A DNA stretch of 64,000 nucleotides from positions 933,478 to 997,477 of the forward strand of contig NZ_KE150421.1 of NCBI RefSeq assembly GCF_000411295.1, written 5' to 3'. The notes below the pieces were generated by a model. The model did no database searches and was not told the origin of the DNA. It saw only the letters and a program-made list of their open reading frames with translations. Numbering within the stretch: the first letter of the stretch is position 1; each line of letters begins with the position of its first letter. This DNA is from Paenisporosarcina sp. HGH0030 (lineage in GTDB: Bacteria; Bacillota; Bacilli; Bacillales_A; Planococcaceae). Shown here in pieces: positions 1 through 64,000 of this stretch. Both the position numbers and the translations under genes were made by a program.

Positions 1-392
1 TATCGCATGACAATAACCATTTTTTGATCGCCAGTGCATTCATCTAATACGTCCAGCAATTGCTTCATATCATCATTCATTTCGACTAATTCATCGGGCA
101 GAGCTTCATTGGATCTCAGCTCTTGTTTTTCCCAGTCAAAAAAGTCAAAAGCATGACGCTTGCGTACAGACGACTTTCGAAAATGATCAATCGCAACGTT
201 TTTGGCAATCGAAAATAACCAAGTCTTTTCGGAACTTTTCCCTTCGAATCGGCTGTATGCTTTTAAAACTCTAACATATACTTCATGCATTAAGTCTTCG
301 GCTGTCTGTCTATTTTTAACAATATACAGCAAGAACTGAAATACGTCTTGATGATATTGATCATAGAGCCTGTGAAAAACGGAGTCATTCAT
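1..392 (-). CDS. sigX: ECF RNA polymerase sigma factor SigX, partial
   Basis: The reverse frame starts at ATG 392 behind a GGGGGAG ribosome site and runs off the left edge, so the C-terminus is missing. The visible part has sigma-70 region 2 (DVFQFLLYIVKNRQTAEDLM, then KTWLFSIAKNVAIDHFRK) and the start of region 4. ECF sigma factors direct RNA polymerase to cell-envelope stress promoters; SigX of B. subtilis controls cell-surface charge genes. It lies 45 bp downstream of resE, the same order as B. subtilis resABCDE-sigX. Assignment to SigX rests on this synteny plus the ECF sequence; the anti-sigma partner would lie outside the window. Confidence 0.88.
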   Translation of the reverse strand, partial: MNDSVFHRLYDQYHQDVFQFLLYIVKNRQTAEDLMHEVYVRVLKAYSRFEGKSSEKTWLFSIAKNVAIDHFRKSSVRKRHAFDFFDWEKQELRSNEALPDELVEMNDDMKQLLDVLDECTGDQKMVIVMR

Positions 393-437
393 GAACTCCC
401 CCCGTTCATAAAATTAGTCGTTACAACAAATAAAAAG

Positions 438-2219
438 TTACATTTTTTTTATTGGTAATGTAAAGGTAAATTTGGTTCCAACATTTTCTTCACTCATTAC
501 TGAAATCACACCATCATGGGCTTCCACCATATTTTTGGCAATGGCAAGACCCAAACCAGTCCCACCTTTTCCTCTTGTTCTCGATTTATCTGCTTTGTAA
601 AAACGCTCAAACACATACGGCAGATCTTCAACTGGTATTCCCGAACCTGTGTCTTCCACGCTAATTTTCACGAATGCATTGTGTTGTTCGACACATACCG
701 TGACTTTTCCTTCATTCGGTGTATGACGGATAGCGTTATCAATCAGATTGGTCAAAACTTGTTCAATACGATCTTCGTCCACTTCTGTAGTCAATTTCTG
801 AGAGACGGCAGAATCGAATTTCAAATCAATGTGTGATTCCTTCGCTACTTGTGCGAATTTTTGTGTAATTCTTTCGATGACTGGGGAAACAGCAACATTC
901 TCTTTATACAGACGCATCCTACCTGATTCCATACGGGCTAAGTCCAATAAATCAGTAACGAGCCGTCCCATGCGTTGGGATTCTTCATAAATAATTTTTA
1001 TCATTTCGTCTCGTTCTTCTTCAGATGATACAACATCATCTATAATGGCTTCGCTATACCCTTGCAACATCGCAATAGGGGTTCTGAGTTCATGAGACAC
1101 ATTCGCTATGAAGTCAGAGCGTAATCGATCCAGTCGATGTTGTTCAGTCATATCCCGCAATACAGCAACGGCTCCCCTAATTGAATCGCCACTGTACAAT
1201 GGACTGATTGTAATGGCAAAATAGCTTCCTTCCATTTCGAGTTCTTCATTAATTTCTTCTTCCATATGAAGGACATGGTCGAGCATGTGATCCATTTCAA
1301 CAGGTATCGGCTGACCATTATTCGTACCCATGCGGAAAAACCATTTTTGTAACAATTTTTCAGCTTGTGGATTGCTTAGTAAAATCGTATGATCACGATT
1401 AAACGTAATGACGGCATCTGTCATCGACGTCAAAATACTGGATAGCTGTTCCTTCTCTTGATTGATCACTTCTAAATGATGCTTTAATTGTCTTCCCATC
1501 TGGTTAAATGCATTTGCCAACTGGCCAATTTCATCATTTTGATGTGAAGGAAGTTTTGTATCAAAGTTTCCTTTCGATAATTCAAATGCGGCTTCACGCA
1601 TTTTACGCAGTGGTGATGTGATCCGGGTAGAAAGGAAAAAAGCAAAGAATGTCGTTAAGATAAATGCGATAAAAGCAGAGAGAAAGACGATATTCGTCGT
1701 TTCTTTTGTAGTTTTATGAATGACATCCAAGCTTTGATAAATGAATACGGCTCCATGAACTTCGTTTTCAACATTCAATGGAGAAGCCAATACGATAAAT
1801 GGTTCCATTTGACTTTTATTTTGCAGAGATGGCAGCATCATTTCTTTAATGATTGGTTGTGATGATTCGAAAACATTTCCAAGCGTTTGATCTCTCATAA
1901 TATATTTTTTTATTTCTTCTCCATTTTCCCCTTCATGCAAGGCAAGAGATACTTCACGCGGTTCTTTTGCAATCAGTGCATTCGTTTCTGGGCCAAGGAC
2001 GTCAGAAATAATAGAGAGAGATGCATCAACATTTTCATGATCATCTACAATACGGGCAATTGTACTCGCTTCCTGCCGTAAGGATGCTTCAGCTTGCTCG
2101 CTATGATAGTTCCCTAAAAATTCAAGCATTAAGACCGTAATGATAAACAATACAAACGAAACGAGAAGCAATATGGTTACCCATAGCTTCCCGACAACGC
2201 TGTTCCATATTCTATTCAT
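438..2219 (-). CDS. resE: Sensor histidine kinase ResE
   Basis: Membrane kinase paired with ResD, controlling respiration and anaerobic genes. Two N-terminal membrane segments (about residues 10-30 and 178-198) flank an extracytoplasmic sensor domain. They are followed by HAMP, a PAS-like domain, the phospho-acceptor motif VSHELRTP, the N box NLIDNAIRHTPNEG, and the ATP-binding motifs DTGSGIP and GGTGLGLAIAK. The open frame extends to TTG 2225, but GAGG six bases before ATG 2219 favours that start. This overlaps the resD stop by 8 bp, indicating translational coupling. Length is near 590 aa, as in the family. Confidence 0.95.
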   Translation of the reverse strand: MNRIWNSVVGKLWVTILLLVSFVLFIITVLMLEFLGNYHSEQAEASLRQEASTIARIVDDHENVDASLSIISDVLGPETNALIAKEPREVSLALHEGENGEEIKKYIMRDQTLGNVFESSQPIIKEMMLPSLQNKSQMEPFIVLASPLNVENEVHGAVFIYQSLDVIHKTTKETTNIVFLSAFIAFILTTFFAFFLSTRITSPLRKMREAAFELSKGNFDTKLPSHQNDEIGQLANAFNQMGRQLKHHLEVINQEKEQLSSILTSMTDAVITFNRDHTILLSNPQAEKLLQKWFFRMGTNNGQPIPVEMDHMLDHVLHMEEEINEELEMEGSYFAITISPLYSGDSIRGAVAVLRDMTEQHRLDRLRSDFIANVSHELRTPIAMLQGYSEAIIDDVVSSEEERDEMIKIIYEESQRMGRLVTDLLDLARMESGRMRLYKENVAVSPVIERITQKFAQVAKESHIDLKFDSAVSQKLTTEVDEDRIEQVLTNLIDNAIRHTPNEGKVTVCVEQHNAFVKISVEDTGSGIPVEDLPYVFERFYKADKSRTRGKGGTGLGLAIAKNMVEAHDGVISVMSEENVGTKFTFTLPIKKM

Positions 2220-2928
2220 TGACAACCTCGAATTTATAGCCTACTCCCCATACAGTTACAATCATTTTTGCGGCTTTTTCGGATACACGGTTCAATTTCT
2301 CACGTAATCGTTTCACATGGGTATCGACTGTACGCAAATCACCAAAGAAATCGTAATGCCAAACTTCTTTCAGCAATTGTTCACGGTCGAACACTTTATC
2401 CGGAGCTTTCGCTAAAAAGTAAAGTAGCTCATACTCCTTCGGTGTCAAGTTCACTTCTGTTCCATCCGCTGTGACGCGATGTGCATCATGGTCAATCGTT
2501 AGATGCGGAAATACCACCAAATCTTTTGAAGAAGAGGTTGTAGTAATTGGTGAAATTGTCACGGAGCGTCTTAAGACGGCCTTAATACGAAGAACGACTT
2601 CGCGCGGGCTAAATGGTTTGACTATGTAATCATCCGCACCTAATTCAAATCCTTGAACGCGGTTTGCTTCTTCGCCTTTGGCAGTTAATAAAAGAATCGG
2701 TGTTGCTTTAAGTTCACGAAGTTCGGCAAGGACTTCCAAGCCGTCTTTCTCTGGCATCATCACATCCAACAGGATACAGTGATATTCTTTTTCAAGTGCC
2801 ATTTCTAGTGCCATGGCTCCATTTTCAGCTTCGTCCACTTCATATCCTTCACGCTCTAAATACATTTTCAATAATCGACGAATGCGGTCTTCGTCATCTA
2901 CAACTAAAACAGCAATATGTTCCGACAT
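2212..2928 (-). CDS. resD: Two-component response regulator ResD
   Basis: OmpR/PhoB-type regulator, 238 aa. The receiver domain carries the acidic pair near residues 11-12, the phosphorylated Asp in LLDVMMPEKDG and the Lys in IVKPFSPRE. The C-terminal winged helix contains LTPKEYELLYFLA and VDTHVKRLREKL. It should activate cytochrome biogenesis and nitrate/nitrite respiration genes when oxygen falls. ATG 2928 follows GAGAGGGG. A hairpin between resC and resD suggests resD-resE is also transcribed apart from resABC. Confidence 0.95.
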   Translation of the reverse strand: MSEHIAVLVVDDEDRIRRLLKMYLEREGYEVDEAENGAMALEMALEKEYHCILLDVMMPEKDGLEVLAELRELKATPILLLTAKGEEANRVQGFELGADDYIVKPFSPREVVLRIKAVLRRSVTISPITTTSSSKDLVVFPHLTIDHDAHRVTADGTEVNLTPKEYELLYFLAKAPDKVFDREQLLKEVWHYDFFGDLRTVDTHVKRLREKLNRVSEKAAKMIVTVWGVGYKFEVVNE

Positions 2929-2992
2929 AGTGTTACCCCTCTCGTCCTGACTCTACCAATTATTGTACAATTACATGCTCTAAAATGAAAGA

Positions 2993-3022
2993 AAAGCCCT
3001 TCCCTCGGAAGGAAAAGGCTTG
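2993..3022 (-). terminator. Terminator after resC
   Basis: On the minus strand AAGCC and GGGCTT arms enclose a second GGAAGG/CCTTCC pairing, followed by TTTTC. It sits directly after the resC stop and before resD. Confidence 0.6.
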
Positions 3023-3027
3023 TCATT

Positions 3028-4212
3028 TTATGCGTATGAGTGTAACCCGGCAATAATTAGGTTAACAGCAATTAAGTTAAACATAATAATAATGAAGCCT
3101 ATGACAGCCAACCATGCAGATTTTTCGCCATGCCAGCCTCGTGATAATCGAAGATGCAGGAAAGCTGCATAGAATAGCCATGTGATGAGAGCCCAAACTT
3201 CCTTCGGATCCCAACCCCAGAATCTTGACCAGGCTTCATGTGCCCAGATCATCGCAAATATCAGTGCACCAAGCGTAAACACAGGGAATCCGATGGACAC
3301 AGCACGATAACCGATTTCATCCATTAACTGCGAATTGGCCTTTTGGGCAAAAGGTTTCAGAACAGCTGAAATTGGTTTGCGAATGATTAGCCTGATTAAT
3401 CCATAAATAATAACCCCAAACACTAATGACCAAGTAACCGTCGTTAATTTTTTCGCATTAACAAGTGGAGGCATTTCGGCAACTGGTGCCATAGTTCCAG
3501 GTGTCAAAGACTCATACTCATTCATTCCGAATAGAGGTGGTGCATTATACGTAATTTCTTTTTCTTTTTCTTCTTTATCTACATAGCTGAATTTTGCTTC
3601 GTAATCCATCACGGTAAATGTAGTAGTTGAAGCAACAAAGCCTAATGTTAAGACGAGTGTAAACATGACCGTTTCCAACCAAAAACTTTGTTTTGATTTC
3701 TTCGTAATGTCAACATTCTTCAGTAAGTAAATCAAACCAGCCACGGCACTGATTGCTAGAATGGCTTCACCGAGTGCAGCCGTAATAACATGGACTGTTA
3801 ACCAATAGCTTTTCAACGCCGGAATCAAAGGATTAATGTCGCGCGGGAACATGCTCGCATATGCAATAATGATGATTGCAATTGGTAATGCGAACAGTCC
3901 GAGTGATGGTGTCCGGTAAATGAAAAAGATTAAAATAAACGCACCAACTACCATCATGCCAAAAGCGGTTGTAAACTCAAATAAGTTACTTACCGGAGCA
4001 TGTCCAGCAGCTATCCAACGAGTGATGAAGTAAGCCAAGTTTGCGATGAATCCAACAATCGTTACAATAATACCGATGCGTCCCCATCGCTTCTCAGAAG
4101 CTGATGCTTCTGACTTTGACCCTTTCACTGCTCCACCGAAAAATAATGTTGCAATCAAATAACAAACAAATGCAAAAAACAATAAATTCCCACTTATCGA
4201 GACGAGTGTCAT
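3028..4212 (-). CDS. resC: Cytochrome c biogenesis protein ResC (CcsA/CcsB type)
   Basis: Polytopic membrane protein of System II cytochrome c maturation, which with ResB carries heme across the membrane and attaches it to apocytochrome c. The heme-handling signature [14 protein letters not shown] is present near residue 320, and about eight membrane segments can be traced. Length 394 aa is normal. The start overlaps the resB stop by 4 bp, so the two are translationally coupled. Transcribed after resA and resB. Confidence 0.95.
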
Positions 4213-5867
4213 GACGACTTCTCACCATCCTTTTTGAGCTCATGTGATTCAGAGTCCTGTTGATCCATGTATGGAGGCAGTTGTGCTACTTCCGTTAGCT
4301 GATCCAACTCTTTTTTAATAGCAAACCAGTTTTTATTCGTATGGGCAGCGACAGCAACCTGTCCATCTTTCGTTTCATGAATCCATATTCTACGGTGATT
4401 GAAGTAAGATCCTTGCGCAACCCCGATCATGAAAATCAAGCCACCTAAAGCTAAAATCCATAATGTTTTATCTTTCCGTATCGTGAGACCGGAAACATCA
4501 CGCGTATCTACATTTTGGAATTCAAGTTTATATTCATTATCCCCAAGCGGCTCCACAGTTTGTTTTATCGCCACAAAACTGGTTTCCCCTTCAGGAGTTT
4601 CAGGTGTCTTCATTTCCACTAAAAATGCAGGGTTGTTCGGAACTGGAGACTTCGTTTGAGGCTCTCCCTTTTCAAATCCAGAAAAATCCGGATAATATCC
4701 TAACAATTTTACAGAAGACCCATTACCTAAATCATAAGTAGTTTTTGGATTCGTCAAATCGATGGAAAGATCACCTAAAGATTCGCCAGTCGCTTTATTT
4801 GATAGATTAAAATGCATTGTGCGAAGTTCATCCAAACGGAAGTCCATTTGATAAACAGAAAAACCTTCAAATTTCAAAGGATGATTCACCTGAATGGATT
4901 CTTTTTTCACTTCTTCAAGATTATCAGTTTGACCAGGTAATGCAGTTTCTGGTTTTTTATATAAAACTACATTTGTCTGATAGTTAGATGCAATCGTTCC
5001 GACACGATCAATAGCATCTCCGAATACTTCGTCTGATTTTTCTTTATCGTAAGTTTCAAGAATAAATTCTTTACTTTCCAAGTAATAACCAGGTGCTTCC
5101 GGAATGGCCCGTGTTTCACCTTCGCGAATCCACATCGTTTCATCCACATAGAATCCTGGTAATGCCCTCAGCATAACCCCGAACAGGAAAATAATAAGAC
5201 CAACATGATTAACATAAGGACCCCATCTTGAAAAGCGACCTTTTTCCGCCAGTAACGCTCCGTCTTCTCGCTTCACGTTATAACGGAGTTCTTTTAGCTT
5301 AGCTTCACTTTTTGTAAACGTTTCTTCTATGGAACTGATGCCACCAAGAGCAAAAAGACGTTGACGTTTCATAAAGCTTTCATGTCTTTTCGTGCGTTGT
5401 TTTTTCAAAGAGTTGTATAAAGGAATAAAACGGTCCAAACTTGCAACGATAAGGGAAATACCAAGCATCCCGATTAACGTCTGGAACCACCATGAGCCAT
5501 ATAGATCTGATAAGCCCAATTCGTAATAGATCTTCCCAAACGTTCCATACACTCTTTCATAATAAGCGGCTATATCCGCTTCTGTTGTTGCTGGAACGTA
5601 AAGTACTTGCGGTAGAATTGTTCCGATGGCAGCTGCCACCAAAATCATGATAATAATCGTTACTCCGATTTTAACACTTGAAAAGAAGTTCCATATCTTA
5701 TCAATAATCGATTTGTTGTATGTTTGCGAACGGCGTGCAGAACCTTCGTAACGCATATCCGCTAATTTTAAATCTTTTGCTTCTTTTGTGAGGGGCCGAC
5801 CACAGTTCCCACATAACACTGTTCCTTCTGGATTTTCATGCCCACAAGCACAAATGATGTTGTTCAT
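4209..5867 (-). CDS. resB: Cytochrome c biogenesis protein ResB (Ccs1)
   Basis: ResB/Ccs1 family, 552 aa, partner of ResC in heme delivery. The N-terminus carries a small zinc-ribbon-like segment ([20 protein letters not shown], two cysteine pairs) as in Bacillus ResB. It is followed by three membrane segments (about residues 65-95, 125-145 and 215-235), a large extracytoplasmic domain and a last membrane helix near residue 470. Located between resA (13 bp gap) and resC (4 bp overlap). Confidence 0.95.
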
Positions 5868-5879
5868 ATGATTGACTCC

Positions 5880-6416
5880 TTAATCGGGACGTATCTGCTC
5901 CATAAAATGAGCGATGTCCTGTTCTGTCATCTCTCCGCGTACGATCTTCTCAATTTTACCTTCAGGATTGATTAACAAAGTCGTTGGAAGCGGATCAATG
6001 TTGTATGTTTCCATCACACTTTTCGTTTTATCAATAACAATCGGGAAATCCAGTCCATACTGGTCAGCAAACTGTTCTACTTCAAAATTGGATTGCGCGA
6101 TGTTTACAGCCAATATTTCAACACCTTGTTCTTTAAATACTTCGTATTGACGATCCATTGCGGGCATTTCTTTTGCACACGGCTTACACCATGTACCCCA
6201 GAAATTTAGAAAGACCCCTTGTCCTTTATAATCTGACAAGCGATGCTCTTCCCCATTTAAATCCACCAAAGTGAAATCCGGTGCTTCGTCCCCAACGCCT
6301 AGAACATCCACCTTGTCTTTAGAAGCATTGTTGTAAATAGTGTAAATGATTGCTACTACCAGAACAGACAAAATCAATGTCCGTATCAAAAATCTTTTTT
6401 GTTTCGTCTGAGCCAT
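5880..6416 (-). CDS. resA: Thiol-disulfide oxidoreductase ResA
   Basis: Membrane-anchored thioredoxin-like protein, 178 aa, that keeps the cysteines of apocytochrome c reduced before heme attachment. One N-terminal membrane anchor (residues 10-27) is followed by a thioredoxin fold with the active-site motif WCKPC in FWGTWCKPCAKEMPAM and the cis-proline region DPLPTT. ATG 6416 has the ribosome site AGGAGGG. First gene of resABC. Confidence 0.95.
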   Translation of the reverse strand: MAQTKQKRFLIRTLILSVLVVAIIYTIYNNASKDKVDVLGVGDEAPDFTLVDLNGEEHRLSDYKGQGVFLNFWGTWCKPCAKEMPAMDRQYEVFKEQGVEILAVNIAQSNFEVEQFADQYGLDFPIVIDKTKSVMETYNIDPLPTTLLINPEGKIEKIVRGEMTEQDIAHFMEQIRPD

Positions 6417-6469
6417 TTTTATACCCTCCTACATGACGAAATAATCATTTATCATTATAACAAAGAAAA

Positions 6470-6486
6470 GCGGTTGCTAAGACCGC
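6470..6486 (-). terminator. Possible terminator after rluB
   Basis: GCGGT and ACCGC arms with a 7-base loop; on the minus strand TTTTCTTTG follows. It is 90 bp downstream of the rluB stop and just before resA. Confidence 0.4.
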
Positions 6487-6576
6487 ACATTTGAAGGGTT
6501 TGTGAACGTTTTCAGGTATTCCGAAAACCTCTAAATTATTTGTGAATAGATTTAAGCAATTTCCAATACCTACTAA

Positions 6577-7311
6577 TTATGAACCAATTTTTCCTGTTTC
6601 AGCCATAACACGCAGTAATTTCACTTCATGGGACGTCAACTCACGTGATTCACCTGCATTAAGACCATGAAGCGTCAAGAAAGCAAAGCGTTCACGTTTC
6701 AATTTTTGCACAGGGAAACCGATGGCATCGAACATGCGACGAACTTGACGGTTTTTACCCTCATGAATCGTGATTTCAATAATTGCCTTGCTTTGTTTTG
6801 GATCAGCCGATAATAATTTGACACGGGCTGGAGCTGTCTTTCCGTCTTCTAGTACAATTCCACGTTCTAACGGTCGGAGTTGCTCTTTCACTGGGATTCC
6901 TTTAACTCGTGCAACATACGTCTTATCAATTTTGAATTTAGGATGAGTCAGCGTATATGATAAATCGCCATCATTCGTCATGATTAAAAGACCCGATGTC
7001 TCATAATCTAAACGCCCCACCGGAAATAGTCGTTCTGGTATGTGCGGAAATAAATCTGCAACCGTTTTACGTCCTTTGTCATCCGTCACTGCCGAAATAA
7101 TTCCTCTTGGTTTATATAATAAATAATAAACCTTTTGCTCTTTTTCCAACTTCACGCCATCTACTTCAACTGTATCTGATGCAGATACTTTTGTTCCAAG
7201 TTCTTTGACAACTTGTCCATTCACTTTCACTTTTCCTTCTAAAATCAGTTGCTCGGATTTTCTTCGTGACGCAACCCCAGCATGTGCTAACATTTTTTGT
7301 AATCTTTCCAT
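6577..7311 (-). CDS. rluB: Ribosomal large-subunit pseudouridine synthase B
   Basis: RsuA/RluB family, 244 aa. An N-terminal S4 RNA-binding domain (ERLQKMLAHAGVASRRKSE) is followed by the catalytic domain with the active-site Asp in GRLDYETSGLL and the family motif EGKNRQVRRM. It modifies a uridine in helix 89-90 of 23S rRNA. In B. subtilis spmA and spmB lie between dacB and rluB; here they are absent and rluB follows the carboxypeptidase gene directly. Confidence 0.94.
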   Translation of the reverse strand: MERLQKMLAHAGVASRRKSEQLILEGKVKVNGQVVKELGTKVSASDTVEVDGVKLEKEQKVYYLLYKPRGIISAVTDDKGRKTVADLFPHIPERLFPVGRLDYETSGLLIMTNDGDLSYTLTHPKFKIDKTYVARVKGIPVKEQLRPLERGIVLEDGKTAPARVKLLSADPKQSKAIIEITIHEGKNRQVRRMFDAIGFPVQKLKRERFAFLTLHGLNAGESRELTSHEVKLLRVMAETGKIGS

Positions 7312-7375
7312 ACTTTCACCTCATCGTCGATTCCTATACTCTTTAAAAATTATGTCACACTTTCGCTCAAAACAA

Positions 7376-7404
7376 AAGAAGACCGCTTATTTAATAAGCA
7401 GTCT
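7376..7404 (-). terminator. Terminator after the carboxypeptidase gene
   Basis: GAAGACCGCTTA pairs with TAAGCAGTCTTC with one mismatch, loop of 5. On the minus strand TTTTG follows. It overlaps the start of the gap before rluB. Confidence 0.75.
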
Positions 7405-7407
7405 TCG

Positions 7408-8403
7408 TCATTCATTCCGCTCAATATGTACTTTTTTTGTAAGTATGGTTTTCCCGTTTATTTGTACTTCCCATTTTGCCATCTTTTGAGACGCTTTCGC
7501 CCGATTCAAAACGACAAGATGCGAAACTTGTTCATCTTTGTGTTTTAGAATGTAGGCTGACTTGTCAGCTTTCATCACCAATCCACCTGGTAAATCATAT
7601 GAGCCTTTTTTAATGACTTGAACTCTATCATATTGTGCAAAGACGTTCTCTGCAAGTTGCATGTGCATTTGCCAATCATTCGATTGGTTCAATGTAACAA
7701 CAATCACTTCTTCGTCTCCATCTTTGAAATACGTTGCAAGTGTTCTACCTGCTGTTTTCGTAAATCCTGTTTTCCCGGCAATCGCTTTCGTTTCCAAGCG
7801 AACGAGCTTATGTTTGTTATCCCAGTACTTCCCGTCTTGTTTGAAATGGGGTGCAGTTAAGATCGGTTTGAGTTCTTTATTCTCCATTGCGATTTTCAAC
7901 ATAAGAGCTGTGTCATAAGCGGTAGATAAGTGTTCCTCGTGGTGTAATCCTGATGGGTTTTCAAAGTGTGTATCTTTTAATCCCATAATTTTTGCTTTTT
8001 CATTCATCAATTTAACGAAGCCTTCAACTGATCCTCCTGCATGCTCTGCTAGAGCAACTGCTGCATCGTTACCAGACCTCAGCATTAATCCATAAAGCAA
8101 TACATCAACGGCTGTTTCTTCTCCATTTTTAAGATAAATGGATGAACCTTCTTGCGATGTGGCTACAGGAGAAATTTTGACCTTTTCTTTTAAATCTACT
8201 TCATCCGCCACGACAACCGCTGTCCACATTTTTGTTAAGCTGGCAATCGGCATTTTTTGGTCTTCACCACTTCCTGCCAATAACCGTCCTGTCTTCGCAT
8301 CAATTACTGCATAAGCAGATCCCTGCGCCTCAGATAATCGAGGGTACAACAGACTTACACCTACCAGGAGAATCACTAACAATATCAACCATTTATTTCG
8401 CAA
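7408..8403 (-). CDS. dacB: D-alanyl-D-alanine carboxypeptidase (DacB-like)
   Basis: Serine-type peptidoglycan carboxypeptidase, 331 aa, with an N-terminal export signal (residues 5-26). The catalytic triad of motifs is complete: SLTK (SxxK), SGN in LRSGND and KTG in IAGKTGF. It removes the terminal D-Ala from cell-wall stem peptides. The position next to rluB and scpB matches B. subtilis dacB, a spore-cortex enzyme, but the spmAB genes that normally follow are missing. The start appears to be TTG 8403 behind AAAGGTG. The exact paralogue (DacB versus DacF) rests on synteny. Confidence 0.85.
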   Translation of the reverse strand: MRNKWLILLVILLVGVSLLYPRLSEAQGSAYAVIDAKTGRLLAGSGEDQKMPIASLTKMWTAVVVADEVDLKEKVKISPVATSQEGSSIYLKNGEETAVDVLLYGLMLRSGNDAAVALAEHAGGSVEGFVKLMNEKAKIMGLKDTHFENPSGLHHEEHLSTAYDTALMLKIAMENKELKPILTAPHFKQDGKYWDNKHKLVRLETKAIAGKTGFTKTAGRTLATYFKDGDEEVIVVTLNQSNDWQMHMQLAENVFAQYDRVQVIKKGSYDLPGGLVMKADKSAYILKHKDEQVSHLVVLNRAKASQKMAKWEVQINGKTILTKKVHIERNE

Positions 8404-8423
8404 CCAGCAGCACCTTTCGCTTC

Positions 8424-9011
8424 TTATTCTTGTTGTTCCCCAAAAGCTTCCTGGAACTTTGTCATGAATAAATCTGTTTGGTCATCATCTTCCGTCCCTT
8501 GTGTTTCCGGTAACGGCGGCAACTCATTCATATCATTTAATCCAAATACATTTAAAAACTCTTTCGTGGTACCGTACAGGATGGCACGCCCTGTACCTTC
8601 AGCTCGACCGACTTCCTGAATCAGACCTTTAAGGCTTAACGTGTGTAATGGTCTTTCACTCTTCACGCCCCGTAAGTCTTCAATCTCGATTCGTGTAATC
8701 GGTTGTTTGTAGGCAACAATCGCCAACACTTCCAATGAAGCCTGTGAAAGAGGTTGATTCGTTGGGTTTTCAACGAGACGTTGAATGGTTTCTGCGTTTT
8801 GTTTTTTTGAAATTAGTTGATATGTACCGGCTAATTCTTTTAATTCAATTCCGCGGTTTTTGGATTTTGTATAGTCATCCTGTAATTTCTCTAATGCTTC
8901 TTTTACCTCTATAGATGTTGCACCAGTTAAATTTTCAATCTGTTTACTTGATAACCCTTCGTCTCCTGTGACAAAAAGTAAACTTTCAATTCTACTCATC
9001 AATAGGCTCAA
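8424..9011 (-). CDS. scpB: Segregation and condensation protein B
   Basis: Two winged-helix domains typical of ScpB, the kleisin-binding subunit of the SMC condensin complex. ESLLFVTGDEGLSSKQIENL opens the first domain and VLAIVAYKQPITRIEIEDLRG lies in the second. The open frame reaches ATG 9035, but the only good ribosome site (GGGAGG, 9021-9026) lies inside that extension and is 9 bases from TTG 9011, so TTG 9011 is preferred over ATG 9035 or ATG 8999. The gene overlaps the scpA stop and is translationally coupled to it. Confidence 0.92.
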   Translation of the reverse strand: MSLLMSRIESLLFVTGDEGLSSKQIENLTGATSIEVKEALEKLQDDYTKSKNRGIELKELAGTYQLISKKQNAETIQRLVENPTNQPLSQASLEVLAIVAYKQPITRIEIEDLRGVKSERPLHTLSLKGLIQEVGRAEGTGRAILYGTTKEFLNVFGLNDMNELPPLPETQGTEDDDQTDLFMTKFQEAFGEQQE

Positions 9012-9771
9012 AAGATTCTTCCTCCCATCGATCATTTATTAGATTAACTGTCAGATCATCAAAATTCTGACGTTGTTCGACCATTACCATTTGTCTTTTC
9101 ATAAGTTCCAGCAAAGATAAAAATGTGACAACCAGAGTTGGTTTGTCTTCTGATGGAAAAAGTTCTGAAAAAGAACAACTTCCGCCTCGGGATTTCAAAG
9201 TCTTGAAGACACTTTTCATTTGGTCCTTAATGGATAGTTCTTGTCGAGTAATTTTGGTGGCAAGCGGGGCTTTCAATCGTTTCCTTCTCAGCATTTTCTG
9301 AAAAGCACCCAACATGTCATAGACATTCAAAGGATCATCAAATGCAGTTAATTGTTGAGTTGGCTGATAGTCGGTCAAGTCACTTGGTGCTCTTGTAAAG
9401 ACTTGTGCTCTTTGTTCTTCTAATTGCTGCAGATTCTCAGCTGCTTCTTTATACTTCCGATACTCAATCAGACGATTCACCAATTCTTCCCTTGGGTCAT
9501 TCATATCAAGGGCAAGTTCGTCATCATCCAATTCACCTTCGTGAATCGGAAGCAGCATTTTACTTTTGATTGCAAGCAGGGATGCGGCCATTACTAAATA
9601 TTCACTTGCTTCATTCAATTCAAGCACTTGCATAGCACGAATATGTTCCATGTACTGTAAAGTTAAATCAGCCATTGGAATATCATATATATCAATTTCC
9701 AAACGATGGATTAAGTGCAATAATAAATCGAGAGGACCTTCAAAAGCGTCCAATTTTACTTCATAAGACAT
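8992..9771 (-). CDS. scpA: Segregation and condensation protein A
   Basis: Kleisin subunit of the bacterial SMC condensin, 259 aa. The conserved N-terminus FEGPLDLLLHLIHRLEIDIYD binds the SMC neck and the C-terminal winged helix binds the SMC head. ATG 9771 follows GGGTGAT. It forms a tight pair with scpB. The divergent DUF309 gene begins 58 bp away, as in B. subtilis ypuF-scpA. Confidence 0.94.
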   Translation of the reverse strand: MSYEVKLDAFEGPLDLLLHLIHRLEIDIYDIPMADLTLQYMEHIRAMQVLELNEASEYLVMAASLLAIKSKMLLPIHEGELDDDELALDMNDPREELVNRLIEYRKYKEAAENLQQLEEQRAQVFTRAPSDLTDYQPTQQLTAFDDPLNVYDMLGAFQKMLRRKRLKAPLATKITRQELSIKDQMKSVFKTLKSRGGSCSFSELFPSEDKPTLVVTFLSLLELMKRQMVMVEQRQNFDDLTVNLINDRWEEESFEPIDE

Positions 9772-9828
9772 GTTAAGATCACCCGATCAAATAGATTCAA
9801 ATTTTAGTATAGAGGAAGTGTGAGAAGA

Positions 9829-10326
9829 ATGCATCCGTTGTTTCACCCACTTTTTGTGCAGTTTGTCATATATTTTAATGAGCACGAGGATTTTTTTGAA
9901 TGCCACGAAGTGTTGGAAGAATACTGGAAAGAAATTGCACCGAAAGATAAAACACATCCGCTTACTGCTTGGATTTTGCTCTCGACAGGAATGTATCACT
10001 GGCGAAGGGGTAATTTCAATGGCGCGAAAAGATCACTGGCCAAATCATACGATCGTTTCCATCTGAATGGTACGAGTGCTTTTTATGAAGGCATTAACTT
10101 TTCAAGACTTATCGTGAATTTGGAACAATCACTAGAATCCATTGAAAATAATACATCTTTTCAGCCATTTAAAATACAAGTCGATTCATCTGAGTTATCA
10201 TCAGCCATCCTACAACAACCAGCATTAGAAGCACTAACAGGTGATCAACTCATACACAAGCATATGCTCCGGGATCGTTCAGAAATACTTAATGCCCGTG
10301 AAGAAAAAAGAAGGAACAGACATTAA
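9829..10326 (+). CDS. DUF309 family protein (YpuF-like)
   Basis: Small helical protein of about 165 aa with the DUF309 core FNEHEDFFECHEVLEEYWKE, which contains His and Glu residues suggesting a metal site, and LLSTGMYHWRRGN. Function unknown. The frame is open from GTG 9820, but GAGGAAG at 9812-9818 suits ATG 9829. The last codons form half of a hairpin with the tail of ribT, so both genes share a terminator built from coding sequence. Confidence 0.85.
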   Translation: MHPLFHPLFVQFVIYFNEHEDFFECHEVLEEYWKEIAPKDKTHPLTAWILLSTGMYHWRRGNFNGAKRSLAKSYDRFHLNGTSAFYEGINFSRLIVNLEQSLESIENNTSFQPFKIQVDSSELSSAILQQPALEALTGDQLIHKHMLRDRSEILNAREEKRRNRH

Positions 10327-10342
10327 ATGTCTGTTCCTTCTT
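10309..10342. terminator. Bidirectional terminator inside overlapping gene ends
   Basis: AGAAGGAACAGACAT pairs with ATGTCTGTTCCTTCT around a TAA loop. The loop supplies the stop codons of both convergent genes. Confidence 0.8.
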
Positions 10343-10688
10343 GCTGGATTGTGCACTTATCTATGAATGGTTTTGTCGATTCAGCAGCCTTTATTTCTGT
10401 ACATGGAAGGAAATTTTGCACTTTGGATACCATTTCTTTTCCAATCCCTTCACCTCTAAATGAAGGTGAAACAGTTATATGCTGAATCAAACACTCTGTA
10501 TCTGTAGTTTCTATGCCAATCAAGCCCACAAAATCTTCCTCTTTTTTCCACATAAACAAATGCCAGTTCGGATTATTTTCATAGGTTTGAATGGTTTCTT
10601 GTAATTTTTTTAAATCTTTTTCTTGTGGCATAAACGACAGGAGACCCATCGCAATTTTTTCACATATTTTTTTATATCGTACTAACAT
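10323..10688 (-). CDS. ribT: GNAT family N-acetyltransferase RibT
   Basis: 121-aa acetyltransferase matching Bacillus RibT closely from the N-terminus (MLVRYKKICEKIAMGLLSFM) through the acetyl-CoA loop SPSFRGEGIGKEM. RibT is the last gene of the B. subtilis riboflavin operon and its substrate is unknown. Here ribDEAH are absent from the locus, so ribT stands alone between lysA and the DUF309 gene. The stop codon overlaps that of the convergent DUF309 gene. Confidence 0.88.
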   Translation of the reverse strand: MLVRYKKICEKIAMGLLSFMPQEKDLKKLQETIQTYENNPNWHLFMWKKEEDFVGLIGIETTDTECLIQHITVSPSFRGEGIGKEMVSKVQNFLPCTEIKAAESTKPFIDKCTIQQEGTDI

Positions 10689-10781
10689 AATAAATCCCTC
10701 ATTTTTGATTCCGCTTCAGCACAATGACTATCCTACATCATTTGCAATAAAACTTCAACTCGCAATCCATTATTTAACAGT

Positions 10782-10877
10782 TTATTGGTTCGGTGCAATA
10801 AATATCCAATAAAGAACTCCCCAAACAATACTTATTAATAGGATAAATAAATATAATTTGTTATTGTTTCTTTTCAT
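10782..10877 (-). CDS. 31-aa single-span membrane peptide coupled to lysA
   Basis: A short frame whose ATG overlaps the lysA stop codon as ATGA. The peptide begins MKRNNNK, continues with one hydrophobic helix (LYLFILLISIVWGVLYWIFI) and ends APNQ. A basic N-terminus followed by a single span is typical of a small membrane peptide. Ribosome site GGTAGGTG lies upstream within lysA. No known family recognised; the overlap argues that it is translated. Confidence 0.55.
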   Translation of the reverse strand: MKRNNNKLYLFILLISIVWGVLYWIFIAPNQ

Positions 10878-12202
10878 GAGTGTGCACCTACCGTCTCATC
10901 TTGTAAAGAACAATCCAACTTTACGAGATCTTCATAAGTTTCTCTCTTAATGACAATGCGATGATTGCCCTCCTCCACGAACACGACAGCGGGTCTAGGA
11001 AGCCTGTTATAATTGCTGGCCATCGAATATCCGTATGCCCCTGTGCAGAATACAGCGAGTATATCTCCCGCTTCTACTATTGGCAAAGAAATGTCTTCGA
11101 TCAGTTTATCGCCTGATTCACAACATTTACCGGCTACTGTGTAGGTTTTAGTGGCTTCAACTGTCATTTTGTTCGCAACAGCCGCATCATATTTTGCTTG
11201 ATAAAGTGCAGGACGAATATTGTCTGACATTCCGCCATCTACAGCCAAGTAATTTCTGACACCCGGCACTTCTTTTTGAGATCCAATCGAATATAAAGTA
11301 GTTCCTGCGTCACCTACTAGTGAACGGCCAGGTTCAATCCAAATCTCAGGCATTGGATACTTTGCTTCGCCGATTTCAGAACGTATGGATTTAATCATGT
11401 CTTCTACATAAATTGCGGGTTGAAGTGGTTTATCTTCTTCTGTATAGCGGATGCCAAAACCGCCCCCTAAGTTTAAAACTGGGCAAACAAAGTCATAACT
11501 CTTTTTCCAGGAAAGCATTTTCCCAATTAGTTTTTTTGCTGCCAAGGAGAAAGCAACAGTATCAAAAATTTGTGAACCAATATGACAATGCATGCCTAGT
11601 AATTGAATAGATTCTTCATCTTTTACTGCATGGAACGCTTCATCTGCCTGGCCATTATTCAGATCAAAACCAAATTTTGAATCAGCTTGTCCTGTCGTGA
11701 TATAGTCATGCGTATGCGCTTCAATACCTGGCGTCACACGTAATAAAATATTTACTTGTTTTTTAAGGATTTCTGTTAATCTCTTTAACTGTTCTATTTC
11801 ATAAAAATTATCAACCACAATACATCCAATACCCGAATTCAATGCAAAGACTAATTCATCATCACTCTTATTATTGCCATGAAAATGAATTCGTTCCACT
11901 GGAAAACCGGCATGAATGGCTGTATACAATTCGCCTCCAGACACAACGTCCAAAGACAGTCCTTCTTCAGCTGCAAGCTGATACATTGCAATACTTGAGA
12001 AAGCCTTACTCGCATAAGCTACTTGAGCTTCAACTTGCTCACGTTCAAATGTGTGAATAAAAGCACGTGCCCGTTCTTTTATTAATGCTGTATCGTAAAC
12101 AAATAATGGTGTTCCATAGTTTTTTGCTAATGTCATTGCAGAAGTTCCACCAATTGTTAAGTGACCATGTTCATCCACGGACTGTGTTCCAAATAAATGC
12201 AT
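10874..12202 (-). CDS. lysA: Diaminopimelate decarboxylase
   Basis: PLP-dependent fold-type III decarboxylase making L-lysine from meso-diaminopimelate. Visible signatures are AYASKAFSS with the PLP lysine, HFHGNNKSDDEL, GGGFGIRYT, WIEPGRSLVGDAG and the catalytic Cys in GKCCESGD. Length is about 442 aa from ATG 12202, chosen because GGGAGAG lies 6 bases upstream; the frame itself is open to 12235. In Bacillus lysA also follows spoVAF. Confidence 0.95.
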   Translation of the reverse strand: MHLFGTQSVDEHGHLTIGGTSAMTLAKNYGTPLFVYDTALIKERARAFIHTFEREQVEAQVAYASKAFSSIAMYQLAAEEGLSLDVVSGGELYTAIHAGFPVERIHFHGNNKSDDELVFALNSGIGCIVVDNFYEIEQLKRLTEILKKQVNILLRVTPGIEAHTHDYITTGQADSKFGFDLNNGQADEAFHAVKDEESIQLLGMHCHIGSQIFDTVAFSLAAKKLIGKMLSWKKSYDFVCPVLNLGGGFGIRYTEEDKPLQPAIYVEDMIKSIRSEIGEAKYPMPEIWIEPGRSLVGDAGTTLYSIGSQKEVPGVRNYLAVDGGMSDNIRPALYQAKYDAAVANKMTVEATKTYTVAGKCCESGDKLIEDISLPIVEAGDILAVFCTGAYGYSMASNYNRLPRPAVVFVEEGNHRIVIKRETYEDLVKLDCSLQDETVGAHS

Positions 12203-12280
12203 CTTCATCTCTCCCAGTGGTAAGTGGTTTTTCAATATAAGAACTTTACCATAGGGAAAGACTCCGATGCAATGAGTGGA

Positions 12281-13735
12281 TTACGAACGTTTGCGCTTAG
12301 GCGAGTGAACAATGAATGGTCTGAGTGCGCCATTTGATGTAGGAAAGCGAACCAGAATGCGTGCCAATGCTTTAGGGAAAAATGGAACGAGCGGCCACAA
12401 ATAAGGGACTCCCATCGGCTTAATTGAAACCAGGTACATGAAAACGAATAGGATTCCAATGAAAAAGCCATTGGACCCAAATATGACGGTAGCAATAAGC
12501 ATCACATTTCGGAATAACTTGGCGGCAACACTCAATTCATAAGAAGGTAATGCAAATGTTAAAATGGCTGATACCGCTGTATATAACACTACTTCAGGAA
12601 TGAAAAGTCCGACATCGATTGCAATTTGACCAATAATAATGGCCGCTACTAAGCCCATTGCCGTGGAAAGAGGTGTAGGGGTATGAATGGCTGCTAGCCT
12701 CAAAAATTCAAGACCTAAATCAGCGATCACGATTTGAAGAAAAAGCGGGACCTCTCCATTCTCTTTTGGACCAATGTAGGAAAGAAACTCAGGGACTCGA
12801 TCTGGTTCCACCACTAATAAATACCAGAAAGGCAAAAGTGTTAAACTCAGGAAAAATCCCGAGAAGCGAAGTATGCGGACAAACGTTCCTATCAAAGGAG
12901 CTTGTCGATATTCTTCTGCATGTTGCAAATGATGAAAAATCGTTGTTGGAACTAAAATTACGGAAGGAGAGGTGTCCACGATAATCGCAATATGACCTTC
13001 CAATAAATGAGCTGCACATGTATCAGCACGTTCTGTATAGCGGACAAATGGGACAGGATGGAACTTTTGCTTGAATATCCATTCTTCTAGCGACTTGTCT
13101 GTCATTGTCAACCCATCGTGATGGATTTTTTTCATACGTTTGCGGATATAATCGATATGCTGTTCATTCGCTACACCTTTAATAAAAGCGATGACCGTAT
13201 CCGTTTGACCACGAGTGGAAAGCTTTGTTAATTCGAAGCGAAGCGAGACATCCCGGATTCTTCTTCGAATTAATGCCGTATTTTGTAAAATATTTTCCGT
13301 GAAGCCATCACGAGATCCGCGAATGACTTTTTCATTATCAGGCTCATCGGGTTGTCTTCCTGGATATGAACGAACATCGATTGTGAAAACATAACCACCA
13401 GATGTTACAATACCAAGCTGTCCACTTAAAATTGCGGACAGCCAGGCATCTTTAGAGTCATAGATTGTGACTGAATGATATGGAAAATAACTATTCATTG
13501 CTTCAATTTCATGAATCTCTAATTTATGTTTCACTTGAGATGTCGTGCTCTGTGTTAACGTCAAAATTTGTGTAAGCGTCGTAGAATCAATCAACCCATT
13601 CATATAGACAAATAATGATGGTATTGACCAAACGTGTGCGTTTTTGACACCAACATCGAAGCTTTCTCCCTTTCCAAACTTGGAATACACAAAGGATTCA
13701 GCATCCTGGATATTGGCAAAAAGTGACTTATCTAT
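12281..13735 (-). CDS. spoVAF: Stage V sporulation protein AF (GerA-family)
   Basis: GerA/SpoVAF family membrane protein with the conserved block GQLGIVTSGGYVFTIDVRSYPG, then RGSRDGFTENILQNTALIRR and a C-terminal membrane region. It is associated with the spore inner membrane and germination. The first canonical start, GTG 13690, would cut off the segment aligning with the N-terminus of Bacillus SpoVAF (QDAESFVYSKFGKGESFDVG). The frame is open further, to a TAA before ATT 13750, without ATG/GTG/TTG. ATA 13735 overlaps the sigF stop (ATAG) and sits behind AAAGGA, so translation may begin there; the start is unsettled. Confidence 0.85.
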   Translation of the reverse strand: MDKSLFANIQDAESFVYSKFGKGESFDVGVKNAHVWSIPSLFVYMNGLIDSTTLTQILTLTQSTTSQVKHKLEIHEIEAMNSYFPYHSVTIYDSKDAWLSAILSGQLGIVTSGGYVFTIDVRSYPGRQPDEPDNEKVIRGSRDGFTENILQNTALIRRRIRDVSLRFELTKLSTRGQTDTVIAFIKGVANEQHIDYIRKRMKKIHHDGLTMTDKSLEEWIFKQKFHPVPFVRYTERADTCAAHLLEGHIAIIVDTSPSVILVPTTIFHHLQHAEEYRQAPLIGTFVRILRFSGFFLSLTLLPFWYLLVVEPDRVPEFLSYIGPKENGEVPLFLQIVIADLGLEFLRLAAIHTPTPLSTAMGLVAAIIIGQIAIDVGLFIPEVVLYTAVSAILTFALPSYELSVAAKLFRNVMLIATVIFGSNGFFIGILFVFMYLVSIKPMGVPYLWPLVPFFPKALARILVRFPTSNGALRPFIVHSPKRKRS

Positions 13736-14514
13736 TGAGATCCATCCTTTAATGTCGCCTGTTTAGGCATCATCCAACTTTTCAGTTGCTTAAGTATTTT
13801 CTTTTCCAACCTGGAAACTTGCACTTGTGAAATACCGAGTCTTTCCGCAATATCACTTTGCGTACAGTCCAAGTAGTAGCGTAAATAGATAATCATTTGT
13901 TCCCTTTTTCCGAGTTTCGATAAAATATCTCGCAATGGAATGTGATCAAACGAGCGCTCCGAACGTTCGTCTCTTAATTGATCCATCAGAGTTAAGGCGT
14001 CCCCTTCACTTTCAAATAATTGTTCATGAAGAGAAGCTGGATCTCTTAATGCATCGGAAGCTAAAACCACTTCATCCATCGTCACATCAAGCGTTGTGGC
14101 AAGTTCCGACAAGGAGGGTTGGCGTTCATGTAGCCGAATAAATTCATCGGTTGCATGACGAATTTTAAAACTCAATTCCCGGATGGAACGACTTACTTTA
14201 ACCATGCCGTCATCTCGCAGGAACCGTTGTATTTCCCCAATAATCATTGGAACAGCATAAGTGGAAAATTTAACTTCGTACGATAAATCGAATTTGTCGA
14301 CAGATTTCATTAACCCTATACAACCGATTTGAAATAGATCCTCTAAATCCGCTCCCCGTGAAGCGAATCGTTGGACGATGGACCAGACAAGACGGGTATT
14401 TCCTTCTACCATGGTTTGTCTGGCAATTTTGTCTCCCTGTTGAGACAAAAAGATCAATTCACGCATTTTTTCTTGAGTCAACAACACGGGTTGTTGTCCG
14501 ATAGGCGTCGTCAT
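13732..14514 (-). CDS. sigF: Forespore sigma factor SigF (SpoIIAC)
   Basis: Sigma-70 family factor of 260 aa that switches on the forespore programme. Region 2 contains LEDLFQIGCIGLMKSVDKFD and region 4 contains LDCTQSDIAERLGISQVQVSRLEKK. It is held inactive by SpoIIAB until SpoIIAA is dephosphorylated. ATG 14514 follows AGGTGAACG and overlaps the spoIIAB stop. Confidence 0.96.
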   Translation of the reverse strand: MTTPIGQQPVLLTQEKMRELIFLSQQGDKIARQTMVEGNTRLVWSIVQRFASRGADLEDLFQIGCIGLMKSVDKFDLSYEVKFSTYAVPMIIGEIQRFLRDDGMVKVSRSIRELSFKIRHATDEFIRLHERQPSLSELATTLDVTMDEVVLASDALRDPASLHEQLFESEGDALTLMDQLRDERSERSFDHIPLRDILSKLGKREQMIIYLRYYLDCTQSDIAERLGISQVQVSRLEKKILKQLKSWMMPKQATLKDGSQ

Positions 14515-14963
14515 CGTTCACCTAAAACGAAGTTGGATTGTATGGGTAAAAATTCCTTCGTAAAGGTAATCGCAGTTCCTTTCTGAGGCTCTGACCATAC
14601 CGACAAATGATCCGAGAAACTTTCCATAATGGTAAAGCCCATCCCGGAGCGTTCTCTCTCCGGTTTTGATGTATAAAGAGGTTCCATCGCTTGCTCGAGG
14701 TTTGGAATGCCTCTGCCTTCATCGCTGATGGTCATCGTGATTGATTGTCCATTTCTTTTGGCACGTATGGTTACGATGCCCTCCCCATCTTCTTCATATC
14801 CATGAATGATGGCGTTCGTCACTGCTTCAGAAACAATTGTTTTAAACTCAGCTAATTCATCAATGGTTGGGTCAAGAGATGCAATAAAGCTCGTCATCAC
14901 CATACGTGCCAAACCTTCATTTTCACTAATGGCAATAAACGATAGCGTCATTTCATTGTCCAT
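14511..14963 (-). CDS. spoIIAB: Anti-sigma F factor SpoIIAB
   Basis: GHKL-fold serine kinase, 150 aa. It binds and inhibits SigF and phosphorylates SpoIIAA. The N box VSEAVTNAIIHGYE and the ATP-lid motifs ISDEGRGIP and RSGMGFTIMESF are visible. It overlaps both neighbours in the spoIIA operon. Ribosome site GGGGGTA precedes ATG 14963. Confidence 0.96.
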   Translation of the reverse strand: MDNEMTLSFIAISENEGLARMVMTSFIASLDPTIDELAEFKTIVSEAVTNAIIHGYEEDGEGIVTIRAKRNGQSITMTISDEGRGIPNLEQAMEPLYTSKPERERSGMGFTIMESFSDHLSVWSEPQKGTAITFTKEFLPIQSNFVLGER

Positions 14964-15309
14964 TTAAAATACCCCCTAACTGTGCGATTGTTTCTTCTTC
15001 TGTTGTTGGCCAAACATAGGAACCGAGACCAGAATATTGAAAGATTTTTTTCATCGTTTCAGAAGGATGTAAAATAACTGTTTGTCCATTAGTAGGGACA
15101 AAATCTCTCATTCTTCCTAAGATAAGTCCAATACCTGCACTGTCCATAAAATGTAAGTCTTGCAAGTTCCATATGATGGCGCGAAGAGTTCCTCTATAAA
15201 GAGATTGTGAAATTTCGTCACGGATTGTTTGTGTGGCATGATGGTCAAGCTCGCCCTTTAAGCGAATAATAGCTATACCATCTTCGACAAATAAAAGTTG
15301 ATGTTTCAT
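14953..15309 (-). CDS. spoIIAA: Anti-sigma F factor antagonist SpoIIAA
   Basis: STAS-domain protein, 118 aa, with the regulatory serine in FMDSAGIGLILGR, phosphorylated by SpoIIAB and dephosphorylated by SpoIIE. First gene of spoIIAA-spoIIAB-sigF; ribosome site AAAGGAGGAG. B. subtilis dacF, which normally precedes it, is absent. Confidence 0.96.
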   Translation of the reverse strand: MKHQLLFVEDGIAIIRLKGELDHHATQTIRDEISQSLYRGTLRAIIWNLQDLHFMDSAGIGLILGRMRDFVPTNGQTVILHPSETMKKIFQYSGLGSYVWPTTEEETIAQLGGILNGQ

Positions 15310-15332
15310 CTAGTAACTCCTCCTTTCCGTGA

Positions 15333-15362
15333 CTATTCGAGGTGAGCTACTCCAATTCCTTG
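15333..15362 (-). promoter_or_regulatory. Probable SigH promoter of spoIIA
   Basis: On the minus strand CAAGGAATT is followed after 12 bases by CTCGAATAG, close to the SigH consensus (AGGA with A/T tail, then GAAT). It lies just upstream of the spoIIAA ribosome site, where the known B. subtilis spoIIA promoter also uses SigH. Confidence 0.6.
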
Positions 15363-15613
15363 TCGTTGACAAATAAAGGTTAAACCTCTTAATTCTCGAC
15401 AGAAATTGCAACATTCTATTCATTAACAGTATGGAAAATCTTTCATACATTTAAACATCAGAGAAGAAAAAAGGTTTTACTTTTTTGTAGGCATTTACGT
15501 TTTGAGCTAAAAGACACTTCCTGTGCTGAGACATGATTTCGAAATGAAAACTGAAGCATAAGGTTTTCAGTTCGCTGTGGACGCCTCATTTGCTGCACCC
15601 TGATTTAGAGAAT
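15363..15613. other. Non-coding gap upstream of spoIIA
   Basis: No convincing reading frame in either direction. This is where dacF lies in B. subtilis. Nothing recognisable is left of it. Confidence 0.5.
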
Positions 15614-15656
15614 AAAGAGGATGGGGTTGTGACTGTGTCACAACCCCATCCTCTTT
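15614..15656 (-). terminator. Strong terminator after the histidine phosphatase gene
   Basis: A perfect 20-bp stem (AAAGAGGATGGGGTTGTGAC and its complement) with a TGT loop and U-rich flanks on both strands. It isolates the lone phosphatase gene from the spoIIA operon. Confidence 0.85.
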
Positions 15657-15705
15657 TGTTAGATCACCTTGCGGCTTTGTAAAATCATTGAACTAACTTG
15701 ATCCG

Positions 15706-16275
15706 TTAGTCTAGCAAGGAATATGTAGTACAATTCCAATGCCTTGCACTTACTTTACTTTTTCCTTCCCACCCCTTCTTCTGCAATTCCTTTGCAATTA
15801 ACATATTAAAAAAACCATGTCCTACTAAAGCTATCGATTTATGCTCATGTGCATAATCAATTAGCAGTTGGACAGCCAATCCTGCCCTGTCTTTCGCCTG
15901 ACGGAAAGACTCGCATTCGTTAGAATATCCACTAAACCACAGTAATCTTAAAATCACTGCCCAGATATTTGGCTTTAATCTTACATTAAATAATTTAGTT
16001 GGAATTGAAGGTAACTCTGTTTCTCTAAATAAACAATCAGAAACTATTTTCACTTTTGTATTTAATAACCTTGCTGATTCAACTGACCTTTTTAAATTGC
16101 TGGATAAAACAATTTTTGCAGTAGTTACTTTTTCAAGCGTTTCCGACGGGTATAATGACTCTTCAAACACGCCGTTAAAGTCATATTTTCCCACCCATTT
16201 CTTAAACTCCATACAAGTCATTTTATTATTTTCAGTCAGTAGTGATCTTCCATGCCGAATCAATGAAATTTCCAT
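15706..16275 (-). CDS. Histidine phosphatase superfamily protein
   Basis: Phosphoglycerate-mutase-like protein of about 189 aa. The phosphohistidine motif appears as LIRHGRS and the second His as ALVGHGFFN. Substrate unknown. Start ATG 16275 is favoured by AAGGAG six bases upstream. It interrupts the otherwise syntenic spoIIA-nucleoside block, has its own terminator and is followed on its upstream side by a degenerate copy of the R box of the repeat abundant at 48-64 kb, so it may have been inserted. Confidence 0.8.
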   Translation of the reverse strand: MEISLIRHGRSLLTENNKMTCMEFKKWVGKYDFNGVFEESLYPSETLEKVTTAKIVLSSNLKRSVESARLLNTKVKIVSDCLFRETELPSIPTKLFNVRLKPNIWAVILRLLWFSGYSNECESFRQAKDRAGLAVQLLIDYAHEHKSIALVGHGFFNMLIAKELQKKGWEGKSKVSARHWNCTTYSLLD

Positions 16276-16346
16276 ATACATCTCCTTGTAATAACAATGA
16301 TTTTTGTACTAATAACTTGTTATTTTCTATAAAAAGATTAACCATC

Positions 16347-16400
16347 CTTGTTTAACCAAGCTCGATGTACGTCTATTAAAGTACACGTTAGTTTAAAAAT
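16347..16400 (+). repeat. Degenerate outlying copy of the 48-64 kb repeat (R box)
   Basis: TTGTTTAACC at the left and ATTAAAGTACACGTTAGTTT at the right resemble the L start and the R box (ACTAAAGCACCCGTTAGTTT). It is the only copy recognised in the core part of the window. The match is partial. Confidence 0.4.
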
Positions 16401-16407
16401 ACCATAA

Positions 16408-16435
16408 AAAAAGCGATCTCCGGAGAGACCGCTTT
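16408..16435 (-). terminator. Terminator after pdp
   Basis: AAAGCGATCTC pairs with the AGAGACCGCTTT arm around CGG; on the minus strand TTTTTTT follows. Confidence 0.8.
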
Positions 16436-16446
16436 GATGATTTAGA

Positions 16447-17751
16447 TTATTGAGTGATGATTTCTTCGATTAATTTTGGTGCTTTGGTTGGTTCTTTTGA
16501 GAACTCAATATATTTGTACAATATCTCCATAACTTTTTCTACATTTTGAGTGTTAGAGTGGATTGTTGCAAGGGACTCGCCCTCTTTAACAGAGTCGCCA
16601 ACTTTTTTGTGAAGAACGATGCCGACTGCCAAATCAATTTCAGATTCTTTTGTCGCACGTCCCGCTCCAAGAATCATAGCAGCTGTACCAATTTCGTCAG
16701 CTTCAATGAAAGAGATATATCCGCTTTCTTTTGAAGGGACTTCAAACGTATATTGAGCTTGTGGCAACAATTCTGGTGAGTCTACAACTGCTGGATTTCC
16801 ACCTTGACCTTCAATGAAATTTTTCAGGATTTCAATCGCTGATCCATTTTCAATCACTTCAAGAAGCATACCGCGTGCTTCTTCCAAATCTTTTGCTTTG
16901 CCACCGACCACGACCATTTGACTTCCTAGGACCATGCATAGTTCTGTTAAATCTTCAGGACCTTTACCGCGAAGTGTATCAATCGCTTCTTTCACTTCTA
17001 GTGAATTACCAATCGCAAACCCTAAAGGTTGGCTCATGTCAGAGATTATTGCCATTGTTTGGCGACCTACGTTGTTGCCGATCTGCACCATCGCTGTTGC
17101 TAGGGCACGTGCATCTTCAACAGTTTTCATGAACGCGCCTTCGCCAGTTTTCACATCAAGAACGATGGCATCTGCACCCGCTGCGATTTTCTTACTCATA
17201 ATCGAGCTTGCGATTAACGGAATGCTGTTAACAGTTCCCGTAACATCACGAAGCGCATATAATTTTTTGTCTGCAGGAGTCAAATTACCACTTTGACCGA
17301 TTACGGCAAGCTTCATTTCATTAACTTGTTTCGTAAATTGTTCAGTCGTCAATTCAACATGGAAGCCTTCAATTGCTTCTAGTTTGTCAATCGTACCACC
17401 TGTATGACCTAGGCCACGACCACTCATTTTAGCAACTGGCACACCACATGCTGCCACTAAAGGTCCAAGCACTAATGTGGTAGTGTCACCCACGCCTCCA
17501 GTTGAATGCTTATCCACTTTAATACCTTCAATGCCAGACAAGTCAATCTGATCGCCTGACTCTACCATGGCAATTGTTAAATCTGCACGTTCGCGATCGT
17601 TCATGTCCTGGAAATAAATAGCCATCATTAAAGCACTCACTTGATAATCGGGAATGCTTCCGTTTGTATATTGCTCAATGAAAAAACGAATTTCTTCAGT
17701 TGTTAATTCCACGCCATCACGTTTTTTTTCAATTAAATCAACCATTCTCAT
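16447..17751 (-). CDS. pdp: Pyrimidine-nucleoside phosphorylase
   Basis: 434-aa enzyme splitting uridine, thymidine or deoxyuridine with phosphate to give the base and (deoxy)ribose-1-phosphate. It carries the family signature [18 protein letters not shown] and the phosphate site KHSTGGVGD. Start ATG 17751 follows AGGTGAA. It forms an operon with deoB upstream, which converts the sugar-1-phosphate product. In B. subtilis the neighbour of drm is pupG rather than pdp. Confidence 0.95.
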
Positions 17752-17768
17752 GAATATTCACCTATCCT

Positions 17769-18953
17769 TCAGTTTAAGTGGGAAAGGAAACTGCGGCCAA
17801 ATTTAGGCATAGAAACATTAAAGTTTTCCGCAATTGTCGCCCCTATATCGGCAAATGTTTCGCTTAGTGGAAGTTCTTTGCCTTCCGTAAAGCGAGGTGA
17901 ATAAGCCAGCACCGGTACAAATTCACGTGTATGATCCGTACCTGGGAAGGTAGGGTCATTTCCGTGGTCCGCTGTGATAATTAGTAATTCTTCATCTGTC
18001 AAAGCATCCAACACTTCTGGCATACGTGCATCGAAAGCTTCCAATGCTTCTCCGTAACCGATTGGATCACGACGGTGACCATACAATGCGTCAAAATCCA
18101 CAAGATTCAAGAAACTGATGCCATGGAAATCTCTTTTCACGACTTCAGCCAACTTGTCCATTCCGTCCATATTATCTTTTGTACGCAATGACTCAGTTAC
18201 ACCTTCATTGTTGTAAATATCCGAGATTTTACCAATAGCAATCACATCATAATTTGCATCTTTTAATTCGTTCATCACTGTACGTTCAAACGGTTTCAAC
18301 GCATAGTCATGACGATTCGTTGTACGCTTGAATTCGCCAGGTTGTCCGATGAATGGACGTGCAATAACGCGTCCTACTAAAAATTCGGGTTCAAGTGTTA
18401 ATTCGCGTGCAATTTCACAGATTTTATATAGTTCTTCTAAAGGGATAATTTCTTCGTGAGCAGCAATTTGCAATACTGGATCTGCAGATGTATAAACGAT
18501 AATTGCACCTGTTTCCATATGCTCTTGTCCTAACTCGTCCAAGATTTCCGTACCACTTGCTGGTTTATTGCCAATGACTTTACGTCCTGTCTTTTCTTCC
18601 AAAGCATTGATTAATTCATCAGGGAATCCGTCTGGGTACACTTTAAACGGTTGATTAATGTTAAGTCCCATGATTTCCCAGTGACCTGTCATTGTATCTT
18701 TACCTACTGACGCTTCCTGCATTTTTCCATAATGAGATGAAGGAATCGTTACAGGCTGAATACCTTGGAATGGACGAATATTGGAAAGTCCCATTTTTTC
18801 AAGGTTTGGCATGTTCAAGCCATTCATTTTTTCTGCAATATGTCCCAGTGTATCGGAACCTGTGTCTCCGAAAGATTGGGCATCTGGTGCTTCGCCAATT
18901 CCAACGGAGTCTAGAACAACTAAGTGAATGCGTTTAAATGATTTATGTGTCAT
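17769..18953 (-). CDS. deoB: Phosphopentomutase
   Basis: Alkaline-phosphatase superfamily mutase, 394 aa, interconverting (deoxy)ribose-1-phosphate and -5-phosphate. Metal-binding motifs are [12 protein letters not shown] near the N-terminus, [12 protein letters not shown] and [10 protein letters not shown] with TDHTRE. Strong ribosome site AAGGAGGA before ATG 18953. Acts directly on the product of pdp. Confidence 0.95.
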
Positions 18954-19008
18954 ACATATCCTCCTTCAACTTCTACTCATATCTTATCAAACGTTTGGAA
19001 AAAATACA

Positions 19009-19024
19009 CGTCAGACTTCTGACG
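19009..19024 (-). terminator. Possible terminator after xerD
   Basis: CGTCAGA and TCTGACG arms form a 7-bp stem; the T-run follows a few bases later on the minus strand. Confidence 0.45.
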
Positions 19025-19036
19025 AATTAAGTCGAA

Positions 19037-19939
19037 TTATGCGCGCGGATGAAATTGTTTATACACATCTTTCAAACGGGTTTTACTGACATGCGTATAA
19101 ATCTGAGTCGTCGAGATGTCTGCATGTCCTAGCATTTCCTGTACAGCGCGTAAATCTGCTCCATTTTCAATTAAATGTGTGGCAAATGAGTGGCGCATAG
19201 TATGAGGCGTAATATCATTTTGAATGCCCGCTTGTATAGAGTATTCTTTCATAAGCTTCCAGACCCCTTGTCTGGTCAATCCTTTTCCTCGCTGGTTAAC
19301 AAAAATAACGTCGGTGCGATGTGTTGGTTTAATCAGTTTTGGACGACCTTCTTTTAAATATTGTTCACATGCTGCCAGTGCTGTTCGTCCAAGAGGAATG
19401 ATTCTCTCTTTTCCGCCTTTACCGAAGCATCGAACAAATCCCATCGTTAAATGTAAATCTTCCATATTTAATGTAATACATTCACTAATCCGCATTCCCG
19501 TCCCGTAAAGAATCTCGAGCAATGCACGATCCCGTAGCCCTTGAGGTTTCCCCAAGTTGGGTGCCGCAATCAATTCCTCTACTTCTTCAATTGACAATAT
19601 TTTCGGAAGTGTACGATCCATTTGTGGCATTTCCAAGTGGACCGAGGGATCTGAACCGGATACTTTTTCCCGCAGTAAAAACTGATGGAATGACCGGATT
19701 GACGAAATATGACGGGCTAATGTTCGCGAAGATTTACCACTCGTCTTTAACGATTGCAAGTGTGAAAGAATATGAATTCGCTCGACGTCGTTCAAAGTGG
19801 ATAATTGCTGTACTTTAGAAAGGTCCTTAATATATGCAAGTAAATCTCGTTCGTACGAAGTTAAAGTATTGGTTGATAATTGTCTTTCTACACGTAGAAA
19901 ATGAAGATAATCTGCGACTGCATCTTGCATTTCTTTCAT
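19037..19939 (-). CDS. xerD: Site-specific tyrosine recombinase XerD
   Basis: 300-aa tyrosine recombinase that resolves chromosome dimers at dif with XerC. Catalytic residues are visible: Arg in YGTGMRISE, Lys in FGKGGKER, HTMRHSFATH, and the nucleophile Tyr in STTQIYTHVS. ATG 19939 with GGGAGGT is used; the longer open frame upstream is not supported. Position between fur and deoB equals B. subtilis ripX. It is the housekeeping enzyme, not an integron or phage integrase. Confidence 0.94.
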   Translation of the reverse strand: MKEMQDAVADYLHFLRVERQLSTNTLTSYERDLLAYIKDLSKVQQLSTLNDVERIHILSHLQSLKTSGKSSRTLARHISSIRSFHQFLLREKVSGSDPSVHLEMPQMDRTLPKILSIEEVEELIAAPNLGKPQGLRDRALLEILYGTGMRISECITLNMEDLHLTMGFVRCFGKGGKERIIPLGRTALAACEQYLKEGRPKLIKPTHRTDVIFVNQRGKGLTRQGVWKLMKEYSIQAGIQNDITPHTMRHSFATHLIENGADLRAVQEMLGHADISTTQIYTHVSKTRLKDVYKQFHPRA

Positions 19940-20008
19940 AATGATACCTCCCTGTAAAAACACTTTTATGTATATATATGGACAATATATTTTTATTAAT
20001 GAAAACAT

Positions 20009-20038
20009 AAAAAAGGATAGCAATTCTGCCATCCTTTT
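20009..20038 (-). terminator. Terminator after fur
   Basis: AAAAGGAT and ATCCTTTT arms with an imperfect inner stem, T-rich on the minus strand side. Confidence 0.65.
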
Positions 20039-20094
20039 GTTTTACAGTATAACATGTCTGTGTCGAGCTAGAAGCGATGTTTTCCGCTTTTCTG

Positions 20095-20559
20095 TTACTC
20101 AGACTCCTCTTTTTCATCCTGGGTATCGTGGCAGCGCCAACAAATACCATGGAACGTCAACCTGTGGTCTTTAATACGGAAATTCCATCTTTTTTCAACA
20201 ACGACTTCCACATCTTCCAGCAAGTCCTCCTGGATTTCATCTACAGCTCCACATTCAATACATACGAGATGGTGATGGAAGTGTGCTGCACCTTCCTGAC
20301 GCAAGTCGTATCTTGAAACGCCGTCTCCAAAGTTAATTTTATCGACAACTTTTAATTCGGTAAGAAGTTCAAGCGTTCGATATACTGTTGCAAGTCCAAT
20401 ATCAGGTGCTTTATTTTTAACGAGAAGATATACATCTTCTGCGCTCAGATGATCTTCTTCATTTTCAAGAAGCACTCTAACTGTCGCTTCACGCTGTGGC
20501 GTCAGTTTATAGCTCGCACCATGAAGCTGCTTTTTTATCCGGTCAATACGGCTCTCCAT
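20095..20559 (-). CDS. fur: Ferric uptake regulator Fur
   Basis: Fur-family metal-dependent repressor of 154 aa. It has the N-terminal winged helix (TPQREATVRVLLENEEDHLSA), regulatory metal site AAHFHHHLVCIECG, and a structural zinc site with CxxC plus the C-terminal ICWRCH pair. ATG 20559 lies 6 bases after a G-run. The position next to xerD is that of B. subtilis Fur (yqkL), which favours Fur over PerR or Zur. Confidence 0.92.
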   Translation of the reverse strand: MESRIDRIKKQLHGASYKLTPQREATVRVLLENEEDHLSAEDVYLLVKNKAPDIGLATVYRTLELLTELKVVDKINFGDGVSRYDLRQEGAAHFHHHLVCIECGAVDEIQEDLLEDVEVVVEKRWNFRIKDHRLTFHGICWRCHDTQDEKEESE

Positions 20560-20659
20560 GTGACGCCCCCCCAAACTTCCTTCATTATACCAAATTGGTC
20601 TTTCCCTTTACAAGATAGAGAAAGTTATCCACATGATAATAATTATAATCTAAAATTGA

Positions 20660-21229
20660 TTATAAACCATGAATATAAGGAAGGACAAACAATTCAAGTC
20701 CAATTAATACAAAATAGATTAGACTTAGTACGCCTATACCTTTAAAACTGCGGGCTTGTTTGAATTGATTATACGATGGTGGTGGGACAAGTAAAAATCC
20801 AATCAGTAGTAATAAAGAACAATAAATTAACTGGAATGGGAACCACCATAATGCATATGCCCAAAATTCTGTTTCCTGTGCAATTAAAAAACCTGAGCAA
20901 ATTCCCCAAAAAACAGCTCTCATTGTACCTATTAATAGAATGGTATATTTCAGGATTAAATGAGTAGCAAAAAGTAGGAATAATAAAATCGTAACGAGTT
21001 GCGGGAGAATTGAATCAAAACCACTTGGTATGTTTTCATTCAAAAGTCTTGGGTCTATCCAATGTATGACTCTTTCAACTTGATCAAAAGGCATTTTTGA
21101 ATACAGCCATAACCCACCTAAATAACCGATGACTAGCAATCCTAGTAAATAAAATATTGGGAAAGAGCGAGTCAACATCTGCCACCTACCTTTCATAGAG
21201 TAGCTTATGCGTGTCCCACTATCAATCAT
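20660..21229 (-). CDS. spoIIM: Stage II sporulation protein M
   Basis: SpoIIM/DUF95-like integral membrane protein, 189 aa or slightly shorter, with about five hydrophobic segments. With SpoIID and SpoIIP it drives peptidoglycan degradation during forespore engulfment. The frame begins immediately after the nudF TGA (ATG 21229), but the better ribosome site (AGGTAGG) precedes a later ATG at residue 18, so the start is uncertain. Synteny with B. subtilis spoIIM supports the name. Confidence 0.85.
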   Translation of the reverse strand: MIDSGTRISYSMKGRWQMLTRSFPIFYLLGLLVIGYLGGLWLYSKMPFDQVERVIHWIDPRLLNENIPSGFDSILPQLVTILLFLLFATHLILKYTILLIGTMRAVFWGICSGFLIAQETEFWAYALWWFPFQLIYCSLLLLIGFLLVPPPSYNQFKQARSFKGIGVLSLIYFVLIGLELFVLPYIHGL

Positions 21230-21778
21230 TCATCGATTTTGTAAATATTCCTTAGCCCAAAGAACACTATATGCTGTTTTTGCATCAAAGATTTGGCCAG
21301 ACTTCATCATTCCTTCTGCTTCTTCTAAGGTTGCCTCGATTATCTCAACAAACTCATCTTCATCCAGTGATGCCGCGTTTTCAATTTTTGACAATCCTTC
21401 TGCCACATATAGGTGAATAATTTCGTCTGCAAAGCCCGGAGAAGTTGCGAACGATTGAATGTGTGTCAATTTCTCACAACCGTACCCTGTTTCTTCTTCC
21501 AGTTCTCTTCTTGCCGTTACTTCCGGCTCTTCTCCTGGCTCTAGTTTCCCTGCAGGCGTCTCAATCAGAGAACGTTCGAGCGCTTTTCGATATTGCTCGA
21601 CAAAGACAATTTTACCTTCGTCTGTAATCGGTACAATGGCAACCGCTCCAGGGTGTTTAACCAATTCACGCTTCGAAGTCATACCATTTGGCAATGTTAC
21701 TTCATCCACTCGAAGAGAAATAACTTTCCCTTCATAAATCGGTGTTGACGATATAGATTTCTCTTCATATTTTTTCAT
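21230..21778 (-). CDS. nudF: ADP-ribose pyrophosphatase NudF
   Basis: Nudix hydrolase of 182 aa with a complete Nudix box, GKLEPGEEPEVTARRELEEE then TGYG. It hydrolyses ADP-ribose to AMP and ribose-5-phosphate. The gene is adjacent to spoIIM and divergent from the aldo/keto reductase, the same arrangement as B. subtilis yqkG/yqkF. Confidence 0.92.
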   Translation of the reverse strand: MKKYEEKSISSTPIYEGKVISLRVDEVTLPNGMTSKRELVKHPGAVAIVPITDEGKIVFVEQYRKALERSLIETPAGKLEPGEEPEVTARRELEEETGYGCEKLTHIQSFATSPGFADEIIHLYVAEGLSKIENAASLDEDEFVEIIEATLEEAEGMMKSGQIFDAKTAYSVLWAKEYLQNR

Positions 21779-21848
21779 ATTTTTCGCCCTTTCTGTTTGT
21801 CTATTTTCAAAGACAATTGTACCATGTATGAAATGAGGAGGCTGACTG

Positions 21849-22751
21849 ATGAATAAACGCGAACTTGGACAAAGTGGAATAATGGTATCGGAAATCGGAC
21901 TGGGTTGTATGTCTCTTCCGACAAATCAACGTGAAGCCCAACTAATAGTGGATGCAGCCATTGAACATGGAATTACATACTTTGATACAGCGGATCTATA
22001 TGATAAAGGTAAAAATGAAGATGTTGTTGGACACGCTCTGAAAGGCAAACGACAAGACATCATTTTGGCTTCGAAGGTGGGTAACAAGTGGAATGAAGAT
22101 GCTTCAGGTTGGACGTGGGATTCATCAAAGTCATATATCACGTCTCAAATTAAAGAAAGTCTACAAAGGCTTCAAACCGATTATTTAGATCTATATCAAT
22201 TACACGGAGGCACGATGGAAGATGATTTAGAAGAAGCAGTCGATGCTTTTGAATCTTTAAAAAAAGAAGGTTTAATTCGAGCATACGGCATTTCATCCAT
22301 ACGCCCGAATGTCATTCATCGTTTCCTACGTAACGGTAAAGCAAGCTCTGTCATGATGCAATACAGCATGTTAGACCGCAGACCCGAAGAATGGTTTGAC
22401 ATGATTGCATCACATAGTGGTTCTGTTGTCACCCGGGGTTCTCTAGCAAAAGGTCTGCTTACGCCTGATGCATTGAAACGTGCCGAAAAATCGGATGGAT
22501 ACGGAGAATACAAAAAAGAAGCTTTAATAGAAACACTTTCACAACTCACTCAAACCACTCAAAATCTTCATAGTGCGGCATTGGCATTTGTTCTTCAATA
22601 CGACCAAGTGTCCGCTATCTTAGCTGGAGCAAGCTCAGTAAATCAATTAGTGGAAACGATGCAAGCATATCATCAGCCTATGACCCCTGAGCAACTAGCA
22701 CACTTGAAGGAATACTTAAGAGCAGATATTTACAAAGACCATCGCCTTTAA
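21849..22751 (+). CDS. yqkF: Aldo/keto reductase (YqkF-like)
   Basis: NADPH-dependent oxidoreductase of the aldo-keto reductase family, 300 aa. Catalytic Asp and Tyr lie in FDTADLYDKG, Lys in ILASKVGNKW and His in YQLHGGTME. The substrate cannot be read from sequence. Ribosome site GAGGAGG before ATG 21849. Synteny with yqkE-yqkF-nudF supports the symbol. Confidence 0.92.
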   Translation: MNKRELGQSGIMVSEIGLGCMSLPTNQREAQLIVDAAIEHGITYFDTADLYDKGKNEDVVGHALKGKRQDIILASKVGNKWNEDASGWTWDSSKSYITSQIKESLQRLQTDYLDLYQLHGGTMEDDLEEAVDAFESLKKEGLIRAYGISSIRPNVIHRFLRNGKASSVMMQYSMLDRRPEEWFDMIASHSGSVVTRGSLAKGLLTPDALKRAEKSDGYGEYKKEALIETLSQLTQTTQNLHSAALAFVLQYDQVSAILAGASSVNQLVETMQAYHQPMTPEQLAHLKEYLRADIYKDHRL

Positions 22752-22840
22752 AAGTCGTTATATTCTAAATCTCGCCTTTATAGATTGAAACCTACCTATT
22801 TGTTAAAACGTATACATATGGATTCAAGGAGGCGATATGA

Positions 22841-22987
22841 ATGACTAAGTTTATTGATGACTTTGCCGGTGCACTCTATGATATCTTCAATTTTGCGTTA
22901 AGGAGTATGTGTTATTTTATCGCAGGTATGATCATCGTTGGCGTCCCTCTTTACTTAATTTCAATGATTTTTGATATTTTTAATTAA
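22841..22987 (+). CDS. 48-aa membrane protein of unknown function
   Basis: A short frame missed by length cut-offs, with the strong ribosome site AAGGAGG 8 bases before ATG. It begins MTKFIDDFAGALYDIFNF and contains one long hydrophobic helix (YFIAGMIIVGVPLYLISMIF). It lies between yqkF and yqkE and ends before a bidirectional terminator. No family recognised. Confidence 0.7.
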   Translation: MTKFIDDFAGALYDIFNFALRSMCYFIAGMIIVGVPLYLISMIFDIFN

Positions 22988-23011
22988 ATAGTTCGCTGAT
23001 GATGGCAAAAC

Positions 23012-23044
23012 AAAAAGGACTTCAAAAATTCGAAGTCCTTTTTT
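23012..23044. terminator. Bidirectional terminator
   Basis: AAAAAGGACTTC pairs with GAAGTCCTTTTT around an AAAAATTC loop, serving the 48-aa gene on plus and yqkE on minus. Confidence 0.85.
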
Positions 23045-23045
23045 C

Positions 23046-23306
23046 TTAAAATTTATTACCCTTCATTCCATACTCATCTAGAAGTTCAGCAAAGGATTTG
23101 TTTTTCTCTTTTTGTTTACGATCAAATTCAGCTTGCGCGAGGCGTTCTTCTTCCTGTTGACGCTCTGTATCCTGTAACTGCTTTTTAGCTAACTTCAGTT
23201 TTTCAAGCACATCCCCTTGCAGTTGATCGGACAATGTGTTGCCTGATGATTGTTCAGATCGCTCAGGTTGTCTGCGTTGTTGCTGTTGTTGTTTCTTTTT
23301 TGCCAT
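23046..23306 (-). CDS. yqkE: YqkE-like charged protein (DUF3886)
   Basis: 86-aa, very hydrophilic protein. The N-terminus is Lys/Gln-rich (MAKKKQQQQQRRQ), the middle is a predicted coiled coil of Glu/Gln/Lys heptads, and the conserved end is KSFAELLDEYGMKGNKF. Function unknown. It stands 18 bp downstream of the thiolase gene on the same strand. Confidence 0.85.
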   Translation of the reverse strand: MAKKKQQQQQRRQPERSEQSSGNTLSDQLQGDVLEKLKLAKKQLQDTERQQEEERLAQAEFDRKQKEKNKSFAELLDEYGMKGNKF

Positions 23307-23323
23307 ATTTTTTCACCTTCTAC

Positions 23324-24511
23324 CTATGCTCTTTTCACAATTGTAGCGACACCTTGTCCGCCACCAATACATAAAGTTGCTAACCCTGTCTTCGCATCTT
23401 GTCTAGCCATTTCATGAAGCAGAGAAACGAAAATACGTGCACCACTCGCGCCGATTGGATGTCCGAGAGCTATTGCACCACCATTAACATTCAGCTTGTC
23501 ATGATCAAATGCAAGCTCGCGATCTACAGCAATTGATTGTGCTGCAAAAGCTTCATTTGCTTCCACTAAGTCAATATCCGCCATTGATAGGCCTGATTTT
23601 TCAAAAACATTTTTCACTGCTTTAACAGGGCCAATTCCCATAACGGATGGATCAACTCCAGCTGATGCGTTCGCTACGATCGTTGCTAATGGTGTTAAAC
23701 CTAACTCATCTGCTTTTTCTTTAGACATAACGATAACCGCTGCTGCTCCGTCGTTAATACCGGAAGCATTCCCAGCAGTGACACTGCCTTCTTTTTTAAA
23801 CGCTGGTCGCAATTTACCTAACTTCTCTGCTGAAGTCCCACGTTTTGGATATTCGTCCGTATCAAATACGATTGGGTCTCCTTTGCGTTGTGGAATTTCG
23901 ACAGCAACGATTTCTTCTTTAAATTTCCCGCCGTCAATCGCCTGAACTGCACGTTCCTGTGAACGAGCTGAGAATTCATCTTGTTGTTCACGTGTAATTT
24001 CGTAACTGTCACATAAATTTTCTGCTGTTATGCCCATATGGTAATCATTGAAAGCACACCATAAGCCGTCAGAAATCATGCTATCCACCACTTTTTGGTC
24101 GCCCATTCGGAAACCTTCACGCGCATTTTTCAACAAATACGGAGCTTGGCTCATGTTTTCCATTCCACCTGCCACAACAATGTCCGCATCTCCTGCGATA
24201 ATAGCCTGTGTTGCCAAATGAATCGCTTTCAATCCTGATCCACACACTTTATTAATTGTCATGGAAGGAATTGTTTCATGAAGACCTGCAAGAATCGATG
24301 CTTGTCTAGCAGGGTTCTGTCCCAAACCAGCTTGCAAAACATTCCCCATGATCACTTCACTCACTTGATTTGGTTCTAGACCCGCTTTTTCTAATGCTTC
24401 TTTTATGACAATCGCACCTAACTTTGTAGCCGGTACGTCTTTTAATGCCCCTTGGAAAGAACCTATTGCTGTACGGACAGCACTTACTACAACCACTTCT
24501 CTTGTTGACAT
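23324..24511 (-). CDS. Acetyl-CoA acetyltransferase (thiolase)
   Basis: 395-aa thiolase condensing two acetyl-CoA to acetoacetyl-CoA or running the reverse cleavage. The acyl-accepting Cys lies in [16 protein letters not shown], the catalytic His in [16 protein letters not shown] and the second Cys in LCIGGGQG. It is divergent from an HMG-CoA lyase gene, so together they could convert HMG-CoA to acetyl-CoA via acetoacetate, as in leucine breakdown; that link is inferred from position. Confidence 0.93.
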
Positions 24512-24593
24512 TGAAAATCCCCCTAATCCCCTAAGAAAATATATTTGCTAGCACCCCTATCTCATCATTACAATAGAATAAAGGAGGGATGAT

Positions 24594-25496
24594 ATGTTTA
24601 GTTTACCAAACAATGTGACAATTATCGAGGTCGGTCCAAGAGATGGTCTTCAGAATGAGAAAAATGAGGTTTCAACCGAAAATAAGCTTGCATTTATTCA
24701 AGCATTACAAACAGCTGGAATAGAAGAAATGGAAATCACTTCGTTTGTATCTCCAAAATGGGTCCCACAAATGGCCGATGCAACCGAGATTGTACAAGGG
24801 GTTCACAAGCAAGGACGTCAAATCGTGCTAACACCCAACTCTAAAGGAGTGGAACGTGCACTTTCTGCAGGAGCAAAAAATGTAGCAGTTTTTGTAGGTG
24901 TCAGTAATACATTCAATTTAAAGAACATAAATAAAACAACGGCGCAAAGCATGCAGGAATTAAAACCTGTTATCATCGATTTAAAACAACAAGGAATTTT
25001 TGTTCGGGCATGTATCTCTACGGCTTTTTATTGTCCGTATGAAGGGAAAATCGACATTAATGAAACGGTGGCTTTATGCAAAGAGTTCGCAAGCTGGGGT
25101 ATTGACGAACTTAGTGTTGCCGATACAATCGGCATGGCGAATCCACAGGAAAGTTATGAATTATTCACATTACTGATTCGCGAAATTCCACAAGTTTTGA
25201 TGAATGCACATTTCCACGACACACGAAAAATGGGCTTAGCAAATATTTACGCGGCTCTTCTTGCAGGTGTAACACGATTCGATACATCAGCTGGTGGACT
25301 GGGTGGTTGTCCTTTTGCGCCCGGGGCAACAGGAAATGTAGCAACTGAAGATGTCGTGAATATGTTACATACAATGGGAGTAAACACAGGAATTGATCTG
25401 AATAAATTATGTAAAGCGGTTTCTATTATAGCTCCTCACGTTTCGAGACCGATAGATACGGGCATGTTTAGATTATACGAATTAAATCAAGCATAG
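24594..25496 (+). CDS. mvaB: Hydroxymethylglutaryl-CoA lyase
   Basis: HMGL-like TIM barrel, 300 aa, cleaving HMG-CoA to acetoacetate and acetyl-CoA. Signatures are EVGPRDGLQNE with the catalytic Arg-Asp pair, the metal-binding NAHFHDTRKMGLAN, and the Cys loop AGGLGGCPFAPGATGN. Ribosome site AAAGGAGGGA before ATG 24594. An alpha/beta hydrolase gene follows after 11 bp. Confidence 0.93.
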   Translation: MFSLPNNVTIIEVGPRDGLQNEKNEVSTENKLAFIQALQTAGIEEMEITSFVSPKWVPQMADATEIVQGVHKQGRQIVLTPNSKGVERALSAGAKNVAVFVGVSNTFNLKNINKTTAQSMQELKPVIIDLKQQGIFVRACISTAFYCPYEGKIDINETVALCKEFASWGIDELSVADTIGMANPQESYELFTLLIREIPQVLMNAHFHDTRKMGLANIYAALLAGVTRFDTSAGGLGGCPFAPGATGNVATEDVVNMLHTMGVNTGIDLNKLCKAVSIIAPHVSRPIDTGMFRLYELNQA

Positions 25497-25507
25497 GAGG
25501 ATTTCCC

Positions 25508-26440
25508 ATGAAGCGTCGCATTCTTTGGATCACCAGTATTCTCTCGAGTATTATGACCGCAGGAGCGGCGATTTTTGGTTTTGTGTTTACAAACCGACTC
25601 ATGTATCTGAAGAAAAAAGATGATGCGTTTATATTAAATCGTGAAATTACTGCGAAAAGATTCGATGAGGCTTGGTTCAATATTGTACGAAAAACGGAGA
25701 AATGGATTGACAGCCCTAATGGCTACCCAGTTAAAGCAATTTTCCTGGAACCTTTGGATACAAATAACTTCGTCGTCATTTGCCACGGTGTCACAGAAAA
25801 CAAAATAAATTCAGTAAAATATGCCCGTCTCTTTGAACGGTTGGGTTTTAATTCAGTTGTATATGATCATCGTCGGCATGGTGATTCTGGGGGTAAAACA
25901 ACGAGTTTCGGTCACTATGAAAAAATGGATTTACAGGTAATAGTCAACGCAGTTAAAAACTATGCCGGTGAAGACGCAATCATTGGGATTCATGGGGAGT
26001 CGATGGGAGCCGCTACAACCATTCTGTATGCTGGAACTTTGGAAGATCAAGCTCATTTTTATATATCTGATTGTGCGTTTTCAGATTTTACCGATCAACT
26101 ACTGTACTTAATGAAAAAAGAAACACCACTTCGTTCAAGTCTTGCAATAAAATTGGCGGATGTCTTTTTACGGGTACGGGACGGATATTCCATGAAACTT
26201 GTATCACCTAGAGAAGCAGTATCTCATATCGAGAAACCGGTTTTATTCATTCATAGTTTACCTGATGATTTCATTTTGCCTGAAATGACTAAAGAGCTGT
26301 ATGAGTTGAAACAAGGACCAAAACAATTAAAACTATTTGAAATTGGTCCCCATGCACAATCATATAATCAAAATGCTGAGGAATATGAAAAAACAGTCGC
26401 AGAATTCCTTCACACCTATGATCTTTTACCAACATTATAA
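25508..26440 (+). CDS. yqkD: Alpha/beta hydrolase (YqkD-like)
   Basis: 310-aa serine hydrolase with an N-terminal membrane anchor (residues 8-28). Key features are VICHGVTENKINS, the nucleophile elbow GIHGESMGAAT, Asp in SLPDDFILP and His in GPHAQSYN. The physiological substrate is unknown. Located in the yqk block and co-directional with mvaB. Confidence 0.88.
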   Translation: MKRRILWITSILSSIMTAGAAIFGFVFTNRLMYLKKKDDAFILNREITAKRFDEAWFNIVRKTEKWIDSPNGYPVKAIFLEPLDTNNFVVICHGVTENKINSVKYARLFERLGFNSVVYDHRRHGDSGGKTTSFGHYEKMDLQVIVNAVKNYAGEDAIIGIHGESMGAATTILYAGTLEDQAHFYISDCAFSDFTDQLLYLMKKETPLRSSLAIKLADVFLRVRDGYSMKLVSPREAVSHIEKPVLFIHSLPDDFILPEMTKELYELKQGPKQLKLFEIGPHAQSYNQNAEEYEKTVAEFLHTYDLLPTL

Positions 26441-26484
26441 AAACATAAGTCGTATTACCTATAAGAACTAGATATAATAACCAA

Positions 26485-26516
26485 TAAAAAATAGCACTCA
26501 CGGAGTGCTATTTTTT
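26485..26516. terminator. Bidirectional terminator
   Basis: AAAAAATAGCACTC and GAGTGCTATTTTTT form a perfect stem around ACG between convergent yqkD and yneF. Confidence 0.88.
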
Positions 26517-26733
26517 ATTTTTGCATTTTATTCATTTGGTTCATCATTTGTTTCACTTGTTTTTCAGATGGTTTACGACCCATTTGAGCCATCATCATGC
26601 GAAGCATTTGTTCATTGATTGGTGGGTTCTCTTTTAAATACTTCATCATATATTGACGGGCGCCATAAAAACCGATTACAGCTCCACCTACTAACGCCAC
26701 GATGATTAAAGTAATTGCTAACCATAATTGCAT
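26515..26733 (-). CDS. yneF: UPF0154 family protein YneF
   Basis: 72-aa membrane-anchored protein: one N-terminal helix ([20 protein letters not shown]) and the conserved tail [20 protein letters not shown]. Function unknown but widely kept in Firmicutes. Same neighbourhood as B. subtilis (tkt-yneE-yneF). Confidence 0.92.
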
Positions 26734-26811
26734 TGTTGTTTTCCCCCTTCTCGGTGATTAACCTTACTTTCTATCTCCAAGAAGGATTATACAACAAAAC
26801 CCTTCTCCTTA

Positions 26812-27267
26812 CTAGGCGAAGTCTAGAATTTCTGTAAATGAATGAATGGATCCTACTTTGATTGGCTTAAGCCAGCCAAAGGATGCTTCTTCTTGCTGGA
26901 AAGCCATATAGCAATCACTAGAATCGGAAAACCCTGCAAATAAATCCAAATCAAGCATATGGGACCCCTTACACCACACATGTACACAATATGGTTCAAA
27001 CTTCATTTGAATGGAGCCTTTTAATGGATGTTCAAGCAACAGTTTATGCATATCCTGTTCGTTATGCGAAAACAAACGACTTAGTTTTCTCTCCAAACTT
27101 TGTTTGATGAATTCTTCATCTATTTTCTCGCACACATATGTCATCTCATTATGGTCCTGGTTACTTTGCATATTGTCTCTTCCCAGTATTTCCTGAAGCA
27201 TTTTTTCCCGGCCTAAAACGAAAGGTTGGTATGCTTTTTTAATGTGAAAAATTTTATATGTGCGCAT
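26812..27267 (-). CDS. sirA: Sporulation inhibitor of replication SirA
   Basis: 151-aa protein in the position of B. subtilis yneE (sirA), between yneF and tkt. The N-terminal pattern (TYKIFHIKKAYQPFVLGRE) and the MTYV/EEFIKQSLE segment match the family. SirA binds DnaA domain I and blocks new replication rounds when sporulation starts. The sequence is divergent, so the assignment leans on synteny. Confidence 0.8.
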   Translation of the reverse strand: MRTYKIFHIKKAYQPFVLGREKMLQEILGRDNMQSNQDHNEMTYVCEKIDEEFIKQSLERKLSRLFSHNEQDMHKLLLEHPLKGSIQMKFEPYCVHVWCKGSHMLDLDLFAGFSDSSDCYMAFQQEEASFGWLKPIKVGSIHSFTEILDFA

Positions 27268-27360
27268 ATGTTAAACCCCCACTTTTTTTATTAAGTATAA
27301 AGGGTGCTCTTCGCTAAAGTTGTCGAACTGCGATTCTGCTTGGTCACTTTTATTGACGAA

Positions 27361-27400
27361 AAAAAACAAGCAGTGGCGAATGCACACTACTTGTTTTTTT
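27361..27400 (-). terminator. Terminator after tkt
   Basis: AACAAG..AGTG pairs with CACT..CTTGTT across a short loop with A/T tracts on both sides. Confidence 0.75.
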
Positions 27401-27401
27401 A

Positions 27402-29408
27402 TTATTTATTCAATAAAGATTTCACACGCGCTACTACGTTTTCTTTAGAGAAACCAAATTCTTTCATAACGATTTCTCCTGGTGCGCTTGCACCAAAACG
27501 ATCGATTCCTAACACACTGCCTTCGTCACCTGTGTAACGTTCCCAGCCAAATGATACGCCCATTTCGATAGCCAAACGTTTTTTGACCGTTTTCGGCAAG
27601 ACACTATTTTTATATTCGGCATCTTGCTGTTCAAAGCGATCCCATGACGGCATCGAAATAACTGCTACATCAATTCCTTCTTCTGCTAACAGTTGTTGTG
27701 CATCCACAGCAAGTGAAACTTCAGAACCAGTTGCTAAGAGCAATGCGTCTGCCAGTTCTTTGTTTGCAGGAGAAACAACATAAGCCCCTTTTGCAACACC
27801 TTCAGCTGCTCGAGCAGCAGAGTGTTCTAGAACCGGTAAGTTTTGTCTAGATAAAATCAACGCTGTTGGCACTGATTTAGATGAAACAGCTAATTTCCAA
27901 GCTTCTGCCGATTCGTTGGCATCTGCCGGACGAATGACGGACAAGTTTGGCATAGCACGCAATGATGCCAATTGTTCAACCGGCTCATGCGTTGGACCAT
28001 CTTCTCCAACTGCAATACTGTCATGTGTAAATACATAAGTAACAGGAAGTCCCATTAATGCTGATAAACGTACAGCTGGTCGTACATAATCGCTGAATAC
28101 GAAGAATGTACCGCCAAATACGTGTAAACCACCATGTAGGGCCATACCGTTCAAGGCAGCACCCATCGCAAATTCACGAACACCGAACCAAATGTTACGG
28201 CCTTCGTACGAGTCACTTGAGAAATCACCCGCACCTTTGATTGTCGTCTTATTTGAACCAGCTAAATCCGCACTTCCTCCGAAGAATGAAGGGACAGTTT
28301 TTGCGATTGCATTCAAAACGTCACCAGAAGATGAACGAGTTGCATGAGAAGTACCAACTTCATAAACTGGAATTTCTGAATCGTAATTTTCAGGAAGATC
28401 CCCTTTAATTGCAAGCTCCAACTGTTGTGCAAGCTCTGGATATTCTGATTTATAAGATGCAAATTGTTCGTTCCAAGAAGCTTCATTTACCCCGCCAAGT
28501 TTTTCAGCTGACTCTTTGAAAGCAGCATAAACTTCTTCCGGTACATGGAAGTCTTGTTCGAAAGTCCATTTGTAGCTTTCTTTTGTAAGCAGTGCCTCAT
28601 CTTTACCTAATGGCGCGCCGTGAACATCTGATTTACCAGATTTGTTTGGAGAGCCAAAACCAATGATCGTTTTCACTTCAATAAGAGTTGGTTGTCCTTT
28701 ATGGTTTTTAGCCGTTTCAATAGCATTTGAAAGATCTTCTAGTGAATTCCCATCTGCTACATGCAAATAGTTCCAACCATAAGACTCAAAGCGTTTCTGA
28801 ATTTTTTCAGAGAAAGATTTATTCAAATCCCCGTCCAACGAGATATCATTACTGTCGTACAATACAATCAGTTTATCCAATTGCAAGTGTCCTGCTAGTG
28901 AAATGGCTTCCGCAGCAACACCTTCCATTAAGTCCCCATCACCACATAAAGCATAAGTGTAATGATCTACAACTTCATGGTTCGGTTTATTGTAAACCGC
29001 AGCTAAATGGCGCTCAGCCATTGCCATACCAACTGACATAGCTATCCCTTGTCCAAGTGGTCCTGTTGTAGCTTCAACTCCAGCAGTATGACCGTATTCA
29101 GGATGTCCTGGTGTTTTAGAATTCCATTGTCGGAAGTTTTTAAGCTCTTCCATTGGTAAATCATAACCACCTAAGTGCAATAAGCTATAAAGCAACATGG
29201 AACCATGGCCCGCTGATAATACAAAACGGTCACGATTAAACCAGTTAGGATTTTCCGGATTATGACGTAAATGTTTCGTCCAAAGAGTATAAGCCATAGG
29301 GGCTGCACCCATTGGTAAACCTGGATGACCTGAATTTGCTTTTTCAATCGCATCGATTGATAACGTGCGGATAGTACTGATGGCTAAATGATCTACGTGT
29401 TGAGACAT
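27402..29408 (-). CDS. tkt: Transketolase
   Basis: 668-aa thiamine-diphosphate enzyme of the non-oxidative pentose phosphate pathway. Features in order are substrate His in [27 protein letters not shown], the ThDP motif [13 protein letters not shown], and in the pyrimidine domain [20 protein letters not shown]. The frame is open to 29444, but AAAGGA favours ATG 29408. Confidence 0.95.
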
Positions 29409-29496
29409 ACTTGACATCCTTTCTGATACAGAAGTTTTCTTCATTCCTTAGTGTAGTCAACTTTTGATAAACTGACAACGGTTAGCAAATGTTGAT

Positions 29497-29730
29497 TTAA
29501 TTCAGAAATTTCTTTTCTTTTAACGCTTTCACTTTATCTGGTGTAACATCATTTCCTTCTGGATCAACCACTTTAACATTTTCAATGGTACTTCTCATAG
29601 ATGAACGAAACGTTTCAAGATATTCTTTTCGTAAGGACGTTTGTTCTTTCGCTTCTTCTATACTAAGACCCACAGACTTGGATTTTTTGGACAATTCATT
29701 AATTCGTGAAATTTTATCAGGAGATAACAT
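29497..29730 (-). CDS. ynzC: DUF896 family protein YnzC
   Basis: 77-aa helical protein with the DUF896 signature INELSKKSKSVGLSIEE and LRKEYLETFRSSMR. Known in B. subtilis as an SOS-operon member after yneA-yneB, as here. Function unknown. Confidence 0.92.
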   Translation of the reverse strand: MLSPDKISRINELSKKSKSVGLSIEEAKEQTSLRKEYLETFRSSMRSTIENVKVVDPEGNDVTPDKVKALKEKKFLN

Positions 29731-29776
29731 TCAATACACACCTTCCTTCTAATAACCTTATTAAAAGGTATGCAAA

Positions 29777-30774
<998 letters not shown>

Positions 30775-30792
30775 GTTGTTTCCTCCTCGAAC

Positions 30793-30872
30793 CGAATGTT
30801 TGTTCGGAATATATGCTCTCACTATAAACCGAACACTTGTTTCTTGTCAACAATAATTAGAACCTATGTTTG
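30793..30872. promoter_or_regulatory. Three LexA (SOS) boxes between yneA and lexA
   Basis: Sites near the CGAAC-N4-GTTYG form: CGAATGTTTGTTCG (30793-30806), CGAACACTTGTTTC (30830-30843) and the weaker AGAACCTATGTTTG (30859-30872). The third overlaps the lexA -35 element. The arrangement matches B. subtilis dinR-yneA, giving autoregulation and SOS induction of yneAB-ynzC. Confidence 0.85.
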
Positions 30873-30898
30873 CATTTTTACAGTCGGATTGTTATACT
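30870..30898 (+). promoter_or_regulatory. lexA promoter
   Basis: TTGCAT, 17-base spacer, TATACT. Placed 47 bp upstream of the lexA start, with a LexA box over the -35. Confidence 0.75.
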
Positions 30899-30944
30899 AC
30901 TCTTAGATGAAAGAGACAACCATTTAGGTGAAGAGGTGAACTAG

Positions 30945-31565
30945 TTGAAAAAAGTTTCGAAACGACAAGAAGATATATTAGCTTTTATAAAAGATGAAGT
31001 TCGAAAAAAAGGGTATCCACCTTCCGTACGTGAAATCGGCGAAGCGGTTGGACTTGCTTCTAGCTCGACAGTTCATGGTCACTTAGCTCGATTGGAAAGC
31101 AAAGGATTAATAAGACGCGACCCTACAAAGCCACGTGCTATTGAAATTTTAGAGCTTGATAACGTTACAGAAATACGACCAAACGTTGTTAATGTGCCTT
31201 TGATCGGTAAAGTTACTGCAGGATTGCCTATTACTGCCATTGAAAATATTGAAGAGTTCTTCCCTCTTCCTGAGACTTTCGGAACTTCAGAAGACAATCT
31301 CTTCATGCTGGAAATTATGGGAGATAGTATGATAGAAGCCGGAATTTTAAATGGTGACTATGTTGTCGTGAAACAGCAGCAAACTGCAAATAATGGTGAT
31401 ATCGTTGTTGCCATGACTGAAGATGATGAAGCTACTGTTAAACGGTTCTTTAAAGAAAAATCATATTTCCGCCTTCAACCTGAAAACTCATCAATGGAGC
31501 CAATAATCGTTGAACAAGTTTCGATACTTGGTAAAGTCGTTGGGGTTTATCGTCAAATCCATTAA
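30945..31565 (+). CDS. lexA: LexA repressor
   Basis: 206-aa SOS repressor. The N-terminal winged helix reads [20 protein letters not shown]. The self-cleavage site is VTAGLPITA (Ala-Gly), the catalytic Ser is in [10 protein letters not shown] and the Lys in EATVKRFF. It starts at TTG 30945 behind AGAGGTGA. Divergent from yneA. Confidence 0.96.
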
Positions 31566-31572
31566 ATTATTA

Positions 31573-31622
31573 ATAAAAGGCTGGTCCATTTGTCTAATGC
31601 ATAGACTTTGGATTAGCCTTTT
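31573..31622 (+). terminator. Terminator after lexA
   Basis: AAAAGGCT...TCCA pairs with TGGA...AGCCTTTT, with two G-U pairs, followed by TTTTTT. Confidence 0.8.
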
Positions 31623-31681
31623 TTGTGAAATTATATCAATTGTATGTAAATCTTAGTTGAATTATCACTCTTAAAATAATC

Positions 31682-31765
31682 TTGTAGACTTATGGTGACT
31701 ATGCTATACTAGTAAATGAGCCGATATCACGCCGACTGACATTTTCATCTTCAGTCGGCCTTTTT
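31682..31765 (+). ncRNA. Candidate small RNA with own promoter and terminator
   Basis: TTGTAG, a 17-base spacer and an extended -10 (TGC then TATACT at 31705-31710) are followed about 20 bases after the expected start by a perfect 9-bp stem (GCCGACTGA/TCAGTCGGC) and TTTTT. The product would be about 50 nt. No plus-strand gene follows for over 2 kb, so it is not an attenuator of a downstream gene. A 7-codon frame starts near the +1 but has no ribosome site. Confidence 0.5.
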
Positions 31766-31810
31766 GTGCACTTTTTTTGTGTTAAACTGAATTTCCGAAA
31801 TTTTAATAGT

Positions 31811-32056
31811 TTACTTTAACCCTTTATCCTTTAAATACTGTGTATTTCTTCTTGCTTTAAAACGAACATCATTGTTTTTCCACCAGGCCCACATAGATGC
31901 TGCAAAAGTAATGAAAGCCGTAATCTCCGTATCACTGATGGGCAATGGACTATTACCTTTTATGACCAAATATTGATTGAGCCAAGCTAATAAAAGAACT
32001 ACTGTCCGAACGATCATCATTTTATCAAACGGGGCGTGATTATTTGTTTCGCTCAC
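31811..32056 (-). CDS. Orphan phage-type holin (SPP1/XhlB family)
   Basis: 81-aa protein resembling the PBSX XhlB holin: FDKMMIVRTVVLLLAWLNQY, then SPLPISDTEITAFITF and a second hydrophobic part ending in a charged tail (VRFKARRNTQYLKDKG). Holins form membrane lesions that release lytic enzymes. It starts at GTG 32056 with AAGGAGG. No endolysin, tail or other phage gene is nearby, so it is either a relic or a domesticated holin. Confidence 0.78.
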   Translation of the reverse strand: MSETNNHAPFDKMMIVRTVVLLLAWLNQYLVIKGNSPLPISDTEITAFITFAASMWAWWKNNDVRFKARRNTQYLKDKGLK

Positions 32057-32183
32057 AAGTAAACCTCCTTATTATTTTGGTGTTAGCTCATCATATGACA
32101 ATAAGTTGGGAGCTAGTATTAATTCCCTTATTTTTTTGAAATAAAATTGGATATTTCTTTTGATTCCACTAAAAAAATTCACA

Positions 32184-32226
32184 AAAAGACGAAAAACGCC
32201 CCATATATGGAGGCGTTTTTCGTCTT
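32184..32226 (-). terminator. Terminator after the rlmN-like gene
   Basis: AAAGACGAAAAACGCC and GGCGTTTTTCGTCTTT are perfect arms around the inverted CCATATATGG core; functional in either direction. Confidence 0.85.
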
Positions 32227-32234
32227 TTGTTTAA

Positions 32235-33305
32235 TTATGTTGTCGCTTTATCAGCTTTTTTTATTTGTTTACTTCTTAACTGACCACATGCAGCATCAAT
32301 ATCTGCACCTTGTTCATGACGTACTCCACAGTTAATTCCTTTTTTCTTCAGTGCATCGTAAAACGCACTGATTGCTTCTGGCGTACTTTGTTGATATTGG
32401 CCGTGCTCATCAACCGGGTTATAAGGAATTAAATTGACATATGAAAGGTGACGCTTGTTTTCAAGCAATTTGGCTAGTTTCACCGCTTCTTCCACATGAT
32501 CGTTTACATCGCGTAACAGGATATATTCAAATGTAATTCGTCGGTTTGTTTTTTCTAAATAGTAATCAATCGCATCCATTAATTTTTCAATTGGATAAGC
32601 TTTATTGATTTTCATGATTCGTGTACGCAATTCATTTGTCGGTGCATGAATTGAAATTGCGAGGTTAACTTGCAAACCTTCATCAGCATAGTCATAAATT
32701 TTAGGAACAATACCACTTGTTGATACGGTGATATGACGCGCCCCAATCGCAAGTCCTTTTTGTGAGTTTACTACATTTAGGAAACTCATCAAATTTGAAT
32801 AGTTATCAAAAGGTTCGCCAATTCCCATTACAACAATATGGCTCACTCTCTCGTCTTTTTTCACTGTATCCAAATGTTGCTGAACTTTCATGATTTGCTC
32901 CACAATTTCTCCTGAAGATAAATCACGACTCTTTTTCAGTAAACCACTTGCACAAAAACTACATCCGATGTTACATCCAACTTGCGTCGTCACACAGACT
33001 GATAAGCCATACTTGAATCTCATCAGAACAGTTTCAATTAAATTTCCATCTTTCATTTTAAACAGGAATTTAATGGTACCGTCTGCAGATTCCTGCTTAA
33101 CGCTTTGTTCTAGTGTATAAAGAACGAAGTTTTCTTCCAGTAAATGAATACATTCTTTACTGATGTTTGCCATTTGTGAAAACTCAGTAATACGCTTTAT
33201 ATATAACCAATCCCAAATTTGCTCTGCTCGGTATTTTTTTTGTCCGTTATCTAAAAGCCATGCTGTCAGCTGTTCCAATGTCAATCCAAAAATAGATGTT
33301 TTCAT
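32235..33305 (-). CDS. RlmN-type radical-SAM rRNA methyltransferase
   Basis: About 356 aa. The radical-SAM cluster motif is [10 protein letters not shown], preceded by [11 protein letters not shown]/cluster support motifs are MGIGEPFDN and [11 protein letters not shown]; the methyl-carrying C-terminal Cys is in DIDAACGQL. These are RlmN features (C2 methylation of A2503 in 23S rRNA and of some tRNAs). It lacks the Cfr-type signature. The usual Bacillus rlmN lies by the prkC locus, so this isolated gene may be a second paralogue. ATG 33305 is chosen by AGAGGA. Confidence 0.88.
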
Positions 33306-33455
33306 TTGATATCCTCTTTTCATAAAACAAAATCAGTACTCATTCTACTAGAAACAAGCGAACATAACAACTGATTGAATTTTCAATGATACTTTCTTTC
33401 ATTATGAACTTAAACACATTCTTTATTCTCGAATGAATTTTATCCACTTTATGAA

Positions 33456-33488
33456 CAAAACCCTACCGAATAATAAGTAGGGTTTTGT
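33456..33488 (-). terminator. Terminator after the 61-aa gene
   Basis: AAAACCCTAC and GTAGGGTTTT arms, 10-base loop. Confidence 0.75.
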
Positions 33489-33494
33489 CAATGC

Positions 33495-33680
33495 TTACTT
33501 TATATGTGCTTTAATCCACCAGTCGATATGATTTAGTTCAAATAGAAGGATAACGCTTATAGGACTTATGTGAAGTACTTCTTTTCGCGCCATAAGATCG
33601 ATTAAATTTTCTTTAGTCATTGGGTAATTTACTGAATCGAAATAAGCCATCAAACTTTTAACACCTTGGACTTTTCGCAA
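33495..33680 (-). CDS. Small DUF2795-like protein
   Basis: 61 aa with the pattern YFDSVNYPMTKENLIDLMARKE followed by a hydrophobic second half, which recalls the DUF2795 fold. It starts at TTG 33680 immediately after an ideal GGGAGGTGAT ribosome site and has its own terminator, so it is very likely expressed. Function unknown. Confidence 0.65.
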   Translation of the reverse strand: MRKVQGVKSLMAYFDSVNYPMTKENLIDLMARKEVLHISPISVILLFELNHIDWWIKAHIK

Positions 33681-33960
33681 TTAATCACCTCCCGCTAAAA
33701 AGAAGGCTTAACGACAGTTACTAAATTCATTACTCATACTACTTTATACCCACAAACTGTACATTTAACCCAATTACAAACCTATTGACTAAGAAAAAAT
33801 ATTATATTTTATTAATTCTTCTCGTCTGTCATATAATTTAGATTTTCTTTTCAGGTAGAAATTAGCTAATTTTGGGAACAAGTTTAATCAAAGTTCCCTT
33901 GCAGTTGTAAGAATAAAACCTTCTATACAGAGCACATTAGACTCTAGGAGGTGAACACCC
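33681..33960. other. Intergenic region between two small divergent genes
   Basis: AT-rich, no gene seen. TATAAT-like sequence near 33832 could serve the plus-strand gene at 33961, but no convincing -35 element accompanies it. Confidence 0.4.
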
Positions 33961-34131
33961 ATGAAAAACAACAAAAAAACATTGAATGAAAGAACGCATA
34001 ACCCCTTTGGAACCTACAAAACCCCCAACAATCAGAAAGAGGAATTTGCTGTTACAGAATTTGATTCCAACCCTAAAAATATTGTTAACAACAAAAACAA
34101 GAATCAACAAACCAACAAGATAAATAAATAA
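33961..34131 (+). CDS. Small Asn/Lys-rich hydrophilic protein
   Basis: 56 aa, starting MKNNKKTLNERTHNPFGTY and ending in repeated Asn-Lys-Gln tracts (NNKNKNQQTNKINK). Strong ribosome site AGGAGGTGA 7 bases before ATG. The composition resembles minor small acid-soluble spore proteins such as SspN or SspP, but no diagnostic motif was recognised. Confidence 0.65.
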   Translation: MKNNKKTLNERTHNPFGTYKTPNNQKEEFAVTEFDSNPKNIVNNKNKNQQTNKINK

Positions 34132-34232
34132 TACGATTTAAAGGTGAGACCTATATGGTATCTCAACCTAATTTATGTTGTATCCTAAATATGCAAAATT
34201 ATTGCAGGTCTTTCATGAATTTTTTTCCGTAA

Positions 34233-34271
34233 AAAAAAACGTTGGAAGTCTTAAAGACTCCAACGTTTTTT
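34233..34271 (-). terminator. Terminator after glnA
   Basis: AACGTTGGAAGTC pairs with GACTCCAACGTT, loop TTAAA, T-rich flank on both strands. Confidence 0.88.
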
Positions 34272-34272
34272 C

Positions 34273-35607
34273 TTAGTACATTTTCAAATATTGTTCGCGT
34301 TCCCATGGGTGTACAGACGTACGGAACATATCCCACTCGATTTCTTTGGAATCTACGAAGTTTGCATATATATGCTCACCCAGCGCTTCACGTATCGTAC
34401 TATTTTTTTCAAGTTCTTCTAAAGCTAGGTGTAAATTAGCTGGAAGATCCTCTACACCATTTGCAAGACGTTCTTCTTTATTCATTACATAAATGTTGCG
34501 ATCAACTGCTTTTGGTGGAGTTAGTTTGTTTTTCACTCCATCAAGACCAGCTTTTAATATTACTGCCATTGCTAAGTAAGGGTTAGCAGCTGGATCCACT
34601 GAACGCACTTCTACTCGTGTACTTACTCCGCGTGAAGATGGGATACGGATTAGTGGGCTACGGTTTTGTGCAGACCATGCAACGTAACATGGAGCTTCGT
34701 ATCCAGGTACTAGACGTTTGTAAGAATTTACTGTCGGATTAGTAATCGCTGTAAATCCTTGAACGTGTTTCAGAATACCTGCCATGAATTGATAAGCTGT
34801 TTCACTTAACTTCAGGTCACCCGTCTCGTCAAAGAACGCATTCTCTTTACCTTTAAATAATGAAACGTTCATATGCATCCCTGATCCATTCACACCAAAC
34901 AATGGTTTAGGCATGAATGTCGCATGCAATCCGTGTTTACGGGCAATTGTCTTAACAACTAATTTAAACGTTTGAATATTATCACATGCAGTTACAGCAT
35001 CTGCATATTTAAAGTCAATTTCATGTTGACCTGGAGCTACTTCGTGATGAGAAGCTTCGATTTCAAAGCCCATTTCTTCTAATTCTAGAACGATATCACG
35101 TCGGCAGTTCTCCCCTAAATCCATTGGTGCTAAGTCAAAATAGCCACCAGCGTCATTTAGTTCAAGCGTAGGCTCACCGTGTTCATCTAATTTGAATAAG
35201 AAAAATTCTGGCTCTGGCCCTAAATTGAAATCTGTAAAGCCTAACTCTTCCATTTCTTTTAATACACGTTTTAAGTTACTGCGGGGATCTCCTGGGAATG
35301 GTGACCCATCAGCTTTATTTACGTCACAGATCAATCTTGCAACTTTCCCTTTACCAGTAATCCACGGGAAGACTACCCATGTGTTCAAATCTGGCACTAA
35401 ATACATATCAGACTCTTCAATTCGTACGAAACCTTCGATTGAAGAACCATCAAACATCATTTTATTGTCGAGAGCTTTCTCAAGCTGGCTTACAGGTATC
35501 TCAACATTTTTAATCGTCCCAAGAATATCAGTAAATTGTAAACGGATAAAATTAACCTCTTGCTCTTTAACAAACTTATGAATGTCGCCTTTTGTGTACT
35601 TGCTCAC
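34273..35607 (-). CDS. glnA: Glutamine synthetase type I
   Basis: 444-aa GSI-alpha enzyme forming glutamine from glutamate, ammonia and ATP. Motifs visible: [45 protein letters not shown], and NRSPLIRIP. The short GSI length and lack of an adenylylation loop indicate feedback control, with GlnR and TnrA interactions as in Bacillus. Cotranscribed with glnR. Confidence 0.97.
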
Positions 35608-35653
35608 TTCTTGTCACTCTCCCAATTATTATTTATATATTTATAATGCTCGT

Positions 35654-36034
35654 TTAATGGTAAAAACGAGATAAATCCCCTTGTCTTAAAGAAGCCTTCT
35701 GATATCTTCCTGCCTGTTGCATTTCCATACGTAAGATATTACGTAATTCAGCATCCGTTAATTGAGCTTTCGCTTCCTGGATAATTGGCTGGTTTTTCAT
35801 TTCAAACAATTTCTTTATTCCAGCCATATTGATTCCTTGCTCAAGAAAATCTTTGATTTCAAGTAGAGTGTCGACATCAATCAATGAAAACATTCGTCGA
35901 TTACCTTCAGTACGGGCTGGATGTATCAAATCATGATCCTCATAATAGCGAATTTGCCGTGCAGTCAACTCTGTCAGCTGCATGACGATGCTAATTGGTA
36001 ATAATGGCATTGACCTTCTTAATTGCTGACTCAC
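35654..36034 (-). CDS. glnR: Glutamine synthetase repressor GlnR
   Basis: MerR-family regulator of about 126 aa. The N-terminal helix-turn-helix reads [20 protein letters not shown] and [16 protein letters not shown]; the C-terminal tail is autoinhibitory and binds feedback-inhibited GlnA. GTG 36034 follows GGAGGTGA and matches the family N-terminus; the frame upstream to 36097 is not used. Confidence 0.94.
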
Positions 36035-36062
36035 AAAGCTCACCTCCGCTTTCACAAGTCTT

Positions 36063-36113
36063 ATCATAATATATGTGAGGTTTCCTGTCAAGTTCATGTC
36101 ATATTATCTAACA
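36063..36113 (-). promoter_or_regulatory. glnRA promoter with two GlnR boxes
   Basis: On the minus strand TTGACA (36086-36091), 17-base spacer, TATGAT (36063-36068). A perfect TGTNA-N7-TNACA box covers 36097-36113 just upstream of the -35. A second site with one mismatch (TGTGA-N7-TGTCA) covers 36074-36090, over the -35 and spacer, so binding would block the polymerase. Confidence 0.85.
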
Positions 36114-36122
36114 TGAAAAAAA

Positions 36123-36140
36123 TCCTCCAAAATAGGAGGA
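36123..36140 (-). terminator. Terminator after the PLP-enzyme gene
   Basis: TCCTCC and GGAGGA arms with TTTTTTT following on the minus strand. Confidence 0.7.
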
Positions 36141-36145
36141 CGATT

Positions 36146-37411
36146 TTATTTTTCAAGATCTTCTGATTGCAATTGTTGTACCGCTGACAGAATCGCGAAT
36201 TTCACATGTTCATATGTTAATCCACCTTGGATATATGCTGTATAGGGAGGTCTGATGGGACCGTCTGCTGTTAATTCGATACTGGAGCCTTGAATAAAAG
36301 TACCGGCAGCCATAATGACATCATCTTCATATCCTGGCATATATGCGGGCTCGGGTGCGAAATGTGCATTAATTGGAGAATTGGCTTGAATAGCTTTGCA
36401 AAAACGTATCATTTGTTCAGCCGTTTTAAAAGATACGGACTGGATGAGGTCTGTGCGTTTTTCCATGTAATGAGGAGACGTATCCATGCCGATGCTTTCA
36501 AGCATCGCTGAAGTAAAGATGGCACCTTTGACAGCTTGTGCAACAACATGTGGTGCCAAGAAAAATCCTTGATACATATCAGCTAATGTATTTAAGGATG
36601 CGCCTGCCTCTCCTCCTATACCCGGAGAAGTCATGCGGTAAGCACACATATCTACATACCTTTTTTTACCAGCAATATATCCTCCGATTTTTGCTAGGCC
36701 ACCCCCTGGATTTTTAATAAGGGACCCGGCCATCAAATCGACTCCAACGTTAGTCGGTTCAAGCTCTTCTACAAATTCTCCATAACAGTTATCAACAAAA
36801 ATAATAGCTTGCGGTTTTAAGGTCCGAATTTTTTTTGTCATCACTTCAATTTGTTCAATGGTAAACGACGGGCGGTTTGCATACCCTTTTGAACGTTGAA
36901 TTGCTATGACTTTCGTTTTCTCAGATATGGCTAGTTCCACTTTGGTCCAATCGATTTGTCCGTCTTCTTGTAAATCGACATGTTGATAGGAGATATTAAA
37001 GTCCTTTAATGACCCCGTGTCCTTTTCTCCCCCATCTACAATTGATTGCAATGTATCATATGGCTTACCTGTTATATATAATAGTTCGTCACCAGGACGG
37101 AGCACTCCAAATAAACTGATTGTTATAGCATGTGTTCCGGAAATAATCTGTGCTCTGACGAGTGCTGCTTCGCTCCCGAACACTTCAGCATAAACTCTTT
37201 CCAGATTATCTCTTCCTTCATCGTCGTAGCCATACCCAGTCGAAGGATGTAAATGAAAATCGCTGACTTGGTTATTGCGAAATGCAGTAATAACTTTTTC
37301 CTGATTAAAAAAAGCGATATGATCAGCCGCTTCATGTTGAGCAGAAACGAGTTGTTCCATTTGCTTGGCTTCATTTAATAATTTTGGTGTCAAAATTGTT
37401 CGAAATGTCAT
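36146..37411 (-). CDS. ynbB: Methionine gamma-lyase-like PLP enzyme (YnbB)
   Basis: About 421-aa fold-type I PLP enzyme of the group annotated as aluminium-resistance protein or methionine gamma-lyase family. It has the conserved STGYGYDDEGRDNLERVYAE, FVDNCYGEFVEE and the Schiff-base Lys in LIKNPGGGLAKIGGY. Actual substrate is unknown. ATG 37411 is preferred (GAGG upstream). The ynbB-glnR-glnA order is that of B. subtilis; hflX, normally before it, is absent. Confidence 0.88.
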   Translation of the reverse strand: MTFRTILTPKLLNEAKQMEQLVSAQHEAADHIAFFNQEKVITAFRNNQVSDFHLHPSTGYGYDDEGRDNLERVYAEVFGSEAALVRAQIISGTHAITISLFGVLRPGDELLYITGKPYDTLQSIVDGGEKDTGSLKDFNISYQHVDLQEDGQIDWTKVELAISEKTKVIAIQRSKGYANRPSFTIEQIEVMTKKIRTLKPQAIIFVDNCYGEFVEELEPTNVGVDLMAGSLIKNPGGGLAKIGGYIAGKKRYVDMCAYRMTSPGIGGEAGASLNTLADMYQGFFLAPHVVAQAVKGAIFTSAMLESIGMDTSPHYMEKRTDLIQSVSFKTAEQMIRFCKAIQANSPINAHFAPEPAYMPGYEDDVIMAAGTFIQGSSIELTADGPIRPPYTAYIQGGLTYEHVKFAILSAVQQLQSEDLEK

Positions 37412-37566
37412 GATATATGCCTCAATTCTTCTATTTTCCTTTTTCATCTTATCAGTCCCACTACTATCGTCAACTAATTATATTGATAGCTAGCTGAAAA
37501 GTATTGTAATTAACTGAAAATCTGCTACAATTTAATCCGTTCTATTGAATTCTGGAGGAATGTGAA

Positions 37567-38184
37567 GTGGCTTGGGAAGTATTAAGTATTATTGGAACAA
37601 TTGCGTTCGCGGTTTCTGGTGCAATTGTTGCCATGGAAGAAGAATATGATTTATTCGGGGTGTATTTACTTGGAATTGTAACAGCCTTTGGTGGTGGAGC
37701 AATTCGAAATTTACTTATAGGTGTACCGGTATCTGCACTTTGGGAGCAGGAAATGATGTTCCAAATTGCCTTTGTTGCGATTACCGCAGTCTTCTTATTC
37801 CCACAAAACTTATTGAAACATTGGAATCGTTGGGGAAATTTCTTCGATGCAATCGGCTTGTCTGCTTTTGCCATTCAAGGTGCCTTGTTCGCTGTTCAGC
37901 TCGGATTGCCAATTAACGCAACGGTAGTGGCTGCTGTCCTGACTGGTTCGGGTGGTGGTATCGTCCGTGATGTCCTAGCGAAACGAAAACCTTTAATCTT
38001 GCAAAATGAAGTATATGCAGTATGGGCAGCGATTACTGGATTAGTTATTGGGGTGGGACTAGCCGAAAGCGACGTATCACTTTATGTATTGTTCATGATT
38101 ACAACAGCTTTACGTGTTGTTTCATATATGAATAAATGGCGCCTGCCATTTCGTTCTTTACAACAAACTGAAAAAACAGCTTAA
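37567..38184 (+). CDS. Trimeric intracellular cation (TRIC) channel family protein
   Basis: 205-aa protein with about seven membrane helices and two repeats bearing the glycine motifs AFGGGAIRNLLIG and GSGGGIVRDVL, diagnostic of UPF0126/TRIC. Bacterial members form homotrimeric K+/cation channels. GTG 37567 follows GGAGG. Ends at a bidirectional terminator. Confidence 0.9.
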   Translation: MAWEVLSIIGTIAFAVSGAIVAMEEEYDLFGVYLLGIVTAFGGGAIRNLLIGVPVSALWEQEMMFQIAFVAITAVFLFPQNLLKHWNRWGNFFDAIGLSAFAIQGALFAVQLGLPINATVVAAVLTGSGGGIVRDVLAKRKPLILQNEVYAVWAAITGLVIGVGLAESDVSLYVLFMITTALRVVSYMNKWRLPFRSLQQTEKTA

Positions 38185-38212
38185 CTCATTATTCGAGTTA
38201 AGCTGTTTTTTT
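38173..38212. terminator. Bidirectional terminator
   Basis: AACAGCTTAACTC pairs with GAGTTAAGCTGTT; A-run and T-run on the two sides. Serves the TRIC gene and the rhodanese gene. Confidence 0.88.
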
Positions 38213-38510
38213 ATAGTTCTACTTCACCTTTCCAATCCAACATGCCACCAGAAAGGTTTGTTACGTCAAAGCCTTGTGATTCCAAGAACTGACAAGCTTG
38301 TCCACTGCGTCCACCAGAGCGACATACTATGACATATTCTTTCGTTTTATCTAATTCTTGGTGTTTATATTCAACTAACCCCAATGGTAAATGTTGCGCA
38401 CCAGGAATCATACCGTTAGCAACTTCATCAGCTTCACGTACATCTATCATATGAACTGTTTCCCCTGCATCAAGTCTTGCTTGTAACTCTTCAGGTTGAA
38501 TCGTTTTCAT
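38211..38510 (-). CDS. Rhodanese-like domain protein
   Basis: About 99-aa single rhodanese domain with the active-site Cys loop VCRSGGRSGQA and the structural MIDVREADEVANGMIPGA. Likely a cytoplasmic sulfur-transfer or persulfide-handling protein; partner unknown. ATG 38510 behind GGAGGAA. Confidence 0.9.
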   Translation of the reverse strand: MKTIQPEELQARLDAGETVHMIDVREADEVANGMIPGAQHLPLGLVEYKHQELDKTKEYVIVCRSGGRSGQACQFLESQGFDVTNLSGGMLDWKGEVEL

Positions 38511-38580
38511 GTTTGTTCCTCCAATCAATTAAATACAACCCTTATGATATATCCTAGCGGGTATACAATCAAACAATTGA

Positions 38581-38808
38581 TTATGCTTCGTCAGTGGAAA
38601 TAGAAATTGCTTTCGCCGGTACAAACGTAGAAATGGCATGTTTATAAATCAATTGCTGCTTCCCTTCTGATTCCAGCAACACTGTGAAATTATCATAAGA
38701 TTTAATAAGTCCTTTTAGTTGGTAACCGTTTAATAAAAAGACCGTCACAAATATATTATTTTTTCTTACTTGATTTAAAAATGTATCTTGCATATTGATC
38801 GATTTCAT
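38581..38808 (-). CDS. hfq: RNA chaperone Hfq
   Basis: 75-aa Sm-like protein: [20 protein letters not shown] carries the Sm1 start and [14 protein letters not shown] the Sm2 motif (YKHA). It binds A- or U-rich RNA as a hexamer. It lies downstream of miaA with about 67 bp between, the usual order. Confidence 0.96.
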
Positions 38809-38875
38809 TGTTTAGTTCCTCCAATTTCAACTCACGTATTGGTTGTAAATTTATTATCACTGATAGTATTCGCTT

Positions 38876-39796
38876 TTAATGATGGGATTCCTGCATAATG
38901 CTCGGAAGAATTTCCGATAAAGTAATCTCTGGTTCAATCCAAACGACAGGCAGCTTATTGCGGAAATAAGTTAATTGTCTCTTTGCATATCGGCGTGAAT
39001 TTTGCTTAATTTGTTCGATGGCTTCTGCCAATGAAATTTCTTCTCTGAAATAAGAGAATATTTCTTTATAACCAATAGCCTGTACTGACTGAGTATCCCT
39101 GATATCATTATCCCATAGAAGCTTCGCTTCCTGGACCAAACCTCGTTCGATCATGCGGTCGACACGCAAATTAATGCGCTCATAGAGAATTTCCCTTTCA
39201 ACATCAAGTCCGAGAATCACATGCCGATACATAGGTTCATGTCCCTGGTTTTGTGGTTCGGCAGATTTAGTTGTATCCGAATGCTCTGCGATTTCTAACG
39301 CCCTTACCACTCTGCGTGTATTATTAGGATGAATCTCCGCGGCACTTCGAGGGTCCACCTGTTTAAGTTTCTCATGCAACGCAAGGGGGCCCAGTTCTGC
39401 AAGTTGTTCATAATATTTGTTGCGGATGGTCTCATCAACCCGCTCCTCAGTAAATTGAAAATCATATAAAACAGATTGTACATAAAGCCCGGTACCGCCA
39501 ATTAGAATAGGCAATTTTCCTTTTGCTCTAATTTCTGCGATTTTTGCTCGTACTATTTTTTGGTATTCTGCTACCGAGAAAGATTCATCTGGCTGTTTTA
39601 TATCCAGTAAATGGTGAGGAATCCCTTCCATTTCGTCTGATGTGATTTTGGCTGTGCCGATATCAAGTCCTTTATAAACTTGCATGGAATCACCATTAAT
39701 TACTTCCCCGTCCAGCAATTTAGCAAGCTTAATTGATAGGGCTGTTTTACCGGATGCGGTAGGTCCAACTATGGCTAACACTTCTAATTCATTCAT
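38876..39796 (-). CDS. miaA: tRNA dimethylallyltransferase MiaA
   Basis: Transfers a dimethylallyl group to A37 of tRNAs reading U-initial codons. P-loop [13 protein letters not shown], substrate motif [17 protein letters not shown], and [13 protein letters not shown] are visible. About 306 aa from ATG 39796, which overlaps the stop of the upstream lipase gene as ATGA. Confidence 0.95.
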
Positions 39797-40713
39797 TTTT
39801 TCTCCATCCAATTAATAATGAGTTCAAATGTTTCTTCTTTATTAATCTCGTTTAGTAATTCGTGTCTTTTTCCTTCAATTAAAACAACCGTAATATCAGT
39901 AAGTCCTGCTTTCTTATATTTTTCAGCAACTTCCCAAAGTTGATTACCATTTTGACTGACGGGATCCAACGCACCAGATATCATCAAAATTGGGAGTTGT
40001 TTTGGAATGTCATCCATCCCTTTCATTTCATGTATCTTATTTATGCCTGTGATTAAATCAACAAAGAATTGGTTACTTGCTACAAATCCACAATAAGGAT
40101 CATCAATATACTTTTGGACTTCAACAGAATCTGTCGATAACCAATCAAATTCTGTTTTAGCATCTATAACACCTTTATTGAATTTTCCGAACGTCAACTT
40201 GTTCAATAATGGATTCTCAATTTGAGTTCCTTTTACTCGAGCAAATCCCTTGGCGATCAATTTCCCAACTTTACCAGAGAAACCAGCAGGACCTCCTGTA
40301 CCAGATAAAACGATTTTTGAAATGGAGTGGCCATATTTTTGTATATAGCGTCTGCCAATGAATGAACCCATGCTGTGAGCAAAAAGAATGGGACTTTCAC
40401 AAGTAAAATCTTTTCTAACATCCTGTAAAACTTCCCGGACATCTTCTGTCACTCGATCAAAGCCGTCCTTTTCTGCAAAGAATCCCTTTTGATTATTTTT
40501 TTGTCCAGTGAAACCATGCCCTCGATGGTCATGCCCAGACACGACATATCCTTTGGTAACCAAAAATTGTGCAAACTCTTCATATCGTCCGATATGCTCC
40601 GCCATGCCATGCAATATATGGATATGACCAATTGGTGGGTTCTGGGGTTTATAGACAACTGTATAGACTTCATGTCCATCTGACATCTTTACATAATGGA
40701 TGCTTTTCGTCAT
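39793..40713 (-). CDS. Alpha/beta hydrolase, monoacylglycerol lipase type
   Basis: 306-aa serine hydrolase: oxyanion region [17 protein letters not shown], nucleophile [12 protein letters not shown], Asp in [11 protein letters not shown], and His in GKRHELLNE. The family (lysophospholipase/monoglyceride lipase) releases glycerol or fatty acid from lipids. It shares one base with the glpD stop, so it is part of glpK-glpD-lipase-miaA; feeding glycerol to the Glp enzymes is a plausible inference. Confidence 0.88.
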
Positions 40714-42356
40714 TATGCATGCTCCTCTCGGAATGATGTTGCTGCATTCAGTTGATTTTCTAAATCAACAAGATAATATTCCAATTGATCTTCCGTGTAG
40801 CCAAGTTGTGCTTTCATCATTTGACACACTTGTTTTTTATACGAATAAACTTCTTCAATGTTGAAATATAAATCTCCAGTTCTACGGACAAAAAAATCTG
40901 ACGGTGTACAAGTCATTTCGAATTGTATTCCATACGCAAGTCTAGCAGCTAGTGGCAGTGGCAAATCAAAGACATTTCCCTGTAGAACGCTCGCGTAGGC
41001 AAATAAATGATCGACATTTGTTCCATAAAAAGATGCCAGTTGGAGAGCCTCGTCATACGTTAAGCCATACCGTTGACCTTCCAGAGCTTTCATTTCAACA
41101 AAAGATGAAAAACGATTTGATCCACCTACATCTCCCCCTGATAATGGAAGATTTTTTGTTATGGAGGCACCATAAGAAAAAGTGGATTTTTTAATTACAC
41201 GATCGACAACCATCTCCGCCATTTTGCGATATCCTGTCAGTTTGCCACCAGCAATCGTAATCAGACCGCTTGACGATTCCCAAATTTCATCTTTGCGGGA
41301 AATTTCGGATGGATCTTTTCCTTCTTCAAAAATAAGTGGCCTTACACCGGCCCATGTCGACTCAACTTGTTGCGGAGTCAATCTTATACTTGGAAACATA
41401 GATGTAATGGCTTCTAATATGTAAGTCACATCTTTACTGGTTGCAACAGGATTCTTCGGGTCATTGTCGTAAAATGTGTCCGTGGTACCGACATAGGTTT
41501 TGCCATTACGGGGTATCGCAAATATCATGCGCCCATCGTGTGTATCAAAATAAACCGCTTGCTTTAACGGGAAATCCGTTTGATCCACTACAACATGTAT
41601 ACCCTTTGTCATTCGAAGCTGTTTGCCATTTTCAATTGAATCTTTTGCACGGACTTGATCTACCCAAGGACCAGTTGCATTAACAACCTGAGTGGCATGA
41701 ATCGTCGCTAGTTCTCCGGATAGTTGATCTACTACTTCTACGCCGACATTTCGACCTTGTTCATAAATGAAGGACTCGGCTTTCACATAGTTTACGCAAA
41801 CGGCTCCTTTTTCAGCCGCTTTTTTTATGACTTCAATTGTCAAACGCGCATCATCAGTACGATACTCCACGTAGTATCCCGCACCACGAAGTCCTTTTGT
41901 TTTCAACAGGGGTTCTTTCTTCACCGTTTCTTCTGATGTTAACATTTTACGGCGTTCATCCCGTTTGACTCCCGCCAAGAAATCATAAACGCGAAGTCCG
42001 GCTGAAGTCGAAAGCGGTCCAAATGTTCCGCCTTTATGAAACGGTAATAGCATCCACTCTGGTTCTGTTATATGAACTGCATTTTCATATACGATTTCAC
42101 GCTCTTTCCCCACTTCCGCCACCATCTGAACTTCGAATTGCTTCAGATAACGAAGTCCTCCGTGAACAAGTTTGGTGGATCGACTGGACGTACCTGCAGC
42201 GAAATCCTGCATTTCAACTAAAGCTACTGACAGACCTCGAGTGACGGCGTCAAGTGCAATTCCTGCACCCGTAACCCCTCCACCGATGACTAATAAATCG
42301 AATTGAAACGTATTTAAAGTCTTGATTTGTTTTGGACGTCCAATTGCTGAAAACAT
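40713..42356 (-). CDS. glpD: Aerobic glycerol-3-phosphate dehydrogenase
   Basis: 547-aa membrane-associated flavoenzyme oxidising glycerol-3-phosphate to DHAP and feeding electrons to quinone. FAD-binding fold [18 protein letters not shown], followed by [16 protein letters not shown] and the C-terminal domain. Directly downstream of glpK (12 bp). No glpF lies here. Confidence 0.95.
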
Positions 42357-42368
42357 GACGATCTCCCC

Positions 42369-44072
<1,704 letters not shown>

Positions 44073-44115
44073 TTGCTTTATTGAACGTTGTCGCATATAG
44101 TTGTTCTAAGGAAAC
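44073..44115 (+). promoter_or_regulatory. Promoter and MntR-type operator of the Mn transporter
   Basis: TTGCTT (44073-44078), 17-base spacer, TATAGT (44096-44101). GTTGTTCTAAGGAAAC at 44100-44115 matches 12 of 16 positions of the B. subtilis MntR box, with the right half AAGGAAAC identical. It covers the expected start of transcription, so manganese-loaded MntR would repress. Confidence 0.6.
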
Positions 44116-44194
44116 TTTTTTTCGATTAGGAAATAATTATTTTTATATAAAAATATGACGTATATAGATATTTAATTATCAGGAGGGATTAGAA

Positions 44195-44938
44195 ATGACA
44201 ACAGCTATTGCCGTAAGCGATTTATTTGTATCATACAACGGAAACGAAGCGTTAAGAAATGTCAGTTTTACAGTCGAAGAAGGAAATTTGGTTGGCATCA
44301 TAGGACCCAATGGAGCAGGGAAATCCACCCTGCTGAAAGCTTTATTGAATCTCATTAAAAAAGATACAGGTAAAGTTGAAATACTCGGAAAATCGATAAA
44401 GGAAATGAAGACGAAAGTTGCTTATGTTCCTCAACGCAGCAATATTGACTGGGATTTCCCGATTACCGTTATGGACACAGTCCTAATTGGCACCTATCCA
44501 AACTTAGGAATTTTCAATCGTCCTAAAAAAGAACATAAAGCTTGGGCTTTAGAATGTTTAAAGAAAGTTGGCATGGCCGATTATGGCAATCGCCAAATTG
44601 GTGAGCTATCAGGCGGACAGCAACAAAGAGTATTTCTAGCGCGTGCATTGGTACAAAAACCTGAAATGTATTTTCTGGACGAACCATTCGTAGGTGTTGA
44701 TGTAACGAGTGAAGAAAAAATCATTTCCATTTTGAAAGAACTTCGCGATAGCGGAAAAACAGTCGTTGTTGTTCACCATGATTTGAGCAAAGCAAGCGAT
44801 TATTTTAATGAATTGATTTTGCTTAATAAAGAATTGATTGAGCACGGCATTGTCGAGAAAGTATTTCAACCTGCCGTACTGAACAAAGCCTACACCAATC
44901 AATTCTCTCCAATTGTAGGCACGGAGGTGACATCATGA
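44195..44938 (+). CDS. Manganese ABC transporter, ATP-binding protein
   Basis: 247-aa ATPase with Walker A GPNGAGKST, signature LSGGQQQRVFLARAL, Walker B YFLDEPFVGVD and the switch His in VVHHDLS. It belongs to the metal-type (MntB/PsaB/ZnuC) branch and is first gene of the operon. An MntR-like operator upstream supports Mn over Zn. Confidence 0.92.
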   Translation: MTTAIAVSDLFVSYNGNEALRNVSFTVEEGNLVGIIGPNGAGKSTLLKALLNLIKKDTGKVEILGKSIKEMKTKVAYVPQRSNIDWDFPITVMDTVLIGTYPNLGIFNRPKKEHKAWALECLKKVGMADYGNRQIGELSGGQQQRVFLARALVQKPEMYFLDEPFVGVDVTSEEKIISILKELRDSGKTVVVVHHDLSKASDYFNELILLNKELIEHGIVEKVFQPAVLNKAYTNQFSPIVGTEVTS

Positions 44939-45801
44939 TGAATTTTATTGATGCTATAATTCAATATGAATTTTTACAAAAGGCCTTGCTCACGTCGATA
45001 ATGGTCGGAATTATTTGCGGGGTTATAGGATGCTTTATTATTTTACGGGGCATGGCCTTAATGGGAGATGCAATTTCTCACGCAGTCCTTCCAGGTGTGG
45101 CATTGTCTTACATGTTAGGAATTAACTTTTTCATTGGTGCTGTCTTTACAGGGATTCTGACTGCCATCGGCATCGGATTTATCAGCCAAAACAGTCGAAT
45201 TAAAAATGACGTATCAATTGGTATTATGTTTACTGCTGCATTTGCCTCTGGGATTATTCTCATTACGCTTATGAAAAGCAGTACTGATTTGTACCATATC
45301 CTATTCGGGAATGTACTGGCCGTTAGACCGACAGAAATGTTGTCAACATTGGTGATTGGAATCTTTGTGCTAATCAGTATCTTTGTCTTTTATAAAGAAC
45401 TTCTTGTCAGTTCATTTGATCCGACGATGGCAGCAGCATATGGACTTCCTACAAAAGCCATTCATTACTTTTTAATGGCGCTACTGACTTTGGTGACAGT
45501 CGCTTCTTTACAAACCGTAGGAATTATTCTGGTGGTGGCAATGCTCATCACTCCGGCCTCGACAGCTTATTTGTTAACTGATCGACTGTGGGTAATGATT
45601 TATCTATCAGCTGGAATTGGTATATTATCATCCATACTCGGCTTATATTTCAGCTACACATATAATTTGGCTTCAGGTGCAACAATTGTACTTGCTGCAA
45701 CTGTATTATTCATTCTCGCCTTTTTATTTTCGCCGAAGCAAGGATTGGTCTGGAGATCACTAAAAAGTGCTCGAAAACGAGAACTGCATTCTCAATCTTA
45801 A
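44935..45801 (+). CDS. Manganese ABC transporter, permease
   Basis: 288-aa membrane protein of the ABC-3 family with eight or more helices and the conserved GDAISHAVLPGVALSYMLG and GIILVVAMLITPASTAYLL. Starts at ATG 44935 overlapping the ATPase stop (ATGA), ribosome site GGAGGTGA. Confidence 0.93.
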   Translation: MMNFIDAIIQYEFLQKALLTSIMVGIICGVIGCFIILRGMALMGDAISHAVLPGVALSYMLGINFFIGAVFTGILTAIGIGFISQNSRIKNDVSIGIMFTAAFASGIILITLMKSSTDLYHILFGNVLAVRPTEMLSTLVIGIFVLISIFVFYKELLVSSFDPTMAAAYGLPTKAIHYFLMALLTLVTVASLQTVGIILVVAMLITPASTAYLLTDRLWVMIYLSAGIGILSSILGLYFSYTYNLASGATIVLAATVLFILAFLFSPKQGLVWRSLKSARKRELHSQS

Positions 45802-45820
45802 TTATTTTTGGAGGATAAAC

Positions 45821-46762
45821 ATGAAAAAAACACTATATTTATTAAGCACGATGAGTATTCTATTGCTGCTACTACTTTCAGGTTGTACAAAAGAAAATGG
45901 AAATGAAACAGATGACAATGGGAAAATTCAAGTCGTAGCTACCTATTCGATCATTTACGATATCGTTAAAAACGTTGGCGGCGATCGAGTCGAAGTTCAT
46001 ACACTAGCACCCGTTGGTTCAAATCCGCATGAGTACGATCCATTGCCAAAAGATGTGCAATTGACTACTGATGCAGATGTTGTCTTTTACAATGGTCTAA
46101 ATCTTGAAGGAGGAAACTCTTGGTTTGAGAAACTCCTCCTTACGGCAGGAAAGTCCGAAAAAGATGCACCGGTTTTCCGATTAAGTGAAGGTGTGGAACC
46201 TAAACATCTAACGACTAAAGGCAAAGAATCAGAAGAAGATCCTCATGCATGGTTGGACATCCGTAACGGCATTAAATATGCTGAAAACGCCAAAAATGCA
46301 TTAGTGAAAGTCGATCCAGATCATGCGGCTGAATACGAAAAAAATGCGGAAGCCTATATTGCTGAATTGAAGAAGTTACATGAAGAAGCAGTTGCCCGTT
46401 TCAACGAAATTCCTCAAGAAAAAAGAGTTTTAATTACCAGTGAAGGTGCTTTTAAATATTTTTCAGAGGCATATGGATTTGAAGCGGCTTATATTTGGGA
46501 AATTAATTCAGAAAACCAGGGCTCCCCTGAACAAGTAAGTAAAGTCGTTGATTATATCCGCTCTAAAGAAGATCCAGTACTTTTCGTGGAAACGAGCATC
46601 GATCCACGTAGTATGGAGTCCGTGTCTGCTGAAACTGGTGTACCGATTTACGGAAAAGTTTTCACCGACTCCATCGGCAAGCCCGGTGAAGATGGCGACA
46701 CATATATCAAGATGATGGAATGGAATATTGATACAATCTTCAAAGGCTTGACTGAAAAATAA
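45821..46762 (+). CDS. Manganese-binding lipoprotein of the ABC transporter
   Basis: About 313-aa solute-binding protein with a lipoprotein signal (LLLLLLSGC). Metal ligands expected for the PsaA/MntA group are seen: His in SNPHEYD, His in EDPHAWLD, Glu in LITSEGAFKYF and Asp in VFTDSIG. The Glu in place of a third His favours manganese. ATG 45821 is selected by GGAGGATAA; the open frame from 45767 reaches back into the permease gene. Confidence 0.92.
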   Translation: MKKTLYLLSTMSILLLLLLSGCTKENGNETDDNGKIQVVATYSIIYDIVKNVGGDRVEVHTLAPVGSNPHEYDPLPKDVQLTTDADVVFYNGLNLEGGNSWFEKLLLTAGKSEKDAPVFRLSEGVEPKHLTTKGKESEEDPHAWLDIRNGIKYAENAKNALVKVDPDHAAEYEKNAEAYIAELKKLHEEAVARFNEIPQEKRVLITSEGAFKYFSEAYGFEAAYIWEINSENQGSPEQVSKVVDYIRSKEDPVLFVETSIDPRSMESVSAETGVPIYGKVFTDSIGKPGEDGDTYIKMMEWNIDTIFKGLTEK

Positions 46763-46911
46763 TGGGGTCGCTTCGACGTTGATTTATCGTTTACCCTACC
46801 GATTGTGATATGACGTGGTATACTTGTAGCTGGCGTGAAGGGTAAAGATCAATAATATTTTCCCAAATGTGCATGTCTTTTACAGACAATCGAATCGAGA
46901 AGGTGAAATCA

Positions 46912-47304
46912 ATGATTGAAATAAAAACATCAACATTAAGTGATGGAGAATTAAATCGTGGCGTTTTTGCTACGCGTGATATTAAAAAAGGTGAACTGAT
47001 TCACGAAGCACCAGTTTTACCCTACCCAAATGAAGAGCATGAGCATGTGGAAAAGACGTTGCTTGCGGACTATGCATTTGAATATGGCATAAACCATACT
47101 GCATTAGTGCTCGGTTATGGCATGCTATTCAATCATTCGTATCAACCGAATGCTGTGTATGACATTAACTTTGATAATCACACGTTTGATTTCTTCGCTT
47201 ACAAAGATATTAAAGCTGGAGAAGAAGTTTTGATTAACTATAATGGTGAAGTCGATAATGAAGATCCATTGTGGTTTAACAAAGAAAACCCAACAACTGA
47301 CTAG
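46912..47304 (+). CDS. SET domain-containing protein
   Basis: About 130 aa. A short bacterial SET domain: GVFATRDIKKGELIHEAPV, the SAM-binding MLFNHSYQPNAVYD and YKDIKAGEEVLINYN. Such proteins are predicted lysine methyltransferases; the target is unknown. ATG 46912 is chosen by AAGGTGAA rather than 46867. The last codons take part in the following terminator. Confidence 0.88.
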   Translation: MIEIKTSTLSDGELNRGVFATRDIKKGELIHEAPVLPYPNEEHEHVEKTLLADYAFEYGINHTALVLGYGMLFNHSYQPNAVYDINFDNHTFDFFAYKDIKAGEEVLINYNGEVDNEDPLWFNKENPTTD

Positions 47305-47332
47305 TTTTCTAGTCAAGTGTTGGGTTTTTTTA
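47285..47332. terminator. Bidirectional terminator
   Basis: CCCAACAACTGACTAG pairs with CTAGTCAAGTGTTGGG with one mismatch; A-run before, T-run after. Shared by the SET gene and the minus-strand gene after it. Confidence 0.85.
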
Positions 47333-47605
47333 TGATGTTCGATATGATTTCAATGTTGTTTTAATTGATGCATATGTGCCGATTGCTGCAGCACTATAGA
47401 AAAAACCCATGAATATTCCAGCAGAAAGGTTATCGGGATGACTGATGAAAATCGAAATGAATAAACCAATCAAGGTTGCACAAGTAGGGATATATTTTGA
47501 AGGTACGTGAACAAGGAATTTTAGGATGAGGAGCAATATTATAATTACAGGGATAGCCCATAGTGCATCCCAAACATTTGTATGTATGATTGGAAACTCA
47601 GCCAT
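47330..47605 (-). CDS. Small three-span membrane protein, holin-like
   Basis: 91 aa with three hydrophobic segments (IPVIIILLLILKFLV, TCATLIGLFISIFIS, GIFMGFFYSAAAIGTY) separated by VPSKYIP. The layout with a central NIP/VPSKYIP motif resembles a phage holin family, but no lytic gene is adjacent. Function unassigned. Confidence 0.65.
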   Translation of the reverse strand: MAEFPIIHTNVWDALWAIPVIIILLLILKFLVHVPSKYIPTCATLIGLFISIFISHPDNLSAGIFMGFFYSAAAIGTYASIKTTLKSYRTS

Positions 47606-47738
47606 TGAATAGTCTCCTTTAGCAAATTACTTTTTACAAAGCATTACCGTGAGGGACAGTTGTTATACATTGATTTTTTCGAGGCGATTATTCACAAATA
47701 AGTGAACTTGTTTTCGGTTCTACCTTTTTGAGCAAAAA

Positions 47739-48065
47739 TCATCTAATTTCCTTAGCTGATGTGACTCTTTCAGATTTCTTCATTTTTATAAATGAAAACA
47801 ATTCTCTAAAAAAGATATAATATCCAAGCAACATTAAAACTATCATTGAATATGCAATCGTAGGGTACTCATTAAATATTTAATCTCGTTGACCAATGAT
47901 AAAATAATGTACCATTATTAATATAATCAAATAGTATATTACTGAAATCATTTGATTATGTTTTTTGAAAATCAATAAAGATATTAAATATAAAACACCA
48001 GCTAGAGCAAAGGTCTCCAAAAAAGCAATCGCAAATACTGTTATTTCCCTTTCCACTATTAACAC
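47739..48065 (-). pseudogene. Membrane-protein gene split by an in-frame stop
   Basis: The first 61 codons encode two hydrophobic segments and end at TAA 47882-47880. The same frame continues for 46 more codons with a further membrane segment (IAYSMIVLMLLGYYIFF) and a basic tail (FIKMKKSERVTSAKEIR) to a final TGA. The continuation looks coding. It is therefore a disrupted gene of about 108 codons, or a sequencing error. Family unknown. Confidence 0.6.
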
Positions 48066-48154
48066 ACCCCTTAAAAAATTTGTTCCTTATTAATATGATA
48101 TTTCACAATATCTTCATCAAAATCCTTTACCCCTAAAGTAAATTTCTTTTTCTG

Positions 48155-48246
48155 CTAACCTGCCACGTGTTAGTTCAATAAGAAAAAGAGCTGCCTAAGC
48201 ACCCCGATGATCTTTTACTAAAGCATTAGTAACAGTTAGTTCAATA
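48155..48246 (+). repeat. L-R repeat, copy 1 (full length)
   Basis: L box CTAACCTGCCACGTGTTAG, spacer AAGAAAAAGAGCTGCC, then R box ACTAAAGCATTAG and GTTAGTTCAAT. The R end is 2 bp from the stop of the minus-strand lipoprotein gene. Confidence 0.75.
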
Positions 48247-48247
48247 T

Positions 48248-48637
48248 CTAGTTGATGTTTAATATGATTGTTTCAGTATGGCCATTCCATTCTATTGTCA
48301 CTACAACCTCAGCTTCTTCAATGATTTTGGCATTTGTTGGGTTAGCCTCTTTACTAGCTTTAAACGTTCCGTTTTCCTCCAATGTTAAACCGCTTCCACC
48401 AAAACCTCCTGCATTAGTCTCAACGTTATATTCAATTTCTCCAACTGAATTTACATCGTTTCCTTTATATTGAAGTTTTAATTCCTGTTCTTCCCATTCA
48501 TCTTCGGTTTGAGTAACCTTTAATTCTCCCGTCCAATTATCAGACTCTCCAGAGAAATCGAAAGTTTTATAGCCACATGCTGATAGCAAAAATGATACCA
48601 ATACCAGCAACAATAATGCTGAAATCCTTCGACGCAT
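48248..48637 (-). CDS. Small lipoprotein of unknown function
   Basis: About 129 aa. Signal peptide of type II (ISALLLLVLVSFLLSAC) with Cys as lipid anchor, then a short acidic, Thr/Glu-rich beta-type domain. No family recognised. ATG 48637 follows AAGGGGATG. First accessory gene of the repeat-rich region. Confidence 0.75.
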   Translation of the reverse strand: MRRRISALLLLVLVSFLLSACGYKTFDFSGESDNWTGELKVTQTEDEWEEQELKLQYKGNDVNSVGEIEYNVETNAGGFGGSGLTLEENGTFKASKEANPTNAKIIEEAEVVVTIEWNGHTETIILNIN

Positions 48638-48768
48638 AATACATCCCCTTTTGCTTTTAAAATACAAATTTATACCCCAAGCCCGATGATCAGTTAATCA
48701 CCACTTAAAAACTTCAATGATTTACATATATTAACTTATTGAATACCATTCCAATAATCCCTTCATAT

Positions 48769-48802
48769 AGAACTAAACTTCCTCGTTTTTAGAATAAGAA
48801 AT
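48769..48802 (+). repeat. Lone degenerate L box
   Basis: AGAACTAAACTTCCTCG and AGAATAAGAA resemble the L box and the first spacer bases of full copies (GAACTAAACTGCCTCG). Confidence 0.4.
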
Positions 48803-48938
48803 GCAAAGGTATGAATTAACTTGTATTCCATTAATAATTTATGCTGGCTATGTTTTTGGGGAGAATGATTACTAATTTAGTGATAATTAAAACAAGGAGA
48901 AATACAAATCAACTTAATCCAGTATTAAAATAATTTCT

Positions 48939-49028
48939 TATTGAACTAATCGGTTCAGTGAGTGACAAAAAAAGAGCTGTTTAGGCAGCTCTTTAATCTT
49001 TAAAAAAGCTTTCGTTAGTTCAACAACT
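48939..49028 (+). repeat. L-R repeat, copy 2
   Basis: Degenerate L box TTGAACTAATCGGTTCAG. The central hairpin is perfect, AAAGAGCTG and CAGCTCTTT, followed on the minus strand by TTTTTTTG. R box GCTTTCGTTAGTTCAAC. Confidence 0.7.
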
Positions 49029-49078
49029 CATAAATCATAAGGTTGAAATACAAGCGATTTTCCTTGAGCATTTTGTCA

Positions 49079-49102
49079 CGATTGAAAAGCACCCGTCCAC
49101 AA
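49079..49102 (+). repeat. Lone R box
   Basis: GATTGAAAAGCACCCGTC matches the R core (AAAGCACCCGT). It is preceded by TTGAGCATTTTGTCA, which also occurs in copy 10. Confidence 0.5.
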
Positions 49103-49136
49103 TAGTTATCTTCCAGATATAACGGGCTCTAGGAAT

Positions 49137-49190
49137 AGAAAAAACCCCGTATAGGTCACTTTTTTAAAGTGTCCACTATTAGGGGTTCAG
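49137..49190. other. Nested hairpin, possible IS-end remnant
   Basis: AACCCC at the left pairs with GGGGTT at the right, and CACTTT/AAAGTG pairs inside. This resembles the terminal hairpins of some insertion sequences, but no transposase fragment is present. Confidence 0.3.
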
Positions 49191-49220
49191 TTCATGGTTC
49201 AGTAATCATCTCTGTTATTT

Positions 49221-49688
49221 CTATTCAATAAAGTTTATTTTATTTTCCTGACACCATTCAATCGCAATTTGTTTAAAACACTCATCACGGTATGAATACC
49301 ATTGATCTTCTATTTCAAAATCTATTATTTTGTCCTTAAACCTTCTAAAGGCACCCTTACCCTTAATGGCCCTTAATAAAGATTCCTGCATCCGTTGATC
49401 CCTTACTTTTAAACTGAAGTTTTCCATTATTTCATATTCATTCACTGCATATTTAGTAGGTAACTCTATATAGTTTTCAAAGTTTTTAACCACATCAATT
49501 GCATTCATTCTATTTTCTTGTTCCCATTCAGGTAAATGATCAAATGGTTCTTCGTCTTCGGCAGCTCTCAAGTCCTCAGATGTAACTATAATTATTTCAC
49601 CCGTATTAATATTTAGTAATGAACGTGACTCTTCAAACTGTACTTCCATTTCCTCAATTATATCTTTTAGACTGACTTGTATATTCAT
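49221..49688 (-). CDS. UPF0158 family protein
   Basis: 155-aa acidic protein with the family pattern LNINTGEIIIVTSEDLRAAE, IELPTKYAVNEYEIMENFSL, KGKGAFRRFKDKI and QIAIEWCQENKI. Function unknown; such proteins turn up in accessory loci. ATG 49688 follows AAAGGTGAT. The 141 bp to its right hold the upstream side of repeat copy 3. Confidence 0.85.
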   Translation of the reverse strand: MNIQVSLKDIIEEMEVQFEESRSLLNINTGEIIIVTSEDLRAAEDEEPFDHLPEWEQENRMNAIDVVKNFENYIELPTKYAVNEYEIMENFSLKVRDQRMQESLLRAIKGKGAFRRFKDKIIDFEIEDQWYSYRDECFKQIAIEWCQENKINFIE

Positions 49689-49828
49689 TATTAGATCACC
49701 TTTAGAAGTTTTTTACTATCCCGATAGTTAAACAAAGACTGTTTATTTATTATTCGTTACTGATTCATTTATTTTATTAACTTACAACCTCCTTGATTCC
49801 ATTTCTTTAATCATAATACATATCTCCT

Positions 49829-49905
49829 TGTTTAACTAACCTGCTTAAGTTACTTGAATAAGAAAAAGCGATCCTTCTTTATTGAAGAATCGCACCCGTT
49901 AGTGA
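49829..49905 (+). repeat. L-R repeat, copy 3 with terminator-like core
   Basis: L box TTTAACTAACCTGCTTAAG, R end GCACCCGTTAGTG. The core hairpin GCGATCCTTC / GAAGAATCGC is followed on the minus strand by TTTTTCTTATT. Confidence 0.75.
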
Positions 49906-50046
49906 AAAGTCGACCTAAAGTCTAAATTTATTCAATAGTATATGAGTGAAATCAATAATGATAGAAGTATAACGATTATCGTACCGAAAATTCAAATCGC
50001 TTTTTGAAATGCACCCTCCGAAGATAATGCAAAACTACAAAATTTT
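49906..50046. other. Gap after the anti-sigma gene, possible degraded membrane peptide
   Basis: On the minus strand a hydrophobic stretch (IFGTIIVILLSLLISLIYY) is preceded in frame by a TGA and no start codon. It may be a relic; not a callable gene. Confidence 0.3.
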
Positions 50047-50805
50047 TCAATATCCATTGTCTTCTTCTATTTTTTCATGTAACCCACCAACATCACGGAT
50101 TTCAAACTTTCCAATTTTGCCTTCTTCCGAGAGAATTGCCATCCCTTGTATCTCGTGACGTGAAACCTCCCCAACGTTATTTTTATATTCCACCTGAGCA
50201 GTAAAGTCATAATTTTTTGGTGCAGACTTGTTTTCACTTTGAGTCACTTGTATATCGCTAACTTTCATTTGATAACGCACTTCCTCTAGTTCCGTACCAA
50301 AGTGGAACTGGAAAGCCTGATTAGTAGGAATAAGGTGTTCATAAGCATAGTCCATAAAGTAAGGTCCATATGTTTTTTTCACTAATTCCTCGTAGGCAAG
50401 GGATTCAGGAGAATCTGCTGGAAGTCCGAAGCCTGCCGAACCTTCTGGCAAGCTTTGACTAATTTCATCCATTTTTTTATTAATGTTTTTTTGGATAAGA
50501 ATATATTCCTCATTAGGAACCGTAAATTCGGATTCAAGAATTGCCTGGACCGCTGCCTTATTTTTATCTTCATCAGCAATTTCAGCAGCCAAATGATTAG
50601 TAGGATTTTCAGTTTTAACTAAACTAAAAATGAGGAAACAAGCCACTGCAACCATTGCTATAGAAATGAAAATCGGCGCTACATATCGTTTTTCCCTTCC
50701 TACTTTATCTTGCAGTTTTAGTAGACTATTTCTTCGTGCTTCATTGGAACGGTCAATATGCTGCATTTTCTGGAAATGTTCATCAAATTCTTTTGATGGA
50801 TCCAT
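50047..50805 (-). CDS. Putative anti-sigma factor, membrane anchored
   Basis: About 252 aa: a short cytoplasmic N-terminal region (MDPSKEFDEHFQKMQHIDRS), one membrane helix (YVAPIFISIAMVAVACFLIF) and an extracytoplasmic domain of about 180 aa. The gene overlaps the 3' end of an ECF sigma gene by 23 bp, the usual layout for a cognate anti-sigma factor. ATG 50805 follows GGAAGG. No zinc-binding ZAS motif is visible, so assignment rests on topology and position. Confidence 0.75.
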   Translation of the reverse strand: MDPSKEFDEHFQKMQHIDRSNEARRNSLLKLQDKVGREKRYVAPIFISIAMVAVACFLIFSLVKTENPTNHLAAEIADEDKNKAAVQAILESEFTVPNEEYILIQKNINKKMDEISQSLPEGSAGFGLPADSPESLAYEELVKKTYGPYFMDYAYEHLIPTNQAFQFHFGTELEEVRYQMKVSDIQVTQSENKSAPKNYDFTAQVEYKNNVGEVSRHEIQGMAILSEEGKIGKFEIRDVGGLHEKIEEDNGY

Positions 50806-51310
50806 TAATAAAACCTTCCTTTCCATGAAATTCTTCTCTTAATGCCTCAAATCCCCGGGTCATTTTTGTTTTCACCTTTGCTTCTGTCCAACCCAATATA
50901 TAGGCCGTCTCTTTAATGGAACATTCATTCACTTTTCTGAGAATCAGCACATCTCTATAATCTTTCTTCAGTCTGCTTAAGGCGGCGTGTAACTTTGCAA
51001 GATCCTCGTTCGTTTCTGCAGTGCCCTCAGGCGTAGGGGTCTTATGGTCGATGTCGTTTTCATTTCCCCATTTAAAAAACTGGATGATTCTTTTTCTTCT
51101 AAAGTAATCATAGGTAACATTTCGTGCTATTTTCAAAAGCCATGTTAAGACTGAAGCTCGATTGTTAAAATGGTTCAGGCTCTTTATCGCTTTACAAAAC
51201 GTTTCCTGCGTCAAATCTTCAGCGGTTTCTTTATGACGTACCAGCAGATAAATAAAGTGATAAACCTTGTCACTATAATCTAAATACAACCGTTCTACAT
51301 CCTCTTCCAT
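50783..51310 (-). CDS. ECF sigma factor
   Basis: About 175 aa. Region 2 (VYHFIYLLVRHKETAEDLTQ, then LLKIARNVTYDYFRRKRI) and region 4 (RLKKDYRDVLILRKVNECSI, ETAYILGWTEAKVKTKMTRG) are both complete. ATG 51310 is favoured by GAGGAG; the open frame begins at TTG 51319. It directs a stress regulon that cannot be named from sequence. Pairs with the anti-sigma gene downstream. Confidence 0.9.
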   Translation of the reverse strand: MEEDVERLYLDYSDKVYHFIYLLVRHKETAEDLTQETFCKAIKSLNHFNNRASVLTWLLKIARNVTYDYFRRKRIIQFFKWGNENDIDHKTPTPEGTAETNEDLAKLHAALSRLKKDYRDVLILRKVNECSIKETAYILGWTEAKVKTKMTRGFEALREEFHGKEGFINGSIKRI

Positions 51311-51473
51311 AAATTTCAACTCCTCTTAACAATCATAGACGAACGAAAGAATGAAAAGTATCGTTATCATAATCAAAATGTAAGTGCTTTTATCAACATG
51401 GAGAACTAATGAATGTAGATATCAAACACAAAAACACCCAACTAAGAGGTCAGGTGTTTGCACTAAATATAAT

Positions 51474-51505
51474 AAGGGTTCTTCAACTAAAGCACCCGTT
51501 AGTAA
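51474..51505 (+). repeat. Lone R box (copy 4)
   Basis: TTCTTCAACTAAAGCACCCG then TTAGT, an almost consensus R box. A hairpin AAACACC/GGTGTTT lies 20 bp to its left (51430-51460) in the place where the core terminator would be. Confidence 0.65.
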
Positions 51506-51550
51506 AAAAGAATTCTAATATGAACACTCACAGTGCAAGAATTAAAAAAC

Positions 51551-51574
51551 GGGCGAAATCAAAGTTTCGTCCGC
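51551..51574 (-). terminator. Terminator after the 51.6-kb gene remnant
   Basis: CGGACGAAA and TTTCGCCCG arms, then TTTTTT, on the minus strand. Confidence 0.75.
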
Positions 51575-51585
51575 AGAAGTTTTAC

Positions 51586-51699
51586 TTATTTATTGTATAA
51601 TTCATCATATCTCTTAAAGAACACAGCCATCCACGTTTCAACTCACTTTGGAATGCGTATTCTAGAACCGCCCCCTGAAAGTTTTATACCTTCTTCCAC
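51586..51699 (-). pseudogene. C-terminal gene remnant with in-frame TGA
   Basis: The minus frame reads EEGIKLSGGGSRIRIPK, then TGA at 51645-51643 where Trp (TGG) would fit, then VETWMAVFFKRYDELYNK and TAA. Its 5' side stops exactly in the L box of copy 5, where the frame is closed by a stop. A terminator is still in place downstream. It looks like the tail of a deleted gene; family unknown. Confidence 0.5.
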
Positions 51700-51771
51700 T
51701 AAACTTCCCCTTTAGTTGAAGAAGAAAAAGGCTTAACTCCTTATTCAAGTAAAACAGCCGTAAGTTGAACA
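51691..51771 (+). repeat. L-R repeat, copy 5
   Basis: L box CCACTAAACTTCCCCTTTAG, core AAGGCTTAACTCCTTATTCA, R box AAACAGCCGTAAGTTGAAC. The minus strand has GGCT/AGCC pairing and TTTTTCTTC. Confidence 0.65.
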
Positions 51772-51777
51772 ACACAA

Positions 51778-51806
51778 AAAAACCGACATTTTATTGTCGG
51801 TTTCTG
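51778..51806 (-). terminator. Terminator after the ArsR-type gene
   Basis: ACCGACA and TGTCGGT arms with TTTTTT on the minus strand. Confidence 0.8.
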
Positions 51807-51824
51807 AATTAATTTTATATAACC

Positions 51825-52178
51825 TTATTTACTATCTGTTTTTACTACTTTAAAACCATTTACACCTTCATTTTCAACCACATGTTTAAGAATTGACAAT
51901 TTGTTATTCCAAAACTGTTCATAATATGAAAGCCATAGTTTTAATTCTGCTAAGGGTTCTGGTTGCAACTGATAAATTTTTTCCCTACCAACTTTTTTTC
52001 CGCTTACTAAATTTGCTTCTGAAAGGATAAATAGATGTTTTGCAACGGCTGTCCGACTAATTGGAAAATGAGATGTTATTTCTGAGATTGGTAATTCCTT
52101 GTTAGCAAGTAATCGAAGTACCTCTCTTCTAGTTGGATCAGCAATAGCTTGAAATACATCATGCTTTGCTGCTGTCAT
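51825..52178 (-). CDS. ArsR-family transcriptional regulator
   Basis: 117-aa winged-helix protein: AIADPTRREVLRLLANKELP, recognition region HFPISRTAVAKHLFILSEAN. No metal-binding ELCVCDL motif, so it belongs to the group paired with SRPBCC proteins. Its ATG follows directly after the SRPBCC stop codon, so the two form a unit. Confidence 0.9.
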   Translation of the reverse strand: MTAAKHDVFQAIADPTRREVLRLLANKELPISEITSHFPISRTAVAKHLFILSEANLVSGKKVGREKIYQLQPEPLAELKLWLSYYEQFWNNKLSILKHVVENEGVNGFKVVKTDSK

Positions 52179-52598
52179 TTATCCTTCAACTACCTTTCGA
52201 AGTCGTTCATTTACAATTCCGACCCAGCCATTGTCCATTCTGTCACGAATAATAGAACTTTTCTCGTTCGCTTTTGGAAGAACAGTATCAGGAGATTTCC
52301 AACCACTGTGTATAAGTGTAAACTCCGTCTTCTCATCCAGCTCTTTTAAAAGAAACGTAACCACCCAACCTTCTGTATCCCATGAAAAAGAAACTTTGGT
52401 TGGTTCATCAATTTCTAATACTTTGCAAGGAGATGGACCGAATGGGGATTGTATATGAAATTCATGTCCTACTTTAGGTTCAAAATCGTTTTGCATAAAC
52501 CAAATTGCAATTCCCTCCGAAGTAGAAACCGTTTCCCACACTTTTTGTATAGGTGCTTCAAAAGTAACAATCTGCTTAATATCTTGTATTGTTTCCAA
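52179..52598 (-). CDS. SRPBCC (AHSA1-type) family protein
   Basis: 139-aa START-like fold: [20 protein letters not shown], then FWMQ-type and [22 protein letters not shown], ending [19 protein letters not shown]. Such proteins bind hydrophobic ligands in a deep pocket; ligand unknown. It begins at TTG 52598 after AAGGAGA. Cotranscribed with the ArsR gene, which probably regulates it. Confidence 0.85.
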
Positions 52599-52716
52599 AA
52601 TTATATTCTCCTTTATTATTAAATAAAACCTTTTGGTTATATATCAGATAATATAACACCTTTTGGTTTTATGTCAAAGAGGATTTCTCATATTTATTCT
52701 TCTTTTCAATAATTTT

Positions 52717-52855
52717 TATTCAACTAACCTGCCCCGTTAGTTTAAGTGTAACATTTCACAATATATTGCCGAAATCTACTTGATGTTTTGGACGTAAAAA
52801 TAGACCATCGAAATGATGGTCTTGTTTAAACTAAAGCACCCGTAAGTTGAATAAG
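52717..52855 (+). repeat. L-R repeat, copy 6 with insert
   Basis: Consensus L box (TTCAACTAACCTGCCCCG, TTAGTTTAAG) at 52717-52746, R box AAACTAAAGCACCCGTAAG at 52824-52855. The core is longer by about 50 bp than usual and has a perfect hairpin GACCATC/GATGGTC (52803-52821) followed on the minus strand by TATTTTT. Confidence 0.75.
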
Positions 52856-52867
52856 CAGTAAATCAAT

Positions 52868-52993
52868 TTAGTTTTTCCACCAGTTCGGATATGAACTCCA
52901 CCATTCTTCTGCTTCTTCTAAAGAATAATAAATACGAGTCCTATTAATAGGCGAGCTTCCACCTATTTTTGTTTTGTTTGTGATAACTACACA
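52868..52993 (-). pseudogene. Small gene remnant lacking a start
   Basis: The minus frame reads NKTKIGGSSPINRTRIYYSL, then EEAEEWWSSYPNWWKN and TAA. Codon use and composition look real, but upstream it meets TAA with no ATG/GTG/TTG. Its stop is 13 bp from the R box of copy 6, the spacing seen for intact genes here. Family unknown. Confidence 0.45.
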
Positions 52994-53061
52994 TTAAAAC
53001 GATTCTTGAATATGCTAGGTAAGAATGTAAATTATTACTCGAACTTGGAAAGAGGTATATT

Positions 53062-53880
53062 ATGATTCAACTATCGGGGATGCCCTTTCAACAAAGTGAC
53101 ATGTGGTCGTCTGGTAGTATTGAAAGTATGATCATTCAACGGATGATTGAAGATACAGTCGTTTACTCGTATCAATCCATAGGTGAATTATCGTTTGAGC
53201 TTAAGTTACGAAAAAATATCATATTAAGTGCAAGAGCCATGAATCAAAGCAATGTGCGGTTTGAAACACTTGAAAATTCCCGTGGTAATCCTCAGTACTG
53301 GCATATGACGAGTACCGGCGGATTCCTGCTGCGGCATGGAGTAAAACCATCAGACGCGATTCAAGATATCTACATGAACAGTTCACAATATGCTTTTGAA
53401 TGTGCTACGGCAATGATCATTATCTATTACCATGCGGTCCTAAACACTATGGGAGAATCCTTATTTAATCAATTATTTCAAAACATCTATTTATACAGCT
53501 GGCAAAATGATTCTGAACTCCAAATAAAACCGTATTATACAGACCATTTTTTGCCTGGAGATGTCGTATATTTTGAAAATCCGGACTTCGACCCGAGAAC
53601 CCCTCACTGGAGAGGGGAGAATGCCGTTGTTTTAGGAGATGGTACGTATTTTGGTCATGGGTTAGGAATAATGACAGCTGAACAAATGATTCATGCTCTG
53701 AATCAAACCAGAATGCCAGGGGCAAATCAATCAGCCTATCTGACAAATGTAGTTGCAAGACCATCTTTTAAACATTTGGCGAAACTTTCGATGTCGCAAC
53801 CAGGTTATTTGATTCAAAATTACCAACATATCGTCCATCATAACGAAAGTTCGATTCCAATTGATCGATACATGTTCTAA
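53062..53880 (+). CDS. tgl: Protein-glutamine gamma-glutamyltransferase (spore transglutaminase)
   Basis: 272-aa Tgl homologue that cross-links spore coat proteins through Gln-Lys bonds. Catalytic Cys in YAFECATAMIIIYYHAVL, plus DPRTPHWRGENAVVLGDG and YFGHGLGIM match the family. ATG 53062 follows GAAAGAGGT. It lies among repeats and is one of few plus-strand genes here; the repeat on its left is upstream of it, unlike the pattern for minus genes. Confidence 0.92.
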   Translation: MIQLSGMPFQQSDMWSSGSIESMIIQRMIEDTVVYSYQSIGELSFELKLRKNIILSARAMNQSNVRFETLENSRGNPQYWHMTSTGGFLLRHGVKPSDAIQDIYMNSSQYAFECATAMIIIYYHAVLNTMGESLFNQLFQNIYLYSWQNDSELQIKPYYTDHFLPGDVVYFENPDFDPRTPHWRGENAVVLGDGTYFGHGLGIMTAEQMIHALNQTRMPGANQSAYLTNVVARPSFKHLAKLSMSQPGYLIQNYQHIVHHNESSIPIDRYMF

Positions 53881-53967
53881 TCGTAATCGTATCGTTCCCT
53901 GAGCCATACTGTGAATAAAAAACACAATAACAATTGTCACATTTCAAAAAAGTTATGTCTCACTACT

Positions 53968-54117
53968 TTACAAACTTTGAGAAAAAGTTTTCTGCCGAGA
54001 AGCTAATTCCACCATTTTATCCGCCATTATCCCGTAACCCCTGCCTACTTCCGGTCTTTGTGAAGAAAAAATCACTGCGTAATAAGGTGGTTCAGGAGTT
54101 TTTGCAATTCCACTCAT
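53968..54117 (-). pseudogene. Truncated antibiotic biosynthesis monooxygenase family gene
   Basis: A 49-codon minus frame reads MSGIAKTPEPPYYAVIFSSQ then RPEVGRGYGIMADKMVELAS, which is the N-terminal half of a common ABM-fold protein of about 105 aa. It stops at TAA; an adjacent frame (FLKVCKVVRH) resembles the expected continuation and then decays. The C-terminal half is absent. Confidence 0.6.
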
Positions 54118-54184
54118 ATGTAAGTCCCACTAAAAAATCACTTTTGAAACAATATTAGAAATTTAAACATGATTTCAGCTCACC

Positions 54185-54258
54185 TTGTTCAACTAACCTG
54201 CCCCGTTAGTTGAATAAGAAATGGTCTTAATCCTTATTGAAGTAAAGCACGCGTTAAC
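54185..54258 (+). repeat. L-R repeat, copy 7
   Basis: Consensus L box (arms TTCAACTAAC and GTTAGTTGAA, loop CTGCCCC), R box GAAGTAAAGCACGCGTTAAC. It ends 20 bp from the stop of the methyltransferase gene. Confidence 0.8.
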
Positions 54259-54278
54259 AGGCATGTTAGGATATTTGT

Positions 54279-55010
54279 TTACTTCACACAAGAAAAAGCC
54301 AATACAACTGGAATTCGCTGTCTTCTTACAAATTCTTCTTCGCTACTGAAATGTTCACGTTTTGGTGTACCTTCACGTAAATCTAGCACTGTAAAGCCAA
54401 CTTGTCTAAGTGCTATAAAATAATTTTCAATTGTACGATGATACTTAACCACTATTTGATCAATCCAAGGCTCTTTTCTTTCACCCTCACGGAAATAGTC
54501 ATCAACAATCCAATTACCGCGTTTGTCCCCAGATTGCTTACTAACAAATGATGAAGTTGTTAGTGGATGCTGGATACTAAAAGCAAATCTTCCGTTTCCT
54601 TTAAGTGTTTTATGAACATCTTGAAACAGGCGGTTAATGTCTGAAACATAATGGAATGCAAATCGAGATGTTACAATATCAAATGCCTCTGTCGGATAGT
54701 CATAAGATTCCATTGTTTCAAAGTGTATTGTCCCGTTTGGTTCAAGTACGTTAGAGCGTGCCACTTCCACCATTTGTTCCGAACCTTCAACTCCTGTGTA
54801 GTTTTTTGCCCCTAACTGTAAGAGTTCTTTTCCGAACGAGGCATCACCACATCCTAAATCTAAGACGCTTTTATCTTGAATGTTCCCAATTAATTCATAG
54901 ATAATTGGACCTTCAATGGCATTATTTGGACTATCTTGTCTGTTTCTTCTTTTCATGTAATTTGAAAAAAAATCTGTTTGATCGTAAACATTTGATCCTC
55001 TGAATTCCAT
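54279..55010 (-). CDS. Class I SAM-dependent methyltransferase
   Basis: 243 aa. SAM-binding motif I VLDLGCGDASFGKELLQLGA, motif II region GVEGSEQMVEVAR, and TSRFAFHYVSDINRLFQDVH. Substrate unknown; small-molecule methylation is usual for this group. Single gene between copies 7 and 8. Confidence 0.9.
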   Translation of the reverse strand: MEFRGSNVYDQTDFFSNYMKRRNRQDSPNNAIEGPIIYELIGNIQDKSVLDLGCGDASFGKELLQLGAKNYTGVEGSEQMVEVARSNVLEPNGTIHFETMESYDYPTEAFDIVTSRFAFHYVSDINRLFQDVHKTLKGNGRFAFSIQHPLTTSSFVSKQSGDKRGNWIVDDYFREGERKEPWIDQIVVKYHRTIENYFIALRQVGFTVLDLREGTPKREHFSSEEEFVRRQRIPVVLAFSCVK

Positions 55011-55168
55011 CGAAACGTCTCCTCATCTAATTAATTCTCTTTTACTAAACTAATTTGAGATGTCAGGCGATTCATCGCTAAATGCACAAATTAATGTATT
55101 CTATCACATGTTTATTAGAATAGACAAGCTTACTTTCCAGAAAAAATTCAACTAATATTAACTACTCT

Positions 55169-55250
55169 TTATTGAACTAAACTGCCTCGTTAGTTCAATA
55201 AAAAAGTGACTTAACCTCGACTTGAGGTAAAGCACCCACCGTTTGCTTAA
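55169..55250 (+). repeat. L-R repeat, copy 8
   Basis: L box TTGAACTAAACTGCCTCG, GTTAGTTCAA, core stem ACCTC/GAGGT, partial R box GTAAAGCACCC. The minus strand has TTTTTTATT after the stem. It abuts the SUFU gene stop. Confidence 0.75.
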
Positions 55251-55817
55251 TTAGACGATACTCTCTCTGTAAAAATCCACTAAATCAGGGTCCTTTTCCT
55301 CTAAAATGTCTTCAAAGCTATCCCAACCCTGCTTACTTATAAACCCAGCTTCCTGTGATGTAATTGGAATAAGCCAGGTCATTAGAATTGAAGAGTTTGT
55401 ATCAATATCGTAGCTATGGAAGCTATCATGAAAATAAACTGGAATGCTGGAATATAAAGCTTCAAGGTTCGAATCATCAAATAATGAACCGTACGGACCT
55501 ATTACATCCCCTCTCAAGAGAGCAGAGTGATCTTTAAGAATGGACATACCAACCTGGTGGAGAATACCTGGTATGCCTTCATCCCCAAATTCCGAATAAG
55601 AAACCATTATTAACTCTTGACGAATCTCCATTTCATTTTCAGGCGATGCCAAAATATGATTGCTCAATCCTAACGTGGAGTAGGTCGTAGTTTTTTGGAA
55701 GGGACCTTTGCTAAATTTAACAATTTGGAATGGTAATTCTGCACTTTCCGCATCATCCCCAAACCCATAAAGAATTTCACCTAAATTATCTTCTAAAAAC
55801 TCAATAAATGTTTTCAT
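55251..55817 (-). CDS. Suppressor-of-fused (SUFU) domain protein
   Basis: About 188 aa with the bacterial SUFU pattern TTTYSTLGLSNHIL, ELIMVSYSEFGDEG and LMTWLIPITSQEAGFI. Bacterial SUFU proteins are often immunity proteins in polymorphic toxin systems, but no toxin gene is adjacent. ATG 55817 has GGAGGTA; the longer frame to 55871 is not supported. Confidence 0.82.
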   Translation of the reverse strand: MKTFIEFLEDNLGEILYGFGDDAESAELPFQIVKFSKGPFQKTTTYSTLGLSNHILASPENEMEIRQELIMVSYSEFGDEGIPGILHQVGMSILKDHSALLRGDVIGPYGSLFDDSNLEALYSSIPVYFHDSFHSYDIDTNSSILMTWLIPITSQEAGFISKQGWDSFEDILEEKDPDLVDFYRESIV

Positions 55818-55898
55818 TTTTACCTCCAGAATAAATAATTTTGGATTAATTCTGTCTAGCACTAATTCCACTGTGATTCAATTTTATCATTTTAATTC

Positions 55899-55932
55899 TT
55901 ATTATATTAACCTGCCATGTTAGTTGAATAAG
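55899..55932 (+). repeat. Lone L box (copy 9)
   Basis: ATATTAACCTGCCATGTTAG then TTGAATAAGG. It ends 1 bp from the stop of the next minus gene; the R half is missing. Confidence 0.65.
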
Positions 55933-55933
55933 G

Positions 55934-56380
55934 TTATTTCATTTTTTCTAAAATCAGATAATCCTTTGTTTTTAAGATTGAAATAGAATTTTTATTTGTA
56001 AAATTAATTAAATCTATAAATACGTTGTCGGGTTCGAAATTAACAACATGAATGTTAAATCCCTTTTTGATTTTTATAATAGCACCTTTGTTTGTCCAAC
56101 CTAATCGTTTAAATTTTATCTTAATTATTTGATTGGGATATATTACTTTTTTATAGAGAGGAATTGCTAAGAATAATGGTTGATACGTCAGAAAACCGTC
56201 ATTTATTTCAAACTTGTATCGAATAAAGAATGATACAACAAGAAAAACAAGAACTACTATTTGAAAATATAATAACCCTTTGGAAAAATTAAATCCTGTA
56301 ATATTTGAAATTAATAAACCCATCATCATCGCAAATAAAAATCCTATAACTCCTCGCTGACCTTTTGCATTATATACCAA
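55934..56380 (-). CDS. Membrane protein with PH-like soluble domain
   Basis: 148 aa. Two N-terminal helices (VIGFLFAMMMGLLISNITGF and YFQIVVLVFLVVSFFI) are followed by a beta-rich basic domain (NQIIKIKFKRLGWTNKGAII) resembling bacterial PH domains. No specific function recognised. No repeat separates it from the phosphatase gene upstream. Confidence 0.65.
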   Translation of the reverse strand: MVYNAKGQRGVIGFLFAMMMGLLISNITGFNFSKGLLYFQIVVLVFLVVSFFIRYKFEINDGFLTYQPLFLAIPLYKKVIYPNQIIKIKFKRLGWTNKGAIIKIKKGFNIHVVNFEPDNVFIDLINFTNKNSISILKTKDYLILEKMK

Positions 56381-56432
56381 CTTTATTCCCTCCTCTTATT
56401 TGATTTAAAATAAACTTACAAATTCATTTAAC

Positions 56433-56996
56433 TCACCATATTCTTTGAACGTTCAGTAATTCCTGTTCATTGAATTCCATTCTATAAATATCAGGTTTTG
56501 ATGTGCTATGTAAAAAATTTAAGTCATAGGTGCTATCGAAATATCCCATCATCAAGGTCATAATAGCCCCGTGAGTTCCTATAACTACTTTTTTATTTCT
56601 CAAAGTATCTAATAGTTCTTTTAAAACTTTTATTGCTCTTTCTTGACAATCAGCATTTGATTCTCCTCCCTCTAAGGAGAAATTCGAATCGAAAAACGAC
56701 TTTTCCAAAATCTGAACCAATTCCTTATCAGCTAATCTTTTGATTTCAGAAGAAAATATCCTCTCTTTTAAATCCTCAAAGACTAAAACTTCTTGCCCTA
56801 TTTGTTGAGCTATCTTTTCAACAGTCAATATTGAACGTAGGTATGGGCTTGAAACAACTGTATCGATTTTTTCATCTTTCAATATGTCAGTTACTCGTTG
56901 AGCATCTAAATAACCTTTTTCGGTTAATCCTCTTGTTCTATCATTTCCTTCTTTTGGCGACTCACCGTGTCTCACCATATAAAAAACTGTACTCAA
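56433..56996 (-). CDS. Histidine phosphatase family protein
   Basis: About 187 aa, phosphoglycerate-mutase-like. Catalytic motif YMVRHGESPKEGNDR, Glu in SLEGGESNADCQERA and second His in VVIGTHGAIMTL. Substrate unknown. TTG 56996 is the likely start because a G-run is 6 bases upstream. A second, distinct enzyme of this superfamily occurs at 15.7 kb. Confidence 0.85.
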   Translation of the reverse strand: MSTVFYMVRHGESPKEGNDRTRGLTEKGYLDAQRVTDILKDEKIDTVVSSPYLRSILTVEKIAQQIGQEVLVFEDLKERIFSSEIKRLADKELVQILEKSFFDSNFSLEGGESNADCQERAIKVLKELLDTLRNKKVVIGTHGAIMTLMMGYFDSTYDLNFLHSTSKPDIYRMEFNEQELLNVQRIW

Positions 56997-57031
56997 TATA
57001 TTCCCCCCCAATAAGTTTCTCTTATTTTTCC

Positions 57032-57125
57032 TTCTTCAACTCTACTGCTACGTTAGTTTATTAAGAAAAAGAGTTGCTTTAAGCTGACCGATGTTCTTCA
57101 ACTAAAGCACCCGTTACTTTAAGTA
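57032..57125 (+). repeat. L-R repeat, copy 10a (full length)
   Basis: L box TTCAACTCTACTGCTACG and GTTAGTTTATTAAG, core AGAGTTGCTTTAAGCTGACC, near-consensus R box CTTCAACTAAAGCACCCG. Together with copies 1 and 12 it defines the long subtype. Confidence 0.78.
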
Positions 57126-57153
57126 CATTTCTTATTATTCCGTGAAATGGATA

Positions 57154-58350
57154 CTAATAAATTTCTGTTCGATACTTTTCGATGACTGCTGTTGTCAAAA
57201 TCCCTGTTTTATAAAAATGACTCACATAAACACTTACCATCATTTCATTTTCTTCCGTAATCTCCATATTCCATAATACGCGATTGATAATGCCTGCTAG
57301 TTCTTCAGGATTCGCATACATTGTATTCCATGCCCGGACTTGCAATTCTAATTCATCACTCAATGCGGCTACTTCGAGTTGTTCTGTTGGCACCGGTTCA
57401 CTAAACTGTGCATACGGATTTTCGTATACGTTCGTGTAAATGAACTTGATTGGATTGTACTCATCTAACTCATACGTAAAGCATTCATTCCCAACTGTAA
57501 CAATTATATTATTCTTTCCAAATTCAATCTTTCCGTTTTCTAATACCATATTTTCCGAAAAGGATTGAATAGAACACTTCACATCTGGTGTAATCAAAAA
57601 ATAGCTATATTCCAGATTCAGCTGTGTAATGTACTCTGCAAGTGATGTCTTTTCAATCCTACCTTCATCTCTCAATGTTGCATAAGTAATCGGACGATAA
57701 TAATACTGGACATCCATCTCTTTAATTTCGATTGTCCACTCTGCATCAGGACATTCAAACAGCACACGGAAAGCAAACCCATCATCTGTTTTCTGTAACT
57801 CATTGTAAATGAACCATTGCCCAACTTGGATTGGTTCATCTGTTTCTTCTGCTATAACATTTTGAAAAATGAAATGAATAAGTGATTTGGATGAAAACCC
57901 ACCCTCTGTATTGACGTATAGATGAAGCGTTTTATCCTCTCGTTCAATTCGTTCAATGGTTGAATCATGCAAACTTTCCGCAAAGACCTCTTGAACTGTA
58001 GTTGGTAAATAGGTAACAGTCTGCTTTGTCTGTTCATATGCAGCATCTAAAATTTGTTCAAATTCCTTGTCTGCTTCTCGCATCCATTGCAAATAATCAT
58101 CACGTACTTGTTTTGGTAATGTCGGTTGATTTAAAGTAGCATTTTCCACGAATGGAATGAAACGGCTTGGCAAGACTGCCAGCAATCTCGCTTTTACGTC
58201 TTCAAGTTCTTCTTTTAAACGCGCAATGAGATCGTACCTTTCTTCTATTGCTTCTTTTCGTGCTACTTCCCAATTTTGGTCGGATTCATGAATTGGCAGT
58301 AAATTACACATTAAAAATCTTTCTTTAACTTCTTTCGATATACTCCACAT
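57154..58350 (-). CDS. DUF4085-like protein
   Basis: 398-aa soluble, acidic protein. It begins MWSISKEVKERFLMCNLLPI and has a long N-terminal helical part (residues 30-120) followed by mixed alpha/beta sequence. The N-terminus resembles DUF4085 proteins of Bacillales. Function unknown. The gene stop is 28 bp from the R box of copy 10a and no partner gene is evident. Confidence 0.72.
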   Translation of the reverse strand: MWSISKEVKERFLMCNLLPIHESDQNWEVARKEAIEERYDLIARLKEELEDVKARLLAVLPSRFIPFVENATLNQPTLPKQVRDDYLQWMREADKEFEQILDAAYEQTKQTVTYLPTTVQEVFAESLHDSTIERIEREDKTLHLYVNTEGGFSSKSLIHFIFQNVIAEETDEPIQVGQWFIYNELQKTDDGFAFRVLFECPDAEWTIEIKEMDVQYYYRPITYATLRDEGRIEKTSLAEYITQLNLEYSYFLITPDVKCSIQSFSENMVLENGKIEFGKNNIIVTVGNECFTYELDEYNPIKFIYTNVYENPYAQFSEPVPTEQLEVAALSDELELQVRAWNTMYANPEELAGIINRVLWNMEITEENEMMVSVYVSHFYKTGILTTAVIEKYRTEIY

Positions 58351-58454
58351 AACTTCACCTCAAATAGTTTTTTTAGTGGGTTCTTTTTAGTAATCTAACC
58401 AATTATGTTGGGTCAATGTTTCAATTATTACTCTGTGGTAATGACGATTGTTTT

Positions 58455-58515
58455 ATTTACACTAACCTGCTTCGTTAGATCAATAAGGAAAATGGCTGCT
58501 TGAGCATCTTGTCAA
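58455..58515 (+). repeat. L box with core, copy 11 (R lost)
   Basis: ACACTAACCTGCTTCGTTAG, AATAAGGAAAATGGCTGCTT and GAGCATCTTGTCA. The R box is not recognisable. It ends 4 bp from the stop of the next gene. Confidence 0.65.
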
Positions 58516-58519
58516 AAAT

Positions 58520-58711
58520 TTACTCATCTTCTTTTTGATGATTAGGTAAAAATAATGCAATCAAAATAATTAGTCCAATTAATAACTGAAAACTAGGGAG
58601 ACCAGATAGAAACCCTTTGTTGTAACTATCAATAATTCTCATTGCCTGAAAAGAAATAAAAATTATCATAAGTATTATTAACGCAATTCGATACTTAAAT
58701 TTAATACTCAT
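58520..58711 (-). CDS. 63-aa membrane protein
   Basis: Two hydrophobic segments (YRIALIILMIIFISFQAM and FQLLIGLIILIALFLP) with a charged tail NHQKEDE. Ribosome site AAAGGGAG upstream of ATG 58711. No family recognised. It is a single small gene between copies 11 and 12. Confidence 0.6.
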   Translation of the reverse strand: MSIKFKYRIALIILMIIFISFQAMRIIDSYNKGFLSGLPSFQLLIGLIILIALFLPNHQKEDE

Positions 58712-58735
58712 TTTTTAACTCCCTTTCTAAATACT

Positions 58736-58823
58736 GTTCAAAACTGCCCCGATAATTCAAGTAGGAAAAGAGTTGCCTTCAGCAGCCCAATGATATTCAA
58801 CTAAAGCATTCGACTCCAAGTAG
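58736..58823 (+). repeat. L-R repeat, copy 12 (full length)
   Basis: L box TTCAAAACTGCCCCGATAAT, core AGAGTTGCCTTCAGCAGCCC, R box TTCAACTAAAGCATTCGACT. Long subtype. Confidence 0.72.
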
Positions 58824-58871
58824 ACATAACACCCGGATTGGGAAGTATTCGATTTCATTACTCCACAAGAA

Positions 58872-58895
58872 AAGCTGCCCTTTAAAGGCAGCTGG
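58872..58895. terminator. Stand-alone hairpin
   Basis: AGCTGCC and GGCAGCT arms around TTTAAA, A-rich before. It resembles the core of the long repeats and may be a separated core. Confidence 0.5.
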
Positions 58896-58940
58896 CTTCA
58901 CATTTGTATATATACCAACTGACATAATGTTAAATAAAAA

Positions 58941-58969
58941 AATCGTCCGTTCAATCGGACGATTTTTTC
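58941..58969 (-). terminator. Terminator after the lipoprotein gene
   Basis: AAAATCGTCCG and CGGACGATTTT arms; T-run on the minus strand. Confidence 0.85.
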
Positions 58970-59505
58970 TTATTGTGCTACTTCGCTGGCAATGCTTGAT
59001 TCAGCTAAGCCAACTTCTTTAAGTACCTTACTTAATTCAGCGTCAGCCTCTTCAAATTTTGCATTTGCCTCATCTAATACAACGTCACCTTCCGCAGCTA
59101 ATGCGTCTGCTTTCATTGTATAAGCTTCTTGTAATTTGTTTAATGCTGAGTCAATTGTTTCTTGATGATCTTTTAATTCAGCCGGAACTTCTAATTCTTC
59201 TACTTTAACCGCAGTATTTGCAGCAGCTGTTTTTGCAGCATCCCGCATTTTTTTAAGCTCAGCAGCTTCTGGAGGTGCTTCTAAATCTATATTTTCATAA
59301 GCATTTAGTTCTGCATCTACAGCATTAATAGATTGAGAGATTGATAAGTAAAACTTCATCATATCTCCAGCTGGGTTCGCTTTTTCTTTAGATGTAGTTT
59401 CTTCAGATTTAGTTCCTTCAGTCGTTGTAACTTTTTTCTCTTCTTCGTCTTCAGTACAAGCTGCAAGAACTAAAGAAAGTGAAGCAATAATAGTTTTTTC
59501 ATCAT
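58970..59505 (-). pseudogene. Lipoprotein gene with frameshift at its start codon
   Basis: About 175 codons encode a lipoprotein-like signal (IIASLSLVLAAC), a Thr/Glu/Lys-rich linker and a helical domain (EAAELKKMRDAAKTAAAN, TMKADALAAEGDVVLDEANA). The ribosome site AAAGGAG fits ATG 59505 or 59502, but these are one frame off because the following A-tract has six A. Seven A would give MKKTIIASLS, a normal signal peptide. The only in-frame start is TTG 59509, 1 base from the ribosome site. It is a frameshifted gene or a homopolymer error. Confidence 0.65.
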
Positions 59506-59618
59506 TCAATCTCCTTTAACCTTGGGAATATTTAGTTATATTACCACGGATAAACTCACATGTAAATTAATTACCAAATAGTTCGCCATTTAGTAACGTT
59601 TTATTCAAAGATTTTATA

Positions 59619-59650
59619 AAGCCCGATTCAATCACTGAACCGAAGGGTTT
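59619..59650 (-). terminator. Possible terminator after the 37-aa frame
   Basis: Imperfect stem between CCCGATTCA and TGAACCGAAGGG, with TTTT beyond it on the plus strand rather than the minus; weak. Confidence 0.3.
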
Positions 59651-59691
59651 TGTTCAGAAAACCAGATTAATTTGTACTCTACAATTCTGAG

Positions 59692-59805
59692 TTACATCAT
59701 TCCACTACCATCCATAACGTTTACTAAGGCAATGTTGTCTCCAGTAATTTCAAAAGCTTCTTCTTTATCTGTATCGTTAACTAAATCAATAATGTATTCA
59801 GACAT
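59692..59805 (-). CDS. 37-aa acidic peptide, uncertain
   Basis: MSEYIIDLVNDTDKEEAFEI then TGDNIALVNVMDGSGMM. The acidic first half with a hydrophobic, Gly-containing end looks designed rather than random and recalls precursor-type peptides, but no modification enzyme is near. Weak GGGG before ATG. It may also be a remnant. Confidence 0.4.
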   Translation of the reverse strand: MSEYIIDLVNDTDKEEAFEITGDNIALVNVMDGSGMM

Positions 59806-59849
59806 AATTAACCCCGATCTGTTCTTGTATTTATTTTTTCCCCAATTTT

Positions 59850-59915
59850 ATTGTTCAACTAACCTGCCCCGTTAGTTGAAGTAGAAAGAGTGCTTAAACA
59901 ACCCAAGCAATTCAC
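59850..59915 (+). repeat. L box with core, copy 13
   Basis: Consensus L box (arms TTCAACTAAC and GTTAGTTGAA, loop CTGCCCC), then AGAGTGCTTAAACAACCC. R box not recognisable; a plus-strand hydrolase gene begins 63 bp on. Confidence 0.72.
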
Positions 59916-59977
59916 CTATGTTTCCCTAGATGAGTATCTTATTGTTGATGCCACTTTAATTAAACGGAGGGAACAAC

Positions 59978-60760
59978 ATGGGATACTTTGTTACTGTAGA
60001 ACCTGGTGTAAAGATATATGTAGAGGATGTAAACCCGGAGGGAAATAAAACAATACTATTTATACATGGTTGGCCATTAAACCATAAGCAGTATGAATAT
60101 CAGTTTGATGTTCTTCCAGCAATGGGATATCGATGTATAGGCATCGACTGGAGGGGGTTCGGTAATTCGGATAAACCATTCCATGGCTACAACTTTGACA
60201 GATTGGCAGATGATATCCATGCAGTAGTAGTCGCGTTGCAGTTAAAAGACTTCACACTAGCTGGACACTCTACAGGAGGGGCAATCTCGATTCGATATAT
60301 GGCTCGACACCAAGGTTATGGAGTATCCAAACTTGTCCTCATAGACGCGCAATCTCCGTATAGTGTTCAAGAAGAAGTTGCAAATATGTTCATTTCAGGA
60401 TCACTTAATGATCGACCTAAAATGTTGCAGGGATTAAATGATCTCTTCTTCTTCCAGTATCTTACCACCCCATTATCGGACTGGTTTTTTCAGCTAGGAT
60501 TACAGGCAGCTGGTTGGTCGACTGTAGCAGTCATGAAGACACTAAGAGATGAGAACGTGTACTATGATCTTGACAAAATACTAGTACCTACACTGATTAT
60601 TCACGGAATACATGATAAAATTGTTCCGTTTGATAAAGCTCAGGAAACAAATACGCTAATAAAAAATTCACTGCTTGTTCCATTTCAATACAGCGGTCAT
60701 GGTCCTTTTTGGGAAGAACGTGAGAAGTTTAACCAGCTATTGATGCAATTTATTGGCTAA
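59978..60760 (+). CDS. Alpha/beta hydrolase
   Basis: 260-aa enzyme resembling non-heme haloperoxidase/esterase types: LFIHGWPLNHKQYEYQ (oxyanion), nucleophile LAGHSTGGAISIRY, Asp in HGIHDKIVPFD and His in YSGHGPFWEE. Substrate unknown. Ribosome site GGAGGGAA before ATG 59978. Own terminator follows. Confidence 0.9.
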   Translation: MGYFVTVEPGVKIYVEDVNPEGNKTILFIHGWPLNHKQYEYQFDVLPAMGYRCIGIDWRGFGNSDKPFHGYNFDRLADDIHAVVVALQLKDFTLAGHSTGGAISIRYMARHQGYGVSKLVLIDAQSPYSVQEEVANMFISGSLNDRPKMLQGLNDLFFFQYLTTPLSDWFFQLGLQAAGWSTVAVMKTLRDENVYYDLDKILVPTLIIHGIHDKIVPFDKAQETNTLIKNSLLVPFQYSGHGPFWEEREKFNQLLMQFIG

Positions 60761-60797
60761 TAGTTCACTTCAGCTAACGGATAACGATTTTTTTTAA

Positions 60798-60822
60798 CCG
60801 CTCATGTCATGGGCGGTTTTCC
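60798..60822 (+). terminator. Terminator after the hydrolase gene
   Basis: AACCGCTC and GGGCGGTT arms, then TTTCC. Confidence 0.7.
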
Positions 60823-60912
60823 TTTGTAAAAATCAACAATAAACGATAACAGAGCCTTTAATTAAATCTTTCTAATTCTCTCCTCCTTTTTATTCACCAT
60901 CGATTGTTGTTC

Positions 60913-60946
60913 CTTCTTTATCTGCCCTGTTAGTTGAATAAGCACC
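60913..60946 (+). repeat. Partial L box, copy 14
   Basis: ATCTGCCCTGTTAGTTGAAT and AAGC match the right half of the L box. No R box. Confidence 0.55.
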
Positions 60947-61059
60947 TTATCTTTTAATACACATTATGGTCGAACTGCGTACTAAGACCTTCACTCCCAT
61001 AAGACAAGGTCCACAAAACATGGTGTACCCATATATTGATAAAAAGGAGTGAAAGCAAA

Positions 61060-61485
61060 TTGAATCAAAATTCTGTGCAGCCTTCTGCAAACATGGAAGT
61101 ATTAAACGACATTTTGAAAGCAATTAATGGTGAATATACAGCAATTGCCTGCTATGAATTATTAGCGAACCAGGCTCAGAACGCCGAAATAAAAAATCGT
61201 ATTCTTGAAATCAGAAATGATGAAATCAGACACTATGAAACCTTTTGGCAACTTTATATTTCTTTGACGGGAAAACAACCTACTCCACAAATCACAAAAC
61301 AATGTTCTGCAGATTATAAAAGTGGGATACTTGCTGCATTCATAGATGAACAGGAGACTGTAGACTTCTATCACGATATAGCGCGAAGTACTAATAATCC
61401 TGTTATTAAAGATGCTTTCACGCAAGCTTCTGCTGATGAACAAAATCATGCGGTTTGGTTTTTATATTTCATGAATCATCATTAA
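61060..61485 (+). CDS. Ferritin-like domain protein
   Basis: 141-aa helical protein with the ferritin-like pattern: INGEYTAIACYELLANQAQN, ILEIRNDEIRHYETFWQLYI, FIDEQETVDFYHDIA and ASADEQNHAVWFLYF, giving paired Glu and E..H ligands for a di-metal site. Likely rubrerythrin-type oxidative stress or iron handling; the role is inferred from the fold. TTG 61060 is 8 bases after AAGGAGTG. Confidence 0.8.
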   Translation: MNQNSVQPSANMEVLNDILKAINGEYTAIACYELLANQAQNAEIKNRILEIRNDEIRHYETFWQLYISLTGKQPTPQITKQCSADYKSGILAAFIDEQETVDFYHDIARSTNNPVIKDAFTQASADEQNHAVWFLYFMNHH

Positions 61486-61493
61486 TTGTTTAG

Positions 61494-61521
61494 CAGCCGG
61501 CTATCACGTCGGCTTTTTTTC
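61494..61521 (+). terminator. Terminator after the ferritin-like gene
   Basis: AGCCG and CGGCT arms, then TTTTTTT. Confidence 0.75.
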
Positions 61522-61563
61522 TTGCACCTTATGTGTCAAATGCGACATAAAAACTCCCATTCT

Positions 61564-61649
61564 CTTCTTCAACTAAACTGCTGCGTTAGTTGAATAATAA
61601 AAATGCTTTGCATCTTTATTGAAGTAAAGCACTCCGTTAGTTCAACAAT
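61564..61649 (+). repeat. L-R repeat, copy 15
   Basis: L box TTCAACTAAACTGCTGCG, GTTAGTTGAATAA; core TGCTTT/AAAGCA pairing with TTTTTATTATT on the minus strand; R box GTAAAGCACTCCGTTAGTTC. It ends 11 bp from a minus-strand stop. Confidence 0.78.
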
Positions 61650-61659
61650 AACCCATCTT

Positions 61660-61773
61660 TTAGTTATCGGTTATTTTTGATTTATGAAACGTTAAAATTC
61701 TATTAACACTGCTACCTATATTTCCTATCCATGCCCCTAAAAAAGACACAAATGTGTTGAATATTAAAATCAT
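61660..61773 (-). CDS. 37-aa membrane peptide
   Basis: MILIFNTFVSFLGAWIGNIG then SSVNRILTFHKSKITDN: one hydrophobic helix and a basic tail. The stop is 11 bp from the R box of copy 15, as for larger genes here, which is the main reason to call it. Ribosome site weak (GGAAGAG). Could be a remnant. Confidence 0.45.
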   Translation of the reverse strand: MILIFNTFVSFLGAWIGNIGSSVNRILTFHKSKITDN

Positions 61774-61989
61774 TTACATCAGATACTCTTCCAGTTGGGT
61801 AAATGTATTGAATTACTTCAATTAGCAGGTACAGCCATTCGCCGTTCTAGTCTAGGCGGACATATAAATAACAGTGGGCATTCTTAATCTTGTGTCTATT
61901 GTTCATTTTTTCACGGTAGATGAAAGAAAGATTATCTTAATCATATAGGGATTTAAAAATATTATTGATTAACTTGTTAGGAATTGTTT
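61774..61989. other. Intergenic, no gene seen
   Basis: AT-rich sequence without repeats or convincing frames. Confidence 0.4.
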
Positions 61990-62070
61990 ATGGAGATTGA
62001 TAAATACCTGCAAAATGCTAGGACGTATATTTCTACTTTCATTTCTCATACTAAAGAACAAAAGGAGTGA
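61990..62070 (+). CDS. 26-aa upstream peptide
   Basis: MEIDKYLQNARTYISTFISH then TKEQKE. ATG 61990 has AGGA upstream and the stop lies in the ribosome site of the next gene, which suggests translational coupling. It may be a leader or the start of a lost gene. Confidence 0.4.
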   Translation: MEIDKYLQNARTYISTFISHTKEQKE

Positions 62071-62075
62071 TATCT

Positions 62076-62258
62076 ATGGCGAAACGGACTAAGAAAAATG
62101 ACGCAGAACAAAAGAATAAACAAGGGTTTGACTCCAGCAAAACAGATTCAGAATTCTCCAAAGAATTTGGCAGTGCAAATGCTAATCGAGCGAAAAAAGA
62201 AAAGGCGAAAAAAGAAAAAGCATCCAAAAACCAAGGGGAATGGAAAGGAATGCATTGA
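62076..62258 (+). CDS. Small basic hydrophilic protein, possible gamma-type SASP
   Basis: 60 aa from ATG 62076 (AAGGAGTG 6 bases before). TDSEFSKEFGSANANRAKKE resembles the TEFASETNAQQV repeat of gamma-type small acid-soluble spore proteins, followed by a Lys-rich tail. The spore link is tentative. Confidence 0.55.
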   Translation: MAKRTKKNDAEQKNKQGFDSSKTDSEFSKEFGSANANRAKKEKAKKEKASKNQGEWKGMH

Positions 62259-62439
62259 TTGTTTTATCAAGATTTCAAAAACACCCCTCCCTCATAGGAT
62301 GTATGGCGTTTCCAATGAACAGGATATAACTCTTTTGATCTACAGCGTGGATTTTTTTATAAACTTTCCACAACATCATATCCACTCTCAAAATCTGATA
62401 AATCTACCATTTATTCAAAGAAAACCCTTATAATGAACT

Positions 62440-62482
62440 GCACCTCCAATTGTTAGTTGTGTCTAACGATTGAAGGTGCAGT
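62440..62482 (+). terminator. Terminator-like hairpin
   Basis: TGCACCTCCAATTGTTAG pairs with CTAACGATTGAAGGTGCA with mismatches; TTTTTT follows. Confidence 0.75.
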
Positions 62483-62497
62483 TTTTTGACCCCCAAA

Positions 62498-62558
62498 AAG
62501 TTCAATTAGAAATGGTTTCACTCCGTTTTGAAGTAAAGTACCCGATAATTGAATAAGG
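62498..62558 (+). repeat. L-R repeat, copy 16 (short)
   Basis: AGTTCAATTAGAAATGG in the L position, R box GAAGTAAAGTACCCGATAAT then TGAATAAG. L box strongly degraded. Confidence 0.6.
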
Positions 62559-62567
62559 GTAATAATC

Positions 62568-62896
62568 TCAATTTTTTATTCTAAGGTAATTTTCAAGTTC
62601 CTTAAATGGAGAAGCATAGGAATCATTAAATTTCTTTATATGATTAACCCAGACCAATTACGGTCGAGGAATGGGTGTATCTGAGTGGTATCTGAAATAC
62701 TATACAGATTAATTAAGAAATAAAGGGTTTCCCATATCAAATAGTCATCGTCTAACTTAAATAACATCTCAATGACAATTGGTAAATAGTTAAACTCTTC
62801 TTCAGAAGTCATTCCCTTAGTAATTGATTCAAAAAAATTACTGAAATACCACTCGTCTTTATCTAATTTATCTTCCCATTCTTGATATATAATCAA
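62568..62896 (-). pseudogene. Small acidic-protein gene with a frameshift
   Basis: The annotated-length frame (86 codons from TTG 62896) ends GLII at 62636. A one-base shift after DRNWS continues as WVNHIKKFNDSYASPFKELE then NYLRIKN and TGA at 62568, a plausible C-terminus. The joined protein would be about 109 aa, helical and acidic. With this end the stop is 10 bp from the R box of copy 16. Family unknown; start codon and ribosome site are weak. Confidence 0.5.
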
Positions 62897-62958
62897 TAAC
62901 TTTTGTCCGATTTAATCACATCCCGAAGTTAATAATGCTATAAAAACATTTTATCACT

Positions 62959-63036
62959 TTATATTGAACTAACTTGTCCCGTTAGTTGAATAAGAAAAAA
63001 GAGCTGACACTTTGCACTGCACCCTTCTTCTTCACT
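62959..63036 (+). repeat. L box with core, copy 17
   Basis: TTGAACTAACTTGTCCCG, TTAGTTGAATAAGAAAAAAG, then AGCTGACACTTTGCACTGCA. Degraded R region TTCTTCTTCACTCGG. Confidence 0.7.
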
Positions 63037-63191
63037 CGGTTTAGAAAGTCTTAATCCGTTTATAAGCTTCCGTATGTCTTATCTAAGCGCAAATTTCCGG
63101 TTAATTATTTTGGGTTTCCGATGCTTTTCAACTATTCTAACCTAAAAATCATGTGGTATAATTAACCATTAATGTTGAGAGGGGAATTATA
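63037..63191. other. Upstream region of the SRPBCC gene
   Basis: No gene seen. A TATAAT-like element near 63158 may serve the gene at 63192. Confidence 0.35.
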
Positions 63192-63626
63192 ATGGACACA
63201 GGCGATAAAGTAACCATAACGGTAGAAACAATAGTTCATGCACCCGTTGAAAAAGTGTGGGAATTTTGGACAGAACCAAAGCATATAACGAAATGGACGT
63301 TTGCTTCTGAAGACTGGCACGCACCAATTGCCGAAAATGATGTAAGGGTTGGCGGAAGATTCCATACAAGAATGGAAGCAAAGGATGGAAGCTTTGGATT
63401 TGATTTTGGTGGAGTTTATGATGAAATTAGAATAAATGAATTTATTTCTTACACTCTTGGAGATGGTAGGAAAGTTACGATCACGTTTGTTAGTCAAGAA
63501 AACGACACTAAGATAATTGAAGTTTTTGAAGGAGAAGCCACTCATTCCATTGAGCAGCAAAAAGCAGGCTGGCAGGCGATTCTAGAAAATTTCAAAAGAT
63601 ATAGCGAACTTTCTAAAGAAAATTAA
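63192..63626 (+). CDS. SRPBCC (AHSA1-type) family protein
   Basis: 144-aa START-like protein: VETIVHAPVEKVWEFWTEPK, HITKWTFASEDWHAP, and a C-terminal helix QQKAGWQAILENFKRYSELS. Binds an unknown hydrophobic ligand. ATG 63192 follows GAGAGGGG. Distinct from the 52.2-kb paralogue and without an ArsR partner. Confidence 0.87.
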   Translation: MDTGDKVTITVETIVHAPVEKVWEFWTEPKHITKWTFASEDWHAPIAENDVRVGGRFHTRMEAKDGSFGFDFGGVYDEIRINEFISYTLGDGRKVTITFVSQENDTKIIEVFEGEATHSIEQQKAGWQAILENFKRYSELSKEN

Positions 63627-63674
63627 AAATACTTCGGACTTGAGATTGAATAAAAATTATTCAAAAGCTTATTG

Positions 63675-63697
63675 TTACCTTCCTTTGGAAAGGTTTT
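63675..63697 (+). terminator. Terminator after the SRPBCC gene
   Basis: ACCTTCC and GGAAAGGT arms, then TTTTTTT. Confidence 0.8.
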
Positions 63698-63770
63698 TTT
63701 ATGTTAACCATTTTTAAACTTACTAAGAGGAATAACGTCTGGGAACGTATCATAAACCTCTATTTTCCTT

Positions 63771-63836
63771 TCTTCTTCTTCAACTAACCTACCCAATTAG
63801 TTGAACAAGAAGAAAGAGCCGTATAGGAGTCCTCCT
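63771..63836 (+). repeat. L box with core, copy 18
   Basis: TTCTTCAACTAACCTACCCA, ATTAGTTGAACAAGAAGAAA, then GAGCC. The AAAGAGCC arm pairs with GGGCTCTTT 60 bp to the right. Confidence 0.7.
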
Positions 63837-63895
63837 TGTTTGATAATGAGTCAATGACAGTTGACACTCATGATCATACAAGAGGGCTCTTTTTC
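63812..63895. other. Long interrupted hairpin inside copy 18
   Basis: Outer arms AAAGAGCC / GGGCTCTTT, middle CTTGT / ACAAG, inner ATGAGT / ACTCAT, then TTTTT on the plus side and TTTCTTC on the minus. It could end transcripts in both directions. Confidence 0.45.
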
Positions 63896-63912
63896 GTTCA
63901 AGACCTCGAACA

Positions 63913-63965
63913 TTCTTCAAACAGGAAAGCTGCCCTGTTAGTTGAAGAAGAATTAAGGCTCATCT
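63913..63965 (+). repeat. L box, copy 19 (near window edge)
   Basis: TTCTTCAAACAGG, GCTGCCCTGTTAGTTGAAGA, then AATTAAGGCT. Shows that the array continues beyond the window. Confidence 0.6.
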
Positions 63966-64000
63966 CTGGGTCCTCTTTTTATGCACTGTTTTTCATGGGA

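Follow-up and report, generated by a model that had tools for sequence, protein, structure and literature searches.

The window (the whole stretch of 64,000 nucleotides from Paenisporosarcina sp. HGH0030 that was analyzed) very probably lies partly in one of several arrays of a chromosomal, integron-like gene-cassette system. Judged from the sequence, the repeats in it are not mainly terminators, but look like recombination sites which bound swappable cassettes. In the proposed mechanism these sites would be recombined by a dedicated tyrosine recombinase, Xer-like and itself one of the units, with a B site at one end and an A site at the other; units would be excised as circles and inserted elsewhere. 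The core between two neighboring sites would be a small second type of unit, supplying a terminator after the preceding gene.

In gene orientation the two forms of the site read AACTAAC-GGGGCAG-GTTAGTT (A) and AACTAAC-GGGTGC-TTTAGTT (B), with spacers of 7 and 6 nt respectively, and it is these boxes that are conserved between repeat copies. Within the analyzed regions 287 sites point in one direction and 14 in the other. With a stricter threshold, and with the majority setting the orientation of each segment, same-direction and opposite sites numbered 280 versus 9 in this genome and 256 versus 6 in a genome of the same species (G089). All 65 B-core-A pairs share the strand of the segment that holds them. 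The core, measured from B to A, is mostly about 50 or 60 bp long, and 47 long A-to-A units contain no core. Among 290 units scored for their longest ORF, 244 carry it in gene orientation and 40 in the opposite one, with six having no ORF of 50 aa; the median unit measures 584 bp and the median ORF 141 aa. The units are mostly read in the direction of the replication fork, as deduced from GC skew. Two of the 11 segments deviate: the orientation of 2180001 runs counter to its weak GC skew, and C2 380001 has mixed site directions. A search of the window against Rfam yielded no family at gathering score.

All sites of the window listed here are on the minus strand, as are the genes between them unless stated otherwise. 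The first element, A-core-B (copy 1, 48150..48238), was recognized from sequence and from the repeat families D1, D3, D6 and D15, and is followed by an ORF of 139 aa without any Pfam family at E <= 0.01 (48248..48667). Copy 2 (48939..49027) consists of a degenerate A site, the core hairpin AAAGAGCTG/CAGCTCTTT and a B site, and copy 3 (49830..49905), which is under the site-score cut-off, of an A-like site, the core GCGATTCTTC/GAAGGATCGC and a B-like site; a UPF0158 ORF (49221..49688) lies between them. Then come a sigma-70 family factor with an overlapping downstream gene (50047..51319), a lone B site (51477..51511, score 31.3) and an A site (centre 51707) with core and B site (centre 51756) at 51690..51773, where 51690 is a block boundary relative to the same-species genome. 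Genes for an ArsR-type regulator and an AHSA1-domain protein (51825..52598) precede copy 6 (52715..52855), in which an A site and a B site enclose a long core with the hairpin GACCATC/GATGGTC. Further on, a methyltransferase ORF (54279..55010) is located between an A site (centre 54201) with core and degenerate B site (54184..54260) and copy 8 (55168..55242), with an A site (centre 55185), the core ACCTC/GAGGT and a degenerate B site. A SUFU-domain ORF (55251..55871), a lone A site (55898..55932, score 36.8), a 148-aa ORF without Pfam family at E <= 0.01 (55934..56380) and a histidine phosphatase ORF (56433..57011) lead to an A site (57048) with core and B site (57109) at 57031..57126, which is followed by a DUF4085 ORF (57154..58350). 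The remaining elements are an A site called by its site score (58453..58487), a degenerate A with core and B-like site (58730..58816), a lone A site (59850..59884, score 51.0), an A-like site (60914..60942) at which the same-species genome has 82 bp extra, bounded by GGGCAG, and copy 15 (61564..61649), an A site with the core TGCTTT/AAAGCA and a second site. They are followed by a B site at a block end relative to the same-species genome (62523..62557), two A sites (62960..62994, score 41.0; 63775..63809, score 40.3) and an A site in which an end resembling that of an IS110-family element takes the place of the right half (63916..63950). A transglutaminase gene (TGL, 53062..53880, plus strand) and three genes beyond 59.9 kb in the window are opposite to the cassette orientation. 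The repeat thus passes the region that had been assigned to it in the sequence-only reading, extending to 63950 in the window, and the same array reaches about 103.8 kb (window numbering).

According to genome comparisons the boxes act like recombination sites, and it is the gene cassette that moves. Between this genome and G089, 72 of 116 ends of aligned blocks (at least 150 bp, at least 92% identity) are no more than 30 bp away from a site in one or other genome, the random expectation being 5.7% for one genome and about 11.1% for either; the other 44 ends are farther away. Within 25 bp of a site lay 97 of 215 ends, compared with 5–14 of 215 in ten nulls with shifted sites, and in the comparison with other genera, integrase units included, 704 of 1695 ends were at sites (random 7.1%). 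Three segments of 0.57–1.8 kb, each of one or more cassettes and 97.2–99.5% identical, are placed in different arrays in the two same-species genomes and are bounded by sites at either end in each of them; for a fourth (599865–600418, 99.6%) a site was detected at its 3′ end only. Copies of one gene 3′ end differ in what comes next, B-core-A in one case and an immediately adjoining A site in the other (1412155 versus 1635976), and another shared end runs on as B in one copy and as A in the other (501532 versus 586730). Breakpoints were also found at B sites and lone A sites. Units vary between genomes in presence, copy number and array. A 5.7-kb difference to the same-species genome (987534–993229 in this genome) breaks inside genes. 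A split-alignment search for inserted cassettes in the collected loci gave 38 cases, six of them within 30 bp of a site; 15 of those away from sites were traced to one internally deleted integrase copy (L131). For a solitary cassette no clean empty site was found, the relatives being too divergent there.

The breakpoints fall in about 7 bp around AAC^GG (positions -5 to +1). At 3′ ends the match frequency is 0.84 for left-arm position -7 (random 0.29) and 0.58 and 0.59 for spacer positions 2 and 3 (random 0.62 and 0.65), whereas at 5′ ends it is 0.27 for position -7 and 0.78 and 0.83 for the two spacer positions (p = 0.0003 and 5e-6 for the contrast, with pairs not fully independent). The spacer hence stays with the downstream unit and the breakpoint is at AACTAAC-G, a one-sided crossover pattern with unequal spacers.

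The Xer-like tyrosine recombinase of 279 aa forms a separate unit within the arrays, and those of this genome hold two copies of it in 99%-identical units. All 15 homologues that were aligned keep R138, K162, H228, R231, H254 and Y263 unchanged. The protein scored 95.9 bits with the IntI-type model TIGR02249 (cut-off 265) and 67.6 with NF011946 (cut-off 435). It passed NF040815, a XerA-type model named ‘site-specific tyrosine recombinase/integron integrase’ (224.2, cut-off 220), which the host XerC and XerD also passed (226.1 and 227.7). The nearest solved chains are XerC-like, XerD and XerA, with IntI4 being weaker. A structural search with the predicted AlphaFold model (pLDDT 76.4, pTM 0.53) ranked XerA first and IntI4 twelfth, and added little.

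Homologues of this recombinase occur among such sites in many Bacillales genera. At least three sites were present at 64 of 78 homologue loci and fewer at 14. A site lies 60–120 nt upstream of the integrase in 49 of 76 loci (no scored site in the other 27) and 30–90 nt downstream in 30 of 74, and all sites in these slots are oriented opposite to the integrase gene. Inspection by eye of the 28 close homologues among 39 loci showed, for most of them, inner unit ends that are alike within subgroups and outer flanks that differ. Around an integrase of 65% identity (L105) a shifted site, CAACAATCGGGAGC, occurs nine times on the same strand (0.04 expected). No clear repeat was seen around two Halobacillus integrases (L108, L109). 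In a tally of 250 family genomes, whose species are not independent, at least ten hits of the B pattern were present in 25 of 37 genomes with a homologue of at least 75% identity (12 of 37 having fewer), in none of 30 with a more distant homologue and in six of 183 without one. G089 has 102 B-pattern hits and no recombinase homologue at E <= 1e-60; either arrays can be maintained in its absence, or another factor acts on them.

The cores themselves are probably terminators, as the sequence-only reading had proposed. All five hairpins quoted there are present (48971–48994, 49868–49893, 52802–52822, about 55215–55232 and about 61600–61632), as are the fixed boxes with differing cores between them. 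A stem-loop followed by a T run on the strand of the gene is found in most cores, which sit after gene 3′ ends. Copy 8 is a poor terminator, with its T tract several bases past the stem, and a terminator scan recovered three of the five hairpins on the minus strand (48994–48971, 49893–49868 and 52822–52802). Between 46800 and 64000, 13 terminator-like sites contrast with 9.9 ± 3.4 in shuffled sequence, which is no excess. TTTT is present in 143 of 166 short B-core-A units from the analyzed regions of this genome, one same-species genome and two congeners, copies common to both same-species genomes being counted twice. Out of 83 different cores having the most frequent length, 72 were aligned and 11, mostly of other families, left out. 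Compared with plain letter shuffles the folding z-score of the aligned cores averaged -2.2 and was below -1 in 49 of 72; in 63 of 72 the 5′ arm is paired at all or all but one positions, with G-U allowed. The further claim that the structure is selected fares less well. Pairing of each core with its own 3′ arm (5.375 pairs) is slightly above that with permuted arms (5.239 ± 0.043; highest of 500 permutations 5.389), and covariation support is therefore small. The variety of cores partly reflects several unrelated core families, and they look interchangeable because exchange occurs at the boxes.

That the repeat is a dispersed intergenic element which delivers a Rho-independent terminator, with its structure under selection, would fit the folding, the T runs and the position of the cores. 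As a full account it is nevertheless very improbable: the 47 units without a core, the conservation of the boxes, the lack of terminator excess over shuffles in the region and the small covariation all argue against it, and it leaves the movement of cassettes, with breakpoints in the boxes, unexplained. The terminator reading survives as the function assigned to the core, on the strand of the preceding gene, while it is the gene cassette that moves. Shuffling of short repeats by ordinary homologous recombination alone, needing no special recombinase, could draw on their number and likeness and on the G089 arrays without detected integrase. Yet random crossovers would span the repeat of about 35 bp, whereas the switch from upstream to downstream ancestry falls within about 7 bp; because left arms and spacers vary, the identical stretches are short, and the integrase tracks the sites. 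This explanation appears very improbable. The host XerC and XerD are both present and could act on the sites instead of the 279-aa recombinase, as in the dif modules of Acinetobacter plasmids, and the G089 arrays differ from those of this genome in spite of lacking a detected dedicated recombinase. Here the direct orientation of the sites and a dedicated recombinase that is embedded in the arrays, and whose presence predicts site number, speak for its own involvement and make the host enzymes a highly unlikely answer.

A true integron, in which B-core-A would be an attC site (R″-L″-variable tip-L′-R′) folded from one strand and the integrase a divergent IntI, is unlikely as well; as this estimate overlaps partly with that for the preferred cassette system, the probabilities do not sum to one. 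Two inverted box pairs do flank a variable hairpin, with spacers of 6 and 7 nt, and the crossover is one-sided with unequal spacers. In this genome the 5′ and 3′ arms of cassettes are complementary in 121 of 296 cases versus 100.0 when shuffled (p = 0.008; control 95 of 300 versus 97.0), the controls covering this own-genome test. In a larger deduplicated set, however, complementarity was weak (z was 2.08 and 2.17 at two positions, p about 0.02 each), fell short of expectation at positions 18–24 and was not found for long units starting at B. Neither complementarity nor covariation was seen between the B left arm and the right arm of the adjacent A, and the two arms of a single A site did not covary; for those of a single B site p was 0.027 at one of two positions among paired B sites, with none in the wider set. 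IntI models score far under their cut-offs, and the integrase itself forms one of the units of the array. The classical attC site, suggested by the B-core-A fold, was dropped as the whole answer since B and lone A sites apparently recombine as well and the integrase is not IntI.

For the preferred cassette system it is a real, though tentative, possibility that it constitutes a second, independently arisen integron. It would have a self-travelling, Xer-derived integrase and, in many Bacillales, tens to hundreds of exchangeable units, a one-sided (single-strand) joining at AAC^GG tolerant of unequal spacers, terminator mini-cassettes insulating genes, and integrase clades and site consensus that diverged together. 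If true, many Bacillales own a separate cassette system. In Paenisporosarcina, Psychrobacillus, Viridibacillus, Neobacillus and their relatives it would explain some of the accessory genome, and it would be a case in which the convergent evolution of gene capture, starting from a Xer recombinase, can be tested directly. No earlier description was found among the papers listed from openly licensed literature, represented mainly by titles and the first lines of abstracts; as the search was confined to CC-licensed papers this is no proof of novelty. An excerpt of the IntegronFinder 2.0 paper (PMC9024848) calls integrons extremely rare in Firmicutes, with one complete integron (Limnochorda pilosa) and a few CALINs.

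The system resembles integrons, and more exactly sedentary chromosomal integrons and CALINs, in its short cassettes, mostly one ORF plus a site, which are arrayed in the same orientation and exchanged at sites, in a tyrosine recombinase gene divergent from the adjoining cassette and in sites with inverted boxes. Integron arrays likewise follow the replichore in their orientation. The IS110-family insert at a site recalls IS1111 members, which target attC according to an excerpt of PMC11187229. Unlike in integrons, the integrase is Xer-like and itself an array unit, there are several arrays and no single attI platform, and simple A and B sites occur alongside terminator mini-units. An attC site (R″-L″/L′-R′) recombines at R′ only, whereas breakpoints here also fall at B and lone A sites; attI lies beside the integrase with cassettes on one side; here the upstream slot is occupied at the 49 loci given above, but sites extend to both sides of the integrase. 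The XerC/XerD-dependent dif modules of Acinetobacter plasmids share, as far as partial accounts of them go, the shuffling of genes between short Xer-type sites. Sites of dif modules alternate in inverted orientation and have XerC and XerD half-sites; the arrays described here are chromosomal, their sites are in direct orientation, as the 287 to 14 ratio shows, and a dedicated recombinase lies within them. REP, MITE and bcr type repeats also form many intergenic, terminator-bearing hairpin copies, but here the gene units between the copies move.

In gene orientation (the window minus strand), the recurring pattern of this region consists of two box types flanking a variable core, namely A sites, CTTATTgAACTAAC-GGGGCAG-GTTAGTTgAATAAG, with a 7-nt spacer, and B sites, TTCTTCAACTAAC-GGGTGC-TTTAGTT, with a 6-nt spacer. 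The window's genome contains 30 distinct A and 24 distinct B spacer sequences. Matches to one box were clustered on the chromosome, and in the fetched clusters 65 B-core-A pairs were counted, none of them on the opposite strand of its segment. At a low threshold, 287 sites in these clusters pointed in one direction versus 14 in the other. At a higher threshold, with each segment oriented by its majority, the counts were 280 versus 9 in the window's genome and 256 versus 6 in G089, a complete genome of the same species. Scanning 866,687 bases of letter-shuffled DNA yielded no sites. The most frequent successions were A-to-B long (89), B-to-A short (65) and A-to-A long (47), followed by B-to-B long (22) and B-to-A long (20). 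Gene orientation coincided with GC skew in nine of 11 segments of the window's genome. Among the A sites listed for G089, those at 0.28–1.79 Mb were on the plus strand and those at 2.11–3.49 Mb on the minus strand, with a single exception at 0.67 Mb.

The units delimited by these sites (n = 290, 200–2500 bp, both genomes) had a median length of 584 bp and a median longest ORF of 141 aa, which followed gene orientation in 244 units and the opposite one in 40; six had no ORF of 50 aa. ORFs in gene orientation started a median of 85 nt from the centre of the upstream site and stopped 53 nt from that of the downstream site. Products of the window units include ArsR/AHSA1, methyltransferase, SUFU, histidine phosphatase and DUF4085 proteins and unknowns, and one unit encodes a sigma factor together with an overlapping gene. 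In a PADLOC scan of ten window proteins the sole match was that of the ArsR protein to Csa3/CARF models, over a region including its HTH. A transglutaminase gene (TGL, PF20085; 53062-53880) lies within the array against cassette orientation. Far from the array, a solitary cassette-like unit (15684-16400), composed of a B-like site (16383), a histidine-phosphatase-like ORF and an A-like site (15701), is situated between conserved genes. It is also present in G089, was not detected at the corresponding position of the comparison genomes G003, G004, G005 and G006, and has a 76% homologue among such sites in the congener G003. Another dispersed repeat of ~115 bp (about 15561-15676) has more than 20 matches in G003.

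Cassette copies inside the window's genome often ended at sites. Between the arrays of both genomes, 72 of 116 block ends were located within 30 bp of a site (expected: 5.7% using one genome's sites, about 11% using either's). With both genomes pooled, 97 of 215 ends were within 25 bp, versus 5–14 when sites were shifted by 100–400 bp. Segments of one or more cassettes had changed arrays: in coordinates of the window's genome, 1025054-1026218 (G089 1613740-1612575, 99.3%), 1646108-1647922 (2521837-2523652, 99.5%) and 643131-643700 (2133499-2132930, 97.2%) have sites at both ends, and 599865-600418 (2465839-2465286, 99.6%) has a detected site at one end only. At window 60914-60942, G089 carries 82 bp more between GGGCAG copies, and this extra stretch does not have the form usual for a core. 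Site-specific exchange does not account for every difference: 44 of the 116 block ends were farther than 30 bp from a site, and a 5.7-kb difference (987534-993229 in the window's genome) has its breakpoints inside genes.

With cassette ends gathering at sites, the mechanism of the sequence-only reading, a repeat delivering terminators, is replaced by that of probable integron-like cassette arrays. Its description of the cores, which as short B-to-A units cluster at 49–51 and 58–61 bp with a few near 40 and 105, holds in part: most have a hairpin and a T run in the reading direction of the preceding gene. The selected pairing it proposed found little support, as covariation was small (5.375 stem pairs versus 5.239 ± 0.043 for permuted arms) and stem changes were mostly one-sided or G-U.

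Eight phage-integrase-family matches were found in the window's genome. Two are a 279-aa protein, encoded in 99%-identical units inside arrays; the window's own array holds a decayed copy. XerD (window 19037-20032) and XerC are separate genes, and the 279-aa recombinase is Xer-like, not an IntI. A scan of genome contigs gave 122 stretches encoding a relative, of which 78 loci were kept; the genera include Paenisporosarcina, Psychrobacillus, Viridibacillus, Lysinibacillus, Sporosarcina, Solibacillus, Bacillus, Neobacillus and others. At least three sites of the A/B consensus accompanied the integrase at 64 of these loci and none at six, with 534 sites opposite to the integrase and 22 in its direction. 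By eye, in most close homologues displayed the integrase unit starts with a B and ends with an A site, its inner ends are alike within subgroups and its outer flanks differ. Homologues (E ≤ 1e-60) were present in 67 of 250 family genomes. At least ten B-pattern hits occurred in 25 of 37 genomes with a homologue of at least 75% identity, in none of 30 with one below 75%, and in six of 183, including G089, without any. A divergent integrase (65%), at the locus L105, lies among nine copies of a shifted site of the CAACAATCGGGAGC type, where 0.04 were expected, all on the integrase's own strand and not opposite. This points to a joint divergence of integrase and site; no clear repeat was seen at the loci of two Halobacillus integrases (L108, L109).

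As an independent sign, two A sites in G089 are interrupted right after GGGGCAG, just behind the spacer, by an identical 1751-bp insert encoding an IS110-family transposase (PF01548, PF02371; L153:14893-16643 and G089 C1:2158018-2159768), and their counterparts in the window's genome are uninterrupted. These inserts recall the IS1111 members described as targeting attC (PMC11187229). The right half of an A site at window 63916-63950 resembles the end of this insert and is perhaps a remnant of it. IntegronFinder 2.0 reports integrons as extremely rare in Firmicutes, with one complete integron, in Limnochorda pilosa, plus a few CALINs (PMC9024848), and a review counts Firmicutes among integron-bearing phyla (PMC8618304). 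No earlier account of this Bacillales cassette system was found in the literature searched.

The crossover was located using pairs of homologous cassettes whose neighbours differ (131 pairs for 5′ ends and 172 for 3′ ends, after thinning 244 and 384). At base -7, a variable position of the left arm, the two cassettes agreed in 0.84 of 3′ ends and 0.27 of 5′ ends (random 0.29). Spacer bases 2 and 3 were common in 0.78 and 0.83 of 5′ ends and, at 3′ ends, in 0.58 and 0.59, which is the random level (0.62, 0.65). Base -7 being shared at 3′ ends and the spacer at 5′ ends, the switch falls within about -5 to +1, at AACTAAC-G. With spacers of unequal length and a switch on one side only, the exchange differs from ordinary tyrosine recombination between duplexes and would instead resemble that of integrons.
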